Below, piece after piece: positions 1-64,000 of a DNA stretch of 64,000 nt (the stretch's first letter is position 1; every line of letters starts with the position of its first letter). Made by a program: the position numbers and the translations under genes. The notes beneath the pieces are model-generated. The model was not told the DNA's origin, searched no databases, and saw only the letters and a program-made list of their open reading frames with translations. The stretch lies in NCBI GenBank assembly GCA_035999765.1, contig CP108521.1:4464001-4528000 (forward strand), read 5' to 3'. The stretch is from Streptomyces sp. NBC_01231. GTDB taxonomy: Bacteria > Actinomycetota > Actinomycetes > Streptomycetales > Streptomycetaceae.

Positions 1-1160
1 TGCCGACGGCCCTTCGGCGAGGTCAGCGCCTTGCCGGCGGTCAGCTTCGCGCGGATGCGCGGCCGGTGCACGTCATCGAGGCCCATCAGGGTGCGGATCG
101 CGGGGCGCACGAACAGCTCGAAGGAGACGTACGACGACACGGGGTTGCCGGGGAGCGCGAGCAGCGGGGTGTGGTCGGGGCCGATGGAGCCGAAGCCCTG
201 GGGCTTGCCGGGCTGCATGGCGAGCTTGCGGAACTCGATGCCGCTGCCGGCCTCGTCCTCGTCGCCGACGTGCGACAGTGCCTCCTTGACGACGTCGTAC
301 GCCCCGACGCTGACCCCGCCCGTGGTGACCATGAGGTCGGCGCGGACGAGCTGGTCCTCGATGGTGGAGCGGAGGGTCTCGGCGTCGTCGGCGACGGCGC
401 CCACCCGGTAGGAGATGGCACCGGCGTCGCGGGCGGCGGCGGTGAGGGCGAAGCTGTTGGAGTCGTAGATCTGGCCGCTGCCGAGTTCCTCGCCGGGCTG
501 GACGAGTTCACTGCCGGTGGACATGACGACCACGCGCGGACGCGGGCGCACCCGGACGGTGCCGCGCCCGATGGCGGCCAGCAGGGCGATCTGCGGCGGG
601 CCGAGGACGGTGCCCGACTCCAGGGCGCGGTCCCCGGCCTTCACGTCGCTGCCCGTGGCGCGCACATGGGCGCGGGCCTCGGCCGGGCGGTACACGTGCA
701 CGTGTCCCTCGGCGCCCTGGGGAGACAGGGCGCGGGCGCGCATCCCGGTCACCGGGCCCTCGCCGAGGCCGCCGTCGGTCCACTCGACGGGGACGACGGT
801 CTCGGCGCCGGGCGGCAGCGGAGCGCCGGTCATGATCCTGGCGGTCTGGCCGGGGCCGACGTGGAGCAGTGCTGCCTGGCCCGCGGCGACGTCCCCGACG
901 ACCTCGAGGACGGCCGGATACTCCTCGCTCGCACCCGCGACGTCCGCGACCCGCACCGCGTACCCGTCCATGGAGCTGTTGTCGAACGGCGGCAGGGACA
1001 CCGCCACCGTGACGTCCTCGACCAGGACGCAGCCCTGGGCGTCGAGGATCTGAAGCTCGATGGGTTCGAGGGGGCGGACGGTCGCGAGGATGTCCTCCAG
1101 GTGCTCGTCCACCGACCAGAGGTGGTCGGGGTCGGCGGTGCGGGGGGCGGCGCTGCTCAA
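1..1160 (-). CDS. moeA: Molybdopterin molybdenumtransferase MoeA (3' end cut by window)
   Basis: MoeA inserts molybdate into adenylylated molybdopterin, the last step of molybdenum cofactor synthesis in the cytoplasm. Read on the minus strand from a TTG at 1160, the protein begins LSSAAPRTADPDHLWSVDEH and carries the family signature PPFDNSSMDGYAVR near residue 63, then AGQAALLHVGPGQTARIMTGAPLPPGAETVVP-type sequence; the visible end reads ALTSPKGRR. About 386 codons lie in the window; MoeA/Glp proteins are usually 400-440 residues, so only the C-terminal tip is missing. The TTG is preceded by GGAG at 1172-1175, inside the end of galU, and starts 5 nt after the galU stop, so the two genes are almost certainly cotranscribed and perhaps translationally coupled. 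No ATG or GTG in this frame offers a better start. Confidence 0.9.
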   Translation of the reverse strand, partial: MSSAAPRTADPDHLWSVDEHLEDILATVRPLEPIELQILDAQGCVLVEDVTVAVSLPPFDNSSMDGYAVRVADVAGASEEYPAVLEVVGDVAAGQAALLHVGPGQTARIMTGAPLPPGAETVVPVEWTDGGLGEGPVTGMRARALSPQGAEGHVHVYRPAEARAHVRATGSDVKAGDRALESGTVLGPPQIALLAAIGRGTVRVRPRPRVVVMSTGSELVQPGEELGSGQIYDSNSFALTAAARDAGAISYRVGAVADDAETLRSTIEDQLVRADLMVTTGGVSVGAYDVVKEALSHVGDEDEAGSGIEFRKLAMQPGKPQGFGSIGPDHTPLLALPGNPVSSYVSFELFVRPAIRTLMGLDDVHRPRIRAKLTAGKALTSPKGRR

Positions 1161-1165
1161 CGTTG

Positions 1166-2068
1166 TTACATCTCCTCGGCTACGTAACTGCGAAGCCAGG
1201 TCCGGAAGTCCGGGCCCAGGTCTTCACGTTCGCACGCGAGTCTGACAATGGCACGCAGGTAGTCGCCGCGGTCGCCGGTGTCATAGCGGCGGCCCTTGAA
1301 GACGACGCCGTGCACCGGGCCGCCGATCTTCTCGTCCGTGGCGAGCTGCTGGAGGGCGTCGGTGAGCTGGATCTCGCCACCGCGGCCGGGCTCGGTCTTG
1401 CGCAGGATCTCGAAGATGTGCGGGTCGAGGACGTAGCGGCCGATCACCGCGTAGTTCGACGGCGCGTCCGCCGGGTCCGGCTTCTCCACCAGGCCGGTGA
1501 CCTTGACGGTGTCGCTGTCCTCGGTGGGCCCGACGGCCGCGCTGCCGTAGAGGTGGATCTGCTCGGGCTCGACCTCCATGAGTGCGATGACGCTGCCGCC
1601 GCGCTGCTCCTGGACCTCGACCATGCGCTTGAGCAGCGGGTCGCGGGGGTCGATCAGGTCGTCACCGAGGAGGACGGCGAAGGGCTCGTTGCCCACGTGG
1701 GGGGCGGCGCACAGGACGGCGTGGCCGAGGCCTCTGGGGTCGCCCTGGCGGACGTAGTGCATGGTCGCGAGGTCGCTGGACTCCTGCACCTTGGCCAGCC
1801 GGCTCGCGTCGCCCTTCTTCTGAAGGGCGGATTCCAGCTCGTAGTTGCGATCGAAGTGGTCCTCCAGGGGGCGCTTGTTGCGGCCTGTGATCATGAGGAC
1901 GTCGTCCAGGCCGGCGGACACGGCCTCCTCGACCACGTACTGGATCGCGGGCTTGTCGACTACCGGCAGCATCTCCTTGGGAGTGGCCTTGGTGGCCGGC
2001 AGGAACCGGGTGCCGAGACCTGCTGCGGGAATGACAGCCTTGCTGATCCGAGGGTGCGACTGAGTCAT
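1166..2068 (-). CDS. galU: UTP--glucose-1-phosphate uridylyltransferase GalU
   Basis: Makes UDP-glucose from UTP and glucose-1-phosphate, feeding cell-wall glycan, trehalose and exopolysaccharide synthesis. The 300-residue protein has the nucleotide-binding signature AVIPAAGLGTRFLPATKATP at residues 12-31 followed by KEMLPVVDKP, then MITGRNKRPLEDHFD, LGDD at about residue 133 and the C-terminal EIQLTDALQQL sugar-binding motif; length matches bacterial GalU. Starts with ATG at 2068. It is divergent from the cyclo-ligase gene (84 bp between starts, AT-rich for this genome, so likely holding both promoters) and heads an operon with moeA. Coupling galU to moeA is the usual order in Streptomyces as far as I recall. 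Confidence 0.95.
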   Translation of the reverse strand: MTQSHPRISKAVIPAAGLGTRFLPATKATPKEMLPVVDKPAIQYVVEEAVSAGLDDVLMITGRNKRPLEDHFDRNYELESALQKKGDASRLAKVQESSDLATMHYVRQGDPRGLGHAVLCAAPHVGNEPFAVLLGDDLIDPRDPLLKRMVEVQEQRGGSVIALMEVEPEQIHLYGSAAVGPTEDSDTVKVTGLVEKPDPADAPSNYAVIGRYVLDPHIFEILRKTEPGRGGEIQLTDALQQLATDEKIGGPVHGVVFKGRRYDTGDRGDYLRAIVRLACEREDLGPDFRTWLRSYVAEEM

Positions 2069-2151
2069 GCGGCAACCTTATCCGGTGCCTTTGATCGGAA
2101 TCTGAGGCTCCGGTTAATTAGCTCTCATATGAGCATATTGGAAGGATACGG

Positions 2152-2781
2152 GTGCAGCCTTTGAGCCACGTCGAACGTCCGGCCGAGCCTGACAAGCGAA
2201 CGTTGCGGCAGGAGCTCCTCATGGTGAGGAACAGGTTGACGGCCGATGACGTGCGGGAAGCGGCCACAGCGCTGGCCCAGCGGGCGTTGGGGCTGCCCGA
2301 GTTGGCGCAGGCGCGCACGGTGGCGGCGTACGTCTCCGTGGACAGCGAACCCGGCACGCTCGCGCTGCTGGACACGCTGCGCGAGCGGGGCGTGCGGGTC
2401 CTGCTCCCCGCGCTGCTGCCCGACAACGACCTCGACTGGGGCGCGTACACCGGCGAGGGTTCACTCCAACGCGTCCGGCACGGCGGGCGGATGGCCCTCT
2501 TCGAGCCCGCCGGGGAGCGTCTGGGCCCGGACGCCGTGACGGGCGCCGACGTGGTGTTGCTGCCGGGGCTGGCGGTCGACGCGCACGGGATGCGTCTGGG
2601 GCGCGGCGGGGGCTCGTACGACCGCGTCCTCGCCCGTCTGGAGCGCGCGGGCGCGCACCCCGCGCTGGTGGTGCTGCTGTACGACTCCGAGGTGGTGGAG
2701 CGGGTGCCGGCCGAGGCACACGACAGGCCGGTGCGGGCGGTGGTGACGCCGTCGGGCGTGCGCCGCTTCCCGTCGGACTGA
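2152..2781 (+). CDS. 5-formyltetrahydrofolate cyclo-ligase
   Basis: ATP-dependent conversion of 5-formyl-THF to 5,10-methenyl-THF, a folate salvage reaction in the cytoplasm. The 209-residue product has the family pattern: N-terminal KRTLRQELLMVRNRLTADD helix, a YVSVDSEPGTLALLD strand-helix, and the nucleotide/substrate loop LLPGLAVDAHGMRLGRGGGSYDR (residues about 140-162), whose GxGGGxYDR core is diagnostic. Start GTG at 2152 is preceded by GAAGGA at 2141-2146. It is divergent from galU and ends at a strong bidirectional terminator before the convergent acylase gene, so it is probably monocistronic. Confidence 0.92.
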   Translation: MQPLSHVERPAEPDKRTLRQELLMVRNRLTADDVREAATALAQRALGLPELAQARTVAAYVSVDSEPGTLALLDTLRERGVRVLLPALLPDNDLDWGAYTGEGSLQRVRHGGRMALFEPAGERLGPDAVTGADVVLLPGLAVDAHGMRLGRGGGSYDRVLARLERAGAHPALVVLLYDSEVVERVPAEAHDRPVRAVVTPSGVRRFPSD

Positions 2782-2805
2782 GCGGCCCGGTCACCGAACC
2801 GAGCG

Positions 2806-2831
2806 GGCCCGGCCCCCAAAAGGGCCGGGCC
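2806..2831. terminator. Bidirectional hairpin between convergent genes
   Basis: Perfect 10-bp arms GGCCCGGCCC (2806-2815) and GGGCCGGGCC (2822-2831) with loop CCAAAA, placed 25 bp after the cyclo-ligase stop and 57 bp after the end of the convergent acylase gene. Just beyond it the 17-mer GCTCACCGCTTCAGCGG occurs twice (2839-2855, 2871-2887). Confidence 0.75.
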
Positions 2832-2888
2832 TTCAACAGCTCACCGCTTCAGCGGATTACGGTTTCCACGGCTCACCGCTTCAGCGGC

Positions 2889-5711
2889 TCACGGCCTCAG
2901 CACCAGCGAGTCGCTCGTGCTGCCGTCGACCGCCTTGTCGGAGAAGGACCAGTCCAGCAGCTCACCATCGGCCCACTTGTCCGTCTGGTCGACGTAGTGG
3001 GCGCTGTAGGCGTGCCCGGAGGCACCGGCGAGGTTGATCCACTTCGACTTGTCGAGGTCGCCGAGGTTGACCACCATCCGCATGGAGGGCACCCACACGA
3101 CCTCGTAGCCGCCGGCGGCGTTCCAGCCGGTGGCGTTGACCGCCGCCTCGCCGCCGCTGAGCTTCCATGGGCCGCGGTTGAGCATGTACTGCAGGAAACC
3201 GGGACCTTCGGTGCCCAGGGTCTGGTTCTTCAGGAACAGGCGGTGCAGCCGGCCCCAGCTCCAGGTGTCGATGTCCTTGCCGAGCTTGGCGGTCAGTTCC
3301 CAACGGGCGTCGATCAACGCGCGCTTGAACAGCTCGTCACGGTTCTTGGCTTCGGGGCGCGTGCCCACCTCGGGCGTCTTCCACCAGTCGCTGTTCTCGT
3401 CGTCCATGAGGTTGCGCACGACCTCGAACCAACGGTCGCCGCCGTCCGGCTGCGCCTCGTCGGCGTCGCGCTCCCCGCACTCACGGACCTTCTTGGTCTC
3501 GTCGACGGGCCCGGTGGTGTTGACCGGGTCCACCCACAGGCACTGGCCCTCGACCCGCAGTTCCTTGGGCAGCTTGTTGCCGAAGGCGAGCTTGAGGATG
3601 TTGCGCCAGACCGAGTTGAAGTAGGCGGCGGCCGCCGAGTCGGCGTCCTGGGTGTAGTCCCAGCCCTCCAGCAGCTCCTGGGCCTGGCGGACCTCCTTGT
3701 CGTCGACGTCGATCTTCAGCAGCTTGGGCACGAGCAGCTTGGCGATCTCACTGCTGTTGTCCAGCTGCATCTGCCGCATGTCGTCGGTGGAGATCTTGCC
3801 CCCGCCCTTGATCTTCTGCTCGATCAGGTCGGTTATCCGCTGGCTGCGGGTGCCGTAGCCCCAGTCCGTGGTGAGCGCGTAGGGGTACTTGTCCTTGTCG
3901 ATGACGGCCTGGTTGGCGGTGACGATGTAGCCGCGCTTCGGGTTGTACTCGTAGGGCAGCGCGTCCTGATCGATGAAGCCGGCCCACTTGTACTTGGGGT
4001 CCCAGCCCGGTGCCGGGATGGAGCCGTCGTCGCCCTTCGCCCGCGTGGGGATCCTCCCGGGCAGCGTGTAGCCGATGTTGTCCTTGGTGTCGGCGTAGAC
4101 CAGGTTCTGCGACGGCACGTCGAACAGCGTGGCGGCCTTGCGGAAGTCGCTCCAGCCGGCGGCCTTGTCCATCGCGAAGACGGCGTCCATGGAGGTGCCC
4201 GGGTCCAGCGCGGTCCAGCGCAGGGCGATGCCGTAGCCGTCGCCGCGGTCGGGGGCGGCGGTGTCGACCGTGGCCTTCTTGCCGACCTTCACCAGCTCGC
4301 TGTCACGGTCGGACAGCAGGGGCATCCCGTCGCTGGTCTGCCGGACGACGATCTTCTTGGAGGAGCCGCCCGCGACCTTGATGGTCTCCTCGCGCGTGGT
4401 GAAGGGCTTGACCTTGCCGTCGTAGAGGTAGCCGTCGCCGGAGAGCTTCTCCAGGTAGAGGTCGGTGACGTCGACGCCGGAGTTGGTCATGCCCCAGGCG
4501 ATGTTCTGGTTGTGGCCGATGACCACGCCGGGCATGCCCGCGAAGGTGTAGCCGCTGACGTCGTACTGGCACTTGCTGGAGATCGCGCGGCAGTGCAGGC
4601 CCATCTGGTACCAGACGGACGGCAGGGAAGGGGACAGGTGCGGGTCGTTGGCGAGCAGCGGCTTGCCGGTGATGGTGTACTTCCCGCCCACCACCCAGGA
4701 GTTCGAGCCGATGCCGTTGCCGTTCACGCCGACGGCCGTGGGGACGTCGTCCAGGACCTTCTGGAGGCCCGTGAGCTGACTCTGCAGAGCGGAACCGGCC
4801 GTCCCTGAGGTACCGCTCGTACCGGAGACACCGCTGGTCCCGCCCGTGCCGGTGCCTGTCCCCGTGCCGGTGCCTGTGCCTGTTCCCGTGCCCGTGCCCG
4901 TGCCTGTGCCGGACGCGTCGTCGCCGCCGTCGAACGTGCCGGTGAGCTCGTCGTACTGACCCTGTTGGACGATCGTCCGGTTGCGGCTGTAGGGGTACTG
5001 CGGGTACAGGTCGGCGATCTGCTTGGGGCCGAGGCGGCTGGTCATCAGGGCGCGGTCGATCTCGTCCTGCATGTTCCCGCGCAGGTCCCAGGCCATCGCC
5101 TTCAGCCACGCGACCGAGTCGACCGGGGTCCACTTCGCGGGCTTGTAGTCGTTGGTGAAGCCGAGCGCCGCGTACTCCAGGGAGATGTCCTCGCCGCTCT
5201 TGCCCTGGAGGTAGGCGTTGACCCCCTTGGCGTAGGCCTGGAGGTACTTCTTCGTGGAGGCCGACAGCGTCTTGTCGTACTCCTTCTTCGCCACCCGGTC
5301 CCAGCCCATCGTGCGCAGGAACTCGTCGTTGTCGACCTGGCCCTTGCCGAACATCTCCGACAGCCGCCCGGAGGTCATGTGGCGGCGCACGTCCATCTCG
5401 TAGAACCGGTCCTGCGCCTGGACGTAGCCCTGCGCCATGAACAGGTCGGCGTCCGAGGAGGCGTAGACCTGCGGGATTCCGTAGCCGTCCCGCTTGACGT
5501 CGACGGGTCCGGACAGGCCGTCCAGGGTGATCGAACCCTTGGTCTGCGGGAACGAGGCGCGGACGGTGCTGACGGACCAGTACGCCCCGTAGGCCACGCC
5601 TCCGATGATGGCCAGCACGAGGACGAGTACGAGCAGACGGGCTTTGCGCCCCTTCTTCCTGCCGGACTTGCCGGGCTTCTGACCCGATGAGGCGGTGGTG
5701 TTGGGGGGCAT
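2889..5711 (-). CDS. Penicillin acylase family Ntn hydrolase, membrane-anchored precursor
   Basis: Self-processing N-terminal-nucleophile amidohydrolase of the penicillin G/V acylase, cephalosporin acylase and AHL acylase group; the natural substrate cannot be read from sequence. I place the start at ATG 5711 (AAGGA upstream), giving 940 residues; a longer frame to 5831 only adds Arg-rich sequence with no ribosome site. Residues 26-46 form one membrane segment (LLVLVLVLAIIGGVAYGAYW), so the enzyme is anchored or exported. The alpha part includes DRFYEMDVRR at about 101. The expected autocleavage site is G335-S336 in GIGSNSWVVGG, with S336 as nucleophile. The spacer just before it contains twelve Gly-Thr dipeptides (residues 268-291) and a GTSGVSGTSGTSGT tail, an unusual expansion in the peptide that is normally removed on maturation. 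Confidence 0.88.
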   Translation of the reverse strand: MPPNTTASSGQKPGKSGRKKGRKARLLVLVLVLAIIGGVAYGAYWSVSTVRASFPQTKGSITLDGLSGPVDVKRDGYGIPQVYASSDADLFMAQGYVQAQDRFYEMDVRRHMTSGRLSEMFGKGQVDNDEFLRTMGWDRVAKKEYDKTLSASTKKYLQAYAKGVNAYLQGKSGEDISLEYAALGFTNDYKPAKWTPVDSVAWLKAMAWDLRGNMQDEIDRALMTSRLGPKQIADLYPQYPYSRNRTIVQQGQYDELTGTFDGGDDASGTGTGTGTGTGTGTGTGTGTGTGGTSGVSGTSGTSGTAGSALQSQLTGLQKVLDDVPTAVGVNGNGIGSNSWVVGGKYTITGKPLLANDPHLSPSLPSVWYQMGLHCRAISSKCQYDVSGYTFAGMPGVVIGHNQNIAWGMTNSGVDVTDLYLEKLSGDGYLYDGKVKPFTTREETIKVAGGSSKKIVVRQTSDGMPLLSDRDSELVKVGKKATVDTAAPDRGDGYGIALRWTALDPGTSMDAVFAMDKAAGWSDFRKAATLFDVPSQNLVYADTKDNIGYTLPGRIPTRAKGDDGSIPAPGWDPKYKWAGFIDQDALPYEYNPKRGYIVTANQAVIDKDKYPYALTTDWGYGTRSQRITDLIEQKIKGGGKISTDDMRQMQLDNSSEIAKLLVPKLLKIDVDDKEVRQAQELLEGWDYTQDADSAAAAYFNSVWRNILKLAFGNKLPKELRVEGQCLWVDPVNTTGPVDETKKVRECGERDADEAQPDGGDRWFEVVRNLMDDENSDWWKTPEVGTRPEAKNRDELFKRALIDARWELTAKLGKDIDTWSWGRLHRLFLKNQTLGTEGPGFLQYMLNRGPWKLSGGEAAVNATGWNAAGGYEVVWVPSMRMVVNLGDLDKSKWINLAGASGHAYSAHYVDQTDKWADGELLDWSFSDKAVDGSTSDSLVLRP

Positions 5712-5980
5712 CGCTGTCCTTGCTGTCCTAACGCGAGCGGCAGGCGGGCGTATCCATTTGACTGAGCGCTGGAGCAACCATAGGCGCAGGGCCCGGCGCC
5801 ACTTGACGCGGAGTCGGGAACCAGGACGCACGCGCGTTCGATCTTGCCTCTTCGAGTGTCAAGAAATCGTCAAGAGTTAGGTAAGGTAACGAAGTACTTG
5901 GATGCGAAACGATTCTCCGTCGTGTCCGATGTACAGGAGCCCGTGCGCGTGACGCCGCGGGCCAGCGAAGGGAACGGCCG

Positions 5981-7489
5981 CTGACTGTCCACCACCTCAA
6001 CCAGCTCCTGCTCGTCTGCTCGCTCGTTCTGCTCGTCGCCGTGGCAGCGGTTCGGATCTCCTCGCGCAGCGGGCTCCCCAGCCTGCTCGTATACCTGGGG
6101 ATCGGCATCGCCATGGGCCAGGACGGCGTCGGCGACATCCACTTCGACAGCGCCGAACTGACCCAGGTCATCGGATACGCGGCCCTCGTCGTGATCCTGG
6201 CCGAGGGCGGTCTCGGCACGAAGTGGAAGGAGATCAGACCCGCCCTGCCCGCCGCCTCCACACTGGCGCTGGCCGGGGTCGCGGTGAGCGTCGGAGTGAC
6301 GGCGACGGCCGCGCACTACCTGGTCGGGCTGGAGTGGCGGCAGGCGCTCATCATCGGAGCGGTCGTGTCCTCGACGGACGCGGCGGCGGTCTTCTCCGTG
6401 CTGCGCAAGATCCCCCTGCCCGCGCGCGTGACAGGCACGCTGGAGGCCGAATCCGGCTTCAACGACGCCCCGGTGGTCATCCTGGTGATCTCCTTCTCCA
6501 CCGCGGGCCCATTCGAACACTGGTACGTGCTGCTCGGTGAGATAGCTCTGGAACTGGCCATCGGCGCCGCCATCGGCATCGCGGTGGGCTGGCTGGGCTC
6601 CTGGGGCCTCAGGCACGTCGCCCTGCCCGCCTCCGGCCTCTACCCGATCGCCGTGATGGCGATCGCCGTCACCGCGTACGCGGCGGGCGCGATGGCCCAC
6701 GGCAGCGGCTTCCTCGCGGTCTATCTCGCCTCGATGGTGCTGGGCAACGCGAAGCTGCCGCACTGGCCCGCCACCCGCGGGTTCGCCGACGGGCTCGGCT
6801 GGATCGCCCAGATCGGCATGTTCGTCCTGCTCGGCCTGCTGGTCACCCCGCACGAACTGGGCGACGACATCTGGCCGGCGCTCATCATCGGGCTGGTGCT
6901 GACGATGGTGGCGCGCCCGCTGAGCATCGTGCTCTGCCTGACGCCGTTCCGGGTGCCCTGGCAGGAGCAGACCCTCATGTCCTGGGCCGGACTGCGCGGA
7001 GCGGTGCCCATCATCCTGGCGACCATCCCGATGGTGCAGGGCGTCGACGCCAGCCGCCGCATCTTCAACATCGTCTTCGTCCTGGTCGTCGTCTACACCC
7101 TGGTCCAGGGACCGACCCTGCCCTGGCTCGCCCGCAAGCTGCGCCTGGGCGGCGACCCGGAGGCCGCCTCGGACCTGGGCATCGAGTCGGCACCCCTGGA
7201 GCGACTGCGCGGGCACCTGCTGTCCGTGGAGATCCCCGAGGGCTCGAAGATGCACGGCGTCGAGGTCAACGAACTGCGCCTGCCGGCCGGGGCCGCGGTC
7301 ACCCTGGTCGTCCGCGACGGAAAATCCTTCGTTCCACTGCCGACGACGGTGCTGCGGCACGGGGACGAGCTCCTCGTGGTCGCCACCAATCCCGTCCGGG
7401 ACTCGGCGGAACGGCGACTGCGCGCGGTCGGCCACGGCGGCAAGCTGGCCGGATGGCTGGGCACGGGCGGCACCGGCACAGGCCGTTAA
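5981..7489 (+). CDS. Cation/H+ antiporter, CPA1 type with TrkA-C domain (NhaP2/CvrA-like), CTG start
   Basis: Membrane exchanger of Na+ or K+ for protons, used in pH and cation homeostasis. The product has about 12-13 hydrophobic segments, the conserved GAVVSSTDAAAVFSVLR (substrate-site Asp) and ESGFNDAPVVI motifs, AGLRGAVPIILA in the second half, and a cytoplasmic TrkA-C/RCK-C-like end (LRGHLLSVEIPEGSKMHGVEVNELRLP) that would bind a regulatory nucleotide or ion. The first in-frame ATG/GTG (6041) would cut off most of transmembrane helix 1. The codon CTG at 5981 gives (M)TVHHLNQLLLVCSLVLLVA, a full first helix, and has GAAGGGA ending 7 nt upstream, so CTG is the likely start (502 residues). 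Divergent from the acylase gene with 269 bp between. Confidence 0.85.
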   Translation: MTVHHLNQLLLVCSLVLLVAVAAVRISSRSGLPSLLVYLGIGIAMGQDGVGDIHFDSAELTQVIGYAALVVILAEGGLGTKWKEIRPALPAASTLALAGVAVSVGVTATAAHYLVGLEWRQALIIGAVVSSTDAAAVFSVLRKIPLPARVTGTLEAESGFNDAPVVILVISFSTAGPFEHWYVLLGEIALELAIGAAIGIAVGWLGSWGLRHVALPASGLYPIAVMAIAVTAYAAGAMAHGSGFLAVYLASMVLGNAKLPHWPATRGFADGLGWIAQIGMFVLLGLLVTPHELGDDIWPALIIGLVLTMVARPLSIVLCLTPFRVPWQEQTLMSWAGLRGAVPIILATIPMVQGVDASRRIFNIVFVLVVVYTLVQGPTLPWLARKLRLGGDPEAASDLGIESAPLERLRGHLLSVEIPEGSKMHGVEVNELRLPAGAAVTLVVRDGKSFVPLPTTVLRHGDELLVVATNPVRDSAERRLRAVGHGGKLAGWLGTGGTGTGR

Positions 7490-7764
7490 GGGCATGTTTC
7501 GTACGATTCACACCCCGGGCAATCACAGGCACGCGACCCCATGGTGCTCGTTTTCACAGGCCAGTCGGCCTTGATCCCTGTACGATGAAGGCACACCCTG
7601 ATCGAACCAACTCTGCCTGACGCAGAGCTGGCGCGACCGTATGGCGGCCGGAACGCTCCTGACAGCGGGCTTTGGCATCTACCGCAGTCCGCGCAAGAGG
7701 ACAGCTCTCGGCGTCCCGCCCCCTGGAAGGGGCCGCGTCACCAGGCGGCAGAAAGGCACGGGCC

Positions 7765-9033
7765 GTGGCATCCACGGTCACCTCCCGCCCCGGATACGGG
7801 CAGCTGCTGCGCACCAGCGGCGCGTGGACGTTCCTGCTCCCCGGCTTCGCGGCACGCCAGCCGTTCGCGATGCTCACCGTCTCCATCGTGCTGCTCGTAC
7901 AGCACACCACCGGCTCGTACGGGGCGGCGGGCGCCGCCGCGGCCGTCACCGGTGTCTCCACGGCCCTGTTCGCGCCGTTCGGCGGTCACCTCGCCGACCG
8001 CCACGGACAGCGCGCGGTGCTGGTCCCGAGCGTGGTCGTACACGCACTGTCGGGCCTGGCCCTCACCGCGCTCGCGCTGTCCCACGCCCCCCTGTGGGCG
8101 CTGCTCGCGGCAGCCGTGCCGACGGGCGCCTCGACGCCGCAGATCGGCCCCATGGTGCGGGCCCGCTGGGCCGCGGCTCTCAAGGACTCGCCCCTGATGT
8201 CCACCGCGGCGGCCTTCGAGTCGGTCACGGACGAGCTGACCTTCGTCGTCGGCCCGCTGCTGGCCACCGCGCTGTGCACGGCGGTGGATCCCGCCGCCGG
8301 TCTGGTGACGGAGGCCTCGCTGACGCTGCTGGGCGGCCTGCTGTTCGCCGCGCAGAAGAGCACCCAGCCCACGGTCGCCGCCGACGGGCACGCGCGCGTG
8401 GAGCACACCTCGGCGCTGCGCATCCCCGGCGTGCGGGTCCTGATCATGGCGTTCCTCGGCATCGGCGCCGTCTTCGGCGGCATGCAGGTCTCGCTGGCCG
8501 CGTTCAGCGAGTCGATCGGTGAACCCGGCCTGAACGGCGTCCTGTACGGCACCTTCGCCGCCGGCAACACGCTCTCCGGCCTGGTCTGCGGCGCCATCGC
8601 GTGGAAGGTGAGCCCGCGCCGCCGCCTGCTCGTCGGGTACGCCGCCCTCGCGCTGACCGCGTCCGGCCTGTGGGCCGCGCACTCGGTGCTCGTCCTGGCC
8701 GGCCTCGGCCTGCTCGTCGGCATGTGCGTGGCGCCCGCTCTGATCACCGGCTACACCCTGGTCGAGGAACTCGTCCCGGCCGGCGCCCGCACCGAGGCGT
8801 TCACCTGGCTGACCGGAGCGGTCGCGCTCGGCCAGGCGGCCGCCGTCACGATCGCCGGACAGCTGGAGGACCGCTTCTGGGGCGGCGCCGGGTTCCTGGT
8901 CCCGACGGGCGGCACGCTGCTCGCGTTGGTGACCTTGCTGGCGCTGCGCTCACGACTCATGCCGCCGCGCGCGACCAGAGTGGTCACGCGCGGCGCGGCC
9001 CATCGCGAACCTGCCGCGATCGGTGAGATGTGA
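7765..9033 (+). CDS. MFS transporter
   Basis: Major facilitator superfamily exporter or drug/proton antiporter, 422 residues with 12 predicted membrane segments; substrate unknown. The loop 2-3 signature is GGHLADRHGQRAVLVPS (MFS motif A, G-x-L-a-D-r-x-G-x-r). Start GTG at 7765 is chosen because GAAAGG lies 9 nt upstream; an in-frame upstream GTG at 7672 would add about 30 polar residues with no ribosome site. Same strand as the antiporter but 275 bp away, so a separate unit; I saw no clear gene or element in that gap. Confidence 0.82.
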   Translation: MASTVTSRPGYGQLLRTSGAWTFLLPGFAARQPFAMLTVSIVLLVQHTTGSYGAAGAAAAVTGVSTALFAPFGGHLADRHGQRAVLVPSVVVHALSGLALTALALSHAPLWALLAAAVPTGASTPQIGPMVRARWAAALKDSPLMSTAAAFESVTDELTFVVGPLLATALCTAVDPAAGLVTEASLTLLGGLLFAAQKSTQPTVAADGHARVEHTSALRIPGVRVLIMAFLGIGAVFGGMQVSLAAFSESIGEPGLNGVLYGTFAAGNTLSGLVCGAIAWKVSPRRRLLVGYAALALTASGLWAAHSVLVLAGLGLLVGMCVAPALITGYTLVEELVPAGARTEAFTWLTGAVALGQAAAVTIAGQLEDRFWGGAGFLVPTGGTLLALVTLLALRSRLMPPRATRVVTRGAAHREPAAIGEM

Positions 9034-9175
9034 CGATGTATTTTCCGCGGAATACGTCACTGTGACTCCGCAGCTACGCTGCTTCTCCCTTGGGCACAAG
9101 CCGCGAGACGGTCAAGCCCTGACCGCTGCCCGCAGGCAGGTGACGCACGTTACTCCATTTGCAAGCGGCACAGGT

Positions 9176-9217
9176 TAGTATGGACGATCGTTAGCACTCA
9201 TCGAGTGAGAGTGCCAG
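9176..9217 (+). promoter_or_regulatory. CIRCE element (HrcA operator) with -10-like TAGTAT
   Basis: TTAGCACTC (9191-9199), 9-bp spacer, GAGTGCCAG (9209-9217). The CIRCE consensus is TTAGCACTC-N9-GAGTGCTAA; the left arm is perfect and the right arm matches 7 of 9. A -10-like TAGTAT lies at 9176-9181 and the right arm runs into the AGGAGG ribosome site of the next gene. A clear -35 was not found. CIRCE is the binding site of the heat-shock repressor HrcA. Confidence 0.75.
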
Positions 9218-9228
9218 GAGGAAGACAA

Positions 9229-9573
9229 GTGCCGACCTACCAGTACCAGTGCACCGAGTGTGGCGAGGGCCTCGAGGCGGTGCAGAAGTTCACCGACGAC
9301 GCACTCACCGAGTGCCCCAACTGCCAGGGCCGCCTCAAGAAGGTGTTCTCCGCGGTCGGCATCGTCTTCAAGGGCTCCGGCTTCTACCGCAACGACAGCC
9401 GCGGCTCCTCGTCGAGCAGCGCGCCGTCGAATGCGAAGTCGGCGACGTCCTCTTCGTCCTCGGAGTCGAAGTCGTCCTCCGACTCGAAGTCGTCCTCGGA
9501 CTCGAAGTCCTCGAGCTCGAGCACGGGCGCCTCAAGCACGGGCAAGTCGTCCAGCAGCAGCTCCGCCGCGTAG
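9229..9573 (+). CDS. FmdB-family zinc ribbon protein
   Basis: Small protein of 114 residues with an N-terminal zinc ribbon (PTYQYQCTECG ... ECPNCQGRLKKVF, two CxxC knuckles) typical of FmdB/CxxC_CXXC_SSSS regulators, then GSGFYRND and a Ser/Lys/Asp low-complexity tail (SSSSSESKSSSDSKSSS type). The role of the family is not settled; FmdB was first described as a putative regulator of formamidase. Start GTG at 9229 has AGGAGG at 9216-9221. The CIRCE site directly in front suggests HrcA-controlled, heat-inducible expression, which would point to a protein-quality or RNA-binding stress role (inference). Confidence 0.85.
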   Translation: MPTYQYQCTECGEGLEAVQKFTDDALTECPNCQGRLKKVFSAVGIVFKGSGFYRNDSRGSSSSSAPSNAKSATSSSSSESKSSSDSKSSSDSKSSSSSTGASSTGKSSSSSSAA

Positions 9574-9662
9574 GACCAAGGCCCTTTCGCCACGTAGGAC
9601 CCGTTTCTTACGGGACCCTGTCGTCGTACGACGGCGGGGTCTTCGGCGTTTCCGGGGGCGGT

Positions 9663-9678
9663 TAGGGTGCGGGGCATG
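9663..9678 (+). promoter_or_regulatory. Leaderless promoter of the phosphorylase gene
   Basis: TAGGGT (9663-9668) is a good Streptomyces -10 hexamer and is followed after exactly 7 nt by ATG 9676, so the transcript should start at or next to the start codon. There is no ribosome site in front of the ATG. The -35 region is weak. Confidence 0.55.
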
Positions 9679-10518
9679 GCGAACAAGGCGAACGCAGAGA
9701 TCGGTGTGATCGGAGGCTCCGGCTTCTACTCGTTCCTCGACGACGTGACCGAGATCCAGGTGGACACCCCCTACGGGCCGCCCAGTGACTCCCTCTTCCT
9801 CGGCGAGGTCGCCGGTCGGCGAGTCGCCTTCCTGCCCCGGCACGGACGCGGCCACCATCTGCCGCCGCACCGCATCAACTACCGGGCCAACCTCTGGGCC
9901 CTGCGGTCCGTCGGGGCCCGCCAGGTCCTCGGTCCGTGCGCGGTGGGCGGCCTGCGCCCCGAGTACGGGCCGGGCACGCTGTTGGTGCCGGACCAGCTGG
10001 TCGACCGTACGAAGTCCCGGACGGGCACGTACTTCGACGGGCTGCCGCTGCCGGGCGGCGGGGTGCCGAACGTGGTCCACGTGTCCCTGGCCGATCCCTA
10101 CTGCCCGGCCGGACGGGCGGCCGCGCTGAAGGCGGCGCGTGGGCGGGACTGGGAACCGGTGGACGGCGGCACGCTGGTCGTGATCGAGGGGCCGCGGTTC
10201 TCGACCCGCGCCGAGTCGGTGTGGCACCAGGCGCAGGGCTGGTCGGTGGTCGGCATGACCGGACACCCCGAGGCCGCACTCGCCCGCGAACTGGAGCTCT
10301 GCTACACCTCGTTGACTCTGGTCACCGATCTCGACGCGGGCGCCGAGACGGGCGAGGGCGTCTCCCACGACGAGGTGCTGCGGGTGTTCGCGGCGAACGT
10401 GGACCGGCTGCGGGGCGTGCTGTTCGACGCGGTGGCCGCGCTGCCGTCGGGCGAGGAGCGGGACTGCCTGTGCGCGAGCGCGCTGGGCGGGATGGATCCG
10501 GGGTTCGCGCTGCCGTAG
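9676..10518 (+). CDS. S-methyl-5'-thioadenosine / purine nucleoside phosphorylase
   Basis: Phosphorolysis of 5'-methylthioadenosine, methylthioinosine or a purine nucleoside, in methionine and purine salvage. The 280-residue protein starts EIGVIGGSGFYSFLDDVTEI, the phosphate-binding GGSGFY loop of the MTAP/PNP trimeric family, and has FLPRHGRGHHLPPHRINYRANLWAL (residues about 55-79), GPRFSTRAES and MTGHPEAALARELELCY motifs. ATG 9676 is preferred over GTG 9667 because of the overlapping -10. Whether it prefers MTA or MTI cannot be decided by eye. Stands alone. Confidence 0.88.
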   Translation: MANKANAEIGVIGGSGFYSFLDDVTEIQVDTPYGPPSDSLFLGEVAGRRVAFLPRHGRGHHLPPHRINYRANLWALRSVGARQVLGPCAVGGLRPEYGPGTLLVPDQLVDRTKSRTGTYFDGLPLPGGGVPNVVHVSLADPYCPAGRAAALKAARGRDWEPVDGGTLVVIEGPRFSTRAESVWHQAQGWSVVGMTGHPEAALARELELCYTSLTLVTDLDAGAETGEGVSHDEVLRVFAANVDRLRGVLFDAVAALPSGEERDCLCASALGGMDPGFALP

Positions 10519-10647
10519 GGGTGCCGGCCTCGGGGGTTCTGGACTCAGGGCTGCTGGACTCAGGTGTGCTGGTCAGAACTGCTGGACTCGGGGGTTCCGG
10601 CCTCAGATGACCCGCCTCCGTGGGTGGAACTTCCCGTTCGGGTGAGG

Positions 10648-10663
10648 GAGTTGTCCACAACTC
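10648..10663. promoter_or_regulatory. DnaA-box-containing perfect palindrome
   Basis: GAGTTGTCCACAACTC is a perfect 16-bp palindrome. Its core TTGTCCACA (10651-10659) equals the preferred DnaA box of Streptomyces as I recall it. It lies in the gap between the phosphorylase and the SAF-domain gene; the rest of that gap (10519-10753) holds three loose copies of TGGACTCRGG. Confidence 0.5.
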
Positions 10664-10753
10664 GGCAGTAGCCCACCGGCGTCTGCGGGAATCGGCGCGA
10701 AGCCGCATCGTGGCATCGCAAGCCGATCCCTCGTCGCAGGTGGTGGTCCTCCC

Positions 10754-11440
10754 ATGTCCTTCGCACTTTCCTCCTCGCCCTCGCCCTCGTCCTCGTACTC
10801 GTCCTCTCGCTCCCCTTCTCCCGTTTCTCCCGCTCCCGTTTCTCCCGCTCCCGTTTCTCCCGCTCCCGTTTCTCCCGCTCCCGTTTCTCCCGCTCCCGTT
10901 TCTCCCGCTCCCGTTTTCCCGCGGCCGCTCGGCGTGGAAGCTCCCCCGATCTGCGAGGTGCCGCACTTCGCCCCCGTGCGCATTCGTGGCGGGCGTTATC
11001 AACTGCAGCGACTCGTACGGCACCGGCGGCGTGCCGTAGCTGCCGGCCTCACCGTCACGGCGGCCGCGGTCCTGGCGGCGGGACCCTCGGTCCCTCAGGA
11101 AACGGAGCAGCCCCGCGGGCGTCCCGTGGCGGATCCCGTACGGGAACACCGTGCCGTCCGGCTCGTGACGGCACCGGTGCGGATCGCCGACGGAGCCACG
11201 GTCCGGCTGTTGCGGCCCGGTGACCGGGTGGACGTCATCGCCGCCGAGCAGACGGCGACCGGCGGCGACGCCCGCGTGGTCGCGCGCGGGGCGCGGGTGA
11301 CGAAGGTGCCGGAGGCGCTGGAGACACCGGGCAGCGCGGTCGAGGGCGGGGCGCTCGTCGTGCTGTCGGTACCGCGCTCCACCGCGGCGCGTCTCGCCGG
11401 CGCGAGCACGACGGCACGACTGGCGGTGACTCTGTGTTGA
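10754..11440 (+). CDS. SAF-domain (CpaB/RcpC-like) membrane-anchored protein with PVSPA repeats
   Basis: 228 residues. An N-terminal Ser/Pro-rich segment holds six exact 15-bp repeats coding PVSPA (10820-10909). One membrane helix follows (AVAAGLTVTAAAVLAAG, residues about 95-111), and then a C-terminal domain APVRIADGATVRLLRPGDRVDVIAAEQ ... ARVVARGARVTKVPE resembling the SAF/RcpC fold of Flp-pilus assembly protein CpaB. In Streptomyces such proteins occur next to mscL; pilus function is not shown here because no tad genes are near. Start ATG 10754 has AGGTGG 9 nt upstream. Length variation through the repeats is likely between strains. Confidence 0.65.
   Translation: MSFALSSSPSPSSSYSSSRSPSPVSPAPVSPAPVSPAPVSPAPVSPAPVSPAPVFPRPLGVEAPPICEVPHFAPVRIRGGRYQLQRLVRHRRRAVAAGLTVTAAAVLAAGPSVPQETEQPRGRPVADPVREHRAVRLVTAPVRIADGATVRLLRPGDRVDVIAAEQTATGGDARVVARGARVTKVPEALETPGSAVEGGALVVLSVPRSTAARLAGASTTARLAVTLC
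10820..10909 (+). repeat. Six exact 15-bp coding repeats
   Basis: Unit CCCGTTTCTCCCGCT repeated six times without change, then a partial seventh unit. Each codes PVSPA, so copy-number change keeps the frame. Confidence 0.9.
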
Positions 11441-11566
11441 CCCATGCGATGCGCACCGCGTCACGCTCCTCGTTGGAGCCACCCGCATGGACAGGGTCGC
11501 CTCGTCCTCACGTAGGTTGCGGAGCTGTTTGTTCCACTACCGGTTCGTATGAGGAGAGTTCCCGAG

Positions 11567-12049
11567 TTGAGCGAGAAGAAGCCAAGCGTCTTGCAGGGGT
11601 TCAAGGCCTTCCTGATGCGCGGGAACGTCGTCGATCTGGCGGTGGCCGTGGTCATCGGCGCAGCCTTCACCAACATCGTCAACTCGGTGGTGAAGGGTCT
11701 GATCAACCCGCTGGTGGGAGCGGTCGGCACCAAGAACCTCGACAGTTACAGCTCGTGCCTGGAGGACCCCTGCAAGGTGGCCGCGGACGGCACGGTGCAG
11801 AGCGGTATCCAGATCATGTGGGGCTCCGTCCTCGGCGCCACCCTGACCTTCGTGATCACGGCGGCGGTCGTCTACTTCCTGATGGTCCTGCCGATGTCGA
11901 AGTACCTGGCGCGGATGGAGGCCCGCAGGAAGGCGAAGGAGGGCACGCAGGAGGTCATGGAGCTGACCGAGTTGGAGGTGCTCAAGGAGATCCGCGACGC
12001 GTTGCTCGCACAGCAGCGGCAGCGTGGATCCGGCCACGACGAGCGTTAG
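11567..12049 (+). CDS. mscL: Large-conductance mechanosensitive channel MscL
   Basis: Membrane tension-gated pore that releases solutes on osmotic downshock. The 160-residue protein starts LSEKKPSVLQGFKAFLMRGNVVDLAVAVVIGAAFTNIV (TM1 with the GxxxAF pattern), has a periplasmic loop with SYSSCLEDPC (two Cys), TM2 at about residues 92-112 and a basic C-terminal helix. Start TTG at 11567 is chosen since GAGGAG lies 10 nt upstream; an in-frame ATG at 11549 would overlap that ribosome site. It lies 126 bp after the SAF-domain gene on the same strand. Confidence 0.93.
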   Translation: MSEKKPSVLQGFKAFLMRGNVVDLAVAVVIGAAFTNIVNSVVKGLINPLVGAVGTKNLDSYSSCLEDPCKVAADGTVQSGIQIMWGSVLGATLTFVITAAVVYFLMVLPMSKYLARMEARRKAKEGTQEVMELTELEVLKEIRDALLAQQRQRGSGHDER

Positions 12050-12080
12050 CAGCGGCAGCGGTCCGCGGCGCCCGGCGGGT

Positions 12081-12263
12081 TCAGAGGTGGTGGGGCGGCT
12101 TCTCGTCGAGGAAGCGCTTCAGGTCGGCCGCGCTGTCGCCCTCGCCACCGGGCCGCTCACCCCATCCCCGGTCCGTGTCGTCCGAGGACTGGCGGTCCAG
12201 CGGGTCGTCGAAGATCAGCGCGGGCTTCGGGGCACGCGGCTCGGGATCGGGGGCGGTGCTCAT
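12081..12263 (-). CDS. Small conserved protein, function unknown
   Basis: 60 residues, acidic and Pro-rich, ending DLKRFLDEKPPHHL. No membrane segment or known motif. It is wedged between mscL and ltrA on the opposite strand, with clean codon usage (third positions mostly G/C), which supports it being a real gene. I recall similar short proteins next to ltrA/mscL in Streptomyces but cannot name a function. Confidence 0.6.
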   Translation of the reverse strand: MSTAPDPEPRAPKPALIFDDPLDRQSSDDTDRGWGERPGGEGDSAADLKRFLDEKPPHHL

Positions 12264-12349
12264 GTCTCCAGGGTACGGCCCTGGTGGCGGCCCACCGCCG
12301 GCGAAGTCATCCCCAAGCCATTCCGGCGCTGATCTGCTGTGCTGGACCC

Positions 12350-13615
12350 ATGACGTCCAGTTCCCCTCCCCCGCCCGTCCCCCAGGGCGCTCCCGAACGC
12401 CGCGGCCCCCTGCGCAGGCTCACGGCCCGCGGTCGCCAAGAGGCACATCGTGTGGCCTCGCCACTGGAGCTCTTCTTCGACCTGTGTTTCGTCGTGGCGA
12501 TCGCCCAGGCCGGCATCCAACTGGTGCACGCCGTGGCCGAGGCGCACACGGGCGAGGGCATCCTCAACTACACGATGGTCTTCTTCGCCATCTGGTGGGC
12601 GTGGATGAACTTCACCTGGTTCGCCTCGGCGTACGACAACGACGACACCCTCTACCGGGTCGTCACCCTGGTACAGATCGCCGGCGTCCTGGTCCTGGCG
12701 GCCGGGGTCTCCCGGGCGTTCGAGGAGCACGAGTTCCTGGCCGTCTGGCTGGGCTACGTGATCATGCGGCTGGCCATGATCGCGCAGTGGCTGCGGGTGG
12801 CGCTGTCGAGCGAGGGCCCGGAACGGACGATGGCCCTGCGGTACGCCGGCGGCGTGCTGCTCTGCCAGGTCGGCTGGCTGGGTCTGCTGGTCCTGCCCGA
12901 GGGCGCCCGGCCCTGGGTGTTCCTGGTGATGGCGCCGCTGGAGATGTGCGTGCCACCGTACGCGGAGAAGGACCACCCGACGTCCTGGCATCCGCACCAC
13001 ATCGCGGAGCGGTACGGACTGTTCACGATCATCGTGCTCGGCGAAACGATCGCCGCGGCCACAGTCGCCGTGAAGTCGGGCATCTACGAGAACGACGCAC
13101 TGGACGATCTGCTGCCGATCGCAGGGGGCGGCCTGTTGATCATCTTCGCCGCCTGGTGGATCTACTTCGTGGTGCCCATCCACGGTCATCTGCGCTCCAG
13201 CAGGCAGGCGTTCCTGTGGGGCTACGGCCACTACCTGGTCTTCGCCTCCGCCGCGGCGATCGGCGCCGGGCTGGAGGTCGCGGTGGAGCAGACGCTCGGC
13301 AAGGCGCACATCTCCACACTGGCCGCGGCGGCCGCCGTGACCCTGCCGACGGCGCTCTATCTGCTCACCGTGTGGGTGCTGCACTCCCGGCACTACAAGG
13401 TGGGCATCGCCCAGCAACTGGTGCTGCCGACCACGGCACTTCTGGTGATCGCCAGCTCCTTCCTGGGCGAGTGGGCGGTGTTCGCGGCGGGCATCGTGGC
13501 GGCGCTGGCGGTGGTGGTCGGCACGACGCTCACGGCACGCATGACCGCGCGGGAGGCCGACACGGCGCGGGAGGCCGGGGACGCTCGGGAGGCCGGCGAC
13601 GCGCGGGCCCTTTGA
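12350..13615 (+). CDS. Low temperature requirement protein A (LtrA) family membrane protein
   Basis: 421 residues with about 11 hydrophobic segments. LtrA hallmarks are ASPLELFFDLCFVVAIAQ (residues about 36-53), FFAIWWAWMNFTWFASAYDNDD, a central HIAERYGLFTIIVLGETIAAATV and WWIYF. The family was named from a Listeria cold-growth mutant; the molecular activity is unknown. Start ATG 12350 gives the compact N-terminus MTSSSPPPPV; a GTG-type start at 12284 would overlap the promoter of the divergent small gene. The C-terminus ends in TAREAGDAREAGDAR repeats. Confidence 0.88.
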   Translation: MTSSSPPPPVPQGAPERRGPLRRLTARGRQEAHRVASPLELFFDLCFVVAIAQAGIQLVHAVAEAHTGEGILNYTMVFFAIWWAWMNFTWFASAYDNDDTLYRVVTLVQIAGVLVLAAGVSRAFEEHEFLAVWLGYVIMRLAMIAQWLRVALSSEGPERTMALRYAGGVLLCQVGWLGLLVLPEGARPWVFLVMAPLEMCVPPYAEKDHPTSWHPHHIAERYGLFTIIVLGETIAAATVAVKSGIYENDALDDLLPIAGGGLLIIFAAWWIYFVVPIHGHLRSSRQAFLWGYGHYLVFASAAAIGAGLEVAVEQTLGKAHISTLAAAAAVTLPTALYLLTVWVLHSRHYKVGIAQQLVLPTTALLVIASSFLGEWAVFAAGIVAALAVVVGTTLTARMTAREADTAREAGDAREAGDARAL

Positions 13616-13698
13616 GGGGCTGGTGGCGCAGTAGCCGGAGGGACGCCGGCGGGCGCGGGAGCGCATGGGCCCCTGACAGCTGGACGAGACTGGGATCC

Positions 13699-14721
13699 AT
13701 GACAGTTGACGCATTGACGGACATCGCCGGTGTACGGGTCGGGCACGCCACGCGTACCGGCGGGGGCTGGCTCACCGGCACCACGGTCGTGCTCGCGCCG
13801 GAGGGCGGGGCAGTCGCCGCCGTGGACGTGCGTGGCGGCGGGCCCGGCACCAAGGAGACCGACGCCCTCGACCCGCGCAACCTCGTGCAGAAGGTCGACG
13901 CGATCGTGCTGACCGGCGGCAGCGCGTACGGCCTCGACGCGGCGTCCGGGGTGATGGCCTGGCTGGAGGAGCAGGGGCGAGGCGTACCGGTCGGGGTGGA
14001 CCCGGCGCAGGTCGTGCCGGTGGTACCCGCGGCCTGTGTCTTCGACCTGGGCCGGGGCGGCGACTTCCGGGCCAGGCCGGACGCGGCCACGGGGCGCGCC
14101 GCGGTCGAGGCGGCATCGGCGAGCGAGCCCGGGGCTCGGGTGCCGGAGGGATGTGTGGGCGCGGGTACGGGCGCCACGGTCGGGCCGCTCAAGGGCGGTG
14201 TCGGCACGGCGAGCACGGTGCTCGGCTCGGGGATCACGGTGGCCGCGCTGGTGGTGGCCAACGCGGCGGGGTCGGTAACGGATCCGGAAACGGGGGTTCT
14301 GTACGGGGAGTTGTTCCAGGGACGGGTGGAGTACCCGGAGACAGGTGTCCATGACCATGCCCTGCGTCGCCTCGCCGACATCACCGCGACCAACGCGCCG
14401 CCCCCGCTCAACACCACGCTCGCGGTGGTCGCCACCGACGCGGACCTGTCGAAGGCCCAGGCACAGAAGCTGGCCGGCACCGCGCACGACGGCATCGCCC
14501 GCGCCGTGCGACCGGTGCACCTGCTCCACGACGGCGACACGGTGTTCGCGCTGGCGACGGGCGCCCGACCGCTCGGCACCGACCACCCCCTCGCACTCAA
14601 CGACATCCTCGCGGCGGGCGCGGACGCGGTGACCCGCGCGATCGTCCGCGCCGTGCACGCGGCCGAGTCGGTGGCCGCGCCGGGCGGGACGTGGCCGTCG
14701 TACGGGGAGTTGTACGGGTAG
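13699..14721 (+). CDS. P1 family (S58/DmpA-like) self-processing peptidase
   Basis: Ntn-type aminopeptidase/amidase of the DmpA, BapA group; 340 residues. It starts MTVDALTDIAGVRVGHAT (family start pattern), has DVRGGGPGTKETDALDP, VLTGGSAYGLDAASGVMAWLEE at about 70-92, and KGGVGTAS. In this family autocleavage exposes an N-terminal Ser or Thr; here the matching site is PPLN238-T239TLAVVATDA, so Thr239 is the predicted nucleophile. Substrate unknown (N-terminal D- or beta-amino acids in relatives). Start ATG 13699. The IS607 element begins within about 100 bp of its end. Confidence 0.87.
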   Translation: MTVDALTDIAGVRVGHATRTGGGWLTGTTVVLAPEGGAVAAVDVRGGGPGTKETDALDPRNLVQKVDAIVLTGGSAYGLDAASGVMAWLEEQGRGVPVGVDPAQVVPVVPAACVFDLGRGGDFRARPDAATGRAAVEAASASEPGARVPEGCVGAGTGATVGPLKGGVGTASTVLGSGITVAALVVANAAGSVTDPETGVLYGELFQGRVEYPETGVHDHALRRLADITATNAPPPLNTTLAVVATDADLSKAQAQKLAGTAHDGIARAVRPVHLLHDGDTVFALATGARPLGTDHPLALNDILAAGADAVTRAIVRAVHAAESVAAPGGTWPSYGELYG

Positions 14722-14805
14722 TTCCAGAGGGAGTCGCACGGGGAGTCGTAAGTGGGGGGCTCCACCTGCTGGTCCTCGAAGTCGGGTAAGTGAGCGTAAC
14801 CATGT

Positions 14806-17013
14806 AGGAGTGAGTGTCGTTGTCAGAGCGTGAATCTGACGGAATGGGCGAAGACGCAGGGAGTGCATCCGCAGACCGCGTATCGCTGGTTCCGCGAGGG
14901 GGCGTTGCCGGTACCGGCTCAGCGGGTCGGGCCACGCACGATCCTGGTGAACATCGACGCGAACACCACGCCCGAAGCCATCGGCGGTCTGGGCCTGTAT
15001 GCCCGCGTGTCCTCGCACGATCAGAAGACCGATCTGGAACGCCAGGTCGCTCGGCTGTCGGCGTGGGCAGCGAAGGGCGGTCACCAAGTCGTTCGTGTCG
15101 AGGCGGAGATCGCTTCCGGGATGAACGGCTGCCGTTCCAAGGCCCGGCGTCTGCTGGCCGACCCGCACGTGACCTGCGTGGTGGTGGAGCACAAGGACCG
15201 CCTCGGCCGGATGAACGTCGAGCTTGTCGAGGCCGCCTTGTCCGCGACGGGCCGTCGCCTGCTGGTTCTGGACGAGGGCGAGGTCGAAGACGACCTGGTG
15301 CGGGACATGGTGGAGGTGATGACCTCGTTCTGCGCCCGCCTGTACGGGCGCAGGTCGGCGAAGAACCGCGCCCGCAAGGCACTGGAGGCCGCCGAACATG
15401 GCTGACCTCCGCCCGATTGCCGCGCCGTCCGTGGCCCTCGGTCCGTCCGGTGTGGCGATCCGTGCCCGGCTGAAGGGCCTCACGCCCGAGGATGAGAACG
15501 TTCTGCGCTTGGTGGGGGAGCACCTGGGCTCGCTCGCCTCGAAGGACCTCACAGCGCGTTGCATGGACGGCCTGGAGCACTCCACCGAGTCATGGGCGAC
15601 CCGTAAGAGGGACCTGACGGCCGAGTCGTCGTCCAGGTGGGCCGGGTCGATCACGAAGGCCACGCATGACCAGTGGGCGTTTGCCCGGCGCGGCCAGGCC
15701 GCGCACGTGAAGTCCCTCGAAGCCGGTATCACGACGATCCGGCACCGGCTGTCGCTGCCGGTCGGGCAGAGGGGCACCAAGCGGACTCCGGGCGGCTACC
15801 GCTCCGCGCACGAGTGGTTCAACAAGGCGCGACGGCTGCATGCGCTGGAGGGCCGGCTCGACCAGGTTCTGGCCGACCGGGAAGCGGGCTGGGTGCGTGT
15901 CGTGCGGGGCGGTAAACGTCTGCTGGGCAGCCGCCACAACCTCGACAAGGCACAGCTCACCGAGGCCGAGTGGCGTGAGCGGTGGGAAGCCGAACGCTGG
16001 TTCCTCAAGGCGGACGGCGAGTCCGGGAAAAGGTTCGGCAACGAGACGATCCGCAGCACGCCCGAGGGTGAAGTATCCATCAAGCTCCCGGCCCCGCTCG
16101 CCGGCCTGGCGAACGCCAGGCACGGCCGGTACGTACTCGCCGCGCAGGCGCGGTTCCCTCACCGGGGGCAGGAGTGGGCCGACCGTGTGGAGGCCAACCA
16201 GGCTGTGGCCTACCGCATCCACTACGACACCGGGCGCGGGCGCTGGTACATGGACGCCTCCTGGCAGATCCCACCCACCAGGACCATCCCACTCGAAGCC
16301 GCCCTCGCCGATGGTGTGATCGGCGTGGACACCAATGCCGACCACCTCGCCGCATGGCGCCTGGACACTCACGGCAACCCGATCGGCCGGCCGCGCCGGT
16401 TCCTCTATGACCTGTCCGGCATCGCCCAGCACCGCGACGCCCAGGTACGCCACGCCCTCACACGGCTGCTGAACTGGGCCAAGAGCTGCGGCGTCAAGGC
16501 CGTCGCGGTCGAAGACCTCGACTTCCAGGCCGAGAAGACCAGAGAGAAGCACGGGCGCAAGCGCCGATTCCGGCAGCTCATCTCCGGTATGCCGACCGGC
16601 AGGCTCCGCGCCCGGCTGACCTCCATGGCCGACACCACAGGTATCGCGATCATCGCCGTGGACCCGGCCTACACCAGCAAATGGGGCGCCCAGCACTGGC
16701 AAAAGCCGATGGCCGGCCCCACCCGTAAGACCACCCGTCACGACGCGGCGAGCATCGCGATCGGACGACGCGCCCAGGGGCACCCGATCCGGCGACGGAC
16801 GACACCGCCCCGTGCACACCAGAGCGATGTGCACGGGCATCGGACCGTCCAGGCCGACCGGCGTGCCCTTGGGCGTGAGGGACCCCGCCCCCGCATCCCC
16901 GGACCACGGACACGATCCGTGCCGCCGGACGCGGCGAGTACGCGGGCGACCAGGACATCCAAAACCGTTCGGGGTGTCCGCAGTGACCAAGTGTGGGTCC
17001 AAGACTCACTCCT
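14806..17013. mobile_element. IS607-type element (TnpA serine recombinase + TnpB)
   Basis: Two overlapping genes, a serine recombinase with MerR-like head and a TnpB, form an IS607-family unit inserted between the P1 peptidase and the L,D-transpeptidase gene. IS607 elements have no classical terminal inverted repeats. Here the 10-mer AGGAGTGAGT occurs at 14806-14815 and its complement at 17004-17013, each next to GTGAGC (14790s and 17014-17019 complement), which may mark recombinase sites near both ends; the coordinates given span these motifs, not proven ends. Confidence 0.6.
14830..15405 (+). CDS. tnpA: IS607 family serine recombinase (TnpA)
   Basis: Catalyses excision and insertion of the element through a 5'-phosphoserine bond. 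The 191-residue protein has an N-terminal MerR-like winged helix (NLTEWAKTQGVHPQTAYRWFREGALPVPAQRVG, residues 2-34) and a resolvase domain with YARVSSHDQKTDLERQV at 57-73 (S61 is the likely nucleophile) and a VVVEHKDRLGRMNVELVEAAL motif at about 117-137. This domain order is characteristic of IS607. Start GTG 14830 has no strong ribosome site. The stop overlaps tnpB by 8 bp, so translation is coupled. Confidence 0.88.
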   Translation: MNLTEWAKTQGVHPQTAYRWFREGALPVPAQRVGPRTILVNIDANTTPEAIGGLGLYARVSSHDQKTDLERQVARLSAWAAKGGHQVVRVEAEIASGMNGCRSKARRLLADPHVTCVVVEHKDRLGRMNVELVEAALSATGRRLLVLDEGEVEDDLVRDMVEVMTSFCARLYGRRSAKNRARKALEAAEHG

Positions 17014-17026
17014 GCTCACTGATTAG
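15398..17026 (+). CDS. tnpB: TnpB-type RuvC nuclease lacking the zinc ribbon
   Basis: TnpB proteins are RNA-guided nucleases that use an omega-RNA from the element's 3' end and protect the element from loss. This 542-residue form has the N-terminal wedge/REC-like region and a complete RuvC triad: D311 in GVIGVDTNADHLAAW, E372 in VAVEDLDF and D449 in RHDAASIAIGRRAQG. Between E372 and D449, where canonical TnpB has YTSxxCxxCG...CxxCG, this protein reads AYTSKWGAQHWQKPMAGPT with no cysteine at all, so the zinc ribbon is gone while the flanking motif is kept. The tail after 465 is basic and low-complexity; its DNA may overlap an omega-RNA. Start ATG 15398 overlaps tnpA. Confidence 0.85.
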   Translation: MADLRPIAAPSVALGPSGVAIRARLKGLTPEDENVLRLVGEHLGSLASKDLTARCMDGLEHSTESWATRKRDLTAESSSRWAGSITKATHDQWAFARRGQAAHVKSLEAGITTIRHRLSLPVGQRGTKRTPGGYRSAHEWFNKARRLHALEGRLDQVLADREAGWVRVVRGGKRLLGSRHNLDKAQLTEAEWRERWEAERWFLKADGESGKRFGNETIRSTPEGEVSIKLPAPLAGLANARHGRYVLAAQARFPHRGQEWADRVEANQAVAYRIHYDTGRGRWYMDASWQIPPTRTIPLEAALADGVIGVDTNADHLAAWRLDTHGNPIGRPRRFLYDLSGIAQHRDAQVRHALTRLLNWAKSCGVKAVAVEDLDFQAEKTREKHGRKRRFRQLISGMPTGRLRARLTSMADTTGIAIIAVDPAYTSKWGAQHWQKPMAGPTRKTTRHDAASIAIGRRAQGHPIRRRTTPPRAHQSDVHGHRTVQADRRALGREGPRPRIPGPRTRSVPPDAASTRATRTSKTVRGVRSDQVWVQDSLLLTD

Positions 17027-17281
17027 GAACGGTGTGTCAGGTGGGTGTGTGGGGGAAGACGGGCGGGAGCCGCTGAGGCAGACGCACTGCGGGAGGCGTG
17101 GAAGGGCCACCGGGGGACGGACTGCGGGAGGCGCGCCGGCCGGCAAACCGGCGTGGCATTGTCCCGGTTGTGTCACGTGATGGCGTTCATCGCGACCGGA
17201 GGGAACCCGACCGGCCCGCGATGCCTTCTTTCTTCACGCACTGGAGCGGATCACCCACATCACAAGAACCTGGAGCAGCCC

Positions 17282-18499
17282 GTGACAAGGCCGGACACAG
17301 CGACTCGGCGCGCACTCGGGGCCTGTGCCGCCTTGATGGTCGGCGCCCTCACCCTCACCGCCTGCGGCAGCGACGCCAACGCCAAGAACGACGACAAGGG
17401 GAGCAACGGCTCGGGCAAGACGTCGGCGGCAAAGATACTCATCTCGGCCAAGAACGGCTCGACCGGGGCGTCGATCAACTCGACCGGCGTGCGGGTCAGC
17501 GACGGCACACTGACCGACGTGAAGATGACGGTGGCGGGGGCGGGGACGGCCGTACCGGGAACGATCTCCGCGAACGGCAGCGACTGGAAGCCGAAGGAGC
17601 AGTTGGAGCGCGGGACGAAGTACGAGATATCGGCGTCCGCGAAGGATACGGACGGCAAGTCCACCGCCGCCGAGTCGGTCTTCACGACCGTCTCCAAGGC
17701 GAACAGTTTCATCGGGACGTACACGCCGGACGAGGGGTCGACCGTCGGCGTCGGGATGCCGGTGTCGTTCAGCTTCGACAAGGCCATCAGCGACAAGAAG
17801 GCCGTGCAGTCGCACATCGCGGTGACGTCGAGCAGTGGGCAGAAGGTGGTCGGGCACTGGTTCGGGGCGCAGCGTCTCGACTTCCGGCCCGAGGAGTACT
17901 GGAAGGCCGGCTCCAAGGTCACGATGAAGATCGACCTGGACGGGGTCGAGGGCGCGAACGGCGTCCGGGGAGTGCAGAAGAAGACCGTCAGCTTCACCAT
18001 CGGGCGCTCGCAGGTGTCCACGGTCGACGTGAACACGCAGACCATGACGGTCGTTCGGGACGGCAGCACGTTGAAGACGGTGCCGATCTCGGCGGGCAGC
18101 CCCGAGTTCACCACGTACAACGGGCAGATGGTGATCTCCGAGAAGTACCGGAAGATCCGGATGGACAGCAGGACGGTCGACCTCGCGAACGCCTACGACA
18201 TCCCTGACGTGCCGGATGCGATGCGGCTGACCACGTCGGGCACCTTCATCCACGGCAACTACTGGTACAACAAGGCCAACCCGCCCTTCGGCAGCCAGGG
18301 TACGAGCCATGGCTGTGTGGGCCTCCAGGACGTGCGGGGCGGGCAGGGCGACACCCCCGCCAAGTGGTTCTTCGACAACTCGCTCATCGGGGACGTCGTG
18401 ATCGTCAAGAACTCCCCCGACAAGACGGTGTCTCCCGACAACGGGTTGAACGGCTGGAATGTGCCGTGGAACGAGTGGGTCGCGGGCAGCGCCGCGTGA
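17282..18499 (+). CDS. L,D-transpeptidase lipoprotein (LdtMt2-like)
   Basis: Cross-links peptidoglycan between meso- or LL-diaminopimelate residues at the outer face of the membrane. 405 residues: signal peptide with lipobox LTAC (Cys28), two Ig-like domains (about 50-240), and a YkuD catalytic domain with HGNYWYNKANPPFGSQG followed by SHGC (Cys345 nucleophile) and VGL. A C-terminal extension (GLNGWNVPWNEWVAG) matches actinobacterial Ldts. GTG 17282 is the start: GGAG lies upstream and it begins a normal lipoprotein signal TRPDTATRRALGACAALMVGAL. The 255-bp gap before it holds the right end of the IS607 element, so its promoter region may have been altered by the insertion. Confidence 0.9.
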   Translation: MTRPDTATRRALGACAALMVGALTLTACGSDANAKNDDKGSNGSGKTSAAKILISAKNGSTGASINSTGVRVSDGTLTDVKMTVAGAGTAVPGTISANGSDWKPKEQLERGTKYEISASAKDTDGKSTAAESVFTTVSKANSFIGTYTPDEGSTVGVGMPVSFSFDKAISDKKAVQSHIAVTSSSGQKVVGHWFGAQRLDFRPEEYWKAGSKVTMKIDLDGVEGANGVRGVQKKTVSFTIGRSQVSTVDVNTQTMTVVRDGSTLKTVPISAGSPEFTTYNGQMVISEKYRKIRMDSRTVDLANAYDIPDVPDAMRLTTSGTFIHGNYWYNKANPPFGSQGTSHGCVGLQDVRGGQGDTPAKWFFDNSLIGDVVIVKNSPDKTVSPDNGLNGWNVPWNEWVAGSAA

Positions 18500-18686
18500 T
18501 CACTTCCAGCATGCGCAAGTAGCACCTGACCAGCGGTTTTTGACGAATCATCGGGCCGCGTGGGAACTTTCCCCGCGGCCCGGACGTTTTCCGGGCGTAT
18601 GTTTTCTCGGTTCCCGGACATGATGTCCGACCGAGGGGCTACGGTATGCACCCACAAGGTGACATGCAGCAACGCCGGGAGAAACC

Positions 18687-19451
18687 TTGAGCGTTCCGTA
18701 CGAGACGGCAGCGTACGAACCACCCGAGTCGCCGGAGTCTCCGGAGGAGCATCTCGCGCGGCTTCTCGGCCGTGCCCTGAACTCCTTCGAGCTGCCGGAC
18801 GAGACGATGCAGCGACTGGACTGCGCGCTGGCGCACGACAGTTCACTGCACTCCGCGCACCACAGCGCGGGGCTGCACCGTGAGACCTATCGGCACACCT
18901 GGCTGCTCGACGACGGCTCGGCGCTCACATTGTGGGAGCTCGTCCACAACACAGCTTCGGGCAGCGTCCCGCAGCACGAGGTGTACGTCGACGAGGAGGA
19001 GCTGCGCACGGCCACCGCGAGGCTGCCGCTGCCGCCGGACGCACCGGACTTCGAACTGCCGGTGACGGTGCAGCTGTCGCCGGTCCCCGCGCCCCGGCAC
19101 GCGTATGCGCGGGACGACTCGGCCGACCACGCGCGGCGGCTGCTGCGCCGCGCGGAGAACGCGGACCGCCCGGACGCGGAGACGGCCACGTTACTGGCCA
19201 CGGCGTGCGCCCACCAGATCACGCAGGCCTTCGGACGACCGGGCCGTGCGGGCCGTGCGGGCCGTGCGGGCCGTGCAAGGTTGTGCTTCTCGCTCTACGA
19301 GCACGCGTTCCTGCTGCGCGACGGCGAGGAGGTCTCCCTCTGGGAGGTCGAGCACACGGCCACACCGAACGGCCGGCACATGTGCGAGGTGTACCTGAGC
19401 GAGGCCGCGGCCAGGGACGCGATGGAACGCCGGGCGGCACAGGTCTCCTGA
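18687..19451 (+). CDS. Conserved Streptomyces protein, DUF6227-like
   Basis: 254 residues, soluble, no catalytic motif I recognise. It consists of two related halves, each with a buried pattern (ETYRHTWLLDDGSALTLWELVHN at about 67-89 and LYEHAFLLRDGEEVSLWEVEHTATPNGRHMCEVYLSE near the end), so it looks like an internal duplication. I associate this pattern with DUF6227. Start TTG 18687 has GGGAG 7 nt upstream. Four 9-bp units GGCCGTGCG/A (19242-19277) between the halves code GRA repeats. Function unknown. Confidence 0.65.
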   Translation: MSVPYETAAYEPPESPESPEEHLARLLGRALNSFELPDETMQRLDCALAHDSSLHSAHHSAGLHRETYRHTWLLDDGSALTLWELVHNTASGSVPQHEVYVDEEELRTATARLPLPPDAPDFELPVTVQLSPVPAPRHAYARDDSADHARRLLRRAENADRPDAETATLLATACAHQITQAFGRPGRAGRAGRAGRARLCFSLYEHAFLLRDGEEVSLWEVEHTATPNGRHMCEVYLSEAAARDAMERRAAQVS

Positions 19452-19577
19452 GCTTCTGAGCTTCCGCGACAGCGGTCAGCCGTGGCAGCTGAGGGCCGGT
19501 CGGCTGTGTCAGGTGGTGGGGCCGGTCGCCTGTGTCAGATGTCGGCTGCTGTGTGAGCTGGTCTGCCGATGGCTGTG

Positions 19578-19826
19578 TCAGCGGTCGCTGAGCCGTCGCA
19601 CCAGGCCCGCGAACTCGTCCTGTTCCACCGAGGTCAGTTCGACCGACTCACGCTCCGGGCCGATCTGCCGCTGATGGGGCAGGTCGTACGCGGCCTGCGC
19701 GCGCCGCATGGCGGCTTCGACACGACCGCGGCGCAGCATCACGGCCAGCCCGATTCCCCAGGCGACGGTCACCAGGACGAGGAACGTCATACCAAGGAAC
19801 TGGTAGACGGAGACATGCTGAGGCAT
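19578..19826 (-). CDS. Small membrane protein, function unknown
   Basis: 82 residues beginning MPQHVSVYQFLGMTFLVLVTVAWGIGLAVMLRRGR: one N-terminal membrane helix and a charged cytoplasmic tail (VELTSVEQDEFAGLVRRLSDR). ATG 19826 is preferred over an upstream start at 19913 because the membrane segment then sits at the N-terminus. Lies just downstream of fruA in opposite order (both minus strand), so it could be the end of the same transcript but has 117 bp between. Confidence 0.6.
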   Translation of the reverse strand: MPQHVSVYQFLGMTFLVLVTVAWGIGLAVMLRRGRVEAAMRRAQAAYDLPHQRQIGPERESVELTSVEQDEFAGLVRRLSDR

Positions 19827-19943
19827 GCGTTCCAGTAGACACCACGGCCCGGGACCCAGGTCCCGGACCGTGACGTATCTCGCATGTGCCGTGAACAACT
19901 CACAGCATCCCAAAGGGACGGAGCGGCGATGGGGCAGGGGTGG

Positions 19944-22046
19944 CTACGCGGCCACCGGCTGCTTCTGCTCCGGCGCCGTGGCGGCCGTCTCCGCCGTGCC
20001 GGGGGCCACGGCACCCGGCGCCGGCCTCCGCAGGCTCTTCAGCACCACGACCAGGGCGGTCGTGACGCCCACGCCGGCCGCGATGGCGATGAGGTAGAGG
20101 AACGGGTTTCCGATCAGCGGGACCACGAAGATGCCGCCGTGCGGGGCGCGCAGGGTGGCGCCGAAGGCCATCGACAGGGACCCGGTGACCGCGCCGCCCA
20201 CCATCGAGGACGGGATGACCCGCAGCGGGTCGGCCGCGGCGAACGGGATCGCGCCCTCCGAGATGAAGGAGGCGCCCAGCACCCAGGCGGCCTTGCCGTT
20301 CTCGCGCTCGGTCGGCGTGAACAGCTTGGCGCGGACCGTCGTGGCCAGGGCCATCGCGAGCGGCGGGACCATGCCGGCCGCCATCACGGCCGCCATGATC
20401 TTCATCGCGGAGTCGCTGGGGCTCGTGACCGCGATACCGGCGGTGGCGAAGGCGTACGCGACCTTGTTGACCGGGCCGCCGAGGTCGAAGCACATCATCA
20501 GGCCGAGCAGGGCGCCGAGCAGGATGGCGTTGGAACCGGAGAGGCCGTTGAGCCAGTCGGTCATGCCCTTCTGGGCCGAGGCGATGGGCTTGCCGATCAC
20601 GACGAACATCAGGAACCCGACGACCGCCGAGGAGATCAGCGGGATCACCACCACCGGCATGATGCCGCGCAGGGCCGCCGGGATGTTGACCTTCTGGATG
20701 GCCAGCACCACGCCACCGGCGATCAGACCGGCCGCCAGACCGCCGAGGAAGCCCGCGTTGATGGTCAGGGAGATCGCACCACCGACGAAGCCGGGCACGA
20801 GACCGGGCCGGTCCGCCATGCCGTACGCGATGTAGCCGGCCAGGACCGGGACGAGGAAGCCGAAGGCGACGCCGCCGATCTGGAAGAACAGGGCCGCCCA
20901 GCTGTCGGCCTGCATCCACATGAAGTGGTCCATCACCGACGGCGCCTTGTCGACCTTGTATCCGCCGATCGCGAACCCGAGGGCGATCAGCAGACCGCCC
21001 GCCGCGACGAAGGGGACCATGTAACTGACGCCGGACATCAGCCACTTGCGCAGCTTGGTGCCGTAGCCCTCGGCGGAGTCGCCGCCCCGCTCGACGGGAG
21101 TCCCGGGAGCGGAGCCGGCGGTGACCTCTCCGCGCTCGGCCTTCCCGCGCACCTCGGTGACGAGCGCGCCGGGCCGGTTGATGCCCGCCTTCACACCGAC
21201 GTCCACGGTGGGCTTGCCGGCGAAACGGTCCTTGTCCCGTACCGGCACGTCGTGGGCGAAGATCACGCCGTCCGCCGCCGCGATCACCGCCGGGTCGAGC
21301 CGGGTGAAGCCGGCCGAGCCCTGTGTCTCGACGACGAGTTCGACGCCCGCCTCGCGGCCCGCGTTCTCCAGTGACTCGGCCGCCATGTACGTGTGGGCGA
21401 TACCGGTCGGACAGGAGGTGACGGCGACGATACGGAAGGGACGCTCCTCGGAGGCCTTTACGGCTCCGGCAGCCTCAGCGTTGGGGGCTTCGGCATCGCC
21501 GTCAGCTTCGGCGTCGGCGTCGGCTGTACCCGTGGCGGCGCCGGCGGAGGCCGCCGTCGGCGCCGCCACGGAGTCTTCGGAGACGCTCTCGGCGGCAGCC
21601 GCGGGCTCGTCCCCGCGGATCAGCGCCGCCGCGGCCGTCGCGTCGCCCGCCGAGCGCAGCGCGTCGGTGAACTCGGCGTTCATCAGCTGCCGGGCCAGCG
21701 AGGACAGGATCGTCAAGTGGGCGTCGTCCGCGCCGGCGGGCGCGGCGATCAGGAAGATCAGGTCGGCGGGGCCGTCCGCCGCGCCGAAGTCGATGCCGTC
21801 GGCGCTACGTCCGAAGGCGAGCGTCGGCTCGGTGACGTGTTCGCTGCGGCAGTGCGGGATGCCGATGCCGCCGTCGAGGCCGGTCGGCATCTGTGCCTCG
21901 CGGGCGGCCACGTCGGCGAGGAAGCCCTCCAGGTCGGTCACCCGGCCCAGGGCCACCATGCGTTCGGCGAGGGCACGCGCCGCCGCTTCCTTGGTCGGGG
22001 CGGACAGGTCGAGGTCGACCAGGTCCGCGGTGATCATCTCGCTCAT
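19944..22046 (-). CDS. fruA: Fructose PTS transporter, fused EIIA-EIIB-EIIC
   Basis: Imports fructose with phosphorylation to fructose-1-phosphate, using phosphate from HPr. The 700-residue protein holds all three parts: EIIA-Fru with phospho-His65 in GIGIPHCRSEH; an Ala/Asp/Glu-rich linker (about 140-200); EIIB-Fru with phospho-Cys212 in TSCPTGIAHTYMAAE; and EIIC from about 345 with some 9-10 membrane segments (GFVGGAISLTINAGFLGGLAAG, FDLGGPVNKVAYAFA). Start ATG 22046 has GAAGGAG 6 nt upstream; a longer frame to 22319 only reads through a repeat array. Last gene of fruR-fruK-fruA. Confidence 0.95.
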   Translation of the reverse strand: MSEMITADLVDLDLSAPTKEAAARALAERMVALGRVTDLEGFLADVAAREAQMPTGLDGGIGIPHCRSEHVTEPTLAFGRSADGIDFGAADGPADLIFLIAAPAGADDAHLTILSSLARQLMNAEFTDALRSAGDATAAAALIRGDEPAAAAESVSEDSVAAPTAASAGAATGTADADAEADGDAEAPNAEAAGAVKASEERPFRIVAVTSCPTGIAHTYMAAESLENAGREAGVELVVETQGSAGFTRLDPAVIAAADGVIFAHDVPVRDKDRFAGKPTVDVGVKAGINRPGALVTEVRGKAERGEVTAGSAPGTPVERGGDSAEGYGTKLRKWLMSGVSYMVPFVAAGGLLIALGFAIGGYKVDKAPSVMDHFMWMQADSWAALFFQIGGVAFGFLVPVLAGYIAYGMADRPGLVPGFVGGAISLTINAGFLGGLAAGLIAGGVVLAIQKVNIPAALRGIMPVVVIPLISSAVVGFLMFVVIGKPIASAQKGMTDWLNGLSGSNAILLGALLGLMMCFDLGGPVNKVAYAFATAGIAVTSPSDSAMKIMAAVMAAGMVPPLAMALATTVRAKLFTPTERENGKAAWVLGASFISEGAIPFAAADPLRVIPSSMVGGAVTGSLSMAFGATLRAPHGGIFVVPLIGNPFLYLIAIAAGVGVTTALVVVLKSLRRPAPGAVAPGTAETAATAPEQKQPVAA

Positions 22047-22234
22047 CGCGGGCTCCTTCGCACGCGTATCGCCCGGGGGGTGGGGTGGGCGGGGACGGGG
22101 GTGCAGTGGGGGTGTGTGGGGGTGGGACTGGTGCCGGAGAGGGGGCTGGGGAGACCCCGCCTCCGTTCGACCGCGGCGGGTAAAGGGGAGTCCCGCCGTG
22201 CGGCGACCGCCCGGGTGAGGACCGGTCGGGTCGG

Positions 22235-22309
22235 GGCCGATCCGGTGCGGACCGATCCGGTGCGGGCCGATCCATTGCGGACCGATCCATTGCGGACCGA
22301 TCCGGCAGG
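22235..22309. repeat. Five 15-bp tandem repeats between fruK and fruA
   Basis: Units of the form GRCCGATCCRKTGCG at 22235-22249, 22250-22264, 22265-22279, 22280-22294 and a diverged fifth to 22309. The 295-bp gap between fruK and fruA otherwise holds only GC-rich sequence; no gene is seen in it. Confidence 0.8.
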
Positions 22310-22341
22310 GGCCCACCAAGTGGTCGTAGCCGTAGGGGCGT

Positions 22342-23289
22342 TCATGACACCGGCTCCTTCAGTACGCGATCCACCGGTACCTCGGCCGTGACGGTCACCG
22401 CCGCCGGGTCCAGGTCGCCCGGTGTCGGCATCTCGCTGCCGGGCAGCTGCACAGCCGCCGCCCCGTGGGCGACCGCCGATGCGAGGGCTTCCGGTCCGCT
22501 GCCGCCGGCGATCAGGAAACCGGCGAGGGATGAGTCACCGGCGCCCACATTGCTGCGTACGGTCTCCACGCGCGCGCTGCCGAACCAGGCGCCGTCGCCG
22601 TTGACGAGCAACTGCCCGTCGGCACCCAGACTCGCGAGCACCGCGCCCGCGCCCATCTCCCGCAGTTCCTCGGCGGCCTTCATGGCGTCGCCCACCGTGG
22701 ACAGGGGGCGCCCCACGGCCTCCGAGAGCTCCTCGGCGTTCGGCTTCACCACGTCGGGCCGCTCGCGCAGCGCGGCGAGCAGCGCGGGCCCGGAGGTGTC
22801 CAGGGCGATCCGCGCGCCGACGGCGTGTGCCCGCGCGACCAGCTCGGCGTACCACTGAGGCGCGAGTCCCCGCGGCAGACTTCCGCAGCAGGCGATCCAG
22901 TCCGCGTCGCGCGACTGGACGCGCACCGTCTCCAGGAGCAGCTCCCGCTCCTCCACCGACAGTTCGGGGCCGGGTGCGTTGATCTTCGTGAGTACGCCGT
23001 CGGACTCCGCGAGCGCGATGTTCGAGCGGGTGGCTCCGGCGACCGGGACCGGCGCGACCTCGATCCCCTGCGCGTCCAGCAGGTGGGCGACGAGCGCGCC
23101 CGGCGCACCACCCAGGGGCAGCACCGCGACCGTGCACTGACCGGCGGCCGAGACGGCGCGCGAGACGTTCACGCCCTTGCCACCCGGGTCCATACGCTCA
23201 CCGGTGGCGCGGATGACCTCGCCACGGTCCAGCGAGGGGACCTCATAGGTGCGGTCCAGGGACGGGTTCGGGGTGACGGTGAGGATCAT
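22342..23289 (-). CDS. fruK: 1-phosphofructokinase
   Basis: Phosphorylates fructose-1-phosphate to fructose-1,6-bisphosphate with ATP. The 315-residue PfkB-family protein starts MILTVTPNPSLDRTYEV, has the N-terminal PfkB motif GERMDPGGKGVNVSRAV at about 30-46 and the C-terminal motif SNVGAGDSSLAGFLIAG (anion hole and catalytic Asp of GAGD). In fructose operons this is FruK. The start ATG (23289) overlaps the fruR stop by 4 bp, so translation is coupled. Confidence 0.94.
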   Translation of the reverse strand: MILTVTPNPSLDRTYEVPSLDRGEVIRATGERMDPGGKGVNVSRAVSAAGQCTVAVLPLGGAPGALVAHLLDAQGIEVAPVPVAGATRSNIALAESDGVLTKINAPGPELSVEERELLLETVRVQSRDADWIACCGSLPRGLAPQWYAELVARAHAVGARIALDTSGPALLAALRERPDVVKPNAEELSEAVGRPLSTVGDAMKAAEELREMGAGAVLASLGADGQLLVNGDGAWFGSARVETVRSNVGAGDSSLAGFLIAGGSGPEALASAVAHGAAAVQLPGSEMPTPGDLDPAAVTVTAEVPVDRVLKEPVS

Positions 23290-24047
23290 GCGCGCACTAC
23301 TTCCGTGCCGCCGCGCTCGATCGCGGTGGCGTCTTCGGGGCTCAGCCCGCTGTCGGTGATCAGCAGGTCCACATCGCTCAGGGCGCCGAAGCGGGCGAAG
23401 TGCTCCTGGCCGTGCTTGGCGGAGTCGGCGAGCAGCACCACACGCCGGGCCGCGGCCACCGCCGCCCGCTTCACCGCGGCCTCCGCTAGGTCGGGGGTGG
23501 TCAGCCCGTGCTCTGCGGAGAAGCCGTTGGCGGCCACGAACAGGACGTCGGCGCGGATCTCGCCGTACGCCCGCAGCGCCCAGGCGTCCACGGCGGCGCG
23601 CGTACGGTGCCGTACGCGCCCCCCGACGAGGTGGAGCTGGATGCCGGGGTGGTCCGCGAGGCGGGCCGCGATCGGCAGGCTGTGGGTGACGACGGTGAGC
23701 GAGGCCTCCAGAGGGATGGCGGCGGCCACGCGGGCGATCGTCGTCCCGGCGTCGAGGACCATCGTGCCCTCGGTCGGCAGCTCCGCGAGGGCGGCCTTGG
23801 CGATGCGGTCCTTCTCGTCGGCCGCCGTCGTCTCGCGCTCGGCGAGGTCCGGCTCGAAGTCGAGACGGCCTGCCGGGATGGCGCCGCCGTGCACCCGGCG
23901 CAACAAGCCGGCCCGGTCGAGGGCCTTCAGATCCCGGCGGATCGTCTCCGCCGTGACCTGGAACTCCTCGGCCAGTGACACCACGTCCACCCGCCCGCCG
24001 TCACGGGCGAGCCGGAGAATCTCCTGCTGCCGCTCCGGTGCGTACAT
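23286..24047 (-). CDS. fruR: DeoR-family repressor of the fructose operon
   Basis: 253 residues: N-terminal DeoR helix-turn-helix (MYAPERQQEILRLARDGGRVDVVSLAEEFQVTAETIRRDLKALDRAGLLRRVHGGA) and a DeoRC sugar-phosphate sensor domain with LDAGTTIARVA (about 94-104) and LFVAANGFSAEHGLTTPD. In Streptomyces FruR-type proteins control fruR-fruK-fruA and respond to fructose phosphates. The region upstream (24090-24180) has TTCGG and GAACG repeats that could be operator sites, but no clean palindrome. Confidence 0.9.
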   Translation of the reverse strand: MYAPERQQEILRLARDGGRVDVVSLAEEFQVTAETIRRDLKALDRAGLLRRVHGGAIPAGRLDFEPDLAERETTAADEKDRIAKAALAELPTEGTMVLDAGTTIARVAAAIPLEASLTVVTHSLPIAARLADHPGIQLHLVGGRVRHRTRAAVDAWALRAYGEIRADVLFVAANGFSAEHGLTTPDLAEAAVKRAAVAAARRVVLLADSAKHGQEHFARFGALSDVDLLITDSGLSPEDATAIERGGTEVVRA

Positions 24048-24199
24048 GTCCGTTCGCCTCCGACCTGTGCCCGAACTTGTGGTTTCGCAGGGAGGCTACG
24101 CCGGGATTTCCGGAAAGTAAACAGGTTCGGACGTCATTCGGGCATGAACGGACTTCGAGCAGGAACGACATCGGCCGTCTCTGAGCGCGAGCGCAACAC

Positions 24200-24233
24200 A
24201 AGGGCCCGACACCTCCCCAGGTGCCGGGCCCTT
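24200..24233. terminator. Strong bidirectional hairpin
   Basis: Arms AAGGGCCCGACACCT (24200-24214) and AGGTGCCGGGCCCTT (24219-24233), one G-T type pair, loop CCCC. It lies 15 bp past the end of the exporter gene on the minus strand and upstream of fruR, insulating the two. Confidence 0.85.
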
Positions 24234-24247
24234 TCTCCACCCCCCGC

Positions 24248-25756
24248 TCACGCCACGAGCTCGGGCTCCCTCTCGTCCACCGCCCCGAACTCCGGGCCGG
24301 CCCCCTCCACATGCTGCGCGGGCCGCTTCGGGAGGGCGAACATCAGCAGGAAGATGACGCCCATCACCGCGGCCACCCACCACAACGCGTTCTGGAAGCC
24401 CTCCACGAAGGCCGGGCGCACCTGGGTCGGCCGCAGATCGTCGGCGATCACGCCGAAGAAGACCACGGAGACCAGGCCGAGCCCCAGCGCGTTACCCATC
24501 TGCTGCACGGTGTTGATGAGTCCCGAGGCCGAACCGGCGTGCTCGCGCGGCACCTCCGACAGCACCGCGTCCGTCAGCGGGGCGACGATCAGGCCCATGC
24601 CCGCGCCCATCACGACCAGCGGCAGCGCCATCTGCCAGGACGCGATGCCGAGGCCGTACCGCTCGGACTCCCAGATGTAGAGCAGCACTCCGGCCCCCAT
24701 CCCCAGCGCGCCCGCCTGGAGCACCTTGCGGCCGAAGCGCGGGACCAGTTGCTGCACGGACAGACCGGCCGCCAGGGACACGGCGATCGAGAACGGGACG
24801 CCGGTCAGCCCGGCCCGCAGCGGGGTCCAGCCCAGCCCCGTCTGCATGTACATGGTCCACACCAGGAAGAAGATGCCCAGCGCGACCCCGAAGACGGTCT
24901 GCACGGCGATACCGGCGGCGAAGCTCTTGACCCGGAAGAGGGACAGCTCGATCAGGGGGGAACCGTCACGCACCGTCTTGCGCCGCTCGTACGCCACCAG
25001 CGCGCCGAGCACCACGAGCGAGCCGCCCATCGACACGTACCCCCACAGCGGCCAGCCCAGCTCCTCGCCGCGGGTGAGCGGGTAGATCAGCATCAGCAGA
25101 CCCAGCGTCACCAGCGCGACGCCCACCAGGTCCAGCTTCAGCGCCTTCGGCGCCTTGGACTCGGTGATGAAACGGCTGCCGAGTATCAGGCCCGCGATGC
25201 CGACCGGCAGGTTGATGAGGAAGATGGGCCGCCATGCGAGCCCGAACAGGTTCCACTCGGTGAGCAGTGCGCCCAGCAGCGGGCCGGAGACCGCGCCCAG
25301 GCCGACGATCGCGCCGAAGAGTCCGAAGACCTTGCCCCGCTCGTGCGCCGGGAAGGTGGCGTGCACGATCGACAGGACCTGCGGCACCATCAGCGCCGCC
25401 ATGCCGCCCTGCAGGATGCGGGAGGCGACCAGCATCTCCGGGTTCGCGGCGAAGCCGCACAGCGCGGAGGCGAGGGTGAAGCCGCCGATGCCGATCAGGA
25501 ACAGCCGCTTGCGCCCGTGGATGTCGCCGAGCCGCCCGCCGGTGATCAGGCCGGCGGCGAAGGCCAGCGCGTATCCGGCGGTTATCCACTGGATCTGGCT
25601 GAAGGAGGCGCCCGCGTCCCGCTGGATCGACGGGATGGCGATGTTGACGATCGTGACGTCGACGAGGTCCATGAAGGCGGCGGTCATCACGATGGCGAGG
25701 GCGAACCAGCGGCGCCGGTCGCCCGCCGCCCTGGGAGTGGGCTCGGTGGAGGTCAT
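24248..25756 (-). CDS. MFS drug exporter, DHA2 (EmrB/QacA) family
   Basis: 502 residues, 14 predicted membrane segments. DHA2 features: MDLVDVTIVNIAIPSIQRDAG in TM1, GGRLGDIHGRKRLFLIG loop 2-3 motif A, ILQGGMAALMVPQ and GPLLGALLTEW (motif C). Probably a proton-driven multidrug exporter; substrate unknown. Start ATG 25756. It is divergent from a WYL regulator across 63 bp with a palindrome, so control by that regulator is likely. Confidence 0.87.
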   Translation of the reverse strand: MTSTEPTPRAAGDRRRWFALAIVMTAAFMDLVDVTIVNIAIPSIQRDAGASFSQIQWITAGYALAFAAGLITGGRLGDIHGRKRLFLIGIGGFTLASALCGFAANPEMLVASRILQGGMAALMVPQVLSIVHATFPAHERGKVFGLFGAIVGLGAVSGPLLGALLTEWNLFGLAWRPIFLINLPVGIAGLILGSRFITESKAPKALKLDLVGVALVTLGLLMLIYPLTRGEELGWPLWGYVSMGGSLVVLGALVAYERRKTVRDGSPLIELSLFRVKSFAAGIAVQTVFGVALGIFFLVWTMYMQTGLGWTPLRAGLTGVPFSIAVSLAAGLSVQQLVPRFGRKVLQAGALGMGAGVLLYIWESERYGLGIASWQMALPLVVMGAGMGLIVAPLTDAVLSEVPREHAGSASGLINTVQQMGNALGLGLVSVVFFGVIADDLRPTQVRPAFVEGFQNALWWVAAVMGVIFLLMFALPKRPAQHVEGAGPEFGAVDEREPELVA

Positions 25757-25778
25757 GTTCCACAAGCTAAGACCCCAT

Positions 25779-25797
25779 TAGGTCAGATGGTGTCCTA
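25779..25797. promoter_or_regulatory. Candidate operator between exporter and WYL regulator
   Basis: TAGGTCA-GATGG-TGTCCTA: 7-bp arms, 6 of 7 paired, centred in the 63-bp divergent gap. It is the only dyad there. Confidence 0.5.
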
Positions 25798-25819
25798 TTT
25801 CTGCGGCATCCTCGAAGCC

Positions 25820-26821
25820 ATGACGACGGACACTCCGGCTCGGCTCCTCCACCTCCTCTCCCTCCTCCAGACGCCCCGCGAATGGCCCGGCGGCGAGCTC
25901 TCCGAGCGCCTCGGGGTGTCTCGGCGTACGGTCCGGCGGGACGTCGACCGGCTGCGCGAGCTCGGCTATCCCGTGCAGGCGACCAAGGGCGCCGACGGCG
26001 GCTACCGGCTCGTCGCGGGCAAGGCGATGCCGCCGCTCGTGCTCGACGACGAGGAGGCGGTGGCGATCGCGGTGGGGTTGCGAGCGGGTGCCGGGCACGC
26101 GCTGGAGGGCGTCGACGAGGCGTCCGTACGGGCGCTGGCCAAGCTGGAACAGGTGTTGCCGGCCCGGCTGCGGCACCGCGTCGCCACGCTCCAGGCCGCG
26201 ACGACTCCGCTCACCAGCGGGGACGGGGCGAGCATCGCACCCGAGACGCTGACCGTGATGGCCTCGACGGTGGCCGGGCGGGAGCGGCTGCGGTTCGCCT
26301 ACCGCGCGCGGGACGGCGCGGACTCGCGCCGCGTGGTCGAGCCGTTCCGACTGGTCTCCACCGGGCGACGCTGGTACCTCGTCGCCTACGACCTCGATCG
26401 CGGCGACTGGCGTACGTTCCGCGTCGACCGGGTGAGTTCCCCCTTGGCCACCGGCGCGCGGTTCACGCCGCGGGAGTTGCCGACCGGCAGCGCTGCGGAG
26501 TACCTCCGACAGTCGATGTACGGGCGCCACGAGATGTACGACTTCACGGTGACGTTCGACGCACCGGCCGAGGCGGTCGCCGCCCGGCTGCCGGGATGGC
26601 TCGAGGCCCTCCCGGAGGCGCTCGACGGGGAGCGGTGTCGCCTGCGCGGATCCGCTGGGGACTCGGCGGAGTGGCTGGCGGTGCGGTTGGCGATGCTCGG
26701 CTTCGACTTCACCGTGCAGGAACCGGAGGAACTGGTGCGGTGTGTACGGGAGTTGGGTGCGCGGTTGGTTCGGGCGGGGGGCACGGGGGCGGGTAGCGCC
26801 GGGGAGGTGCGGCGGGATTGA
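25820..26821 (+). CDS. HTH/WYL-domain transcriptional regulator (YafY type)
   Basis: 333 residues: HTH-11 head (ARLLHLLSLLQTPREWPGGELSERLGVSRRTVRRDVDRLRELGYPVQATKGADGGYRL), PLVLDDEEAVAIAVGLR, and a WYL domain where the core reads RRWYLVAYDLDRGDWRTFRVDRV; then a WCX C-terminal region. WYL domains sense nucleic-acid or small ligands. ATG 25820 is the start, giving the normal MTTDTPARLL N-terminus. Divergent pairing with the DHA2 exporter suggests it controls that gene and itself. Confidence 0.88.
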   Translation: MTTDTPARLLHLLSLLQTPREWPGGELSERLGVSRRTVRRDVDRLRELGYPVQATKGADGGYRLVAGKAMPPLVLDDEEAVAIAVGLRAGAGHALEGVDEASVRALAKLEQVLPARLRHRVATLQAATTPLTSGDGASIAPETLTVMASTVAGRERLRFAYRARDGADSRRVVEPFRLVSTGRRWYLVAYDLDRGDWRTFRVDRVSSPLATGARFTPRELPTGSAAEYLRQSMYGRHEMYDFTVTFDAPAEAVAARLPGWLEALPEALDGERCRLRGSAGDSAEWLAVRLAMLGFDFTVQEPEELVRCVRELGARLVRAGGTGAGSAGEVRRD

Positions 26822-27385
26822 GTGAGGGTGCCCGACTTCGTCAGGCACCCGCGCCCGAAAAGCCTGAAAACAACAGGCACACACAGAATTCTGGAGACGC
26901 TGGGCCCATGTGACAGAATCTGCCCTCCGGCGGGCCACCCCGGGGTTCAGGTTCGGGGTGTCCCGCCGGTCCGGCATATCCGGGGGCGGTGCGGCACGAA
27001 GAGAGCCGGACCCCGGCGCCCGGGGGGAGGGCGCCGAAGCCCGGCTCGGGGAGAGTCCCGGCGCCGGGGGGAGTGCGACGGGACTTGGCTCGAGGGGTCC
27101 GGGAGGTGGTCTCGGACTCGAACTCCTGGACCCTGAAGTCTTGTTCCCGGGGCCCAGCGGGTTGAAGCGGCGTTACACGCCATGTTTGCGCTGTCTTTCG
27201 CCACCGGGCGCGCGCCGGGTCACGGGTGCCGAACGGATGGCGTCGCGAGTGCCGACGGATTGCGTCACGAGTGCCGAACGATGGCGTCGCGACCGCCGTA
27301 CCGACAGGCGTCACCGGTGGCGTGAGCGAGGCGTCAGCGGTTCCCCTACCGACGCCCCGCGACAGATGTCACGCCGCCGCAGACC
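26822..27385. other. Gene-free 564-bp stretch between convergent WYL gene and hrdD
   Basis: Holds a hairpin at 26826-26850 (arms GGGTGCC-c-GAC / GTC-a-GGCACCC, loop TTC) that can end the WYL transcript, a very GC-rich hairpin-prone block (26950-27130), and the tandem array at 27219-27356. No believable reading frame: the frames that cross it have no ribosome site and atypical residue use. Confidence 0.6.
27219..27356. repeat. Six degenerate 22-24-bp tandem repeats downstream of hrdD
   Basis: Units beginning GTCRCG: 27219-27241, 27242-27263, 27264-27285, 27286-27309, 27310-27332, 27333-27356. The first three share GTCRCGRGTGCCGAACGGATGGC closely, the later ones are decayed. They lie in the 3' flank of hrdD. 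Confidence 0.7.
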
Positions 27386-28381
27386 TCACGCCGCCGCGTC
27401 GAAGCCCGTGCTCCGCGCCAGCTTCTTCAGCTCCAGCAGGGCGTGCTTCTCGATCTGGCGGATCCGCTCGCGCGTCAGGCCGTGCTCCTTGCCGACCTCG
27501 GTCAGCGTGCGTTCCCGGCCGTCCACGATGCCGTACCGCATCTTGATGATGGAGGCCGTGCGCTGGTCGAGGCGGCCGATGAGGTCATCGAGCTCCTCGC
27601 TGCGCAGCAGGGTCAGCACGGACTGCTCCGGGGAGACCGCCGACGTGTCCTCCAGGAGGTCGCCGAACTGGGTGTCGCCGTCGTCGTCCACCGACATGTT
27701 CAGGGAGACCGGGTCGCGGGCCCAGTCCAGGACGTCCACGACGCGCTCCGGGTTCGAGCCGAGCTCGGCTGCGATCTCGGCGGGCTCCGGGTCGCGGCCG
27801 TGTTCGCGGTTGAACTCCCGCTGCACGCGCCGGATCCGGCCCAGCTCCTCCACCAGGTGGACGGGCAGCCGGATCGTGCGTGACTGGTCCGCTATCGAGC
27901 GGGTGATCGCCTGACGGATCCACCAGGTCGCGTACGTCGAGAACTTGAAGCCCTTGCGGTAGTCGAACTTCTCGACCGCGCGCACCAGGCCGGCGTTGCC
28001 CTCCTGGATCAGGTCGAGGAGAGGCAGCCCACTGCGGGGATAGCGGCGGGCCACCGCGACGACCAGACGGAGGTTGGAGCGGATGAAGACGTCCTTGGCA
28101 CGCTCACTCTCGTCGACCAGGGCCTGGAGCTCCTCACGGGAGGCATCCGCCTTGGCGTCCTCGTATCCGTCGAGGACCTGTCGCGCGAACACACCCGCCT
28201 CGATGATCTGAGACAGCTCGACTTCCTTGGCGGCGTCGAGCAGCGGTGTGCGCGCGATCTCGTCGAGGTACATGCCGACCAGGTCGCGGTCGGCGATCTC
28301 GCCGCCACGGACGCGAACACTGCTTGCCGTGTCGGTCCGACCGGTGGCGGACTGACGACGGGCGACGGCACGGGTTGCCAT
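27386..28381 (-). CDS. hrdD: Principal-like RNA polymerase sigma factor HrdD
   Basis: Group 2 sigma-70 factor, 331 residues. Starts MATRAVARRQSATGRTDTAS, then region 1.2 (IADRDLVGMYLDEIARTPLLDAAKEVELSQ), region 2 with FIRSNLRLVVAVARRYPRSGLPLLDLIQEGNAGLVRAVEKFDYRKGFKFSTYATWWIRQAITRSI, region 3, and region 4 with TLTEVGKEHGLTRERIRQIEKHALLELKKLA. The match to S. coelicolor HrdD as I remember it is close along the whole length. ATG 28381 has AAGGGAG upstream. HrdD is dispensable in S. coelicolor and its gene is known to belong to the sigma-R (disulfide stress) regulon; a fitting promoter is present here. Confidence 0.88.
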   Translation of the reverse strand: MATRAVARRQSATGRTDTASSVRVRGGEIADRDLVGMYLDEIARTPLLDAAKEVELSQIIEAGVFARQVLDGYEDAKADASREELQALVDESERAKDVFIRSNLRLVVAVARRYPRSGLPLLDLIQEGNAGLVRAVEKFDYRKGFKFSTYATWWIRQAITRSIADQSRTIRLPVHLVEELGRIRRVQREFNREHGRDPEPAEIAAELGSNPERVVDVLDWARDPVSLNMSVDDDGDTQFGDLLEDTSAVSPEQSVLTLLRSEELDDLIGRLDQRTASIIKMRYGIVDGRERTLTEVGKEHGLTRERIRQIEKHALLELKKLARSTGFDAAA

Positions 28382-28463
28382 GCGTGCTCCCTTGCGATGT
28401 GAGTCAGCGGGTGGTCCTTGGGCGCTGGGCACTCTCCTCGGGTGCCCTGCTTCCGATGGAAAC

Positions 28464-28489
28464 AACGACTGGAATCCGGACAGAATTCC
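28464..28489 (-). promoter_or_regulatory. Sigma-R (thiol-stress) promoter of hrdD
   Basis: On the minus strand GGAAT (28489-28485), exactly 18 bp, then GTT (28466-28464). The sigma-R consensus is GGAAT-N18/19-GTT. It gives an untranslated leader of about 75 nt before the hrdD ATG. Confidence 0.75.
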
Positions 28490-28550
28490 CAACCCACCCG
28501 CCTGTTTTTCTGATCATGCAGTATCCTGCCCGGCCACAGAGGGAGGTCCG

Positions 28551-29081
28551 ATGCCGGTGGAACGTACAGAGGTGCAGGTCAGGCCGGGAGTCGAGGGAGA
28601 CCTCGATGCCCTCACCGACCTCTACAACCACTATGTACGTGAGACCCCCATCACATTCGATACCGCGATCTTCACTCCGGAGGAGCGCCGCCCTTGGCTG
28701 CTCTCCCACCCTGAAGACGGCCCGCACCGGTTGATGGTTGCCACGGAGGCGGGTTCCCCAGGAACCTCACAGGAGATTCTTGGCTACGCCACATCGAGCG
28801 CGTTCCGCCCCAAGCCGGCGTACGCGACCTCGGTGGAGGTCACGGTCTACCTCGCTCCCCGCGCGCGCGGGCGCGGCGTCGGCACGCTGCTCTACAAGGC
28901 CCTCTTCGAGGCCCTGGCCGACGAGGACGTCCATCGCGCCTATGCGGGCATCGCCCAGCCCAACGAGGCGTCCACCCGCCTGCACGAGCGCTTCGGCTTC
29001 CGGCACGTGGGCACGTACCGCGAGGTGGGCCGCAAGTTCGGCCGCTACTGGGACGTGGCCTGGTTCGAGAAGGAGTTGTAG
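28551..29081 (+). CDS. GNAT N-acetyltransferase, phosphinothricin acetyltransferase-like
   Basis: 176 residues. The N-terminus VRPGVEGDLDALTDLYNHYVRETPITFDT and C-terminus HERFGFRHVGTYREVGRKFGRYWDVAWFEKEL are the pattern of PAT/Bar and methionine sulfoximine acetyltransferases; acetyl-CoA motif A is YLAPRARGRGVGTLLYKALFE (about 105-125). Likely acetylates an amino-acid analogue such as phosphinothricin or methionine sulfoximine, but specificity is inferred. ATG 28551 has GGGAGG 4-5 nt upstream. Divergent from hrdD. Confidence 0.85.
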   Translation: MPVERTEVQVRPGVEGDLDALTDLYNHYVRETPITFDTAIFTPEERRPWLLSHPEDGPHRLMVATEAGSPGTSQEILGYATSSAFRPKPAYATSVEVTVYLAPRARGRGVGTLLYKALFEALADEDVHRAYAGIAQPNEASTRLHERFGFRHVGTYREVGRKFGRYWDVAWFEKEL

Positions 29082-29128
29082 CCCACAAGGGGCCCGAACT
29101 CCACCGGGAGTTGTAGCCCGCGCGAGGG

Positions 29129-29944
29129 TCAGCCGAACTGCACCGACCGCTTGGCCATGCCCATCCAGAAGCCGTCGATCACGGACTTCTGCGCGTCGAG
29201 CTCGCCGACGACGTCCGCGGCGCCCATGGTCACGAACAGGGGGGCGAAGTGCTCGGTGCGCGGGTGGGCGTAGCGGCCGGCCGGGGCCTTGTGGAGGAAG
29301 TCCAGCAGGGCGTCCCAGTCGCGTGACTCCAGGGCGTGGCGGCCCCAGTCGTCGAACTCGGACGACCAGGTCGGCACTCCCCCGCCCGTGTGCCGCAGCG
29401 CGGCCAGGTTGTGGGTGAAGAAGCCGGAGCCGACGATCAGTACGCCCTCCTCGCGCAGCGGCGCGAGTTTGCGGCCGATGTCCATGAGCTTCACCGGGTC
29501 GAGGGTCGGCATGGAGATCTGCAGGACGGGGATGTCGGCCTTGGGGAACATCTCGACCAGCGGGACGTACGCGCCGTGGTCGAGTCCGCGGTCCGGGATG
29601 TCCTGCACGGGTATGCCGGGCGCCCGCAGCAACTTGCGTACGGATTCGGCGAGTTCGGGGGCGCCGGGGGCGTCGTAGGTCACCTGGTAGTAGTGCTCGG
29701 GGAAGCCCCAGAAGTCGTAGACCAGGGGGACCGGCTGGACGGCTCCGAGGGCGAGCGGGGCCTCTTCCCAGTGGGCGGAGACCATGAGGATCGCCTTGGG
29801 GCGGGGCAGACCGGCGGACCAGGCGGCGAGTTCGCCGGGCCAGATCGGGTCGTCCGCGAGCGGCGGGGCGCCATGACTGAGATAGAGGGCCGGCATGCGC
29901 TGCCCAGGGACGGCGGGAGTGCGCTCCTCGATGGCGGCGGACAT
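29129..29944 (-). CDS. Extradiol (4,5-DOPA type, LigB-like) dioxygenase
   Basis: Metal-dependent ring-cleaving dioxygenase of the DODA/YgiD family, 271 residues. Conserved His positions are visible: YLSHGAPPLADD (about 22-33), MVSAHWEEAPLALG, GLDHGAYVPLVEMFP and GSGFFTHNL; these supply metal ligands and the catalytic His. The natural substrate may be a catechol. Start ATG 29944 has GGAGG upstream. Divergent from a MarR regulator across a perfect palindrome, a layout common for phenolic-responsive MarR proteins. Confidence 0.87.
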   Translation of the reverse strand: MSAAIEERTPAVPGQRMPALYLSHGAPPLADDPIWPGELAAWSAGLPRPKAILMVSAHWEEAPLALGAVQPVPLVYDFWGFPEHYYQVTYDAPGAPELAESVRKLLRAPGIPVQDIPDRGLDHGAYVPLVEMFPKADIPVLQISMPTLDPVKLMDIGRKLAPLREEGVLIVGSGFFTHNLAALRHTGGGVPTWSSEFDDWGRHALESRDWDALLDFLHKAPAGRYAHPRTEHFAPLFVTMGAADVVGELDAQKSVIDGFWMGMAKRSVQFG

Positions 29945-29970
29945 GGCTGCGACTCCCTCCGGAGGAACAA

Positions 29971-29988
29971 AGCTTGAAACATCAAGCT
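29971..29988. promoter_or_regulatory. Perfect MarR operator in divergent promoter
   Basis: AGCTTGA-AACA-TCAAGCT: 7-bp perfect arms. It lies 27 bp upstream of the dioxygenase start. A second, looser site CTTG-N9-CAAG lies at 30014-30030, nearer the MarR start. The TTGA...TCAA core is usual for MarR sites. Confidence 0.7.
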
Positions 29989-30054
29989 ATGACAATATTG
30001 AGTGTACGCCTCACTTGTTTAACATTCAAGGAGAGCCCTCGTACAGTGGAGTAC

Positions 30055-30570
30055 ATGAACACGGCATCCACATCCGCGCGCGCTGAGGAGCCCCGCTGGC
30101 TCACCGACGAGGAGCAGCGCGTCTGGCGTGCCTATATGCACGCCACCACCCTTCTCGAAGACCACATGGACCGCCAGCTCCAACGGGACGCGGGCATGCC
30201 GCACGTCTATTACGGCCTCCTCGTCAAACTCGCCGAGGCCCCGCAGCGGCGGCTGCGCATGACCGAGCTGGCCATGCACGCGAAGATCACCCGCTCCCGC
30301 CTCTCGCACGCGATCGCCCGTCTGGAGAAGAACGGCTGGGTGACCCGCGAGGACTGCCCCGACGACAAGCGGGGCCAGTTCGCGGTCCTCACCGACCAGG
30401 GCCGGGAGATGCTGCGCGAGGCCGCGCCGGGCCATGTGGCGGCCGTACGGAACGCGGTGTTCGACCGGCTCACCCCGGAACAGCAGAAGTCCCTCGGCGA
30501 GATCATGGAGATCGTCGCCGAGGGACTCCAGCCGAACGAAGCGGGTGCGGACCTGCCCTGGCTGCGCTGA
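30055..30570 (+). CDS. MarR family transcriptional regulator
   Basis: 171 residues with the winged helix RLRMTELAMHAKITRSRLSHAIARLEKNGWVTREDCPDDKRGQFAVLTDQGREML (about 70-124). It starts at ATG 30055. Divergent from the extradiol dioxygenase; probably represses that gene and itself through the palindrome at 29971-29988, with release by a phenolic ligand (inference from family behaviour). Confidence 0.88.
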   Translation: MNTASTSARAEEPRWLTDEEQRVWRAYMHATTLLEDHMDRQLQRDAGMPHVYYGLLVKLAEAPQRRLRMTELAMHAKITRSRLSHAIARLEKNGWVTREDCPDDKRGQFAVLTDQGREMLREAAPGHVAAVRNAVFDRLTPEQQKSLGEIMEIVAEGLQPNEAGADLPWLR

Positions 30571-30664
30571 GCGCGACCAGGGCAGGTCCTGTGGGGCGTA
30601 CGTACGGAGCGTCCCCTCCCCGTACATACCGATGGCCCGAAGGGGTACGAGTGGACGGGCGCCG

Positions 30665-32194
30665 TCAGTGCGCGACCACCGGCACCCGCAGCTCGTCCTC
30701 GACACCGTCACCGGAGCCAGTCGCCGCGCCGGTGTCCGGGCGGCCGGTGTTGATGAACGTCGCGGCGATCGTCGCGGCGAGCACGAGGATGCCGACGGCG
30801 AACCAGATCGCGTTGGTGTACCCGTGCACCTGACCCTCCAGCTGGACCAGCTGCTGCTGGGCCTGGGAACCGGCGCCGCCGATGTGGTCCTTGATGTACG
30901 AGGTCGTCGCCGAGGCGGCGATCGTGTTCAGCAGGGCCGTACCGATCGCGCCGCCCACCTGCTGCGAGGTGTTGACCATGGCGGAGGCGACACCGGCGTC
31001 ACGCGGCTCGACACCGTGCGTGGACAGCGACATGGCGGGCATGAACGCCGTACCCATGCCGAGGCCGAGCAGGATCATTCCCGGCAGGATCGTGCTGGAG
31101 TAGGTGGAGCCGATCTCGAGGCGGGTCAGGATCAGCATGCCGAGCGCGGCGACCAGGAAGCCCGGAGCCATCAGGAAGCGCGGGGGGACCCGGGTCATCA
31201 GGCGGGTGCCGATCTGCGTGGAGCCCACCATCATGCCGCCGATCATCGGCAGGAAGGCGAAGCCGGTCTTGACCGGCGAGTAGCCCTTCACGATCTGCAG
31301 GTAGTAGGTCAGGAAGAGGAACAGGCCGAACATCGCGATGATCGCGAGACCGAGGGAGAGGTAGACGCCTCCGCGGTTGCGCTCGGTGATGACGCGCAGC
31401 GGCAGCAGCGGGGCCTTGACCTTGGACTCGGTGAAGACGAACGCGGCGAGCAGGACGACCGCGGCGACGAACAGCCCGACGGTCGTGGAGTCGCCCCAGC
31501 CGTCGGACTCGGCGCGGGTGAAGGCGTAGACGAGCGTGACCAGACCGAGGATGGAGAGGATGACGCCCGGGATGTCGAGCGGCGAACGGTTGCGGCCGCC
31601 GGCCGGCTCACGGATGACGTAGTACGCGCCCGCGGCCGCGATGATCGCGAACGGGATGTTGACGAAGAACGTCCAGCGCCAGTCGAGGTACTCGGTGAGG
31701 ACACCGCCGAGGATGAAGCCCACGGCGCCGCCGCCACCGGCGATCGCGCCGTAGATGCCGAACGCCTTGGCGCGCTCCTTGGGCTCCGTGAACATCACGG
31801 CGAGCAGCGAGAGCGCGGCGGGCGCGAGCAGTGCGCCGAACGCACCCTGGAGGGCGCGGGCGCCGAGCATCATGGCCTCGTTGGTGGCCGCGCCGCCGAG
31901 CGCGGAGGCGCCGGCGAAACCGATCAGACCGGCGACGAAGGTGCGCTTACGGCCCCACAGGTCGGCGATACGACCGCCGAAGAGCAGCAGACCGCCGAAG
32001 GCGAGGGCGTAGGCCGTGATGACCCACTGCCGGTTGCCGTCGGATATGCCCAGGTCCTGCTGTGCGGACGGCAGGGCGATGTTCACGATGGTCGCGTCGA
32101 GGACGACCATCAGCTGGGCGAGCGCGATGAACGTCAGCGCTTTCCAGCGGTTGGCATCCGGGACGCCGGGAGCCTTTACGGCTGTTTGAGACAT
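30665..32194 (-). CDS. MFS drug exporter, DHA2 family
   Basis: 509 residues, 14 predicted membrane segments, with MVVLDATIVNIALPSAQQDLG in TM1, FGGRIADLWGRKRTFVAG (motif A), ALQGAFGALLAPAALS and GFILGGVLTEYLDWRW (motif C). Likely an antibiotic or multidrug exporter. Start ATG 32194; an in-frame GTG 12 bp earlier is possible, neither has a strong ribosome site. It lies downstream of a TetR gene on the same strand and is probably repressed by it. Confidence 0.87.
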   Translation of the reverse strand: MSQTAVKAPGVPDANRWKALTFIALAQLMVVLDATIVNIALPSAQQDLGISDGNRQWVITAYALAFGGLLLFGGRIADLWGRKRTFVAGLIGFAGASALGGAATNEAMMLGARALQGAFGALLAPAALSLLAVMFTEPKERAKAFGIYGAIAGGGGAVGFILGGVLTEYLDWRWTFFVNIPFAIIAAAGAYYVIREPAGGRNRSPLDIPGVILSILGLVTLVYAFTRAESDGWGDSTTVGLFVAAVVLLAAFVFTESKVKAPLLPLRVITERNRGGVYLSLGLAIIAMFGLFLFLTYYLQIVKGYSPVKTGFAFLPMIGGMMVGSTQIGTRLMTRVPPRFLMAPGFLVAALGMLILTRLEIGSTYSSTILPGMILLGLGMGTAFMPAMSLSTHGVEPRDAGVASAMVNTSQQVGGAIGTALLNTIAASATTSYIKDHIGGAGSQAQQQLVQLEGQVHGYTNAIWFAVGILVLAATIAATFINTGRPDTGAATGSGDGVEDELRVPVVAH

Positions 32195-32312
32195 GGGGGT
32201 ACCCACTTCGGGACTTCGGGACGGAAAAGGGTGTCGTAAGGGTCGGCTCGTCGGTGACGACTGCCGGAATCTGTAGGTGCGACTGCCGGTCTGTGGTGAC
32301 TGGCTGGTGACT

Positions 32313-32372
32313 GGCTCTGAGATCTGAACTAATCGGTCAGGCGGATCTGAGGTCTCAACTCATCGGTCAGGC
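32313..32372. repeat. Tandem duplication of 30 bp at the end of tetR
   Basis: Minus-strand units 32372-32343 and 32342-32313 begin GCCTGACCGAT and match at about 26 of 30 positions. The first unit contains the TetR stop codon, so the 3' end of the gene was duplicated into the 172-bp gap before the exporter. Confidence 0.75.
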
Positions 32373-33011
32373 TTGGCGGAGGTCCTCCATGGTCACGGCC
32401 GCGCCCGGCAGGACGGAGTGGGCCGGCGCCCGCAGTCCGTCCAGGAACAGCTGCAGATGACGGTGTACGAAGCGGTCGGCGCTGACGCACGCGGTACCGG
32501 CCGGGGGCCGGCTGAGCTGGGCCACGGCGACCATCAGATCGCCGACACCCACGTCGACGCGCATCTGTCCGGTCGCCTTGGCGCGGTCCATGATCTCGTC
32601 GATGATCTGCTCGACCCGCCGGCGGGCCGCCTCGAGGTCGGGGTGGTTCCGGTCGAAGGCGTTGGCGAGCATCGGGCACAGCGCGCCGATCCGCTCGTCG
32701 GCCGAGACGTGCACGAAGCGCTCCAGCGCCCCGAAGGCGTCGCCGTGCTCCGCGAGCGCCTGCTCGGCCGCTTCCGAGGTGCGATCCATGACCGAGCAGA
32801 TGACCTCGCGGACGAGGGCGTCCCGGTCCGGGAAGTTTCGGTACACCGTCGCGTTGCCGACGCCGGCCCGGCGGGCGATCTCGTCGATCGGCACGTCGGG
32901 GCCGAACTCGGTGAACATCTCCCGAGCGGCGCTGACGATCCGCTCCCTGTTGCGCAGGGCGTCGGCGCGCGGCCGGGTCGCCTTGTTCTGCACGGGGGTC
33001 GCGGTCTGCAC
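32367..33011 (-). CDS. TetR family regulator of the downstream exporter
   Basis: 214 residues with a TetR HTH (RNRERIVSAAREMFTEFGPDVPIDEIARRAGVGNATVYRNFPDRDALVREVI) and a variable ligand domain (ERFVHVSADERIGALCPMLANAFDR). GTG 33011 is the start: CAGGAG lies 6-7 nt upstream, and the longer frame to 33104 runs through the promoter. It is transcribed toward the DHA2 exporter and most likely represses it. Confidence 0.87.
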   Translation of the reverse strand: MQTATPVQNKATRPRADALRNRERIVSAAREMFTEFGPDVPIDEIARRAGVGNATVYRNFPDRDALVREVICSVMDRTSEAAEQALAEHGDAFGALERFVHVSADERIGALCPMLANAFDRNHPDLEAARRRVEQIIDEIMDRAKATGQMRVDVGVGDLMVAVAQLSRPPAGTACVSADRFVHRHLQLFLDGLRAPAHSVLPGAAVTMEDLRQA

Positions 33012-33037
33012 GGTGCACTCCTGAGGTAGTACGGGTG

Positions 33038-33055
33038 ACATTACGTAACGAATGT
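33038..33055. promoter_or_regulatory. Candidate TetR operator
   Basis: ACATTACG-TA-ACGAATGT, 6 of 8 arm positions paired, 26 bp upstream of the tetR start, containing TTACGTAA. Probably the autoregulatory operator. Confidence 0.45.
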
Positions 33056-33568
33056 GACGAACGGGTAAATATCCGGGGATGGACTCCCCGTTTCGCTCGA
33101 ACACATGGCTAAACGGGGAAGTGGTCCCCGGTTATTTCCCTTCCCGGCGAGGATTCCATGTGACCTGAGTCACAGAGCGGGTCGAGGCATCTCGGGGCCG
33201 GGGCGTGGAGCTGGTGGGGCCCGTCTCGGAGCGGCTGGCTGGTTCCGCGGGGCCTGCCTGTCCAGGGAGGTCCAGCTGGTTCCGGGGGTCCGTCCTGGAG
33301 GGGAGATTCCAGCTGGTCCGGGGCCTGACCTGGAGCGGTCGTCACCTGATCCCGGGGCGGGATTGAGCGGGTCCCAGTTGGTCCCAGGCCTAGCTGGAGC
33401 GGATCCCAGCCGGCCCCGGACCCGGCCCGGAGCGGGCGTCACCTGATCCCGGGGCGAGAAACCCACGTTCGGTCTCCTCCAGCGCGCGCCCGTGAACCCC
33501 TCGACACAGGGTGTTCGAAAGGGCGCAGCCTTCCGTTCGGCGGCTGCCGCGGACCGAAAGGGCCATGC
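33056..33568. other. Gene-free 510-bp stretch with degenerate repeats
   Basis: Between tetR and the secreted protease. The 28-bp sequence GGAGCGG[T/G]CGTCACCTGATC... occurs at 33332-33359 and again at 33429-33456 (one mismatch), and CAGCTGGTYCSGGG-like units occur several times between 33260 and 33420, so the block looks like a decayed minisatellite. No convincing gene on either strand. Confidence 0.6.
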
Positions 33569-34894
33569 ATGCAGCCGCAGGCTGGGAGACCCCGGGGAGG
33601 GACGGGCACCTCTCCGGAGCCGCTCCGGCGTCGGATACGCCCGCGCCGCGTGGCCGCCCTGGCCTCCCTGACCGCGCTGACTCTGGCCGTCAGCACCTCG
33701 GCCGGCACCGGACGCCTCCCCCCGGGCCCATCGACGGTCGGCGCAGGACCGGTCCCCATCGCCCGCTCGGCCACCCAGGGCCCCTGCATGATCAGCGGCG
33801 GCCCGACGGTCCAGATGTCGGAGGGCGTCCCGACTTCCGGCGGCTACTCCCGCTCCCTCGGCACCGTCCACGTCCTCACCCTGATGGTCGACTTCTCCGA
33901 CGCGCCCGGCTCGGGCAGCGCGCAGAGCCGGTTCCGGGAGTTCTTCCCGATGACGCAGGAGTGGTTCCGCACCAGTTCCTACGGCCGCCTCGACTACCGC
34001 CCCGAGACACCGATCCCCGACTGGCTGCGCATGCCGCGGCCGTTCCGGTCCTACGGCATAGAGCGCGGCACGCCCTTCGACCCCGGCTACCGGCAGCTGG
34101 TCCAGGACGTCGTGGCCGCGGCCGATCCCAGGGTGGACTTCCGGTCGTACGACTTCCTGAACGTGCTGGTGACAGCCAACGCGGGGCCCTCCGCGCTGAA
34201 CACGGTCCTGTCGGTCACCTTCGCCGGCAACAGGGAGGCCCCCGTCGCCGACGGCGTCCGGGTGGCGAACGCCTCCTTCGTGTACTCACGCCAGGACGAC
34301 GGCTCCGGCTCCTACGACAAGACCGGCTACCGCGTCCTCCCGCACGAGAACGGCCATGTCTTCGGCCTGCCCGACCTGTACACCCAGGACGGCGGCGGCG
34401 CGGTCGGCCACTGGGACATCATGAGCGAGGACTGGGGGGCCAACAACGACCTGCTGGGCTGGCACAAGTGGAAGCTCGGCTGGCTGGACGCCGACCAGAT
34501 GAGCTGCGTGACGACACCCGGCACGACGGAGCACCTCCTCACCCCGCTGGCCCGGACCGGCGGCGCGAAGCTGCTCTTCGTCCCGCTCGGCGGCAGCACC
34601 GGATACGCCGTCGAACTACGCACACGCGAGGGCAACGACGAGACCGTGTGCAGGCCGGGCGTACTGATCTACAAGGTCGACGCGGACGTGGACACCGGCC
34701 AGGGCCCCGTCACCGTGCACGACTCCCGCCGCGCCAGCGGAGGCTGCACCCGCAGCCCGAACGTCCACGCCGAACTCTCCGACGCCCCGTTCGCCCCCGG
34801 CGAGGACTTCCGGGACCTGAGGAGAGGCATCCGCATCTCGGTGGCGGGGGCGGACCTCTCCGGGAACTACCGGTTGCTGGTGACTCGGCGTTGA
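33569..34894 (+). CDS. Secreted M6-type metalloprotease
   Basis: 441 residues. Arg-rich N-terminus and hydrophobic segment (RVAALASLTALTLAVSTSAG, about 27-46) form a secretion signal. The catalytic zinc motif is H259-E260-N-G-H263 followed by VFGLPDLY, the HExxHxxGLPD pattern of the M6 (immune inhibitor A) group; GHWDIMSEDWG with the Met-turn follows. Cys pairs near the ends suggest disulfides. Likely degrades extracellular protein. Start ATG 33569 has GAAAGGG upstream. Confidence 0.85.
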   Translation: MQPQAGRPRGGTGTSPEPLRRRIRPRRVAALASLTALTLAVSTSAGTGRLPPGPSTVGAGPVPIARSATQGPCMISGGPTVQMSEGVPTSGGYSRSLGTVHVLTLMVDFSDAPGSGSAQSRFREFFPMTQEWFRTSSYGRLDYRPETPIPDWLRMPRPFRSYGIERGTPFDPGYRQLVQDVVAAADPRVDFRSYDFLNVLVTANAGPSALNTVLSVTFAGNREAPVADGVRVANASFVYSRQDDGSGSYDKTGYRVLPHENGHVFGLPDLYTQDGGGAVGHWDIMSEDWGANNDLLGWHKWKLGWLDADQMSCVTTPGTTEHLLTPLARTGGAKLLFVPLGGSTGYAVELRTREGNDETVCRPGVLIYKVDADVDTGQGPVTVHDSRRASGGCTRSPNVHAELSDAPFAPGEDFRDLRRGIRISVAGADLSGNYRLLVTRR

Positions 34895-35134
34895 GCATTG
34901 AGGGGGTGTTGAGCTCTGAGGGGCGGCTCCGGGGACCGCGGGTGGCGAGGCCGCCCGAGCCGACGGCGCCGGGAATCACGGGACCGCGGATGACGCGGCT
35001 GACGAACGAACGGCACGATGGCGTGGCTGACGAACGAACGGCACGGGGAATGACCTGCTGCTGGTGACCCGCCCTTGTGCACGGAGGCCCTCGGATTACC
35101 GTAGGCCTGCCGCGACCGCCGTACCGGAGAGCCG
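34895..35134. other. 240-bp gap with 21-bp direct repeats before the IclR gene
   Basis: GGCTGACGAACGAACGGCACG occurs exactly at 34997-35017 and 35025-35045 (period 28). These may be regulator sites for the double-IclR gene or simple duplication. A short stretch after them resembles the last codons of the protease gene. Confidence 0.6.
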
Positions 35135-36895
35135 ATGCCCGCTGAGACACCTGCCGAGCCACCCGTCGAGACGCCCTTGAACTTGCACGCCTCGCGGGAG
35201 GTCACATCGGACGGCGCCCCCGGCATCCCCGGCACCCCGGTACCGGCCGAGGCGGTCGCGCCGCTGATCCGGGGCATCGGCCTGCTGCGGCAACTCACCG
35301 AGGCCGGGGGGACGTTGAGCCTGAGTGGGCTCGAACGTGCCACAGGTCTCGCCCGCTCCACGGTGGACCGGATCACCTCCACCCTCGCGCGCATGGAGTA
35401 CGTCCGTCTCGACGGCCGGGACGTGGCCCTCGCCCCACGCCTCATGGAACTGGGCAACGCCTACCTGGCCTCCCTGCGCCTGCCCGCCCTCCTGAACGCC
35501 CGCGCGGACGCGCTCGCCGACGAACTGGACGAGTCGGTGTCACTCGCGGTCGGCGACCGCGACGGAATCCGCTTCATCCACCAGGCCACCCGTCGCCGCG
35601 CCATGTCCCTGAGCTTCCGCATCGGCGACCTGCTCCCGGCCGAACGCACCGCCCCCGGCCCGCTGTTCGCGTCGGAGTGGGACACGGAGGAGTGGCAGGC
35701 GTGGCGGGCACGCCGGGCGGCGGACCCGGAGGACCGGGGCTTCCCGGCCGTACCGCCGCGCGCACACACCTCGCCGGACGACGACTTCGAACGACGTGCG
35801 GCCCGTATCCGGCAGGACGGCTGGGCGTTGGACGACCAGCTGATCGAACCGGGACTGGTCGCGGTCTCGGTACCCGTACGGGATCCCGGTACGGGCCGGA
35901 TCGCCTGCGTGGCGAGCGTGGTGAGCCACACGAGCCGACACTCGGCGACCCACCTGCACGACACCCTGCTCCCAAGGCTGCGCACGGCGGTGGCTGAGAT
36001 GGAGGGCGCACTGCGGAGGGCGGGGACGGCCTCTACTTCGGCGTCGGCTTCCACTACGGCCTCGGGCTCGGCGTCGACTTCCACTTCGGCTTCGGCTTCG
36101 GCTTCGGCTTCCACTATGGCCTCAGGCTCGGCGTCGGCGTCGGCCCAACTCCTCCGGGAGTCGAAGCAGGAACTGGGCCGGGGGTTCATCGAGTCGCTGG
36201 CCCGCGGACTGACCGTACTGACGGCGTTCGGTGAGGACAGGCCGGCGCTGACCCTGACGGAGGTCGCGAAGGCGACCGGCCTGGCGCGCGCGACCGCACG
36301 CAGGGCGCTGATCACGTACGAACACCTGGGACTGGTGACCGCGGGCCCGCACCGCACGTTCGCCCTCACCCCCCGGGTCCTGTCCCTCGGCTTCCCGCCC
36401 CTCTCCCGCACCTCCCTCCCCCGCATCGCGGCCCCTCACCTGGCGGACCTGGCCGCCCGGCTCCACGAATCCACGTCGCTGGCGGTCCTGTCCCCGACGG
36501 GGGAGGAGATCCAGTACACGGCCCGGGCAGCCGCGCAACGCGTGATGAGCGTGGACATCACGGTCGGCACGCGACTGCCGGCGACGGCGACGTCACTGGG
36601 CCAGGTTCTGCTGGCGGAGCGGGGGGCGGTGCCTTCCGGGGTGCTGAAGACCGTCCGCCGGCAGGGTTACGCCCTCCTCGACGAGGAGTGGGAGGAGGGC
36701 CTGCGCTCGATCGCGGTACCGGTCCACGACCGCACGGGAACAGCGGTCGCCGCCGCCAACGTTGCCCTGCACGCGGCCCGCCGCACGCCGGAGGAATGCG
36801 TCCAGGACATCCTTCCCGAGCTGAGAGCGACGGCGGCGCGGATCGAGGGGGAGCTGGCGGTGGCGGGAAGGTTCATGCGGGTGGCGTTGCACTGA
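35135..36895 (+). CDS. Tandem double-IclR transcriptional regulator
   Basis: 586 residues, about twice the usual IclR length. First unit: HTH at about 45-105 (IRGIGLLRQLTEAGGTLSLSGLERATGLARSTVDRITSTLARM) plus effector domain (110-295, RTAPGPLFAS, IEPGLVAVSVPVRD). Then a Ser/Ala/Thr-only linker at 297-338 coded by hexamer repeats (36023-36148). Second unit: HTH at about 355-412 (LARGLTVLTAFGEDRPALTLTEVAKATGLARATARRALITYEHLGL) and effector domain (LPATATSLGQVLLAE, EEGLRSIAVPVHD). Both units keep all parts, so the protein may bind two sites or act as a built-in dimer. Tandem IclR proteins occur in Streptomyces (some near aromatic catabolism); no target gene is evident here. Start ATG 35135. Confidence 0.85.
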   Translation: MPAETPAEPPVETPLNLHASREVTSDGAPGIPGTPVPAEAVAPLIRGIGLLRQLTEAGGTLSLSGLERATGLARSTVDRITSTLARMEYVRLDGRDVALAPRLMELGNAYLASLRLPALLNARADALADELDESVSLAVGDRDGIRFIHQATRRRAMSLSFRIGDLLPAERTAPGPLFASEWDTEEWQAWRARRAADPEDRGFPAVPPRAHTSPDDDFERRAARIRQDGWALDDQLIEPGLVAVSVPVRDPGTGRIACVASVVSHTSRHSATHLHDTLLPRLRTAVAEMEGALRRAGTASTSASASTTASGSASTSTSASASASASTMASGSASASAQLLRESKQELGRGFIESLARGLTVLTAFGEDRPALTLTEVAKATGLARATARRALITYEHLGLVTAGPHRTFALTPRVLSLGFPPLSRTSLPRIAAPHLADLAARLHESTSLAVLSPTGEEIQYTARAAAQRVMSVDITVGTRLPATATSLGQVLLAERGAVPSGVLKTVRRQGYALLDEEWEEGLRSIAVPVHDRTGTAVAAANVALHAARRTPEECVQDILPELRATAARIEGELAVAGRFMRVALH

Positions 36896-36918
36896 GGGGG
36901 AGATGGCTGGTTGTGGGC

Positions 36919-37530
36919 TCACCCCACGTAGGGCCGGGCGGCCCGCCCCTCCCGCAGGGTGAGCCCCCACCAGGCAAGCTGATCCAGCAACACGGTGGCG
37001 GCCTTCCCCGCCCCGTCCTCGTCAAGTGGCCGCCCACGATCGTCGAACCTCTCCCAGGCCATGTGGAAGCTGACGGTGTCCCGGAGGGTTACGGCATGCA
37101 ACTCGGCGAAGACCTGCCGCAGTTGCTCCACGGCACGATGACCGCCGGCCATCCCCCCGTACGAAACGAACCCGACCGGCTTGGCCCGCCACTCGCTGTA
37201 CACGTAGTCGATGGCCAGCTTCAGGGACGCCGGGTACCCGTGGTTGTACTCGGGCGTGACGACCACGAACCCGTCGAGCCCCTCGATACGCCGAGCCAGC
37301 CTCGGTACGTCACCGGGGCGATGGTCGGGACGATCACCGGACTGCTCGAAACTCAGCTTGAGTTCGTCGACGAGGGCAGGCTCGGCCAGATCGATCACAT
37401 GGATCTCCATGTCCTGCCGCCCCCCGGCCTCGGCAACGAACCAGTCGGCAACCTTGTCGGCAAACCGCCCGGCCCGAACACTGCCGATGAGGACGCCGAT
37501 CTTGAGCGGATGTGCGCTGTGTGTTGACAT
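36919..37530 (-). CDS. NAD(P)H-dependent FMN reductase
   Basis: 203-residue flavodoxin-fold protein. Flavin phosphate loop IGVLIGSVRAGRFADKVADWF (about 11-31), TPEYNHGYPASLKLAIDYVYSEW (about 93-115) and PVGFVSYGGMAGG are the NADPH-dependent FMN reductase/azoreductase signature. Reduces flavin, quinones, chromate or azo dyes in relatives. ATG 37530 is chosen over a start at 37551 because MSTHSAHPLKIGVL is the normal N-terminus. Convergent with the IclR gene. Confidence 0.88.
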   Translation of the reverse strand: MSTHSAHPLKIGVLIGSVRAGRFADKVADWFVAEAGGRQDMEIHVIDLAEPALVDELKLSFEQSGDRPDHRPGDVPRLARRIEGLDGFVVVTPEYNHGYPASLKLAIDYVYSEWRAKPVGFVSYGGMAGGHRAVEQLRQVFAELHAVTLRDTVSFHMAWERFDDRGRPLDEDGAGKAATVLLDQLAWWGLTLREGRAARPYVG

Positions 37531-37683
37531 GCGAGGACCATAAAAACTCAACCAAACTTGAGGTCAACCCTCCCCCTCCCCGCTCCCTCGGGCGCGCCCT
37601 CCCCACCCCCACCCACCCCTTCCGAACAGCCCTCACCCGCTACACTGACGCAGTACGCCACCACCACGGCGCCACACCACCCT

Positions 37684-37759
37684 GCCTTCGTAGCTCAGGG
37701 GATAGAGCACCGCTCTCCTAAAGCGGGTGTCGCAGGTTCGAATCCTGCCGGGGGCACCA
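37684..37759 (+). tRNA. tRNA-Arg (anticodon CCT)
   Basis: Full cloverleaf: acceptor GCCTTCG / CGGGGGC (with G-T pairs), D arm AGCTCAGGGGATAGAGC, anticodon stem CCGCT/AGCGG around loop CTCCTAA (anticodon CCT at 37717-37719), T arm CGCAGGTTCGAATCCTGCC..., encoded CCA at 37757-37759. It reads AGG codons. Its 3' half recurs at 42.1, 47.8 and 51.55 kb, so it is the integration target of the neighbouring elements. Confidence 0.97.
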
Positions 37760-37763
37760 GGCA

Positions 37764-37797
37764 AAAGGCCCCGGACCGATCATGGTCCGGGGCCTTT
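37764..37797 (+). terminator. tRNA-Arg terminator
   Basis: Perfect 14-bp arms AAAGGCCCCGGACC (37764-37777) and GGTCCGGGGCCTTT (37784-37797), loop GATCAT, starting 4 bp after the tRNA. Confidence 0.88.
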
Positions 37798-37814
37798 GAC
37801 ATCTACTTCTGACA

Positions 37815-38192
37815 TCAACGAGGGCGGTCACTCACAACCGGCCGCCGCGTAAGCAGCCGATCCATGTGGCTGATGGCCTCGCGCTGGGTGTCCTGCACGA
37901 CGTGCGTGTACACATCCATCGTGATCCCGATCTGCGAGTGCTCGAGGGCCTCCATCACGGCGCGGGACGCGACTCCGGCCGCCGTGAGGAGAGTGATCGG
38001 CGGCATCCGGCGCGGACCCGCGGCTGAGTCCTCCGCATCATCCGGCCCGGGCTCGGTGGCGGTGTGCTCGGCGGCGCGAGGGCCGCCGCCTGCGCGTTGC
38101 GCGCGGTACAGGGCCGGCTGCAACCTCGGGGATCGCCAGATCCGCTCCGGGCAGCAGGCTCGTGTACCTGTCGACCGCTCCTGGTCGGGCAA
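37815..38192 (-). pseudogene. Tyrosine integrase remnant (AICE/phage type)
   Basis: The last 65 or so codons read LLTAAGVASRAVMEALEHSQIGITMDVYTHVVQDTQREAISHMDRLL, the C-terminal catalytic block of actinobacterial tyrosine integrases: degenerate box-II region, HSQ (normally GHSQ; here EHSQ) and the nucleophile Tyr of MDVYTHV. Upstream codons do not continue as integrase (no RxxxG/HxLRH block), so most of the gene is lost. It lies immediately beside tRNA-Arg, where an integrase is expected in an integrated element. Confidence 0.8.
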
Positions 38193-38249
38193 CTGGCGGC
38201 TTTCCAGAAAGTCCGCTCGATGGCCTGCTGTTGGGCGATCCTGACCAGT

Positions 38250-38939
38250 TCACGCTGACGATCGTTCGCCGCTGTGGACGACCGTGATGAGGGGGTCGGG
38301 GCCAGGGGTCTCGAGTTCGTCGACCACGGCGACGGCCAGGTCCTCGGCGCTGATCCAGGATTGGCCGTCGGCGCTGATGAGCAAGGTGTCGCTGCCGCGC
38401 CGATAGCGGCCGGTCCGTTCGCCGGGTTCGAGCCGGGCCGGTGGACTCAGGTAGACGCAATCGGCATCGGCATGGGCCTGGCAGGTTCGCAGCTGAGCGA
38501 TTCCGGCGGAGGCGACGGCCTTGATTTCGGCGGGCACGTACGCCGGGTTGTCGGCGACCAGCAGATCGCGGTCACCGGGGCTGCGCAATGCGCCGGCGCC
38601 GCCGACCACGAGGACGCGGATCCCGAGGTGTGCGGCGATGTCCAGCACCGTACGGGTAGCGCCGACCAGGAACTCATCGTCGACCGGCGTGGTCCGCACG
38701 GTCAGTACGACGGCGTCCGCAGCGCCGTGGGAGGCGGAGCCTGCCAGCGCCTCGCGTATGGCGTGTGAGTCGTTCGCGTCGGCCGCGATCGGCGTCACAT
38801 TCGGGTTCCTCGGGTTCTCACTCGCGGGTTTCCGGGACAGAGCGATCACTTGGTGTCCGCGTGCACCGGCCTCGTTGATCACCCGGCTGCCGACCATCCC
38901 GGTGGCGCCCAGTACAGCGATCGTCATGCCTGTCTTCAT
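38250..38939 (-). CDS. NAD(P)-binding oxidoreductase, NmrA/atypical SDR-like
   Basis: 229 residues with the Rossmann start MTIAVLGATGMVGSRVINEAGARGHQVIALSR (GxxGxxG) and LVVGGAGALRSPG; it lacks a YxxxK pair, as in NmrA-like sensors and epimerase-like proteins such as YwnB. Could be a redox sensor or reductase; not resolved. Start ATG 38939 with GAAGGA upstream; it overlaps the EamA stop by 4 bp (ATGA), so the two are coupled. Confidence 0.8.
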   Translation of the reverse strand: MKTGMTIAVLGATGMVGSRVINEAGARGHQVIALSRKPASENPRNPNVTPIAADANDSHAIREALAGSASHGAADAVVLTVRTTPVDDEFLVGATRTVLDIAAHLGIRVLVVGGAGALRSPGDRDLLVADNPAYVPAEIKAVASAGIAQLRTCQAHADADCVYLSPPARLEPGERTGRYRRGSDTLLISADGQSWISAEDLAVAVVDELETPGPDPLITVVHSGERSSA

Positions 38940-39928
38940 CGGACCCGTCCTTCTCGTATGTGATCGTCGTGCATCTGGTCTTCTCGGATCTGGGCTTCTG
39001 CCGGCCTGCGGCGCGCCACGCGGCCCGACAGGTTCGGGGCATTGAGCTGCGCCGCGAGCAATGCGGCCAGGGCGAGGACGAAGCCAGAGGTCTGCAGCAG
39101 GCTCAGTGACTCGCCCAGGGCGATGCCGATGACGGCCGCGACCAGCGGGGACAGCAGCACCAGCGGTGCGGACGCGCCGACGGGCAGCTTTCCGATGCCG
39201 CGGAACCACAGCGTGGACGCGACCAGCCCACCCACGCTGCCGAGCCACAGGTACCCGCCGGCGGCTCCGGCGTCAATGTGCGGCGGCGCCCCCTCGATCG
39301 CGAGGGCGAGCGGGAGCAAGAGCAGGCCGCCCGCCGTCAGTTGCCAACCGGTCAGGGTCAGTGGACCGATACCCGCGGGAAGGCCCCACCGCTTGGTGAG
39401 GACGATCCCGGCGGCCATGGCGGCCGCACCACCGAGTCCGGCGACGACCCCGACGGCGTCCAGCCGGGCCTGCGGCCCCAGTACGACGAGTCCGACACCG
39501 ACCGCGCCGAGCACGCCCCAGGTCAATCGCCAGGCGGTAGGCCGGTCGTGGAGCAGCGCGACGGCCAACCCGGCGACCATCAGCGGCTGGGTGGCACCAA
39601 GAGTGGCGGCGACACCGCCAGGGAGTCGCTCCGCCGCCACGAACAAGAGGGGGTACAAGGCACCGATGTTGAGCGCGCCGAGGACGGTGGCCTTCCACCA
39701 CCAATCCCCGCGCGGGAGCACACGCGTGATGGCCAGCGCGAGCAGCCCGCCGGGCAGGGCGCGCAGCATCCCGGCGAACAGCGGATGCCCGGGCGGGAGC
39801 AGTTCCGTGGTGACGACGTACGTGGTGCCCCAGGCGGCGGGGGCGAGTGCGGTCAGTGCGACGGTGGCCACCTGCTGCGCGTACGGGATTCGCGGCGAGT
39901 CCGGTGCCCGCTCGGTCGAGGTATGCAT
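38936..39928 (-). CDS. EamA (DMT superfamily) transporter
   Basis: 330 residues with ten hydrophobic helices in two EamA halves (ALAPAAWGTTYVVTTELLPPGHPLFAGMLRALPGGLLAL in the first; LTLTGWQLTAGGLLLLPLALA in the second). Probably exports amino acids or metabolites (YdcZ/RhaT-like group). ATG 39928 gives the short MHTSTERAPDS head. First gene of a two-gene operon divergent from a LysR gene, which is its likely regulator. Confidence 0.84.
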   Translation of the reverse strand: MHTSTERAPDSPRIPYAQQVATVALTALAPAAWGTTYVVTTELLPPGHPLFAGMLRALPGGLLALAITRVLPRGDWWWKATVLGALNIGALYPLLFVAAERLPGGVAATLGATQPLMVAGLAVALLHDRPTAWRLTWGVLGAVGVGLVVLGPQARLDAVGVVAGLGGAAAMAAGIVLTKRWGLPAGIGPLTLTGWQLTAGGLLLLPLALAIEGAPPHIDAGAAGGYLWLGSVGGLVASTLWFRGIGKLPVGASAPLVLLSPLVAAVIGIALGESLSLLQTSGFVLALAALLAAQLNAPNLSGRVARRRPAEAQIREDQMHDDHIREGRVR

Positions 39929-39986
39929 GTGATGAATTCTCAGAACCAGGCAATCATGAGTCCAACACATGCTTGTCATCGCAGTC

Positions 39987-40907
39987 ATGAACCAGAACGA
40001 TGGCCGTGTGGATCTCCAGCAGATGCGCTACGTCGTCGCCGTGGCCGAAACCCGTAACTTCACCCGGGCCGCCGAGCGCTGTTTCGTGGTGCAGTCGTCG
40101 CTCAGTCACCGGATCGCCGGCCTGGAACGGGAACTCGGAGTCAAGCTGTTCGCCCGGTCCAGCCGCCGCGTCGAGCTGACCCCTGCGGGAGCGGCGTTTG
40201 TCGCCGGCGCACGCGAGTGCCTGGCCGCCGCCGACCGCGCGGCTGCCGACGCCGCCGCCGCTACCGGCGTGGTATGCGGCCGACTCGCCGTCGGCGTGAT
40301 CGTGACGACGGCTGCCGTCGACGTACCGGAGCTGCTGCAGCGGTACCGCGCCCAGCACCCGGCTGTCCACGTCGCCCTCCGTTCCGGACGCAGCGATGAA
40401 CTGGCGGCGGCGGTCCGGAACGGCGACCTGGACATCGCCTTCCTCGGCATGCCGGAGAGCGAACGGCCCTCCGGTGTGGAGTGCGTTGTTCTCGCTCACG
40501 ACGAGCACGTGCTGGTGGTGCCGGCCGGGCACCGACTGGCGGGCGTTTCCCAGGTCACGCTGCGGGAGATCGCCGAAGAGACGTTCGTGGACTTCGTGAG
40601 CGGGACGCCCGCCCGGGCCCAGTCCGATCAGGCGTTCGCCGCCGCGGGCCTGGTCCGCGACGTCGCGTACGAAGCCGGCGTCGTGGAGCTGATCACCCAG
40701 CTGATCGCCCGCGGGCTCGGCATCGCGCTGCTGCCGTCCGCGTTTATCCGACCGCGGGCCACTGACGACCCCGAACTGGCGCTGGTCCCGGTGGTTGACG
40801 GACCGCATCGCATCGAATACCTGGCGTGGAGCCGCTTCAACCCCAGCCCTGCCACCCGAGCGATGCTCGACATCCTCGGGGTCGGGCCGCCGTCACCTGT
40901 GACCTGA
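39987..40907 (+). CDS. LysR family transcriptional regulator
   Basis: 306 residues: N-terminal HTH VDLQQMRYVVAVAETRNFTRAAERCFVVQSSLSHRIAGLERELGVKLFARSSRRVELTPAG and a periplasmic-binding-like effector domain (GRLAVGVIVTT ... ITQLIARGLGIALLPSAFI). Start uncertain: ATG 39987 (used here) or GTG 40008, which gives the commoner (M)DLQQMRY start. Divergent from the EamA-oxidoreductase operon. Confidence 0.85.
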   Translation: MNQNDGRVDLQQMRYVVAVAETRNFTRAAERCFVVQSSLSHRIAGLERELGVKLFARSSRRVELTPAGAAFVAGARECLAAADRAAADAAAATGVVCGRLAVGVIVTTAAVDVPELLQRYRAQHPAVHVALRSGRSDELAAAVRNGDLDIAFLGMPESERPSGVECVVLAHDEHVLVVPAGHRLAGVSQVTLREIAEETFVDFVSGTPARAQSDQAFAAAGLVRDVAYEAGVVELITQLIARGLGIALLPSAFIRPRATDDPELALVPVVDGPHRIEYLAWSRFNPSPATRAMLDILGVGPPSPVT

Positions 40908-41235
40908 CCCGCGACGGCGGCGGGCGGGCCGCAGACGTGCACGTCGCGTTCGGTGATGTCGGGGGCCGGGTGGTGCAGGCTGAACGGCGGGCGCCGTGCT
41001 CGCCTGTCCGGCCGGTGAGCAGGTGGAGTCCACTTCGCAGCGCGACCATGTGGCGCACCTCGTTCAGCGGCATGACGTCGCCTCGCTGCGACCCGGTGCA
41101 GCACGACAACGTCGCCGGTCACCGCCTCCAGCATGGCCCGCACGGGCGTGAATTCCCACACCATCGGCGATCAGCACAGCGCCGGGCCGGGTCCGGTGAA
41201 GTTGGGTGAACGCCCCGCACCTCCCTCGACAAGGC
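40905..41235 (-). pseudogene. Ferredoxin-reductase-like (FNR) gene fragment, frameshifted
   Basis: Pieces of an FNR-type flavoprotein appear in different minus-strand frames, in the right order: GAFTQLHRTRPGAVLIADGVGI (like GPYGAFT...PGPVLLIAGGVGI), then TPVRAMLEAVTGDVVVLHRV, then DVMPLNEVRHMVALRSGLHLLTGRTGEHG, then APDITERDVHVCGPPA. These are the NAD-binding motifs of ferric-reductase/phenol-hydroxylase-type reductases. At least three frame changes make it a dead fragment. The rest of 40908-41334 holds nothing else. Confidence 0.65.
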
Positions 41236-41334
41236 GCGATGGGCGTGATCGAGTGCAGCGTCCCGGACGGATGGCAGACAGTACGCTGAGTCCAGTGGGA
41301 TCGGGTCCGCAGCACAGCGTCCAGGAGGTGCTTC

Positions 41335-41901
41335 ATGACGGCCGAGATGGTGGCTCCGGCGTGGATGCATGAGCAGATCACGGCGGAAGAGTACGAGTCC
41401 TGGTCCGAGGAGCAGTGCGCCGGTATCGAGATCGTGGACGGGATGGTCGTCGTGAGTCCGAGTGCGTCCAAGCGGCACAACCGGTTGGCCCGGATTCTGG
41501 CAAACGCCCTTGATGCGGCCGCGGGCCCGGCGTGGAACGCCGACACCGACTTCGACGTCCGGCTTCAGGACGTCCCGCTCACCAATCGCCGTCCGGACGT
41601 CATCGTGTACCGCGCAGACACGATCGACATCACCCCCACCCGCCCAGAGCACGTGCTGCTGGTCGCGGAGGTGGTGTCACCGGGATCGGAGACCACCGAC
41701 CGGATCGTGAAGGTCGACCAGTACGCCAAGGCAGGCATCGGCTTCTACTGGCGGATCGAGCAGGCCGCGACAGGCGTTCCTCTCGTGTACACCTACGTCC
41801 TCGACCCCGCGACGAAGACCTACCGGGACGGAGACGTGTTCACCGGCGTCCTCAAGGTAGCGGCCCCCTTCCCGGTGGAGATCGACCTGGGCCAGGTCTG
41901 A
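41335..41901 (+). CDS. Uma2 family (DUF820) restriction-fold nuclease
   Basis: 188 residues with the Uma2 pattern: ITAEEYESWSEEQCAGIEIVDGMVVVSPSASKRHNRLARILANAL, RRPDVIVYRADTIDITPTRPEHVLLVAEVVSPGSETTDRIVKVDQYAKAGIGFYWRIE. The PD-(D/E)xK-like residues are D of RRPDVIVY and E of VAEVVSPGS. These proteins are abundant in Streptomyces and cyanobacteria and are predicted endonucleases; targets unknown. ATG 41335 has AGGAGG upstream. Placed within the island. Confidence 0.85.
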   Translation: MTAEMVAPAWMHEQITAEEYESWSEEQCAGIEIVDGMVVVSPSASKRHNRLARILANALDAAAGPAWNADTDFDVRLQDVPLTNRRPDVIVYRADTIDITPTRPEHVLLVAEVVSPGSETTDRIVKVDQYAKAGIGFYWRIEQAATGVPLVYTYVLDPATKTYRDGDVFTGVLKVAAPFPVEIDLGQV

Positions 41902-42202
41902 CCCGCGCTCAGCAGCCGGCAGCGCGTGAGCGAACTGCCCGATACCGGGCGGCACGAGCTGGATCAAGTGGCTCGCCGTGCGGTTCTGATCAGGGGAAAC
42001 AGCAGCGCCAGGCAGCACCCGGCAAGGATTCGATCCCCCTCCTGAAGCGGTGTCCCGCCCGCGCCCTCCTCATCAGTGCCGCGGAAGTGGTGCCGCAGAG
42101 TGGCGTTCTCATCAGAACTCCTGAAGCGGGTGCCGCAGGTGCGAATCCTGCCGGGACACAGAGGTAGGTCCCCGCGGCAGCCCGGGGCGGTACGCCGGCC
42201 GG
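41902..42202. other. Gap holding tRNA-Arg 3'-end copies
   Basis: No gene. Contains a short copy CTCCTGAAGCGG (about 42038-42050) and the longer copy at 42118-42160. Reading the opposite strand of these copies gives the spurious peptide GRIRTC. Confidence 0.7.
42118..42160 (+). repeat. Degenerate copy of tRNA-Arg 3' half (att-like site 2)
   Basis: CTCCTGAAGCGGGTGCCGCAG followed by GTGCGAATCCTGCCGGGACACA: matches the tRNA from the anticodon loop to near the 3' end, with changes in anticodon loop, variable loop and T loop. Cannot fold as a tRNA because the 5' half is absent. Confidence 0.8.
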
Positions 42203-44311
42203 CTACGTGAGCGCGTCCGCTCCTCCTTCCAACCACACTCGCAGGTGGGACGGGCGCCCTGCATCCAGGTGCACGGTGTTCGTGGCCACAGCGGTGCGGC
42301 GGGCGGCTGCCTCCGGTTCGCCGGTGTTGGTGTTGACGTCGAAGCGGGGGAAGTTGCTGGAGGAGACGTCGAGCCGGATGCGGTGGCCGGCGGCGAACGT
42401 GTTCGCCGTGTCGGGGGCGGTGACCTCGATCTCGTACACCTCGCCCGGAACGAGCAACTCCGGCCTCTCGTAGGAACGGTGGAAGCGGCAGCGGACGATG
42501 CCGTCGGTGAGGTTCATGGCGAAACCGTGCGGATAGTCGGCGTTCGGCGGATGGACGTCGATCAGTTTGATGGTGAAGTCGGTGTCCGGGGCCGTCGTCG
42601 AGATGTAGAGCTTTGCCGAGACCGGGCCGGCCAGCACCACGTCCCGCTCCAGTGGCGGGGTGCTCAGGCTGATCACGTCCGGGCGGGAGTCCAGCGGAAG
42701 GTACGGTTCGCGCGCCCCGTACACGCGGGCGTCCGGGGCGTTCTGGTCGTATGCCCCGCCCGTCATCACCGGCTCGCCCGAGGTGACTTGGCCTCCCATG
42801 GTGGGCACCGGGTGGCGCGGGTCGAAGTCGTAGGTCACCGACGCGGCGGCAACGGTGGGCGGGGCGGTGGTGAGGGCTCCGTCGGTGGTGAGGTACAAGG
42901 CGACGGGAGCCGTGGACGCCGGCGGCCACCGGGTGTCGGTGTGCCATGCGCCGCCGTGCCGCATCCGCCCCGCCGCATCCCGTCGGCCGTCACCGCCGCC
43001 CATCAGGAAGTACTGGACGGCGGGGAGGTCGCCGAACTCCGCGCCGCCCTCCGCGCCGCCCTCCGCGCCGAACTCCGCGCCGTTCTCCGCGCCGCCGGCC
43101 CGCCCCACGCCGGCGTTCTCCGGATTCGCCCCGTCGCCCTCGTCCTCCCGACGCAGCGCCCGGTCGAACCAGCGGCGGCGGAACTCCAGGTACGAGGGGG
43201 CGAGGTTGCCGTCCAGTGTCGCCCGCGGGCCGAAGTCCACGTCTCCGGCGTACGTCTCGCAGCGGTGCCCGTGCGTCCACGGGCCCATGACCAGGTAGGA
43301 GGGTGCCGACTTCAACTCCCGCAGGGCGGTGAAGTTCTCGATGGTGGAGCGGACGTAGGGGTCGTACCAGCTGCCCATGTGCAGGCTCGGCGCGTCCGGG
43401 AAGCGCTCGTAGAAGCCTCGCCCGTAGATCGCCGGGTTGCGGTAGTAGTCCCCGAAGGTGTCCTGCCGCCACTGCTCCAGCAGGAAGTCCTCGTACGTCG
43501 ACAGGTGCCGCAGCGGCGTGCAGCCCGGCCGCCACGGCATCGCACCGAACCAGCCCGTCAGGTCCACGCGCCGCAGTTCCTCGGCCAGGACCGGATCCGC
43601 CGCGGCCTCCGGGCTCTGCACCGCATGCCGCAGTGCCCAGGTCACCTGCTTCAGCTCGAAGGCGCCGCCCATCCGCATCCCCGCGTCGTACGCCGAGGAG
43701 AAACCGCCCGAGTCCTGGAACATGGCGGCCAGCCCCGTCGTCCCCTCGGCCGCCGCGGCCGCCTGGACGTGGGCGGAGTAGGACACCCCCGTCATCACGA
43801 CCCTGCCGTCACACCACGGCTGGTTCCTGAGCCAGGCGATCGTGTCCGCCCCGTCCGGGCCTTCGCCGAGGTACTTCACGAACGTCCCCTCGGAGTCGCC
43901 ACGTCCCCGGCAGTCTTGGCGTACGACGTGGTAGCGGGCGTCGGTGAAATGCCGGGCGATGTCCTCGGGCTGCGGGACCGGCGCGTCGCTGCGGTCCTGG
44001 TCCGAACCGCGCTGCGCGCGCCGACCGTACGGGGTGCGCTCGAGGAGCACGGGAAGCGCGGGAAGCGCGGTCGCCTCCCGCTCGGGTGAGGTGGAGTACA
44101 GGTCGGCGGCGAGGTGGACGCCGTCCCGCACGGGGATGCGCAGGGTACGGCGCCACAGGGCACCGCCCTGGAGGGGTTCGGGCCTCTGGAGGGGTTCGGG
44201 TCCCTGGAGTGGGTCGGGCCCCAGGACGGGTTCGAGCCCCTGAAATGGGTCGGGCTCGGGTCCCAGGACGGGTGCGGGCCTGCGGGCGTGGGGGGTGTCG
44301 TACGAGGTCAC
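42203..44311 (-). CDS. CocE/NonD family hydrolase (X-Pro dipeptidyl-peptidase S15 fold)
   Basis: 702-residue alpha/beta hydrolase with C-terminal jelly-roll (PepX-C). IPVRDGVHLAADLYSTS and VVRQDCRGRGDSEGTF open the domain; nucleophile S177 lies in GVSYSA; WTHGHR probably carries the catalytic His; the C-terminal part has FTIKLIDVHPPNADYPHGFAMNLTDGIVRCRFHRSYE. Substrates in the family are acyl esters, cephalosporin esters or X-Pro peptides. Two repeat tracts: residues 17-50 (LGPEPDPFQG / LGPDPLQGPEPLQ units) and about residues 404-428 (GAEFGAEGGAEGG). Start ATG 44311. Confidence 0.87.
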   Translation of the reverse strand: MTSYDTPHARRPAPVLGPEPDPFQGLEPVLGPDPLQGPEPLQRPEPLQGGALWRRTLRIPVRDGVHLAADLYSTSPEREATALPALPVLLERTPYGRRAQRGSDQDRSDAPVPQPEDIARHFTDARYHVVRQDCRGRGDSEGTFVKYLGEGPDGADTIAWLRNQPWCDGRVVMTGVSYSAHVQAAAAAEGTTGLAAMFQDSGGFSSAYDAGMRMGGAFELKQVTWALRHAVQSPEAAADPVLAEELRRVDLTGWFGAMPWRPGCTPLRHLSTYEDFLLEQWRQDTFGDYYRNPAIYGRGFYERFPDAPSLHMGSWYDPYVRSTIENFTALRELKSAPSYLVMGPWTHGHRCETYAGDVDFGPRATLDGNLAPSYLEFRRRWFDRALRREDEGDGANPENAGVGRAGGAENGAEFGAEGGAEGGAEFGDLPAVQYFLMGGGDGRRDAAGRMRHGGAWHTDTRWPPASTAPVALYLTTDGALTTAPPTVAAASVTYDFDPRHPVPTMGGQVTSGEPVMTGGAYDQNAPDARVYGAREPYLPLDSRPDVISLSTPPLERDVVLAGPVSAKLYISTTAPDTDFTIKLIDVHPPNADYPHGFAMNLTDGIVRCRFHRSYERPELLVPGEVYEIEVTAPDTANTFAAGHRIRLDVSSSNFPRFDVNTNTGEPEAAARRTAVATNTVHLDAGRPSHLRVWLEGGADALT

Positions 44312-44351
44312 TCCCGTGACGCTAAGCAGTGGCCAGGATCATGGCGATCAC

Positions 44352-44369
44352 TTGACGTCATCAGGTCAA
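44352..44369. promoter_or_regulatory. Candidate operator upstream of CocE gene
   Basis: TTGAC-N8-GTCAA at 44352-44369 in the 275-bp divergent gap between the CocE and AbgT genes. Short arms, so tentative. Confidence 0.3.
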
Positions 44370-44586
44370 CTGTTCCGCCGGACGGTGACGGGGCCGGACA
44401 CGGCACCTACTGTCAGCGCAACCCGAGAGTGCTCCGCGTGCCCTCGCTGCGGATGGTGGTCCCGCGCGGCTCCGGGTCCCGTTCCGCACTGCTCGCGGCA
44501 CAGCCGCCACTCGCCCTCGTTTCCCCCTCCCCCTCCCCGTTTCACCCCCCTCCCCCGTTCTCTCCCACTCCTCACAGGAGGCCGCC

Positions 44587-46161
44587 ATGAGCGCATCCGA
44601 CACCCGCACCGAGGAGGTGCAGTCCACCGAGCCCGACGAGGGGGGCCGTGGCTCCCGGCTCCTCGACCTGGTCGAGCGCGCGGGCAACGCGCTGCCGCAT
44701 CCGTTCTGGCTGTTCTGGATCCTGTGCGGTGTCGTCGCCCTCATCAGCTGGGCGCTGAACACCTCGGGCCTGCGCGTCGAGGACCCCTCCTCGGGTGACC
44801 TGGTCGGCGTACGCAGCGCCCTGTCGGTGGACGCCGTACGGGACCTGCTCACCGGCGCCGAGGAGTCCTTCGTCACCTTCGGCCCGCTCGGCGTCGTGCT
44901 GATGGTGATGCTCGGTGTCGCGGTCGCGGAGCGTTCGGGGCTGTTCGAAGCACTGGCACGCCGCATGCTGTCGGGGCTGTCACCGCGCACCGTGGTGCTG
45001 GGCGTGGCGCTGGGCGGCGTGCTGGGGAAGTTCCTGTCCGACTCCGCGTACGTGGTCCTCATCCCGCTCGGGGCGGTGGCCTTCCGCGCCGTGGGCCGCT
45101 CCCCCATGCTCGGCATGATCGTCGCGTTCGTGTCCATCAACGCCGCGGGCGACGCCAATCCGCTGATCGCCCCTGGTGACGCGCTGTTCGCCTCCGTGGC
45201 CACCGAGGCCGCGCAGCTCGTCGACAAGGGTGTGGTGGTCCGCGCGACGGACAACATGTACTTCACGACCGTCTCGGCGTTCGTGCTGGCCGGCACCATC
45301 GCGCTGGTCGTGGACAAGATCCTCGCCAAGCGTGAGCACCACCTGGTCCCCGACGCGGACCTGGAGGCCGCCGCGGCGGGGCAGGGGGCGGCCGCCGGGG
45401 TCGACGACGCCACCGAGCTGCGGGCCCTCAAGCTGACCGGGCTGGCCGTGCTCGGCTACGCGACGCTGATCGTGCTCGCGATGCTGCCCGCCTCGTCACC
45501 GCTGCGCGGCGAGGGGGGCGCGATCGTGGAGTCGACCTTCATGAACGCCATCGCCGTCTTCCTCACCGTCTTCTTCCTGCTCATCGGCGCCGTGTACGGG
45601 CGGCTCACCGGGCGGATCAGGGGGAGCCGCGCGATACCGGAGTTCATGGCGGACGGAGTGCGCTCCATCGCCCCGCTGCTGGTGCTCTTCTTCGCCGTGT
45701 CGCAGTTCCTCGCCCTGTTCAAGTGGACCAACATCGCCACGGTCGTCGCGGTCGAGGGCGCGGACTTCCTCAAGCGGATGGGCGCGCCCACGCTGGTGCT
45801 GTTCATGCTGTTGATCGTCGCGGTCGCGCTGATGAACCTCGTCATCACCTCCGGTTCCGCCCTGTGGACCCTGGTCGCCCCGGCCCTGGTGCCGATGCTG
45901 ATGCTGCTCGGCACCAACCCGGCCACCACCATGGCGCTCTACCGCATCGCCGACTCCTGCACCAACTCCATCACCCCGATGAGCACCTCGTTCATGCTCT
46001 GTGTCGGCTACCTCCAGACCCTCCGCCGCAAGGCCGGCATCGGCACCCTGGTCTCCTTCACCCTCCCCCTCGCCATGATCATGCTGGCGGTCTGGGTGCT
46101 GCTGTTCTTCGCCTGGTACCTGCTGGGCGTCCCCCTCGGTCCGGGCGCGCCCGTGCGGTGA
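44587..46161 (+). CDS. AbgT family transporter (p-aminobenzoyl-glutamate type)
   Basis: 524 residues, about 12 membrane segments. Family signatures: NALPHPFWLFWILCGVVALISWAL, LGGVLGKFLSDSAYVVLIPLGAVAF, SINAAGDANPLIAPGDA, and NLVITSGSALWTLVAPALVPMLMLLGTNPATTMALYRIADSCTNSITPMS. AbgT members import p-aminobenzoyl-glutamate or export sulfonamides; direction not known here. ATG 44587 has CAGGAGG upstream. Followed after 22 bp by a regulator gene on the same strand. Confidence 0.9.
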   Translation: MSASDTRTEEVQSTEPDEGGRGSRLLDLVERAGNALPHPFWLFWILCGVVALISWALNTSGLRVEDPSSGDLVGVRSALSVDAVRDLLTGAEESFVTFGPLGVVLMVMLGVAVAERSGLFEALARRMLSGLSPRTVVLGVALGGVLGKFLSDSAYVVLIPLGAVAFRAVGRSPMLGMIVAFVSINAAGDANPLIAPGDALFASVATEAAQLVDKGVVVRATDNMYFTTVSAFVLAGTIALVVDKILAKREHHLVPDADLEAAAAGQGAAAGVDDATELRALKLTGLAVLGYATLIVLAMLPASSPLRGEGGAIVESTFMNAIAVFLTVFFLLIGAVYGRLTGRIRGSRAIPEFMADGVRSIAPLLVLFFAVSQFLALFKWTNIATVVAVEGADFLKRMGAPTLVLFMLLIVAVALMNLVITSGSALWTLVAPALVPMLMLLGTNPATTMALYRIADSCTNSITPMSTSFMLCVGYLQTLRRKAGIGTLVSFTLPLAMIMLAVWVLLFFAWYLLGVPLGPGAPVR

Positions 46162-46183
46162 GCCGTGGCCGTACGCTGACGGC

Positions 46184-47368
46184 GTGAGCATCGTCCTCGA
46201 CCTCGGAGGGCTTGGCCCCGCGGATCTCGTGGCCGGGCCCTCCGCGCTGTCGGAACTGATGGCGAGCCTGCACGTGCTCGCCGAACCCGAGCACCACCCG
46301 GAGGCCACCGACTGGACGGCCCGCGCCGCCGCGGCGGGACCCGCGCTGCACGACGAGTTGTCCGTGTTCGCCCCTCTGTGGGCCCGCTACCGCTGCCGCC
46401 TGTTCTTCCCCCGTACGGTGCCGCTCGCGACGAGCCTGGACGAGGAGTTGGCGGCCATCGCGGCGCTGACGGCCGAGGACTTCCTCGACCTGGTGGCGCC
46501 CGGGGTCCTCGGCACCAACACGCAGCTCGTGCCGCCGGCCCGGGAGCTGCGCGCGGGCACCGTCGCCGCGGAGGACTACGCGCGCCGCTGCCTGCGCCGC
46601 TCCTACGCCCGCGGTGAGCTGGCGCGACAGCTGGTGGCGGCACCGCTGGAGCTGCGGGACCGGCTGCTGGCGGTGCTGCGGGCCGCCGACACCGCGTTCT
46701 TCGCCGAGGACTGGCGCACCCTGCGCACGCCCCTGGAGGACCACGCGCGGGAGGTACGTCGCCGGCTGGCGGCCCTCCCCCTGGGGGTCTCCCCGGCCGG
46801 AGTCCCCCGGTCTCTGGCCCGGGAGACCCCCAGGGGGACGTCGGCCGGGGAAACCCCCCTCTCGCTTCGCTCGCCCGCGGATGTGCTCGCCGCGCTGCTG
46901 CCGACCGCGGCCCGGGTCGGGCCGGGGGAACGGGTCCGGCTGGACAAGCTACAGATCGACGAGGTGAAGGTGGCCCCGCGCCCCCTCGTTCTGGTCCCGT
47001 CCGCCCGGGTGTGGCCGCATCTGACGGTCAAGAACGAGTACCCGTCGTGCGTGGTGGTGCAGTACGCGGTGCGCGGCGCCACCCCGGCCGAGCAGCTGAC
47101 CCTGCGGGATCTGCACCACCGGCTGATGGCGCTGACCTCGCCTGCCCGGATGGAGCTGTGCCGTCATCTGCTGGGCGAGCCCATCACCACCTCGGAGCTC
47201 GCCGCCCGACTCGGCTCCAGCGAGCCACAGGTCTCCCGCGCCCTGCGCACCCTGCGCGACGCGGGCCTGGTGCGCTCCACCCGGGACGGCAAACTGGTGC
47301 GGCACCGGCTCGCCACGGACGTCATCCAGCGGCTGGGCCGCGATGTCCTCGCCACCGTGGCTCGGTGA
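46184..47368 (+). CDS. DUF5937 / ArsR-type HTH regulator
   Basis: 394 residues. N-terminal DUF5937-like region (SIVLDLGGLGPADLVAGPSALSELMASLHVLAEPEHHPEATDW), C-terminal ArsR winged helix (LTSPARMELCRHLLGEPITTSELAARLGSSEPQVSRALRTLRDAGLVRSTRDGKLVRHRL). Start GTG 46184, 22 bp after abgT. Residues about 198-230 (LPLGVSPAGVPRSLARETPRGTSAGETPLS) are coded by an inserted palindrome and are unlikely to belong to the ancestral protein. Confidence 0.8.
   Translation: MSIVLDLGGLGPADLVAGPSALSELMASLHVLAEPEHHPEATDWTARAAAAGPALHDELSVFAPLWARYRCRLFFPRTVPLATSLDEELAAIAALTAEDFLDLVAPGVLGTNTQLVPPARELRAGTVAAEDYARRCLRRSYARGELARQLVAAPLELRDRLLAVLRAADTAFFAEDWRTLRTPLEDHAREVRRRLAALPLGVSPAGVPRSLARETPRGTSAGETPLSLRSPADVLAALLPTAARVGPGERVRLDKLQIDEVKVAPRPLVLVPSARVWPHLTVKNEYPSCVVVQYAVRGATPAEQLTLRDLHHRLMALTSPARMELCRHLLGEPITTSELAARLGSSEPQVSRALRTLRDAGLVRSTRDGKLVRHRLATDVIQRLGRDVLATVAR
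46777..46837. repeat. In-frame palindromic insertion inside the regulator gene
   Basis: CCCCCTGGGGGTCTCCC (46777-46793) and its exact complement GGGAGACCCCCAGGGGG (46821-46837), 27-nt loop. A second nested pair (CCCCGGCCGGAGTC / ...GTCGGCCGGGG) flanks it. It keeps the reading frame. Confidence 0.8.
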
Positions 47369-47770
47369 ACCAGTGAGGAAAGCGTGGGCTGCGGAACGCC
47401 CCCGGCCCGGCCTGGAACCCTGCGTCAGCAAGGCCATGGGCCACATCCACGCCTTGAACGGCTGGTTCAGGTAGAGCTGCGCAGTGCTGCGGGCCCGCCG
47501 CGCTTCGGGCGTGCGACGAGCGCACGAACGGGCACGGGAAATCGCGCTCTTGCTGGAAGGGGTTAGGCCTGTCCGGACTACGTCGCTGTCGTACGAGTGC
47601 GGCTACGTCGGTCCGTCCGACATTCGCCCGAGCTCCCCGGGCCCGCAGTCAGCTCGAGCCGCTCCTGCGTCAGCGGCCCCGGCGGCGTGGCCGCGCAGAC
47701 GATCGAGGGCCCCGACACCCTGCTGTGTGGCGCCTTGGTCGCCCCCAAGGTCTGTGCGGTGCTCAGGGCC

Positions 47771-47815
47771 TCTCCTGAAGCGGGTGTCGCAGGTTCGAAT
47801 CCTGCCGGGGACACA
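47771..47815 (+). repeat. Near-perfect copy of tRNA-Arg 3' half (att-like site 3)
   Basis: Over 45 positions starting CTCTCCT it differs from tRNA-Arg (37713-37757) by only about two bases (A to G 3' of the anticodon, G to A in the acceptor). No CCA follows (ACACAGAAAG). No 5' half. Confidence 0.88.
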
Positions 47816-47820
47816 GAAAG

Positions 47821-47858
47821 AGGGCCAGCTCAGGAGGGTTTCCTCCCAGGCTGGCCCT
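47821..47858 (+). terminator. Hairpin following att-like site 3
   Basis: AGGGCCAGC / GCTGGCCCT outer 9-bp arms with inner GGAGG / CCTCC, 6 bp after the tRNA-Arg copy, at the position where a tRNA terminator would be. Confidence 0.7.
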
Positions 47859-47943
47859 TCGTCGTGTTCGGGCCCGGGCCACACTCATGCCACTCATGCC
47901 ACTCGGATGACACATCACTCCTTGCTGATGGCCTCTCCCCCCC

Positions 47944-48156
47944 GACGGCGTGAACTCCCCAGGCGTGCCGCAGCCGTTCGGCCGAGGCGGCGACGTCGGC
48001 GGGTTCCTGCCCGGGGGCGAGCCGCAGACGAAGCCGGAGCCCGGTCGAGGTGGGGCGGACGATTCCGCGACGCGGCGGGATGGGCCGGACCTCCCGTCGG
48101 GTGGTGGCCTTGACCGCCAGAACCCGCAGTCGGGAGGGCGCCACCGTCAGGCCCAC
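47944..48156 (-). pseudogene. Fragment of FtsK/SpoIIIE-type conjugal transfer protein
   Basis: 71 codons read MGLTVAPSRLRVLAVKATTRR ... GIVRPTSTGLRLRLRLAPGQEPADVAASAERLRHAWGVHAV. This matches the N-terminal part of Streptomyces plasmid/AICE Tra (FtsK/SpoIIIE) proteins, where RPT.xG.r.r.r..pGq...d....ae.LrhawgvhaV precedes the ATPase domain. The ATPase itself is absent, so it is a relic. Basis is pattern memory; moderate certainty. Confidence 0.55.
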
Positions 48157-48372
48157 TCAGTACCCCCGAACACCTCGACCAGCGCATCCGACGCGGCTTA
48201 CGCCTCGTCCAGTACCGCAGTCACCTCATAGATGGCTGCCTCGCCGAGACCGGCCTGACCATCGGACCCGCCTGATCACCGACACGACACCACGAGTTCA
48301 ACCTCAAGTAGAGGAGTTCGAGAGGCCGATGGAGAAGCAGCCGACCGAAGTCCGTGCGGCCCGAGGGGCCCC

Positions 48373-49101
48373 TCAGGCCGTCATCAGCACCGCCAGGGCG
48401 CGGTCCATTGCGGCGTTGAGCTCTTCCGGAGCCAGCGGCAGACGGGACTTGACGTCCCGACTCCACTGGTCGGCGAGGACCTCGGCGGAGCCCGCCTCGA
48501 CACCGTCGAGCGCCGCGTCGGCCAGGTCCGACGGAGCGATCTTGTCCACGGGCCAGCCCGCGGCCATGTCGGTGTCGGCCAGGCCGAGGTGTACCGCTGT
48601 GACGAGCGTGCCCTGCTCGGCGAGCTCCAGGCGGACGCCGTTGGTCATGGCCCAGGCGGCGGCCTTGGTCAGGTGGTAGGCATTGGCGCCCTTGCCCCCG
48701 AACCACGACATGGCGGAGAGGACGTTGACGATCGCGCCCCCGCTGTTCCTGGCGAGCGCCGGCGCGAACTCCCGGATCATTCCCAGGTGGCCGAACATGT
48801 TGGTCTCCAGCTCGTGCCGCACCACGTCCAGCGAACCGGTCACCAGGTCGGTCCCCGTACTGATTCCCGCGTTGTTGATGAGTAGCGAGACGTCCGGGGC
48901 GGCCTCGGCGGCGGCCCTCACGGATGCGGGATCGGTGATGTCGAGGGGCAGCACCTCGACCCCGGGCAGGTCCACGGTCTCCGGTCGGCGGGCCGTAGCG
49001 TAGACCGTGCGGGCGCCCCGTTCGAGCAGGCGCTGGGCGAAGGCGCGGCCCAGGCCGCGGTTGGCTCCGGTGACAAGGGCGACGGAGTTGTTGATATCCA
49101 T
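48373..49101 (-). CDS. Short-chain dehydrogenase/reductase
   Basis: 242 residues, classical SDR: VALVTGANRGLGRAFAQRLLERGA (TGxxxGxG), LLINNAGI, and catalytic Ser with Y-x-x-x-K in SAMSWFGGKGANAYHLTKAAAW. NAD(P)-dependent reduction of an unknown carbonyl. ATG 49101 is the start; the -10-like TAGCGT (49114-49109) lies just 7 nt before it, so the transcript may be leaderless. Divergent from a MerR gene. Confidence 0.9.
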   Translation of the reverse strand: MDINNSVALVTGANRGLGRAFAQRLLERGARTVYATARRPETVDLPGVEVLPLDITDPASVRAAAEAAPDVSLLINNAGISTGTDLVTGSLDVVRHELETNMFGHLGMIREFAPALARNSGGAIVNVLSAMSWFGGKGANAYHLTKAAAWAMTNGVRLELAEQGTLVTAVHLGLADTDMAAGWPVDKIAPSDLADAALDGVEAGSAEVLADQWSRDVKSRLPLAPEELNAAMDRALAVLMTA

Positions 49102-49108
49102 GTCCTTG

Positions 49109-49143
49109 ACGCTAGAACCTGACGTCAGCGTCAGAGGCAAGTG
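49109..49143. promoter_or_regulatory. MerR-type promoter/operator between SDR and merR
   Basis: On the minus strand TTGCCT (49140-49135), 20-bp spacer, TAGCGT (49114-49109). The spacer carries the dyad CTGACG-TCAG-CGTCAG (49119-49134). An over-long spacer with a dyad is what MerR activators act on. Confidence 0.65.
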
Positions 49144-49177
49144 CTGGTCGTCAGGGCCAGGGGTGAGGGGAATCACC

Positions 49178-49555
49178 ATGACTGTCACAGTGGCCGCGAC
49201 CGAGCGGTTGATCCGCATCGGCGAGGTGGCACGGGGTGCCGGCGTCTCGGTGCGCGCCGTGCGCTACTACGAGCAGCAAGGGCTGCTCATCGCGGAGCGC
49301 AGCCCGTCCGGCCAGCGCCTGTACCGGCAGGACGCCATCCCCCTGGTCCGCTTCTTCCAGGAGATGTTCGCCGCCGGCCTCACCAGCCGAAGGATCTCCG
49401 AACTCCTTCCGTGCTGGGACGCCGGGCACACCGACGCCGAGCAACGAGCCATGCTGCGAGCCGAGCGCGAGCGCATCCAGGCCAAGATCGACGACCTGCA
49501 GGCCACCCTGGACCACCTCGACGAGGTCATCGCCATCACGGACACGCACCCGTAG
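49178..49555 (+). CDS. MerR family transcriptional regulator
   Basis: 125 residues: MerR HTH RIGEVARGAGVSVRAVRYYEQQGLLIAERSPSGQRLYRQDAIPLVRFFQEMFAAGLTSRRISELLP, then a coiled-coil dimerisation helix (ERIQAKIDDLQATLDHLDEVIA). No effector Cys cluster, so a small-molecule type. ATG 49178 is the start. Likely activates the divergent SDR gene. Confidence 0.9.
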   Translation: MTVTVAATERLIRIGEVARGAGVSVRAVRYYEQQGLLIAERSPSGQRLYRQDAIPLVRFFQEMFAAGLTSRRISELLPCWDAGHTDAEQRAMLRAERERIQAKIDDLQATLDHLDEVIAITDTHP

Positions 49556-50277
49556 CAGCATGCGAACGTTGCACCTCTCGACCCATGTTCCGCTCACCTC
49601 GCACCACAAGCGCACCAGGTCGAGCGGGGAGCAGCGGTGAAGAGCGCCGAGCCGAGTGAGGCCACGCTACGGTCGTTTGCCCAGTTCAACACCGAGACCG
49701 CCCTCAAACGCCCGCAGCTTCCCAAGCTGAGGGCTCAGAGCCGGCGCTCCGCTCATTCCGTCGCTCCTTCTCCTGATCTGGCATGCCCCCAGCAGGAGGT
49801 GCTCCCACCAGGGCTGACGCCGGTGATGGAGCACTGCCGGGTCCGCGGCTCAACCTCGCCCACCGGTCGCTGCTGCTTCCACGCGTCGCAGTCCGGGCAC
49901 TGGACCAGCGGCTCCCCCAGGAGGACGTGAAGGCGAAACCGGTCTCGCGCCACTCCTGCGCGGCGAGCGGACGCTCCCGGTCCTGCTCCTCGCGGTGCGG
50001 CTCCAGCAGCCGGACCAATGCACCGGGCACGCCGATCACCCGGAGGGCGGCCCGCGATGTGATGTGTCCGGCTCCTCGGTGGAGCCCGAATGGTCCGTGT
50101 AGGCCGAATAGGTAGGTTCATCGGACTGTTCGAGGGGCGGGCCGATCACCCCTGATGCTGCGCCGCCCGGCCGGGGCACCACATGGGGGATCACTGGGTG
50201 CTCACTCCGTGCCGAGAGAACGACGTGAGGGCGTACCCCTTTCCAAACATGTGTGCTGGAAGGCCAGGAGGAGCCAG
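49556..50277. other. 720-bp stretch without a clear gene
   Basis: A frame from GTG 49637 (KSAEPSEATLRSFAQFNTETALKRPQLPKLR...) and an opposite-strand frame containing QCPDCDAW both look protein-like for 30-50 codons and then degrade, so decayed genes are likely. Neither could be assigned. Confidence 0.5.
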
Positions 50278-51231
50278 ATGCTCATCGAAGTAGGCAGGAG
50301 CCTGCCGCGCCGCTGGGTTGCGTCGGCGACGGTAGCGGGAGCTGTAGCGGCAGTCGGCCTGACCGGAGTGGTCCCAGCCGCGGCTGCCCAGGTGACCACC
50401 GCGGTGAGCTGCAGCGCCAACCCCGGCGCCCTGCAGCCCGCCATCACCGCCGCCTCGCCGGGAGACACCCTGCTGGTGAGCGGGAGCTGCACCGGCCCCT
50501 TCACCATCGACAAGAACCTGACACTGAGGGGCGTCAGTAGGGCGGTGCTCGACGGCAACCAGGCAGGCTCCACCGTCACGGTCGGCAGCGGAGCCCAGGT
50601 TCTCCTGGACCGCCTGGTCCTCACCCATGGCAGCGCTGCGTCCGCCGGCGGCGGCATCCACAACGAGGGCACGCTCACTGTCACCAACTCCGCGGTGAGA
50701 GACAACACGGCGCCATCAGGCGCGGGAGGCGGCATCCACAACCTGGGCACGCTGACGGTCGTCAGCTCCACGGTGAGCGCCAACTACTCCCTCGGCGCCG
50801 GCGGCGGCATCAACAACAACGGATATCTCACGGTGCGTAGCTCGAGTGTGTTCGGCAATTCCGGAGACAACGGCGGAGGCATCTTCAACTATCTCGCCGG
50901 CCAAACAGTCGCGCTGATCCAGTCGTCGGTGCACCACAACACCGCGAGGGTGAGTGACGGCGGCGGCCTCCTCAACTACCAGGGCGAGATGACGGTCTCC
51001 GGCTCCACGGTGTACAGCAACACCGCCACCTTCGGAGGCGGCATCTGGAACGGAGGCACGCTGACGGCGACCCGTTCCACCGTGCTGTCCAACACGGCGA
51101 CGGGCGGCCCCGGCAGTGGCGGCGGCATCTACAAAGCCGGCGGCACCGTGGCCCTGGACCGCTCCGTGGTGCGTAGCAACACCCCGGACAACTGCGCTCC
51201 GCCCGGAAGTGTCCTGGGCTGCACGGGCTGA
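50278..51231 (+). CDS. Secreted right-handed beta-helix repeat protein
   Basis: 317 residues. Signal peptide MLIEVGRSLPRRWVASATVAGAVAAVGLTGVVPAAAA (cleavage near AAAAQ), then about nine imperfect turns of the type GGGIHNxGTLTVTxSTVxxNTA, the Pmp/parallel beta-helix pattern found in pectate-lyase-like folds. Two Cys pairs close the ends. No catalytic residues can be named; could be a surface adhesin or polysaccharide-binding protein. ATG 50278 has GGAGGAG upstream. Confidence 0.8.
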   Translation: MLIEVGRSLPRRWVASATVAGAVAAVGLTGVVPAAAAQVTTAVSCSANPGALQPAITAASPGDTLLVSGSCTGPFTIDKNLTLRGVSRAVLDGNQAGSTVTVGSGAQVLLDRLVLTHGSAASAGGGIHNEGTLTVTNSAVRDNTAPSGAGGGIHNLGTLTVVSSTVSANYSLGAGGGINNNGYLTVRSSSVFGNSGDNGGGIFNYLAGQTVALIQSSVHHNTARVSDGGGLLNYQGEMTVSGSTVYSNTATFGGGIWNGGTLTATRSTVLSNTATGGPGSGGGIYKAGGTVALDRSVVRSNTPDNCAPPGSVLGCTG

Positions 51232-51309
51232 GCACCGCCGTACAGACCTGGAGACACCGTCGCCCACCCGCTCGCCTACCTTCGGCCGCAGGACGGCAAC
51301 TAGCAGCTT

Positions 51310-51353
51310 TGGCAAGCGGGTTGGGGGCAACACCTCACGAGTTCGCATCTCGT
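51310..51353 (+). repeat. tRNA-Ser-like 3' half (relic)
   Basis: GGCAAGCGGGTTGGGGGCAAC followed by ACCTCACGAGTTCGCATCTCGTGTCGTCCGC: long variable arm typical of tRNA-Ser/Leu, then a T arm with ACGAG/CTCGT stem and loop TTCGCAT. No 5' half. Probably a footprint of an att site from another tRNA. Confidence 0.6.
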
Positions 51354-51372
51354 GTCGTCCGCAAGAGCCTCA

Positions 51373-51436
51373 CCGGGCAGGTCTTTACGAAGGGCCCCGC
51401 CGTTCGCGGTGGGGCCCTTCGTAAAGACCTGCCCGG
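51373..51436. repeat. 29-bp near-perfect inverted repeat
   Basis: Arms 51373-51401 and 51408-51436, one G-T type mismatch, loop GTTCGC. The inner part resembles a terminator (AAGGGCCCC...GGGGCCCTT); the outer CCGGGCAGGTCTTTACG is unusual. Confidence 0.9.
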
Positions 51437-51552
51437 CCTGTTTGGCCGAGGACATCCCCGAGGCGGCGAGCGAGTGCCGGTACTGCGCCGGCCAGCAGTC
51501 GTCTTCGGGTGCGCCCGCCTGGCAGGCCCCCGTTCCATCGAAGCCCCAGATC

Positions 51553-51574
51553 ACGAATCCTGCCGGGGCACAGA
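51553..51574 (+). repeat. Short tRNA-Arg 3' fragment (att-like site 4)
   Basis: ACGAATCCTGCCGGGGCACA: T-arm 3' strand and acceptor end of tRNA-Arg with one base lost. Confidence 0.7.
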
Positions 51575-51583
51575 GAAACACCT

Positions 51584-51626
51584 CGCAAGAGGCCCTCCCG
51601 TCCGGCGGACGGGAGGGCCTCTTGCG
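51584..51626 (+). terminator. Hairpin following att-like site 4
   Basis: Perfect 19-bp arms CGCAAGAGGCCCTCCCGTC (51584-51602) and GACGGGAGGGCCTCTTGCG (51608-51626), loop CGGCG. Confidence 0.85.
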
Positions 51627-52008
51627 GTTGCGGCACGCATACGGCGCACATGCTCGTGAGCGCGGTGGTGGGAGCCGTGCCAGACGACCGCGACTTGGTA
51701 ATGCGCCCTTCTCACACCCTGGTTATGGTTGACACGAAGTGAATGCGCAGAACGCATCTCTGACGGGCCCGTAGATCGGTCATTGCCCTTCGTCGTGTGC
51801 TCTGTCTCCGAGTGCCACCCGGCCACCGACCGGCCGCGAACATGCCGCGGCCTCGCCGTGATGCGCCACGTCCACCTGGACTCCGCTCCCCACGCCCCGT
51901 CCCTGCCGCAGGCCGGGGCGGCGAGTTCTGGCCGGGTCGGCAAGAGGCCCGCGACCCTTCCTCTCGCGGGCTGCGGGCTCGGCGGGAGGACACCACAGAG
52001 GAGAAGCG

Positions 52009-52428
52009 ATGGGCAGCACTGTGAACCTGGCCTACGACTACCCGGTCCTCGGAGCCTTCTGGACGGTCATGTGGATCTTCCTGTGGATCCTGTGGATCTT
52101 CCTGCTCTTCCGCGTCGTCGTCGACATCTTCCGCGACGACTCCCTGAGCGGCTGGGCCAAGACGGGATGGCTGGTCTTCACGATCGTCCTCCCCTTCCTG
52201 GGCGTCTTCGTCTACGTCATCGCCCGGGGCAAGGACATGGGCAGGCGTGAACAGGAGCACACCAGGGCCAAGTTGGAAGAGACGGACCGCTACGTCCGCG
52301 AGTCCGTCGGCGCCACCGGCCCCGCCAGCGAGGCGGACCAACTCGCCAAGCTCTCGGAGATCCGGGCCCGCGGCGACATCTCCGACGAGGAGTTCCGCCG
52401 GGCAAAGGAGAAGGTCCTCCATTCGTAA
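52009..52428 (+). CDS. Small membrane protein with PLDc_N-like helices and SHOCT domain
   Basis: 139 residues: two N-terminal membrane helices (FWTVMWIFLWILWIFLLFRVVVDIF and GWLVFTIVLPFLGVFVYVIAR) of the PLDc_N type, a charged linker, and a C-terminal SHOCT motif (LAKLSEIRARGDISDEEFRRAKEKVL). Common in Streptomyces; SHOCT is an oligomerisation/nucleic-acid-related small domain, role unknown. ATG 52009 has GAGGAG upstream. Confidence 0.85.
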   Translation: MGSTVNLAYDYPVLGAFWTVMWIFLWILWIFLLFRVVVDIFRDDSLSGWAKTGWLVFTIVLPFLGVFVYVIARGKDMGRREQEHTRAKLEETDRYVRESVGATGPASEADQLAKLSEIRARGDISDEEFRRAKEKVLHS

Positions 52429-52591
52429 CCGCAGGCAAGGCAAGACACGTCAGGAGGGGAGAGCCCGGAGTTGAGCAGGCCCTGCTGGAGATCGGTCTTC
52501 GGTCACCCTGGTGATGCACACCCGAACCCGTACGGCGTCCTGAGCGGTCGGTCGGGATGCGATGTGGTTCGACCCGTTGGATGGTGGAGTC

Positions 52592-52876
52592 ATGAACCAG
52601 CAGCACCCCCAGTTCCGTCGGACGATCGACCTCGACACCCGGCTCGTCAGGGCCGGAGCCGTACTCACCGCGGCCGGTGCCGTGGTGGCGGGCGTCGGCA
52701 TGGCCATAGGGGCCTTCGCCGTGTTCACCGCAGGTCGGCGCATGATCCGCGACATGGACGTACCCCCGTCCCAGCAGGCGGCCGTGAAGTGGCAGCAGGC
52801 CAAGGAGGCGTCCCGAGCGGGTATGCGGGCGTGGCAGTCCGCGGCCGAAGCCCAGAACGGGTCGCTCGCCCGCTAG
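52592..52876 (+). CDS. Small membrane protein, function unknown
   Basis: 94 residues with one or two hydrophobic segments (LVRAGAVLTAAGAVVAGVGMAIGAFAVFTAG) and a C-terminal helix RDMDVPPSQQAAVKWQQAKEASRAGMRAWQ. ATG 52592 with GGTGGAG upstream is preferred to an earlier ATG at 52562. Likely a stress or envelope-associated small protein. Confidence 0.65.
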   Translation: MNQQHPQFRRTIDLDTRLVRAGAVLTAAGAVVAGVGMAIGAFAVFTAGRRMIRDMDVPPSQQAAVKWQQAKEASRAGMRAWQSAAEAQNGSLAR

Positions 52877-53009
52877 TCCGGCGAAGCCGCTCCGTCCACC
52901 GGGTCTCCGGGACGGTCCGGGCCCGGTGTCGGTGGAGTGATGCCTCCTGCTGGGACTACCCCCTGCTGGGATTACGCGGGTTCTCCGGGCCGGATCCCCG
53001 CGAAAACAT

Positions 53010-53088
53010 AGCCGGTCTCGGGACCCAGCCGGTCTCGGGACCCAGCCGGTCTCGGACCACTCGATGACCTAGCCGGTCTGAGACTGCT
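53010..53088. repeat. 17-bp tandem repeats AGCCGGTCTCGGGACCC
   Basis: Two exact adjacent copies plus a partial one (53010-53057) and a diverged fourth (about 53071). Lies in the 296-bp gap 52877-53172, which otherwise holds no gene. Confidence 0.7.
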
Positions 53089-53172
53089 CGATGCCCCGAT
53101 TCCCGAGGGCAGGAGGGTGTCTTCTCCGGCGTAAATGCGGAACCGTCTGCTCCCCCGGAGTCGGGGCACGCG

Positions 53173-53556
53173 ATGTTCATGACACTCGCGCGCGCATTTC
53201 CCGATGATCCCATCGGGTGGTGGATCCTTATGGGCACTCTCGGTCTCTACGTCGGAGCCCGCTGGTTCTTCGCCTGGCAGCGGGCCCGGCGCGAAGGCGA
53301 CGGCCACCCCATGCGGGCCGCGTTCGCCGAGGAGGACGATCCGGGCACGGCAGTGGGGGGTGGGTTCCGTTCCTACCGCCAGTTCTTCGGCTTCGTCGGG
53401 AGCACCGTCGCAGTGGTGCTGGTCGCCGCGCTGACAACGGGCCGGCTCCGCCTCGCGCTGCTGTGGAGCATTATTCCGCTGCTGGTCACAGCGCTGGCGT
53501 ACCTCGACTTCCGTCAGGCCCGGAAAGCGCGCGACAGCTCCTCGGTCCGTGGCTGA
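53173..53556 (+). CDS. Small membrane protein, function unknown
   Basis: 127 residues with three hydrophobic helices (GWWILMGTLGLYVGARWFFAW, FFGFVGSTVAVVLVAALTTG, LALLWSIIPLLVTALAYLDF). ATG 53173. No family recognised. Confidence 0.6.
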   Translation: MFMTLARAFPDDPIGWWILMGTLGLYVGARWFFAWQRARREGDGHPMRAAFAEEDDPGTAVGGGFRSYRQFFGFVGSTVAVVLVAALTTGRLRLALLWSIIPLLVTALAYLDFRQARKARDSSSVRG

Positions 53557-53579
53557 GCAAGAGCGCTAAGCCCTCCGCC

Positions 53580-53619
53580 GCACCACAAGCGCGCCATCCC
53601 GCACCACAAGCGCGCCATC
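53580..53619. repeat. Tandem 21-bp repeat
   Basis: GCACCACAAGCGCGCCATC at 53580-53598 and 53601-53619. A related CGCACCACAAGCGCACCA occurs near 49603. Confidence 0.7.
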
Positions 53620-53620
53620 G

Positions 53621-54235
53621 AGAGAGCGCAGCAAGCAGCGGGTGCGGGACCGCATCTACACATCTGCCCTGTCCCTCTTCGCCGAGCATGGTCACGAGCG
53701 CACCACGATCGACCAGATCCCCGAGCACGCCGACGTGGCCCGGGGCACCTTCTTCAACTACTTCCAGCGCAAGGAAGACCTGGTCACCGCTTGGGCCGAG
53801 GCCCGGAAGCGGCGCCTGGAGCTCTGCAGGGAAGAGTCGATGAAGTCGCAGAACGACGACGTGACGGTGCACCTGGAGAGGTGCATGGCGGCACTGGCGG
53901 AGTTCAACGAGTCCGAGCGTGAGGTCACCGCCGCCATGCTCCAGGCCTGGGTGAAGGCCGGCCAGGCCACTCCTCGAGGAGCCCTACGCGGGCCAGGTCT
54001 TCGCCAACGTCATCGAAAGCCGGGCGCCAGCGCGGGGAGGTCACCTTCGACATCGATCCGATGAGGGTCGGCAACATCCTCCGTGATTCCTACTTGGGCC
54101 TGCTCTACCGCTGGTCACAGGACCCGGGCCCGCGCATACCGCTCCACATCGAACTCCGCGAGGTCCTCAGGATCGTCCTCACGGGAGTCCTGTCGTACTC
54201 CCAGCACGGGCGCGGCATTCCGGCGCCGTCACCTC
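53621..54235 (+). pseudogene. Frameshifted TetR regulator gene
   Basis: RERSKQRVRDRIYTSALSLFAEHGHERTTIDQIPEHADVARGTFFNYFQRKEDLVTAWAE is an intact TetR HTH. The frame is kept to AAMLQAWVKAGQAT, then a shift is needed to read EEPYAGQVFANVIES, and a second to read GEVTFDIDPMRVGNILRDSYLGLLYRWSQ. All pieces are collinear, so the gene has two frameshifts (or sequencing errors). The start is unclear (GTG 53642 cuts into the N-terminal helix). Confidence 0.7.
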
Positions 54236-54330
54236 TCAGCCCCCCGCCTGCCGCCACCCCCGCCCGCACCGGCGTCGCAGGCGTAGCGCACGCCGAGACC
54301 ACCTCAGCGGCAATCCCTTGCGTGTGGACC

Positions 54331-54356
54331 ATCGGCAGGAGGAAGATCCTGCCGAT
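54331..54356. promoter_or_regulatory. Perfect 10-bp inverted repeat before a small gene
   Basis: ATCGGCAGGA-GGAAGA-TCCTGCCGAT, ending 13 bp before the ATG of the next gene. Operator or attenuator-like hairpin. Confidence 0.55.
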
Positions 54357-54369
54357 CCAGGGAGCTGAG

Positions 54370-54684
54370 ATGCTGCGGTTCATGGACTGGTCCGTAGTCG
54401 CGACGGGGTGCCTGCTGGTACTCGGAAGCCTCGTCGGCCGGTGGTGGGAGCGCACGCAGGCTCGGCGGGGAGAGGTCCTCGACCAGCGCCTGCGCTTCCT
54501 CTGGGCGTGGCTCCCCCTCCTCATGGGTCTGGGGATGATCAGCACCAAGGTGTCGGGCCTGCTGCACGCACCCCGTCCCGTAGTCGAGACCGTTGACGCG
54601 CTCAACTTCATGCTGGCGGTCGTGGTGTTGGTCTTCGTCCTCTGGACGGTGCGTCGCTTCTTCCGGGCGCGCGGCACCATCTGA
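54370..54684 (+). CDS. Small membrane protein, function unknown
   Basis: 104 residues with three helices (WSVVATGCLLVLGSLVGRWW, FLWAWLPLLMGLGMISTKV, NFMLAVVVLVFVLWTVRRFF). ATG 54370 preceded by GGAG. Sits downstream of the broken tetR and a perfect inverted repeat, so may have been its target. Confidence 0.65.
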   Translation: MLRFMDWSVVATGCLLVLGSLVGRWWERTQARRGEVLDQRLRFLWAWLPLLMGLGMISTKVSGLLHAPRPVVETVDALNFMLAVVVLVFVLWTVRRFFRARGTI

Positions 54685-54685
54685 A

Positions 54686-55117
54686 TCATGGCGCCTCGTG
54701 GACGCGGGCCAGGAGGGTCACCAGCTGTTTCTGCTCGTCTGGGGTGAGCGGTGCCAGCAACTCGGCGTTGGCTGCTTCGGCCAGGGCCGCGCACCGGGTG
54801 AGGACGGCCATGCCGTCTGGGGTGGCCGTGATGGCGTTCTTGCGGCGGTCGGCGGGGTCCGGGGTGCGCAGAACGAGTCCCGCCTGTTGGAGGTCGTTGA
54901 GGATGCCGACCATGTCCTTGGGGTCTACGGCGAGCCGACGCCCCAGCTCGGCCTGGGCGACCGGCCCGTACTCGGCGGTCGCGGCCAGCACCGCGTGATG
55001 CATGAGCCTCAGCCCTTCCGCGGCGAGCGCGCCGGCGACCAGGCCGCGGGCGCGCGCCGCGACGCGTCCGACGAGCCAGCTCGGCAGGGACTGGATGCGC
55101 CGGAGGGCTGCGGTCAT
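54686..55117 (-). CDS. MarR family transcriptional regulator
   Basis: 143 residues with the winged helix VAQAELGRRLAVDPKDMVGILNDLQQAGLVLRTPDPADRRKNAITATPDGMAVL. ATG 55117. Divergent from a dehydrogenase gene; the gap has TTCATTGG (55138-55145) / CCAATGAA (55180-55187) and the inner dyad TTGGG-CTA-CCCAA (55171-55183), likely operator sites. Confidence 0.88.
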   Translation of the reverse strand: MTAALRRIQSLPSWLVGRVAARARGLVAGALAAEGLRLMHHAVLAATAEYGPVAQAELGRRLAVDPKDMVGILNDLQQAGLVLRTPDPADRRKNAITATPDGMAVLTRCAALAEAANAELLAPLTPDEQKQLVTLLARVHEAP

Positions 55118-55170
55118 GCGGTCAGCCTATCCCGAAATTCATTGGAACTCCCTACGACTTCCGCCTATCG

Positions 55171-55187
55171 TTGGGCTACCCAATGAA
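55171..55187. promoter_or_regulatory. Candidate MarR operator
   Basis: TTGGGCTACCCAA dyad overlapping the right arm of the TTCATTGG/CCAATGAA inverted pair, 20 bp before the dehydrogenase start. Confidence 0.45.
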
Positions 55188-55206
55188 AATGGACAGGGAG
55201 GTCCTC

Positions 55207-56190
55207 GTGCTGCGCATTCGCCATGAGGTCGACGGAGGGCCCGGCGCGCTGGTCGCCGAGGAAACCGACCGACCCGAGCCGGGAGCCGGGGAGGCGCTGA
55301 TCCGGACCAGTGCGGTCGGGGTGACACTGCCCGCTGTGCGCAAGGTCCGGGATGCCAGGGACCCGATCTCGCTTGCGGGCGAAGTCGCCGGGGAGATCGT
55401 CGCCCTCGGCGAGGGGGTCGCCGCCTTCGGCGTCGGAGACCGTGTCACTGGGCTGTGCTTCGCCGACGCCTACGCCGAGTTCGCGGTCCTGAACACCGCG
55501 ATGACCTCCCGGATCCCTGACGGCGCGAGTGACGTGGAGGCGGTGGCACTGGTCCGCAGCGGGATGGTGGCGCGCGGCGCCTACGAGGCTGCGCGCGTGG
55601 ACCCTGGCGAGTCGGTCCTGGTAACGGCGGCGGCGAGTGCGGTGGGCACGCTCGCCCTCCAGTACGCCAAGGCCCGTGGGGCTGGACGCGTCGTCGCCGC
55701 TGTCAGCAGCACCGACAAGGCCGACTTCGTACGGAGCTTGGGCGCCGACGAGGTCGTTGTGTACGAGGACGTCGACCGGGGCGCACCGTACGACGTGATC
55801 CTCGATGGAGTCGGCGGCGAGCTGCTCGGCCCCGCCGTGCGGGCCCTGGCCACGGGCGGCCGGCTGGTGGCCTTCAGCTCCGGCGGGGGCACGGTGGAGG
55901 CATACGAACTCCTGGTCCGCGGCGCTTCGATGATCGGCTTCCAGATGCGTGCCATCGCCGTCGGCAAGCCCGAACTGTACGACCGCTGGCTGCGCGAACT
56001 CTGGCAGCTGCACGAGGAGGGCACCCTGCGCACGGCCGTGCACGAGGAGATCCCCCTCGCCGAAGCCGCCCGAGCCCACGCCCTCATCGAACAGCGCCGC
56101 AACCTCGGCAAGGTCGTCCTTGTCGCAGACGGCGGTGCAACTCCCTCGTCCGGTCGGTGTGATGGGGATGGTTCGAGTGGGCGAGGGTGA
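55207..56190 (+). CDS. Zinc-binding-type alcohol dehydrogenase / quinone oxidoreductase (MDR)
   Basis: 327 residues of the medium-chain dehydrogenase family, quinone-oxidoreductase branch: PGAGEALIRTSAVGV, LAGEVAGEIVALGEGVAAFGVGDRVTGLC, VLVTAAASAVGTLALQYAKARGAGRVVAAVSS (NADP-binding) and YDVILDGVGGELLG. Lacks the zinc-ligand set, so NADPH:quinone or enone reduction is more likely than alcohol oxidation. GTG 55207 is the start: GGGAGG lies 6 nt upstream; ATGs at 55171-55189 have none and overlap the operator. The C-terminal tail after GKVVLVADGG is abnormal low-complexity. 56191-56346 holds nothing clear. Confidence 0.87.
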   Translation: MLRIRHEVDGGPGALVAEETDRPEPGAGEALIRTSAVGVTLPAVRKVRDARDPISLAGEVAGEIVALGEGVAAFGVGDRVTGLCFADAYAEFAVLNTAMTSRIPDGASDVEAVALVRSGMVARGAYEAARVDPGESVLVTAAASAVGTLALQYAKARGAGRVVAAVSSTDKADFVRSLGADEVVVYEDVDRGAPYDVILDGVGGELLGPAVRALATGGRLVAFSSGGGTVEAYELLVRGASMIGFQMRAIAVGKPELYDRWLRELWQLHEEGTLRTAVHEEIPLAEAARAHALIEQRRNLGKVVLVADGGATPSSGRCDGDGSSGRG

Positions 56191-56346
56191 GCTGCCGAAG
56201 CGGCTTGAAGCGCGCCTCGACGGGGTTCGGTACCTCGTGGAGCGCGGAAAATCGCTCGTCCCCGCCCAGGAACCCTCCGGCCGCCCGTCCGGCGAAACGG
56301 GTAGATGGTCGGCTGTGTCCCTGTGTTCCCTCGGCCGGACAGGGAG

Positions 56347-58665
56347 TCAGTCCGGCGAACCGGCGCTCAGCCGGAGGAGGACGGCGGTGTTGGCGCGTGG
56401 CAGGGAGACGGTGAGGTTTCCGTCGGCCGGGTTCCACTCCCCGGTGGTGTCGGCGGTCGTGGGGTGGAGCACCGTGGGGTGGACGTGTACGCCACTCAGG
56501 TGCGGGATGGTGAGTGTGCGGGTGGTGTCGGCGGGCCCGTTCTGGTCGGGGCCGCTCAGGACGGCCCCGTCGCCGCCATGGCCCACGCCCAGGTTCCCGC
56601 CCAGGTCCCGTCTCCAGATCATGAGGAACGTGGACTCCTCGCCCCGCAGGCCGTGGGCGATCCAGGTGTCCTCCCAGGAAGGCAGGCCCAGCGGCCAGAA
56701 CGGGTGCGCTTCGCCGATCTCCGGCCGGATGTCCTTGTAGACGGAGATCGCCGAGCGGACGAGGTCGAACTGTTCGCCGCTCATGAGGTTGAGGAAACCG
56801 GAGAGGTGGACGCGGCCGAGCAGTGCGCCGGTGAGGGTGAAGGCGATCTCGTCGAGGCTCTGGTCCGGCTGGGGGTAGGCCCACACGGCGGCCTGCTCGG
56901 GCGTCGCCGCGGTGGCGGCCGCGGCGGCGATGGGCGGGTAGCGCAGGGGGTCCTGCTGGTCGCTGGTCGACTGCAGCTGGGCCACGGCCAGTTGGGCGTA
57001 GTCCATGCGCAGGCCGCCGGAGCCGCAGTTCTCCAGGACGAGGTGGGGGTGGCGGTCGAGGAGCGAGTTCATCCAGTCGAGGTGGGCACGGTGGTGCCCG
57101 AGCAGGCCGGCACCCGCGCTTCCGAGGCCCACATCCGTACCGAGGCCACTACCCGTACCGACGCCACTCCCCGTACCGCCGACCCCCTCAGCACCGGGAA
57201 CTCCGTCCGCACCGCGAACGCCCTCCGCACCGACAACCCCCTCAGCACCGCGAACGCCCTCCGCACCCACAACCCCCTCCGTACCAGCCCCGACGTTGAT
57301 GTTGTAGTCGAGCTTCAGGTACCCGACGCCCCACTCGCCGACCAGCCGGTCCACGACCGCGTCGAGGTGGGCGCGGGCGGCCGGGTGGCGCAGGTCCAGG
57401 TGGTGCCGGCCGTGTTCCGTGACGCGTACGCCGCCGCGTTGGAAGAACGCCTCGGGCGGCAGGGTGTGGGCCAAGGGGCTGCGTACGCCGACGACTTCGG
57501 GTTCGAGCCAGAGGCCCGGGGTCATGCCGTGCCGTCCGATGGCGTCCAGGACCTCCTGTATGCCGCCGGGAAAGCGGTTGGGGGCGGCGTCCCACGCGCC
57601 GACGGCGTCCCACCAGCCCTGCGCGTCGTCGTCGTACCAGCCCGCGTCGATGACGAAGATCTCGGCGCCGGCCGTCCCCGCCGCCTCGATGAGGGGCAGG
57701 AGCCGTTCGGTGGTGGGGTCACCCATGAGGGTGTTCATGTAGTCGTTGTAGATCACCGGGAGGGTGCGGTGGTCGGGGTGGTCGCGGCGGATGCTCCGGC
57801 GATAGTCCGTGAGGGTCCCGAAGGCGGCGTCCAGGCCCCCGGCCTCGGTCCGGACGAGGGCGGCGGGGACCGTGTGGAACTCCTGGCCGGGGGCGAGGGT
57901 GTGGTGCCACTGGTGGTGGGCGTCGTCGGGGCCGAACAGAGCGACGTACGCCGCTCCCTCGCGTTCGCCGGTCTCGAAGCGCCAGCCCGCGCTGGACTCG
58001 ATCTGCCAGAGCCAGGCGCGGCCGTCCCGGTCCGTGAGGGCGGCGACGGGGAGATGGCGGCCGGTGGACCAACTGCCCTGCGAGTAACGCTCGAAGCACC
58101 CGCGTCCCTCGTGACCGTGAGCGGACCGGCTCAGCGGGACGACCCGGTCGCGGAACGCGGCCTGGCGCCAGCGGCACTCGGCCAGCCAGTCGTTGTCCGC
58201 CCAGTGCAGGGTCAGGCCGTCGAGGCCGCCGTCGGCGTCGGAGATGCCGCCGAGGGTCAGGGTCGTCACGCTCTCCAGCCGGAGCGCGGTGGTGCCCTCG
58301 TTGACCAGACGTACCCGCGCGCGCAGGAAGCCCGCGCCGGAGCTCGCCTCCAGGGTGACCTCGGCGGCCAGGCCGGTCACCGGGTCCGCCAGCCGGATCG
58401 TCGTACGCTCCAGGCTTCCGTCCTGGACCGTCTCATGGCCGCGGTAGGCCAGGCGGTCGCCGACGGCCGTCTCGATGAAGCGCTCCCCCGACCACATGCG
58501 CCCGTGACCGGTGACGGTGGCCTCGACGAGGGGCACCAGACAGGCCCAGTCCTGGCCGGGCGCTCCCAGCCTCACCGAACCGCCGGCGTCCACGACGGCG
58601 TGCAGCCCGAGCGCCGGGTGCGCCCAGATACGGGACCTCTCGACTGTTCCTACGGCACTGGTCAA
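56347..58665 (-). CDS. Alpha-galactosidase, GH36
   Basis: Hydrolyses alpha-1,6-galactosides such as melibiose or raffinose. 772 residues: N-terminal beta-sandwich, (beta/alpha)8 barrel from about 300 (NDYMNTLMGDPTTERLLPLIEAA, FVIDAGWYDDD), nucleophile D453 in YLKLDYNINVG, acid/base D555 in ENCGSGGLRMDY. GH36 enzymes are about 700-730 residues; the excess is a 60-residue Gly/Ala/Glu/Val repeat (460-520) directly after the nucleophile strand. No signal peptide, so cytoplasmic. Start TTG 58665 has GAAGGGG 8 nt upstream. Divergent from the LacI gene. Confidence 0.92.
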   Translation of the reverse strand: MTSAVGTVERSRIWAHPALGLHAVVDAGGSVRLGAPGQDWACLVPLVEATVTGHGRMWSGERFIETAVGDRLAYRGHETVQDGSLERTTIRLADPVTGLAAEVTLEASSGAGFLRARVRLVNEGTTALRLESVTTLTLGGISDADGGLDGLTLHWADNDWLAECRWRQAAFRDRVVPLSRSAHGHEGRGCFERYSQGSWSTGRHLPVAALTDRDGRAWLWQIESSAGWRFETGEREGAAYVALFGPDDAHHQWHHTLAPGQEFHTVPAALVRTEAGGLDAAFGTLTDYRRSIRRDHPDHRTLPVIYNDYMNTLMGDPTTERLLPLIEAAGTAGAEIFVIDAGWYDDDAQGWWDAVGAWDAAPNRFPGGIQEVLDAIGRHGMTPGLWLEPEVVGVRSPLAHTLPPEAFFQRGGVRVTEHGRHHLDLRHPAARAHLDAVVDRLVGEWGVGYLKLDYNINVGAGTEGVVGAEGVRGAEGVVGAEGVRGADGVPGAEGVGGTGSGVGTGSGLGTDVGLGSAGAGLLGHHRAHLDWMNSLLDRHPHLVLENCGSGGLRMDYAQLAVAQLQSTSDQQDPLRYPPIAAAAATAATPEQAAVWAYPQPDQSLDEIAFTLTGALLGRVHLSGFLNLMSGEQFDLVRSAISVYKDIRPEIGEAHPFWPLGLPSWEDTWIAHGLRGEESTFLMIWRRDLGGNLGVGHGGDGAVLSGPDQNGPADTTRTLTIPHLSGVHVHPTVLHPTTADTTGEWNPADGNLTVSLPRANTAVLLRLSAGSPD
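57106..57288 (-). repeat. Coding minisatellite in the alpha-galactosidase barrel
   Basis: Codes GTEGVVGAEGVRGAEG, then more GAEGV units, then GTGSG-type units. Inserted in the loop after the nucleophile strand. Confidence 0.85.
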
Positions 58666-58800
58666 CGCAATTTCCCCTTCTGGGACGGTTCGGTCCTGCG
58701 TGTCTCGTGTAAGCGCTGAGCTGGGGCTTCACGCTCGGCGGGAGGGGACCGTGCCGCGCCGGCGCATGGGGTTGCTGGGTAAATCCGCGGTTACGGTCTC

Positions 58801-58854
58801 TTGACGCCCACGTTGTGACCGCTCACAATCCTCGCATGCATGTGACCGGTCACA
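58801..58854 (+). promoter_or_regulatory. LacI promoter with two operators
   Basis: -35 TTGACG (58801-58806), 17 bp, -10-like CACAAT (58824-58829). Operator 1 TTGTGACCGCTCACAA (58813-58828, one mismatch) lies between them. Operator 2 TGTGACCGGTCACA (58841-58854, perfect) lies within the first codons of the gene. Predicted start of transcription is at or near ATG 58836, so the mRNA may be leaderless. Confidence 0.7.
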
Positions 58855-59924
58855 CAAGCTCCGGCGGCCACTGCGGCCCCCAGCAGGGGCCGCAGAAGGC
58901 CGCGAGCATCCGCGATGTCGCGCAGGCGGCAGGCGTCTCCTACCAGACCGTTTCGAGGGTCATCAACGGCCACCCGAACGTCAGGGAGGAGACCCGCAAG
59001 CGGGTCGACGCGGCCATCCAGGCCCTGGGATTCAGGCGCAACGCCACCGCGTTCGCGCTGGCCAGCGGAGTGACCCGGTCGGTCACCGTCCTCACCTCCA
59101 ACACCGTCCTCTACGGCTACGCAGCCACCCTGCAGGGCCTGGAGGAGGCGTCCCGCGCCGCCGGATACGCGCTCGGCGTCCGGGTCGTGACACCCGAGGA
59201 CGACCTGGACCGCACGATCGCCGCGGCCGCCGACACCGGTGGCGGCGTGGTGGTCATCGGCTTCGACCGCCTCGGTGCGGCCGCCCTGGACCACGTACCG
59301 GCGCACGTGCCGTGTGCGGCGGTGGTCGAAGCGCCGCCGCCGGGCCGCACACCGGACCGTCCGGCGGTGTGGGCCGACGACCGCGAGGCGGCGCGTGCCG
59401 CCACCGAGCACCTGCTGACGCTCGGGCACGAAACGGTCCACTACGTGGCGATTCCGGCCTCGACCGGGACCCGGCACCTGGCGGGACCCCGCGCCGAGGG
59501 CTGGCGCCAGGCGCTGGAAGCGGTCGGCGTCACCCCTCCCGCGCCGTCCGGCAAGGGCTGGGACGCCCAGGCCGGATACGAGGCCGGGAAGAAGCTCGCC
59601 CCGAACCGGGACGTCACCGCGATCCTGTGCGGCAACGACGACCTGGCGCTGGGTGTCCTGCGGGCCCTGCGTCACGCGGGCCGGCGGGTTCCGGAGGACG
59701 TCAGCGTCATCGGCTTCGACGACGCCCCGCACTCCGGTTTCGTCACACCGTCCCTCACCACGGTCCGCATGGACTTCCACGGGCTGGGCCGCGCCGCCTT
59801 CGGGCTACTGCGCGCCCAGCTCGACACCGACCAACAGGCTTCCGAGCAGGCGCGGTTGCCGACACCGATGCCGGTCGAACCCGCCCTCGTCCTCCGGGAG
59901 AGCTCAGGGCGACGAGACACCTGA
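58836..59924 (+). CDS. LacI family transcriptional repressor
   Basis: 362 residues: HTH ASIRDVAQAAGVSYQTVSRVINGHPNVREETRKRVDAAIQALGFRRN (about 25-72) with hinge, and a periplasmic-binding-like sugar domain (WADDREAARAATEHLLTLGH, AILCGNDDLALGVLRALRHAGRRVPEDVSVIGFDD). ATG 58836 is used since the upstream GTG 58815 would lie inside the promoter. Likely represses the alpha-galactosidase, itself and the following ABC transporter, with a galactoside as inducer (inference). Confidence 0.92.
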   Translation: MHVTGHTSSGGHCGPQQGPQKAASIRDVAQAAGVSYQTVSRVINGHPNVREETRKRVDAAIQALGFRRNATAFALASGVTRSVTVLTSNTVLYGYAATLQGLEEASRAAGYALGVRVVTPEDDLDRTIAAAADTGGGVVVIGFDRLGAAALDHVPAHVPCAAVVEAPPPGRTPDRPAVWADDREAARAATEHLLTLGHETVHYVAIPASTGTRHLAGPRAEGWRQALEAVGVTPPAPSGKGWDAQAGYEAGKKLAPNRDVTAILCGNDDLALGVLRALRHAGRRVPEDVSVIGFDDAPHSGFVTPSLTTVRMDFHGLGRAAFGLLRAQLDTDQQASEQARLPTPMPVEPALVLRESSGRRDT

Positions 59925-60153
59925 GCCGGGCCGTACGCCATCCACGCTCGCCGAATCCATCAGCCGCTCCCCACCGCCGTCGCTCCTCCCCACCGCCCTC
60001 GTCCACCTCCGCCTCAGCACCGGCCCGAAGTCACCCTCGACCGCAGTCACCGGCCACCTCCCAACTCACCGCCCTCCTCACCTCCCCCCAGCCATCGCCC
60101 TCCCCCTCCAGCGCCGCCCCGCCACCCTTCCCCGGACGACCAAGGATCTCGCC

Positions 60154-61467
60154 ATGAGAAGAGCCGTTTCCGTCCTTGCCACCGCCTGCGTTCTCGGGCT
60201 GACCGCCACCGCCTGCAGCGACAGCACCGGTGGCACCACGGCCGACGCACCCCAGGGTTCGGTCGACCCGACCGCCTCCCTCAAGGGCGTCAACCTCACC
60301 ATGTGGGTCGCCCAGAACAGCGTCTCGGAGCCGAAGCAGGCCATCGACGCGTTCGAGAAGGCCACCGGAGCCAAGATCACCACCGAGGTGATACCGGACC
60401 CCTACGAGTCCAACGTCCCGACCAAGCTCGCCTCGGGCGTCAAGCCGGACCTGATGTTCTGGCAGCCCACGGGCAGCACCCTGCCGTTCGTCCAGCCGGC
60501 CAAGAACCTGCTCCCGCTCGACAACGAGGACTGGGTCTCCAAGCTCGGCGAGACGGAGAAGAGCCTGGGCCAGGTCGACGGTCACCGTTACGCGGCCATC
60601 GTCACCAGCCCCGCGGTCCTCGGCGTCTACTACAACAAGGACGTCTTCAAGAAGGCGGGCATCACCTCCATGCCCACCAGCTACGACGACATGCTCGCCG
60701 ACGCCGCGACGATCAAGGCGAAGGTCCCGGGAGTCGCCCCGTTCTTCGAGGTCGGCGGTGACAAGTGGCCCCTGCAGTGGCAGGTCCAGGCCCAGATGAC
60801 GGACCTGCCGCAGTCGTTCTGGGACAACCTCAACAAGAACAAGGACAGCTGGACCAACAAGACCATCGTCGACGCCATCACCACGTACAAGACGAAGGTC
60901 CTCGACGGCGGCCTGGCGCAGAAGAACTACAAGACCGCCACCTTCGTGGACCAGGGCAAGGCGGTCATGGACGGCACGGCCGCGATGGCGGTGAACGTCA
61001 CCGCGCTCCAGTCCGAGATCCAGGCCACCTCCAGCACCGCGGAGATGGACAAGAAGCTCGGCTGGTTCCCCATCGCCAACAGCTCCGCCAAGGCCGAGTA
61101 CTCCCCCGACCAGACCAACGGCGTCGTCGCCTTCAACACCGGTGACACGAAGCGTCAGAACGCCGCCCGGCAGTTCATGTCCTTCTGGCTCGGCCCGAAC
61201 TACCCGGCCTACATCAAGGCCAACAAGCTCGTGTCCGTCGAGCCGTCCGTGCCCAACCCCGAGGGCCTGCCGCAGACCGCGATCGCCCAGGCCAAGGCGC
61301 TGTCCTCGGCCCAGGGTGTCTTCCAGGTCAAGGCGCTCACCGCCCCCGACATGCACCTCGCCCTCGCCGACATGATCTACGGCAAGAAGACCCCGCGCGA
61401 GGTCGCCCAGGCTGCCGAGGACCAGTTCAAGCAGGTCCTCAAGGCACGCGGCGTCTCCGGCTTCTGA
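60154..61467 (+). CDS. ABC sugar transporter, extracellular solute-binding lipoprotein
   Basis: 437 residues, family 1 solute-binding protein. Signal with lipobox TATAC (Cys21), then MWVAQNSVSEPKQAIDAFEKATGAKITTEVIPD, GVYYNKDVFKKAGITSMPTSYDDMLADAATIKAK (SBP1 signature), and late PREVAQAAEDQFKQVLK. Delivers a sugar or oligosaccharide to the two permeases downstream. ATG 60154 has AAGGA upstream. The 229-bp gap after lacI is C/T-rich with no gene. Confidence 0.92.
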   Translation: MRRAVSVLATACVLGLTATACSDSTGGTTADAPQGSVDPTASLKGVNLTMWVAQNSVSEPKQAIDAFEKATGAKITTEVIPDPYESNVPTKLASGVKPDLMFWQPTGSTLPFVQPAKNLLPLDNEDWVSKLGETEKSLGQVDGHRYAAIVTSPAVLGVYYNKDVFKKAGITSMPTSYDDMLADAATIKAKVPGVAPFFEVGGDKWPLQWQVQAQMTDLPQSFWDNLNKNKDSWTNKTIVDAITTYKTKVLDGGLAQKNYKTATFVDQGKAVMDGTAAMAVNVTALQSEIQATSSTAEMDKKLGWFPIANSSAKAEYSPDQTNGVVAFNTGDTKRQNAARQFMSFWLGPNYPAYIKANKLVSVEPSVPNPEGLPQTAIAQAKALSSAQGVFQVKALTAPDMHLALADMIYGKKTPREVAQAAEDQFKQVLKARGVSGF

Positions 61468-61555
61468 CCGACGGCCCCGCCCAGGGGTGCCTTGCCCGCC
61501 CGTCTCCCGGGCCGCCCGTCGGCGGCGTGCCCGGGCCCGTACCGGAGGTAGGAAA

Positions 61556-62548
61556 GTGGTGGACACCGCCACGATGGACGCCATCGACGCCACGCGTGCG
61601 AAAGACCATGCGAAGGGCTCTGCGAAGAGCTCCGCGAAGGACCGGGAGCGGCCGCCCAAGCGCGGCCGGCGCGAGGGCGCCCGCGGCAGGGCCAACCAGC
61701 CCTGGTGGTTCGCGCTGCCCGCGCTCGCCGTGTTCGGCCTGTTCTTCCTGCTGCCGAACCTGCTGAACTTCGTCTATCCGTTCACCGACTGGTCGGCGTT
61801 CCACTCGAAGATCGGCTTCGTGGGCCTGTCGAACTTCCGCACCATCCTCCAGGACGGGTCGATGGCCCGGGACATCCGCATCACCCTGGAGTACGCGGTC
61901 CTCGTGGCCGTCTTCCAGAACGGGTTCGGTCTCGGCCTCGCCCTGCTGCTGGAGCGCGACAGCCGCTTCAACCGCTTCTTCCGCGCGGTCTTCTTCCTCC
62001 CCGTGCTGATCTCCGCGCTGGCCGTCGGCTACCTCTTCCGGGCCCTGCTCGCCCAGGACGGGGCGCTGAACAGCGTGCTGTCCTCGCTGGCGGGACATCA
62101 CGTCGACACCCCCTGGCTCGGCTCGACCACCTGGACGCTGGTCGTGGTGACCCTCATCCACGGCTGGAAGTGGATGGGCCTGGCCATGCTGATCTACCTG
62201 GCGGGGCTGAAGAGCATGCCGGGTGACGTGCTGGAGGCCGCCCGTATCGACGGGGCCGGTTCCTGGCGCACCTTCTGGTCGATCAGGTTCCCGCTGCTGG
62301 CACCCGCGGTCACGTTCAACGTCACCACCGCGCTGATCGGCTCCATGAACACCTTCGACATCGTCCAGGCCACCACCGCGGGCGGCCCCGGCAGCGAGAC
62401 CGAGGTGTTCAACATCTACATGTTCCGCATCTTCGGCCAGGGGCTGTACGCGCAGGCGTCGGCGATGAGCCTGGTGCTGTTCCTCATCGTCGTCGTCCTC
62501 GCCGTGCCCGTCATCGTCGGCCTGCGGCGGAGGGAGAACAACCAGTGA
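61556..62548 (+). CDS. ABC sugar transporter permease (MalF/UgpA-like)
   Basis: 330 residues, Lys/Arg-rich head then six membrane helices (FALPALAVFGLFFLLPNLLNFVYPF first). EAA loop reads DVLEAARIDGAGSWRTFWSIRFPLLAP. GTG 61556 with GGAGGTAGGAAA upstream. Overlaps the next permease by 4 bp. Confidence 0.92.
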   Translation: MVDTATMDAIDATRAKDHAKGSAKSSAKDRERPPKRGRREGARGRANQPWWFALPALAVFGLFFLLPNLLNFVYPFTDWSAFHSKIGFVGLSNFRTILQDGSMARDIRITLEYAVLVAVFQNGFGLGLALLLERDSRFNRFFRAVFFLPVLISALAVGYLFRALLAQDGALNSVLSSLAGHHVDTPWLGSTTWTLVVVTLIHGWKWMGLAMLIYLAGLKSMPGDVLEAARIDGAGSWRTFWSIRFPLLAPAVTFNVTTALIGSMNTFDIVQATTAGGPGSETEVFNIYMFRIFGQGLYAQASAMSLVLFLIVVVLAVPVIVGLRRRENNQ

Positions 62549-63399
62549 CCACCATTCCCGCGTTCGCCCCCGCGCGCCGACGCCCCCTGCGCTGGATACA
62601 GCCGGTCGCCGTCCTGTTCATCGCCGCCCTCACCATCGGCATCCCGCTGTGGCTGGTGGCGGTCACCTCCGCCAAGCCCCAGGCCGAGGCGATCAAGCCC
62701 AACCTCTCTCTGCCGCACCACGTCCAGGCGGCCGCGAACTACCAGCAGAGCTTCGACGAGGGCAAGATCGTTCAGGGCTTCGTCAACAGTCTTCTGGTCG
62801 TCGCCCCGTCCGTCGTCATCGTCCTGCTTCTCGGCGCCGGTGCCGCCTGGGTGTTCGCCCGCCGCAAGGGGCGCCTGGTCAACGCCATGTACGCGCTGAG
62901 CATCAGCGGGCTGCTGCTCCCACCCGCGGTGATCACCATCGTGATGGAGCTGCGCCAGCTGGGGCTGGCCGGCACCCGTCCCGGCATGATCGGCGTCTAC
63001 GCCGGGATGTACCTGTCCACCTCGATCTTCTTCATGACCGGGTTCATCCGCGCTCTCCCCGAGGAACTGGAGGAGGCCGCGCGGATGGACGGCGCCGGGC
63101 CGCTGCGGGTCTTCCTGCGCATCATCCTGCCGTTGCTGCGGCCGGTCATCGCCACGGCGACGATCATGGTGATGCTCTTCGCCTGGAGCGACATCTTCTA
63201 CGCCTTCTTCGTGCTCGGCGGCGGAGCGAAGGCCACGCTGCCGCTCAACCTCTACCAGGTCGCCAACGCGCAGCTCTACCTCAACAACTGGCATCTGATC
63301 TTCGCCTACGTGGTGATGATGAGCCTGCCGATGGTCCTCGTCTTCGTCATCGCGCAGCGCCGCATCGTCTCCGGCATCACCAGCGGCGCCGTCAAGTAG
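62545..63399 (+). CDS. ABC sugar transporter permease (MalG/UgpE-like)
   Basis: 284 residues, six membrane helices, EAA loop LEEAARMDGAGPLRVFLRIILPLLRP. GTG start 62545 overlaps the first permease stop. No ATP-binding gene follows, so it probably uses a shared MsiK-like ATPase, as is usual for Streptomyces sugar importers. Confidence 0.92.
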   Translation: MTTIPAFAPARRRPLRWIQPVAVLFIAALTIGIPLWLVAVTSAKPQAEAIKPNLSLPHHVQAAANYQQSFDEGKIVQGFVNSLLVVAPSVVIVLLLGAGAAWVFARRKGRLVNAMYALSISGLLLPPAVITIVMELRQLGLAGTRPGMIGVYAGMYLSTSIFFMTGFIRALPEELEEAARMDGAGPLRVFLRIILPLLRPVIATATIMVMLFAWSDIFYAFFVLGGGAKATLPLNLYQVANAQLYLNNWHLIFAYVVMMSLPMVLVFVIAQRRIVSGITSGAVK

Positions 63400-63442
63400 C
63401 CCCGGTAGTACCCCACCCCCTTCTTCGGCGGTACCCACGAAC

Positions 63443-63462
63443 CTCCCGCAACGGTGCGGGAG
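63443..63462 (+). terminator. Hairpin between permease and secreted hydrolase
   Basis: CTCCCGCA-ACGG-TGCGGGAG, perfect 8-bp arms, directly before the ribosome site GGAGGA of the next gene; may attenuate or stabilise an operon mRNA rather than terminate. Confidence 0.5.
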
Positions 63463-63475
63463 TTGGAGGACAGGC

Positions 63476-64000
63476 ATGCCTCGAACACCTCGCAGATCCG
63501 GACGCTTCCGCGGCCTCATGGGCGCGGGCGTGGTCACCGCCGCCCTCGTGGGCACGGCGCTGACCGTGCCCGCCGCGCAGGCGGCCACTCCGCAGCTGAC
63601 CGTCGACCTGGGCCGGACCACCGGCGCGGTCATGCACGGAGCCAACGGCGCCCTGTACGGGCTCAGTGACGACGGAGTGCCCGGCGACAGCATCGTCACC
63701 CCGCTGCACATGACGTCGATCGCGACGAAAGCGCCCGACGGCGCGCAGCACCCCAACGGTGACGCGCTGGCCGTCCAGCCCGCCTTCGCCCGCGGTGGCG
63801 GCGGCGACAACCTGATCTACATGCAGGACATCTACGCCCAGTGGCCGTACGAGAACCTCGGGCTGAGCGACTACCTGGCCAAGGTCGACACCATGGTGCG
63901 CAAGGTGGCCGCCAGGTCCGACGCGAGCACGTTCGTGTGGGTGCCGTTCAACGAGCCGGACGGCAACTGGTACAGCGGACTGGGCAGTTCCGACACGGCC
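63476..64000 (+). CDS. Secreted glycoside hydrolase, clan GH-A (3' end cut by window)
   Basis: 175 residues visible. Twin-Arg-rich start MPRTPRRSGRFRGLMGAGVV and signal ending AAQAAT, then a catalytic-domain start with VMHGANGALYGLSDDGVPGDSIVTPL and, at about 160, VPFNEPDGNWYSG: the NEP motif places the acid/base Glu of clan GH-A (GH5/GH39/GH79-like). Family not fixed from this part. ATG 63476 has GGAGGA upstream. It follows the ABC importer and probably releases the sugar that the importer takes up. Confidence 0.8.
   Translation, partial: MPRTPRRSGRFRGLMGAGVVTAALVGTALTVPAAQAATPQLTVDLGRTTGAVMHGANGALYGLSDDGVPGDSIVTPLHMTSIATKAPDGAQHPNGDALAVQPAFARGGGGDNLIYMQDIYAQWPYENLGLSDYLAKVDTMVRKVAARSDASTFVWVPFNEPDGNWYSGLGSSDTA

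Follow-up and report, generated by a model that had tools for sequence, protein, structure and literature searches.

The window, by which we mean the whole 64,000-nucleotide stretch of Streptomyces sp. NBC_01231 DNA analysed here, contains a single tRNA gene, called by ARAGORN as tRNA-Arg(CCT), followed by partial copies of its own 3' end, relics of mobility genes and several gene cassettes (Table 1). Eight loci of this genome that match the tRNA were scanned with ARAGORN, which called a CCT tRNA only at the locus of this gene. The recurring part, hereafter the att core, extends from tRNA nt 32 to about nt 74 (37715–37757) and measures 43–45 bp. The earlier note had claimed that the 3' half of the tRNA recurs downstream on the same strand at three places (sites 2, 3 and 4), making four cores, and that the tRNA, site 3 and site 4 are each followed by a hairpin. 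The alignments and the flank of site 4 bear out all four cores, and the predicted hairpins can be read directly from the letters, but the total is five, a truncated core at the end of the Uma2 unit having been missed. Sites 2, 3 and 4 and the truncated core all lie behind the target gene in the same orientation, where an accretion array is recognized by at least two such cores.

Table 1. Features in and behind the tRNA-Arg(CCT) gene (positions in the window)
Feature	Positions	Strand	Basis
tRNA-Arg(CCT), target gene	37684–37759	+	ARAGORN
R1-type right arm and terminator hairpin, from the last element	37760–37838	+	class R1
R1-type tyrosine integrase, C-terminal relic	37839–37994	−	tblastn, 87% aa
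Cassette A: NAD(P)-binding protein, EamA transporter (minus), LysR regulator (plus)	37995–40915		Pfam
Uma2 unit	40919–42038	+	Pfam Uma2; unit conserved in relatives
Parts of the Uma2 unit: upstream block; Uma2 gene; L0 arm	40919–41238; 41335–41901; up to core
Truncated fifth att core, terminating the Uma2 unit	42039–42054	+	16 identical bases, one gap
Small-gene relic (cluster c49), 21 residues	42063–42125	−	tblastn, 90%, E 1e-9
Site 2 att core	42118–42155	+	35/38 identical to tRNA nt 32–69
Cassette C: X-Pro dipeptidyl-peptidase-like protein (minus), AbgT transporter, DUF5937 regulator	42203–47368		Pfam
Site 3 att core	47770–47814	+	43/45 identical to tRNA
R2-type right arm and hairpin	47815–47941	+	class R2
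Tra relic, 71 residues	47944–48156	−	93% aa to 496-aa protein of L117
Cassette D: short-chain dehydrogenase (minus), MerR regulator (plus)	48157–49555		Pfam
Repetitive secreted-looking ORF, earlier named beta-helix	50155–51231	+	ORF
Site 4 att core remnant	51554–51571	+	18 identical bases, one base missing
R3-type right arm and hairpin	51572–51680	+	82% over 112 bp to G170 tRNA flank

Aligned locally with tRNA nt 30–76, sites 2, 3 and 4 scored 61, 80 and 31, respectively; the best scores in 200 random regions of equal length, generated by a first-order Markov model and searched on both strands, had a median of 23, a 95% point of 28 and a maximum of 39. Sites 2 and 3 are beyond chance, and the site 4 core, taken alone, is borderline, at the margin of chance. 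Site 4 is accepted because its flank, from the first bases on, matches flanks that stand directly behind intact tRNA-Arg genes in relatives, the best match (E 5e-24) being the G170 flank. The truncated core, with an alignment score of 22, is not significant alone and was placed by homology, since the Uma2 unit of relatives ends there in a full core.

The two mobility relics, an integrase C-terminus beside the tRNA and a Tra-like stretch near site 3, were both found where the earlier note had seen them. Proteins from 18 relatives match the integrase relic, a full-length counterpart in a relative carrying PF00589, and the L100 equivalent of the L117 protein matched by the Tra relic is FtsK/SpoIIIE by Pfam. 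The integrase gene that adjoins att in AICEs of the pSAM2 type is represented in the window by the C-terminal relic only, and the RepSA and FtsK/TraB genes of that type by the Tra relic only; no Rep stretch was detected when relatives' proteins were compared with window positions 37760–56000. Cassette A has a 94% DNA match, with identical edges, behind the tRNA of G009, and cassette D a 97% match in G221; the cassette C block is present at other places in relatives, and for the R2-type arm a fragment flank of G277 gives 87.5% identity along 128 bp. The repetitive ORF matched no Pfam family at E 0.001. In the fetched loci, where ORFs were called by a rule of length and codon composition, tyrosine integrases (PF00589) adjoin arms R0, R1, R2, R3 and R5, with 22–32% identity between types, and L100 contains an intact AICE with RepSA, FtsK and HTH_17 between its tRNA and a downstream core. 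Integrase cluster c0 was built by single linkage, with Pfam run on five of its proteins, and some members behind its counts of 31 and 18 of 88 may be false.

The genus-wide screen began with 101 sequences, 13 of which were dropped for want of a tRNA at ≥93% identity (L152 and L163, among these, have one at about 91%). In the remaining 88 loci, same-strand 3' fragments of the tRNA lie downstream in 48, and opposite-strand fragments in none at E 1e-4, a minus-strand match in L097 (nt 46–74, 90%) having passed a looser cut and failed this one. Eighty genomes had been chosen for DNA shared with the window, and fragments occur in 39 of the 63 loci of window-sharing genomes versus 8 of the 24 loci of same-genus relatives, these 24 coming from 36 relatives, the other 12 being unfetched or under the identity cut. 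Upstream of the tRNA the loci cover no more than about 1.5 kb, which makes a finding of no fragments there weak outside the window; the loci of L137, L138, L154 and L157 end early at contig ends. Fragments were absent from the fetched stretch of 40 of the 88 loci and vary in position in the others, contrary to what the earlier note had named as refuting its reading, namely copies at the same places in all relatives.

Exactly at tRNA nt 32 begin 51 of the 69 fragments. Twelve right-arm classes have two or more members, and 11 of these are found behind both intact tRNAs and fragments: R1 behind 20 tRNAs and 5 fragments, R2 (the arm at site 3) behind 12 intact tRNAs and 11 fragments including site 3, and R3 (the arm at site 4) behind 10 tRNAs and 3 fragments; 29 of the 157 right arms have no class. 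Such sharing of right flanks between intact tRNAs and fragments across species would be predicted from site-specific recombination. The earlier note had expected relatives in which the tRNA is joined directly to the sequence behind each site; this holds for sites 3 and 4, whose R2 and R3 flanks follow the intact target gene elsewhere, but not for site 2, the right flank of which matches no arm class and is joined to the tRNA in no examined locus. The sharing behind sites 3 and 4 covers only about 110–130 bp, and these flanks are therefore element ends and not long chromosomal flank. A clean empty/occupied pair was obtained from two other species, G315 and G165: in G165 an insert of 9,034 bp is enclosed by the tRNA on one side and a 3' fragment on the other, and G315 continues from tRNA nt 32, in pieces, into the post-insert sequence of G165, the four long pieces being 94.7–96.8% identical. 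The distance from the tRNA to the conserved flank is 6.4 to 140 kb in 69 of 71 genomes, a count that omits 9 of the 80 in which tRNA and flank are on different contigs; in this genome the variable zone measures about 37–39 kb and reaches the conserved flank past the right edge of the window.

Taken together, the fragment counts, the exchange of flanks, the G315/G165 pair and the integrase and Tra relics sustain the proposal of the earlier note that integrative elements were repeatedly inserted at this tRNA and left att footprints, and the 14 kb behind it are very probably a decayed accretion array of such elements, AICEs among them. In the predicted mechanism, several families of integrative elements, AICEs included, would use the tRNA 3' end from nt 32 as recombination core, a tyrosine integrase joining the attP of the circular element to the core in the tRNA. 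The incoming element would supply a copy of the 3' half that makes the tRNA gene whole again, with the element's right arm next to it, and the former 3' end would be displaced downstream with its flank as a same-strand fragment, whereupon the next element may repeat the insertion. Later deletions would have cost the elements their integrase, Xis and Rep genes and most of their Tra genes, but not the cargo. The layers visible after the tRNA are the R1 arm with the integrase tail, the truncated core of the Uma2 unit, site 2, cassette C, site 3 with the R2 arm and Tra relic, and site 4 with the R3 arm; no Rep, Xis or full integrase is left in the window, and the assignment of elements to layers is therefore partly guesswork. 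Across the genus, several integrases of distant relationship share one tRNA end of 43–45 bp, behind which foreign genes accumulate, and the comparison of exchanged flanks recognizes decayed att footprints too short to stand alone.

An origin of the fragments without any integrase, by tandem duplication or homologous recombination of a tRNA-containing segment, would agree with their arrangement as direct repeats over 14 kb, and recombination between direct repeats can also lengthen or shorten arrays. However, copies of the 5' half or its flank would then be as frequent as those of the 3' half, at variance with the predominant start at nt 32; the reassortment of left and right core flanks between species already contradicts it, and the G315/G165 insert has core copies at its bounds, so that we regard this origin as highly improbable. 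It is unlikely, to a lesser degree, that some layers were left not by AICEs but by temperate phages such as VWB, whose target is presumably this CCT tRNA. The attP and attB of VWB, described for a phage vector system, are identical over 46 bp, and integration takes place in a tRNA-Arg (PMC13346255); this length is close to the 43–45 bp core found here, a likeness drawn at the level of "tRNA-Arg", and Microbacterium phage Min1 contains an 84% match to the tRNA that overlaps its integrase. Nevertheless, only two mobility relics were found in the window, the integrase tail and the Tra stretch, and both match AICE proteins. A search of phages and plasmids with the tRNA gave no named element for the site among the 20 matches listed of 591 and 156 records; most phage matches listed are annotated tRNA genes, and the plasmid matches listed have no gene there.

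Stacking at a tRNA tail is a known type of gene-collecting hot spot, and the literature already describes AICE accretion at a tRNA-Arg of Streptomyces. In the array of Choufa et al. (2022; PMC9513070), several AICEs or defective AICEs of different families are stacked between direct repeats at one tRNA-Arg in a Streptomyces population, with different integrases (reported identity 39–88%) and an old remnant element; compared at the level of "tRNA-Arg", that array still holds functional elements, whereas ours consists of relics only. Similarly, Ghinet et al. (2011; PMC3218068) describe a tandem of two AICEs, Sav3708 and Sav3728, at one S. avermitilis tRNA-Arg, the integrases belonging to different subfamilies; these elements are intact enough to be named, in contrast to the decayed layers of the window. 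The streptococcal CIMEs treated, with their accretion, in the review PMC5704250 have lost their integration and transfer genes and kept att on both sides, a further element integrating beside them. This shape is shared by cassette C, which is flanked by the cores of sites 2 and 3 and, judged by gene content, devoid of integrase and transfer genes, and by the Uma2 unit of relatives, although the latter differs in being very small and recurrent across many species.

In nine named species the Uma2 unit is an att-ended segment with 1.02–1.52 kb between cores, and in eight of the nine small units the R0 arm is on the left. The Uma2 gene is under purifying selection (uncorrected pN/pS, 17 full-length genes), and its divergence is independent of that of the chromosome in 18 genomes chosen by similarity to the Uma2 of the window, a choice by which the Uma2 distances are lowered; the Uma2 loci kept were the best 80 of 374. 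A unit of 1.0–1.5 kb is too short for an integrase. Much as non-autonomous transposons borrow transposases, the Uma2 unit may tentatively, at somewhat below an even chance, be regarded as a distinct integrase-less and nearly single-gene actinomycete element that would move by means of the integrases of AICEs sharing its core. The R0 arm and the L0 arm with the tRNA-Arg core would then enclose a conserved Uma2-family nuclease gene, possibly retained for some service to the element or the host, and the window copy is a damaged one. We give even odds to the alternative that the small units never move on their own and are only the ends that remained when larger Uma2-tailed elements lost their interior by deletion in place, the gene spreading with the large forms. 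Larger forms with the same ends indeed exist, measuring 4.0–10.4 kb from the R0 arm to the Uma2 end in L195, L199, L201, L203, L206 and L216 and 9.03 kb in L108; the nine small units show little conservation in the spacer that separates the R0 arm from Uma2, and in L122 a 64-aa member of the integrase cluster comes after the R0 arm. Deletion in place accords less well with the narrow size range and the nearly uniform R0 side in nine species, or with a selected gene whose divergence does not track the chromosome. The recurrent Uma2 unit, brought out by the comparison of flanks, makes the borrowing of integrases by minimal elements directly testable. An att-ended Uma2 unit is not described in the titles and abstracts listed for Uma2 and Streptomyces or for Uma2, integrase and tRNA.

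Several genomes have further fragments of the same arm classes at a long distance from the tRNA. The one in this genome is located at genome positions 6265572–6265614 on the strand opposite to the tRNA. Origin-symmetric inversion was considered as its source and dropped because of the poor symmetry about dnaA (5.222 Mb), which is 0.72 Mb away from the tRNA and, in the opposite direction, 1.04 Mb away from the fragment. Support was likewise lacking for one common second site of the far fragments, as L112 has no more than 271 bp in common with any other far locus. L176 and L177 do have about 8 kb in common ahead of their fragments, but these lie 64 and 55 kb, respectively, downstream of their own tRNAs.

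The array behind tRNA-Arg(CCT), the sole tRNA of the window (4464001–4528000 of a source genome forming a single contig of 11.34 Mb), is one more example of accretion at tRNA-Arg, now decayed. The earlier note had claimed same-orientation copies of the tRNA 3' half, here called cores, at three downstream sites; all were recovered (see the table), with alignment scores at site 2 (61) and site 3 (80) far outside the range of 200 random regions of equal length (95% point, 28; best, 39). Site 4 is marginal against these values when judged by its score (31) alone, although the sequence following it matches that immediately following a tRNA in another genome (G170; 82% over 112 bp). Beyond site 4, no more cores were recognised, either in the remainder of the window or in the 19.9 kb that follow it. 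The relics that had been claimed, an integrase C-terminus by the tRNA and a Tra-like stretch near site 3, are both present.

tRNA-Arg(CCT), cores and relic coding stretches in the window
Feature	Position	Remark
tRNA-Arg(CCT)	37684–37759	
Integrase tail	37839–37994	87% aa identity
Additional core, 16 bases	42039–42054	not significant alone; position set by homology
Site 2 core, tRNA 3' half copy	42118–42155	same strand as tRNA
Site 3 core, tRNA 3' half copy	47770–47814	same strand as tRNA
Tra stretch	47944–48156	93% aa identity over 71 residues
Site 4 core, tRNA 3' half copy	51554–51571	same strand as tRNA

Such fragments are common in the tRNA-Arg(CCT) loci of relatives, compared over up to 20 kb each: 48 of the 88 loci containing a complete tRNA (the window's is one of the 88) hold at least one same-strand 3' fragment downstream (E 1e-4), namely one in 32, two in 11 and three in 5 loci, 69 in total. 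They begin at tRNA nt 32 in 51 of 69 cases and end at nt 74–76 in 59. No opposite-strand fragment was found in the 88 loci at E 1e-4, and none upstream, though the upstream reach was only 1.5 kb in most. The rate was 39/63 in loci chosen for DNA shared with the window, versus 8/24 in a less selected set.

The 157 sequences following a core (right arms) sort into 12 multi-member classes and 29 singletons, and a given class may stand behind tRNAs and fragments alike: R0 (12 tRNAs, 21 fragments), R1 (20, 5), R2 (12, 11), R3 (10, 3), R4 (4, 4) and R5 (3, 2), R10 (3 tRNAs) being the only one of the 12 without a member behind a fragment. The flanks reassort around a fixed core, the outcome expected from integrase-mediated recombination. 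In the window, an R1 arm directly follows the tRNA, an R2 arm follows site 3 (87.5% identity over 128 bp with the flank of a G277 fragment), and the arm behind site 4 is R3; the right flank of site 2 matches no arm class. The DNA that the window shares with R1 elements ends at about 37995, the start of the block of NAD(P)-binding protein, EamA and LysR genes, and the R2 arm switches to the Tra relic at 47941/47944, which places two deletion or replacement junctions within a few bases.

Five proteins, one each adjoining the R0, R1, R2, R3 and R5 arms, are tyrosine integrases (PF00589), with only 22–32% identity between types. In 31 of the 88 loci, the first 3 kb behind the tRNA contain an ORF of the integrase cluster as grouped by BLAST linkage; in 18 loci, such an ORF is 360 aa or longer. 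In locus L100, an element of the pSAM2 type (AICE) sits between the tRNA and a downstream core, carrying genes for an integrase, an Xis-like HTH protein, RepSA (E 2.6e-152), an FtsK/SpoIIIE translocase and a GntR/UTRA regulator. The ORF adjoining the R5 arm of L097 (genome G231; 1632–3368 in tRNA orientation, 578 aa) looks like a tyrosine integrase to which a GntR-type HTH domain is appended, and points away from the tRNA.

The comparison of relatives proposed in the earlier note yielded an empty and an occupied site, both in species other than that of the window. Both sides of the tRNA match between G315 (locus L143) and G165 (L108); L143 1417–10997, starting at tRNA nt 32, matches L108 10607–19901 piecewise, with four long pieces at 94.7–96.8% identity. 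The intervening insert in L108 measures 9,034 bp from tRNA core (1573) to fragment core (10607), beginning on the left with an R0 arm and carrying a Uma2 gene at the opposite end.

Counted against the accretion reading is that several genomes hold fragments of the same arm classes at distant places. The window's own genome has one at G000:C1:6265572-6265614 (L034; L112 10573–10615, minus), 1.76 Mb away from the tRNA and on the other strand; its right arm is R2 and its left arm GATCGAA, and no tRNA was found in the 3 kb scanned around it. Separately, a 28-base tRNA-Arg 3' end with no tRNA gene around it (G000:C1:2966307-2966334, L039) resembles, by eye, the CCG tRNA more. Accretion as such has precedents: earlier reports describe AICE accretion at Streptomyces tRNA-Arg with various integrases and an old remnant (PMC9513070), tandem AICEs in one tRNA-Arg of S. 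avermitilis (PMC3218068) and accretion of CIMEs, elements with att ends but without integration or transfer genes (PMC5704250). Compared with the first, the window's array differs in being decayed.

The window's Uma2 unit (40919–42054) lacks a left core and has a truncated right core. With its Uma2 protein as query against named genomes, we surveyed the best 80 of 374 loci (86–99% protein identity), to which all locus counts in this paragraph refer. Most hosts are Streptomyces; close relatives of the gene (86–95% aa) also occur in Nonomuraea, Actinomadura, Frankia and Nocardia (L217, L249, L252 and L260), and in L217, a truncated core still closes the unit. A full tRNA lies within 26/80 loci, on the same strand in 25 of them. 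A core follows the Uma2 stop in 29/80, at 161–165 bp in 20 of these, and its right arm is R0 in seven, R1 in five, R3 in two, R2, R4, R5 and R10 in one each, and unclassed in 11. The other 51 have no core behind Uma2, so that the gene also exists without one. The next core upstream bears an R0 arm in 23/42. In nine named records, from nine species, two cores lie 1.02–1.52 kb apart, the left arm being R0 in 8/9; the Uma2 gene starts only 249–740 bp from the left tRNA end, leaving no room for an integrase gene. This small form is a candidate mobile unit. Average divergence across 18 genomes is 4.9% for Uma2, versus 11.4% and 16.0% for two genes of the flank. By Mantel test, Uma2 distances are uncorrelated with those of either gene (r 0.02 and 0.07, p 0.41 and 0.34), whereas the two flank genes do show a correlation (r 0.51, p 0.0005). 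By these measures and a pN/pS of 0.163, the Uma2 gene is under selection and appears to be exchanged between species.

In the window's genome, the conserved right flank of the hot spot (protein clusters c13 to c7, which resemble glutathione peroxidase and GPP34 proteins) starts outside the window, 38,955 bp downstream of the tRNA. It shares a contig with the tRNA in 71 of 80 genomes and lies downstream in 69, at 6.4–140 kb (median, 28.7 kb); in G277 and G272 it is on the other side of the tRNA. Since the flank is inverted relative to the window's genome in 38/69, the interval behind tRNA-Arg(CCT) seems prone to inversion. The SDR/MerR block (window 48157–49555) is 95–97% identical in DNA to blocks of several other species (G221, 97%; G337, 95%), with copies often far from tRNA-Arg; by these matches, it is a recently spread gene pair.
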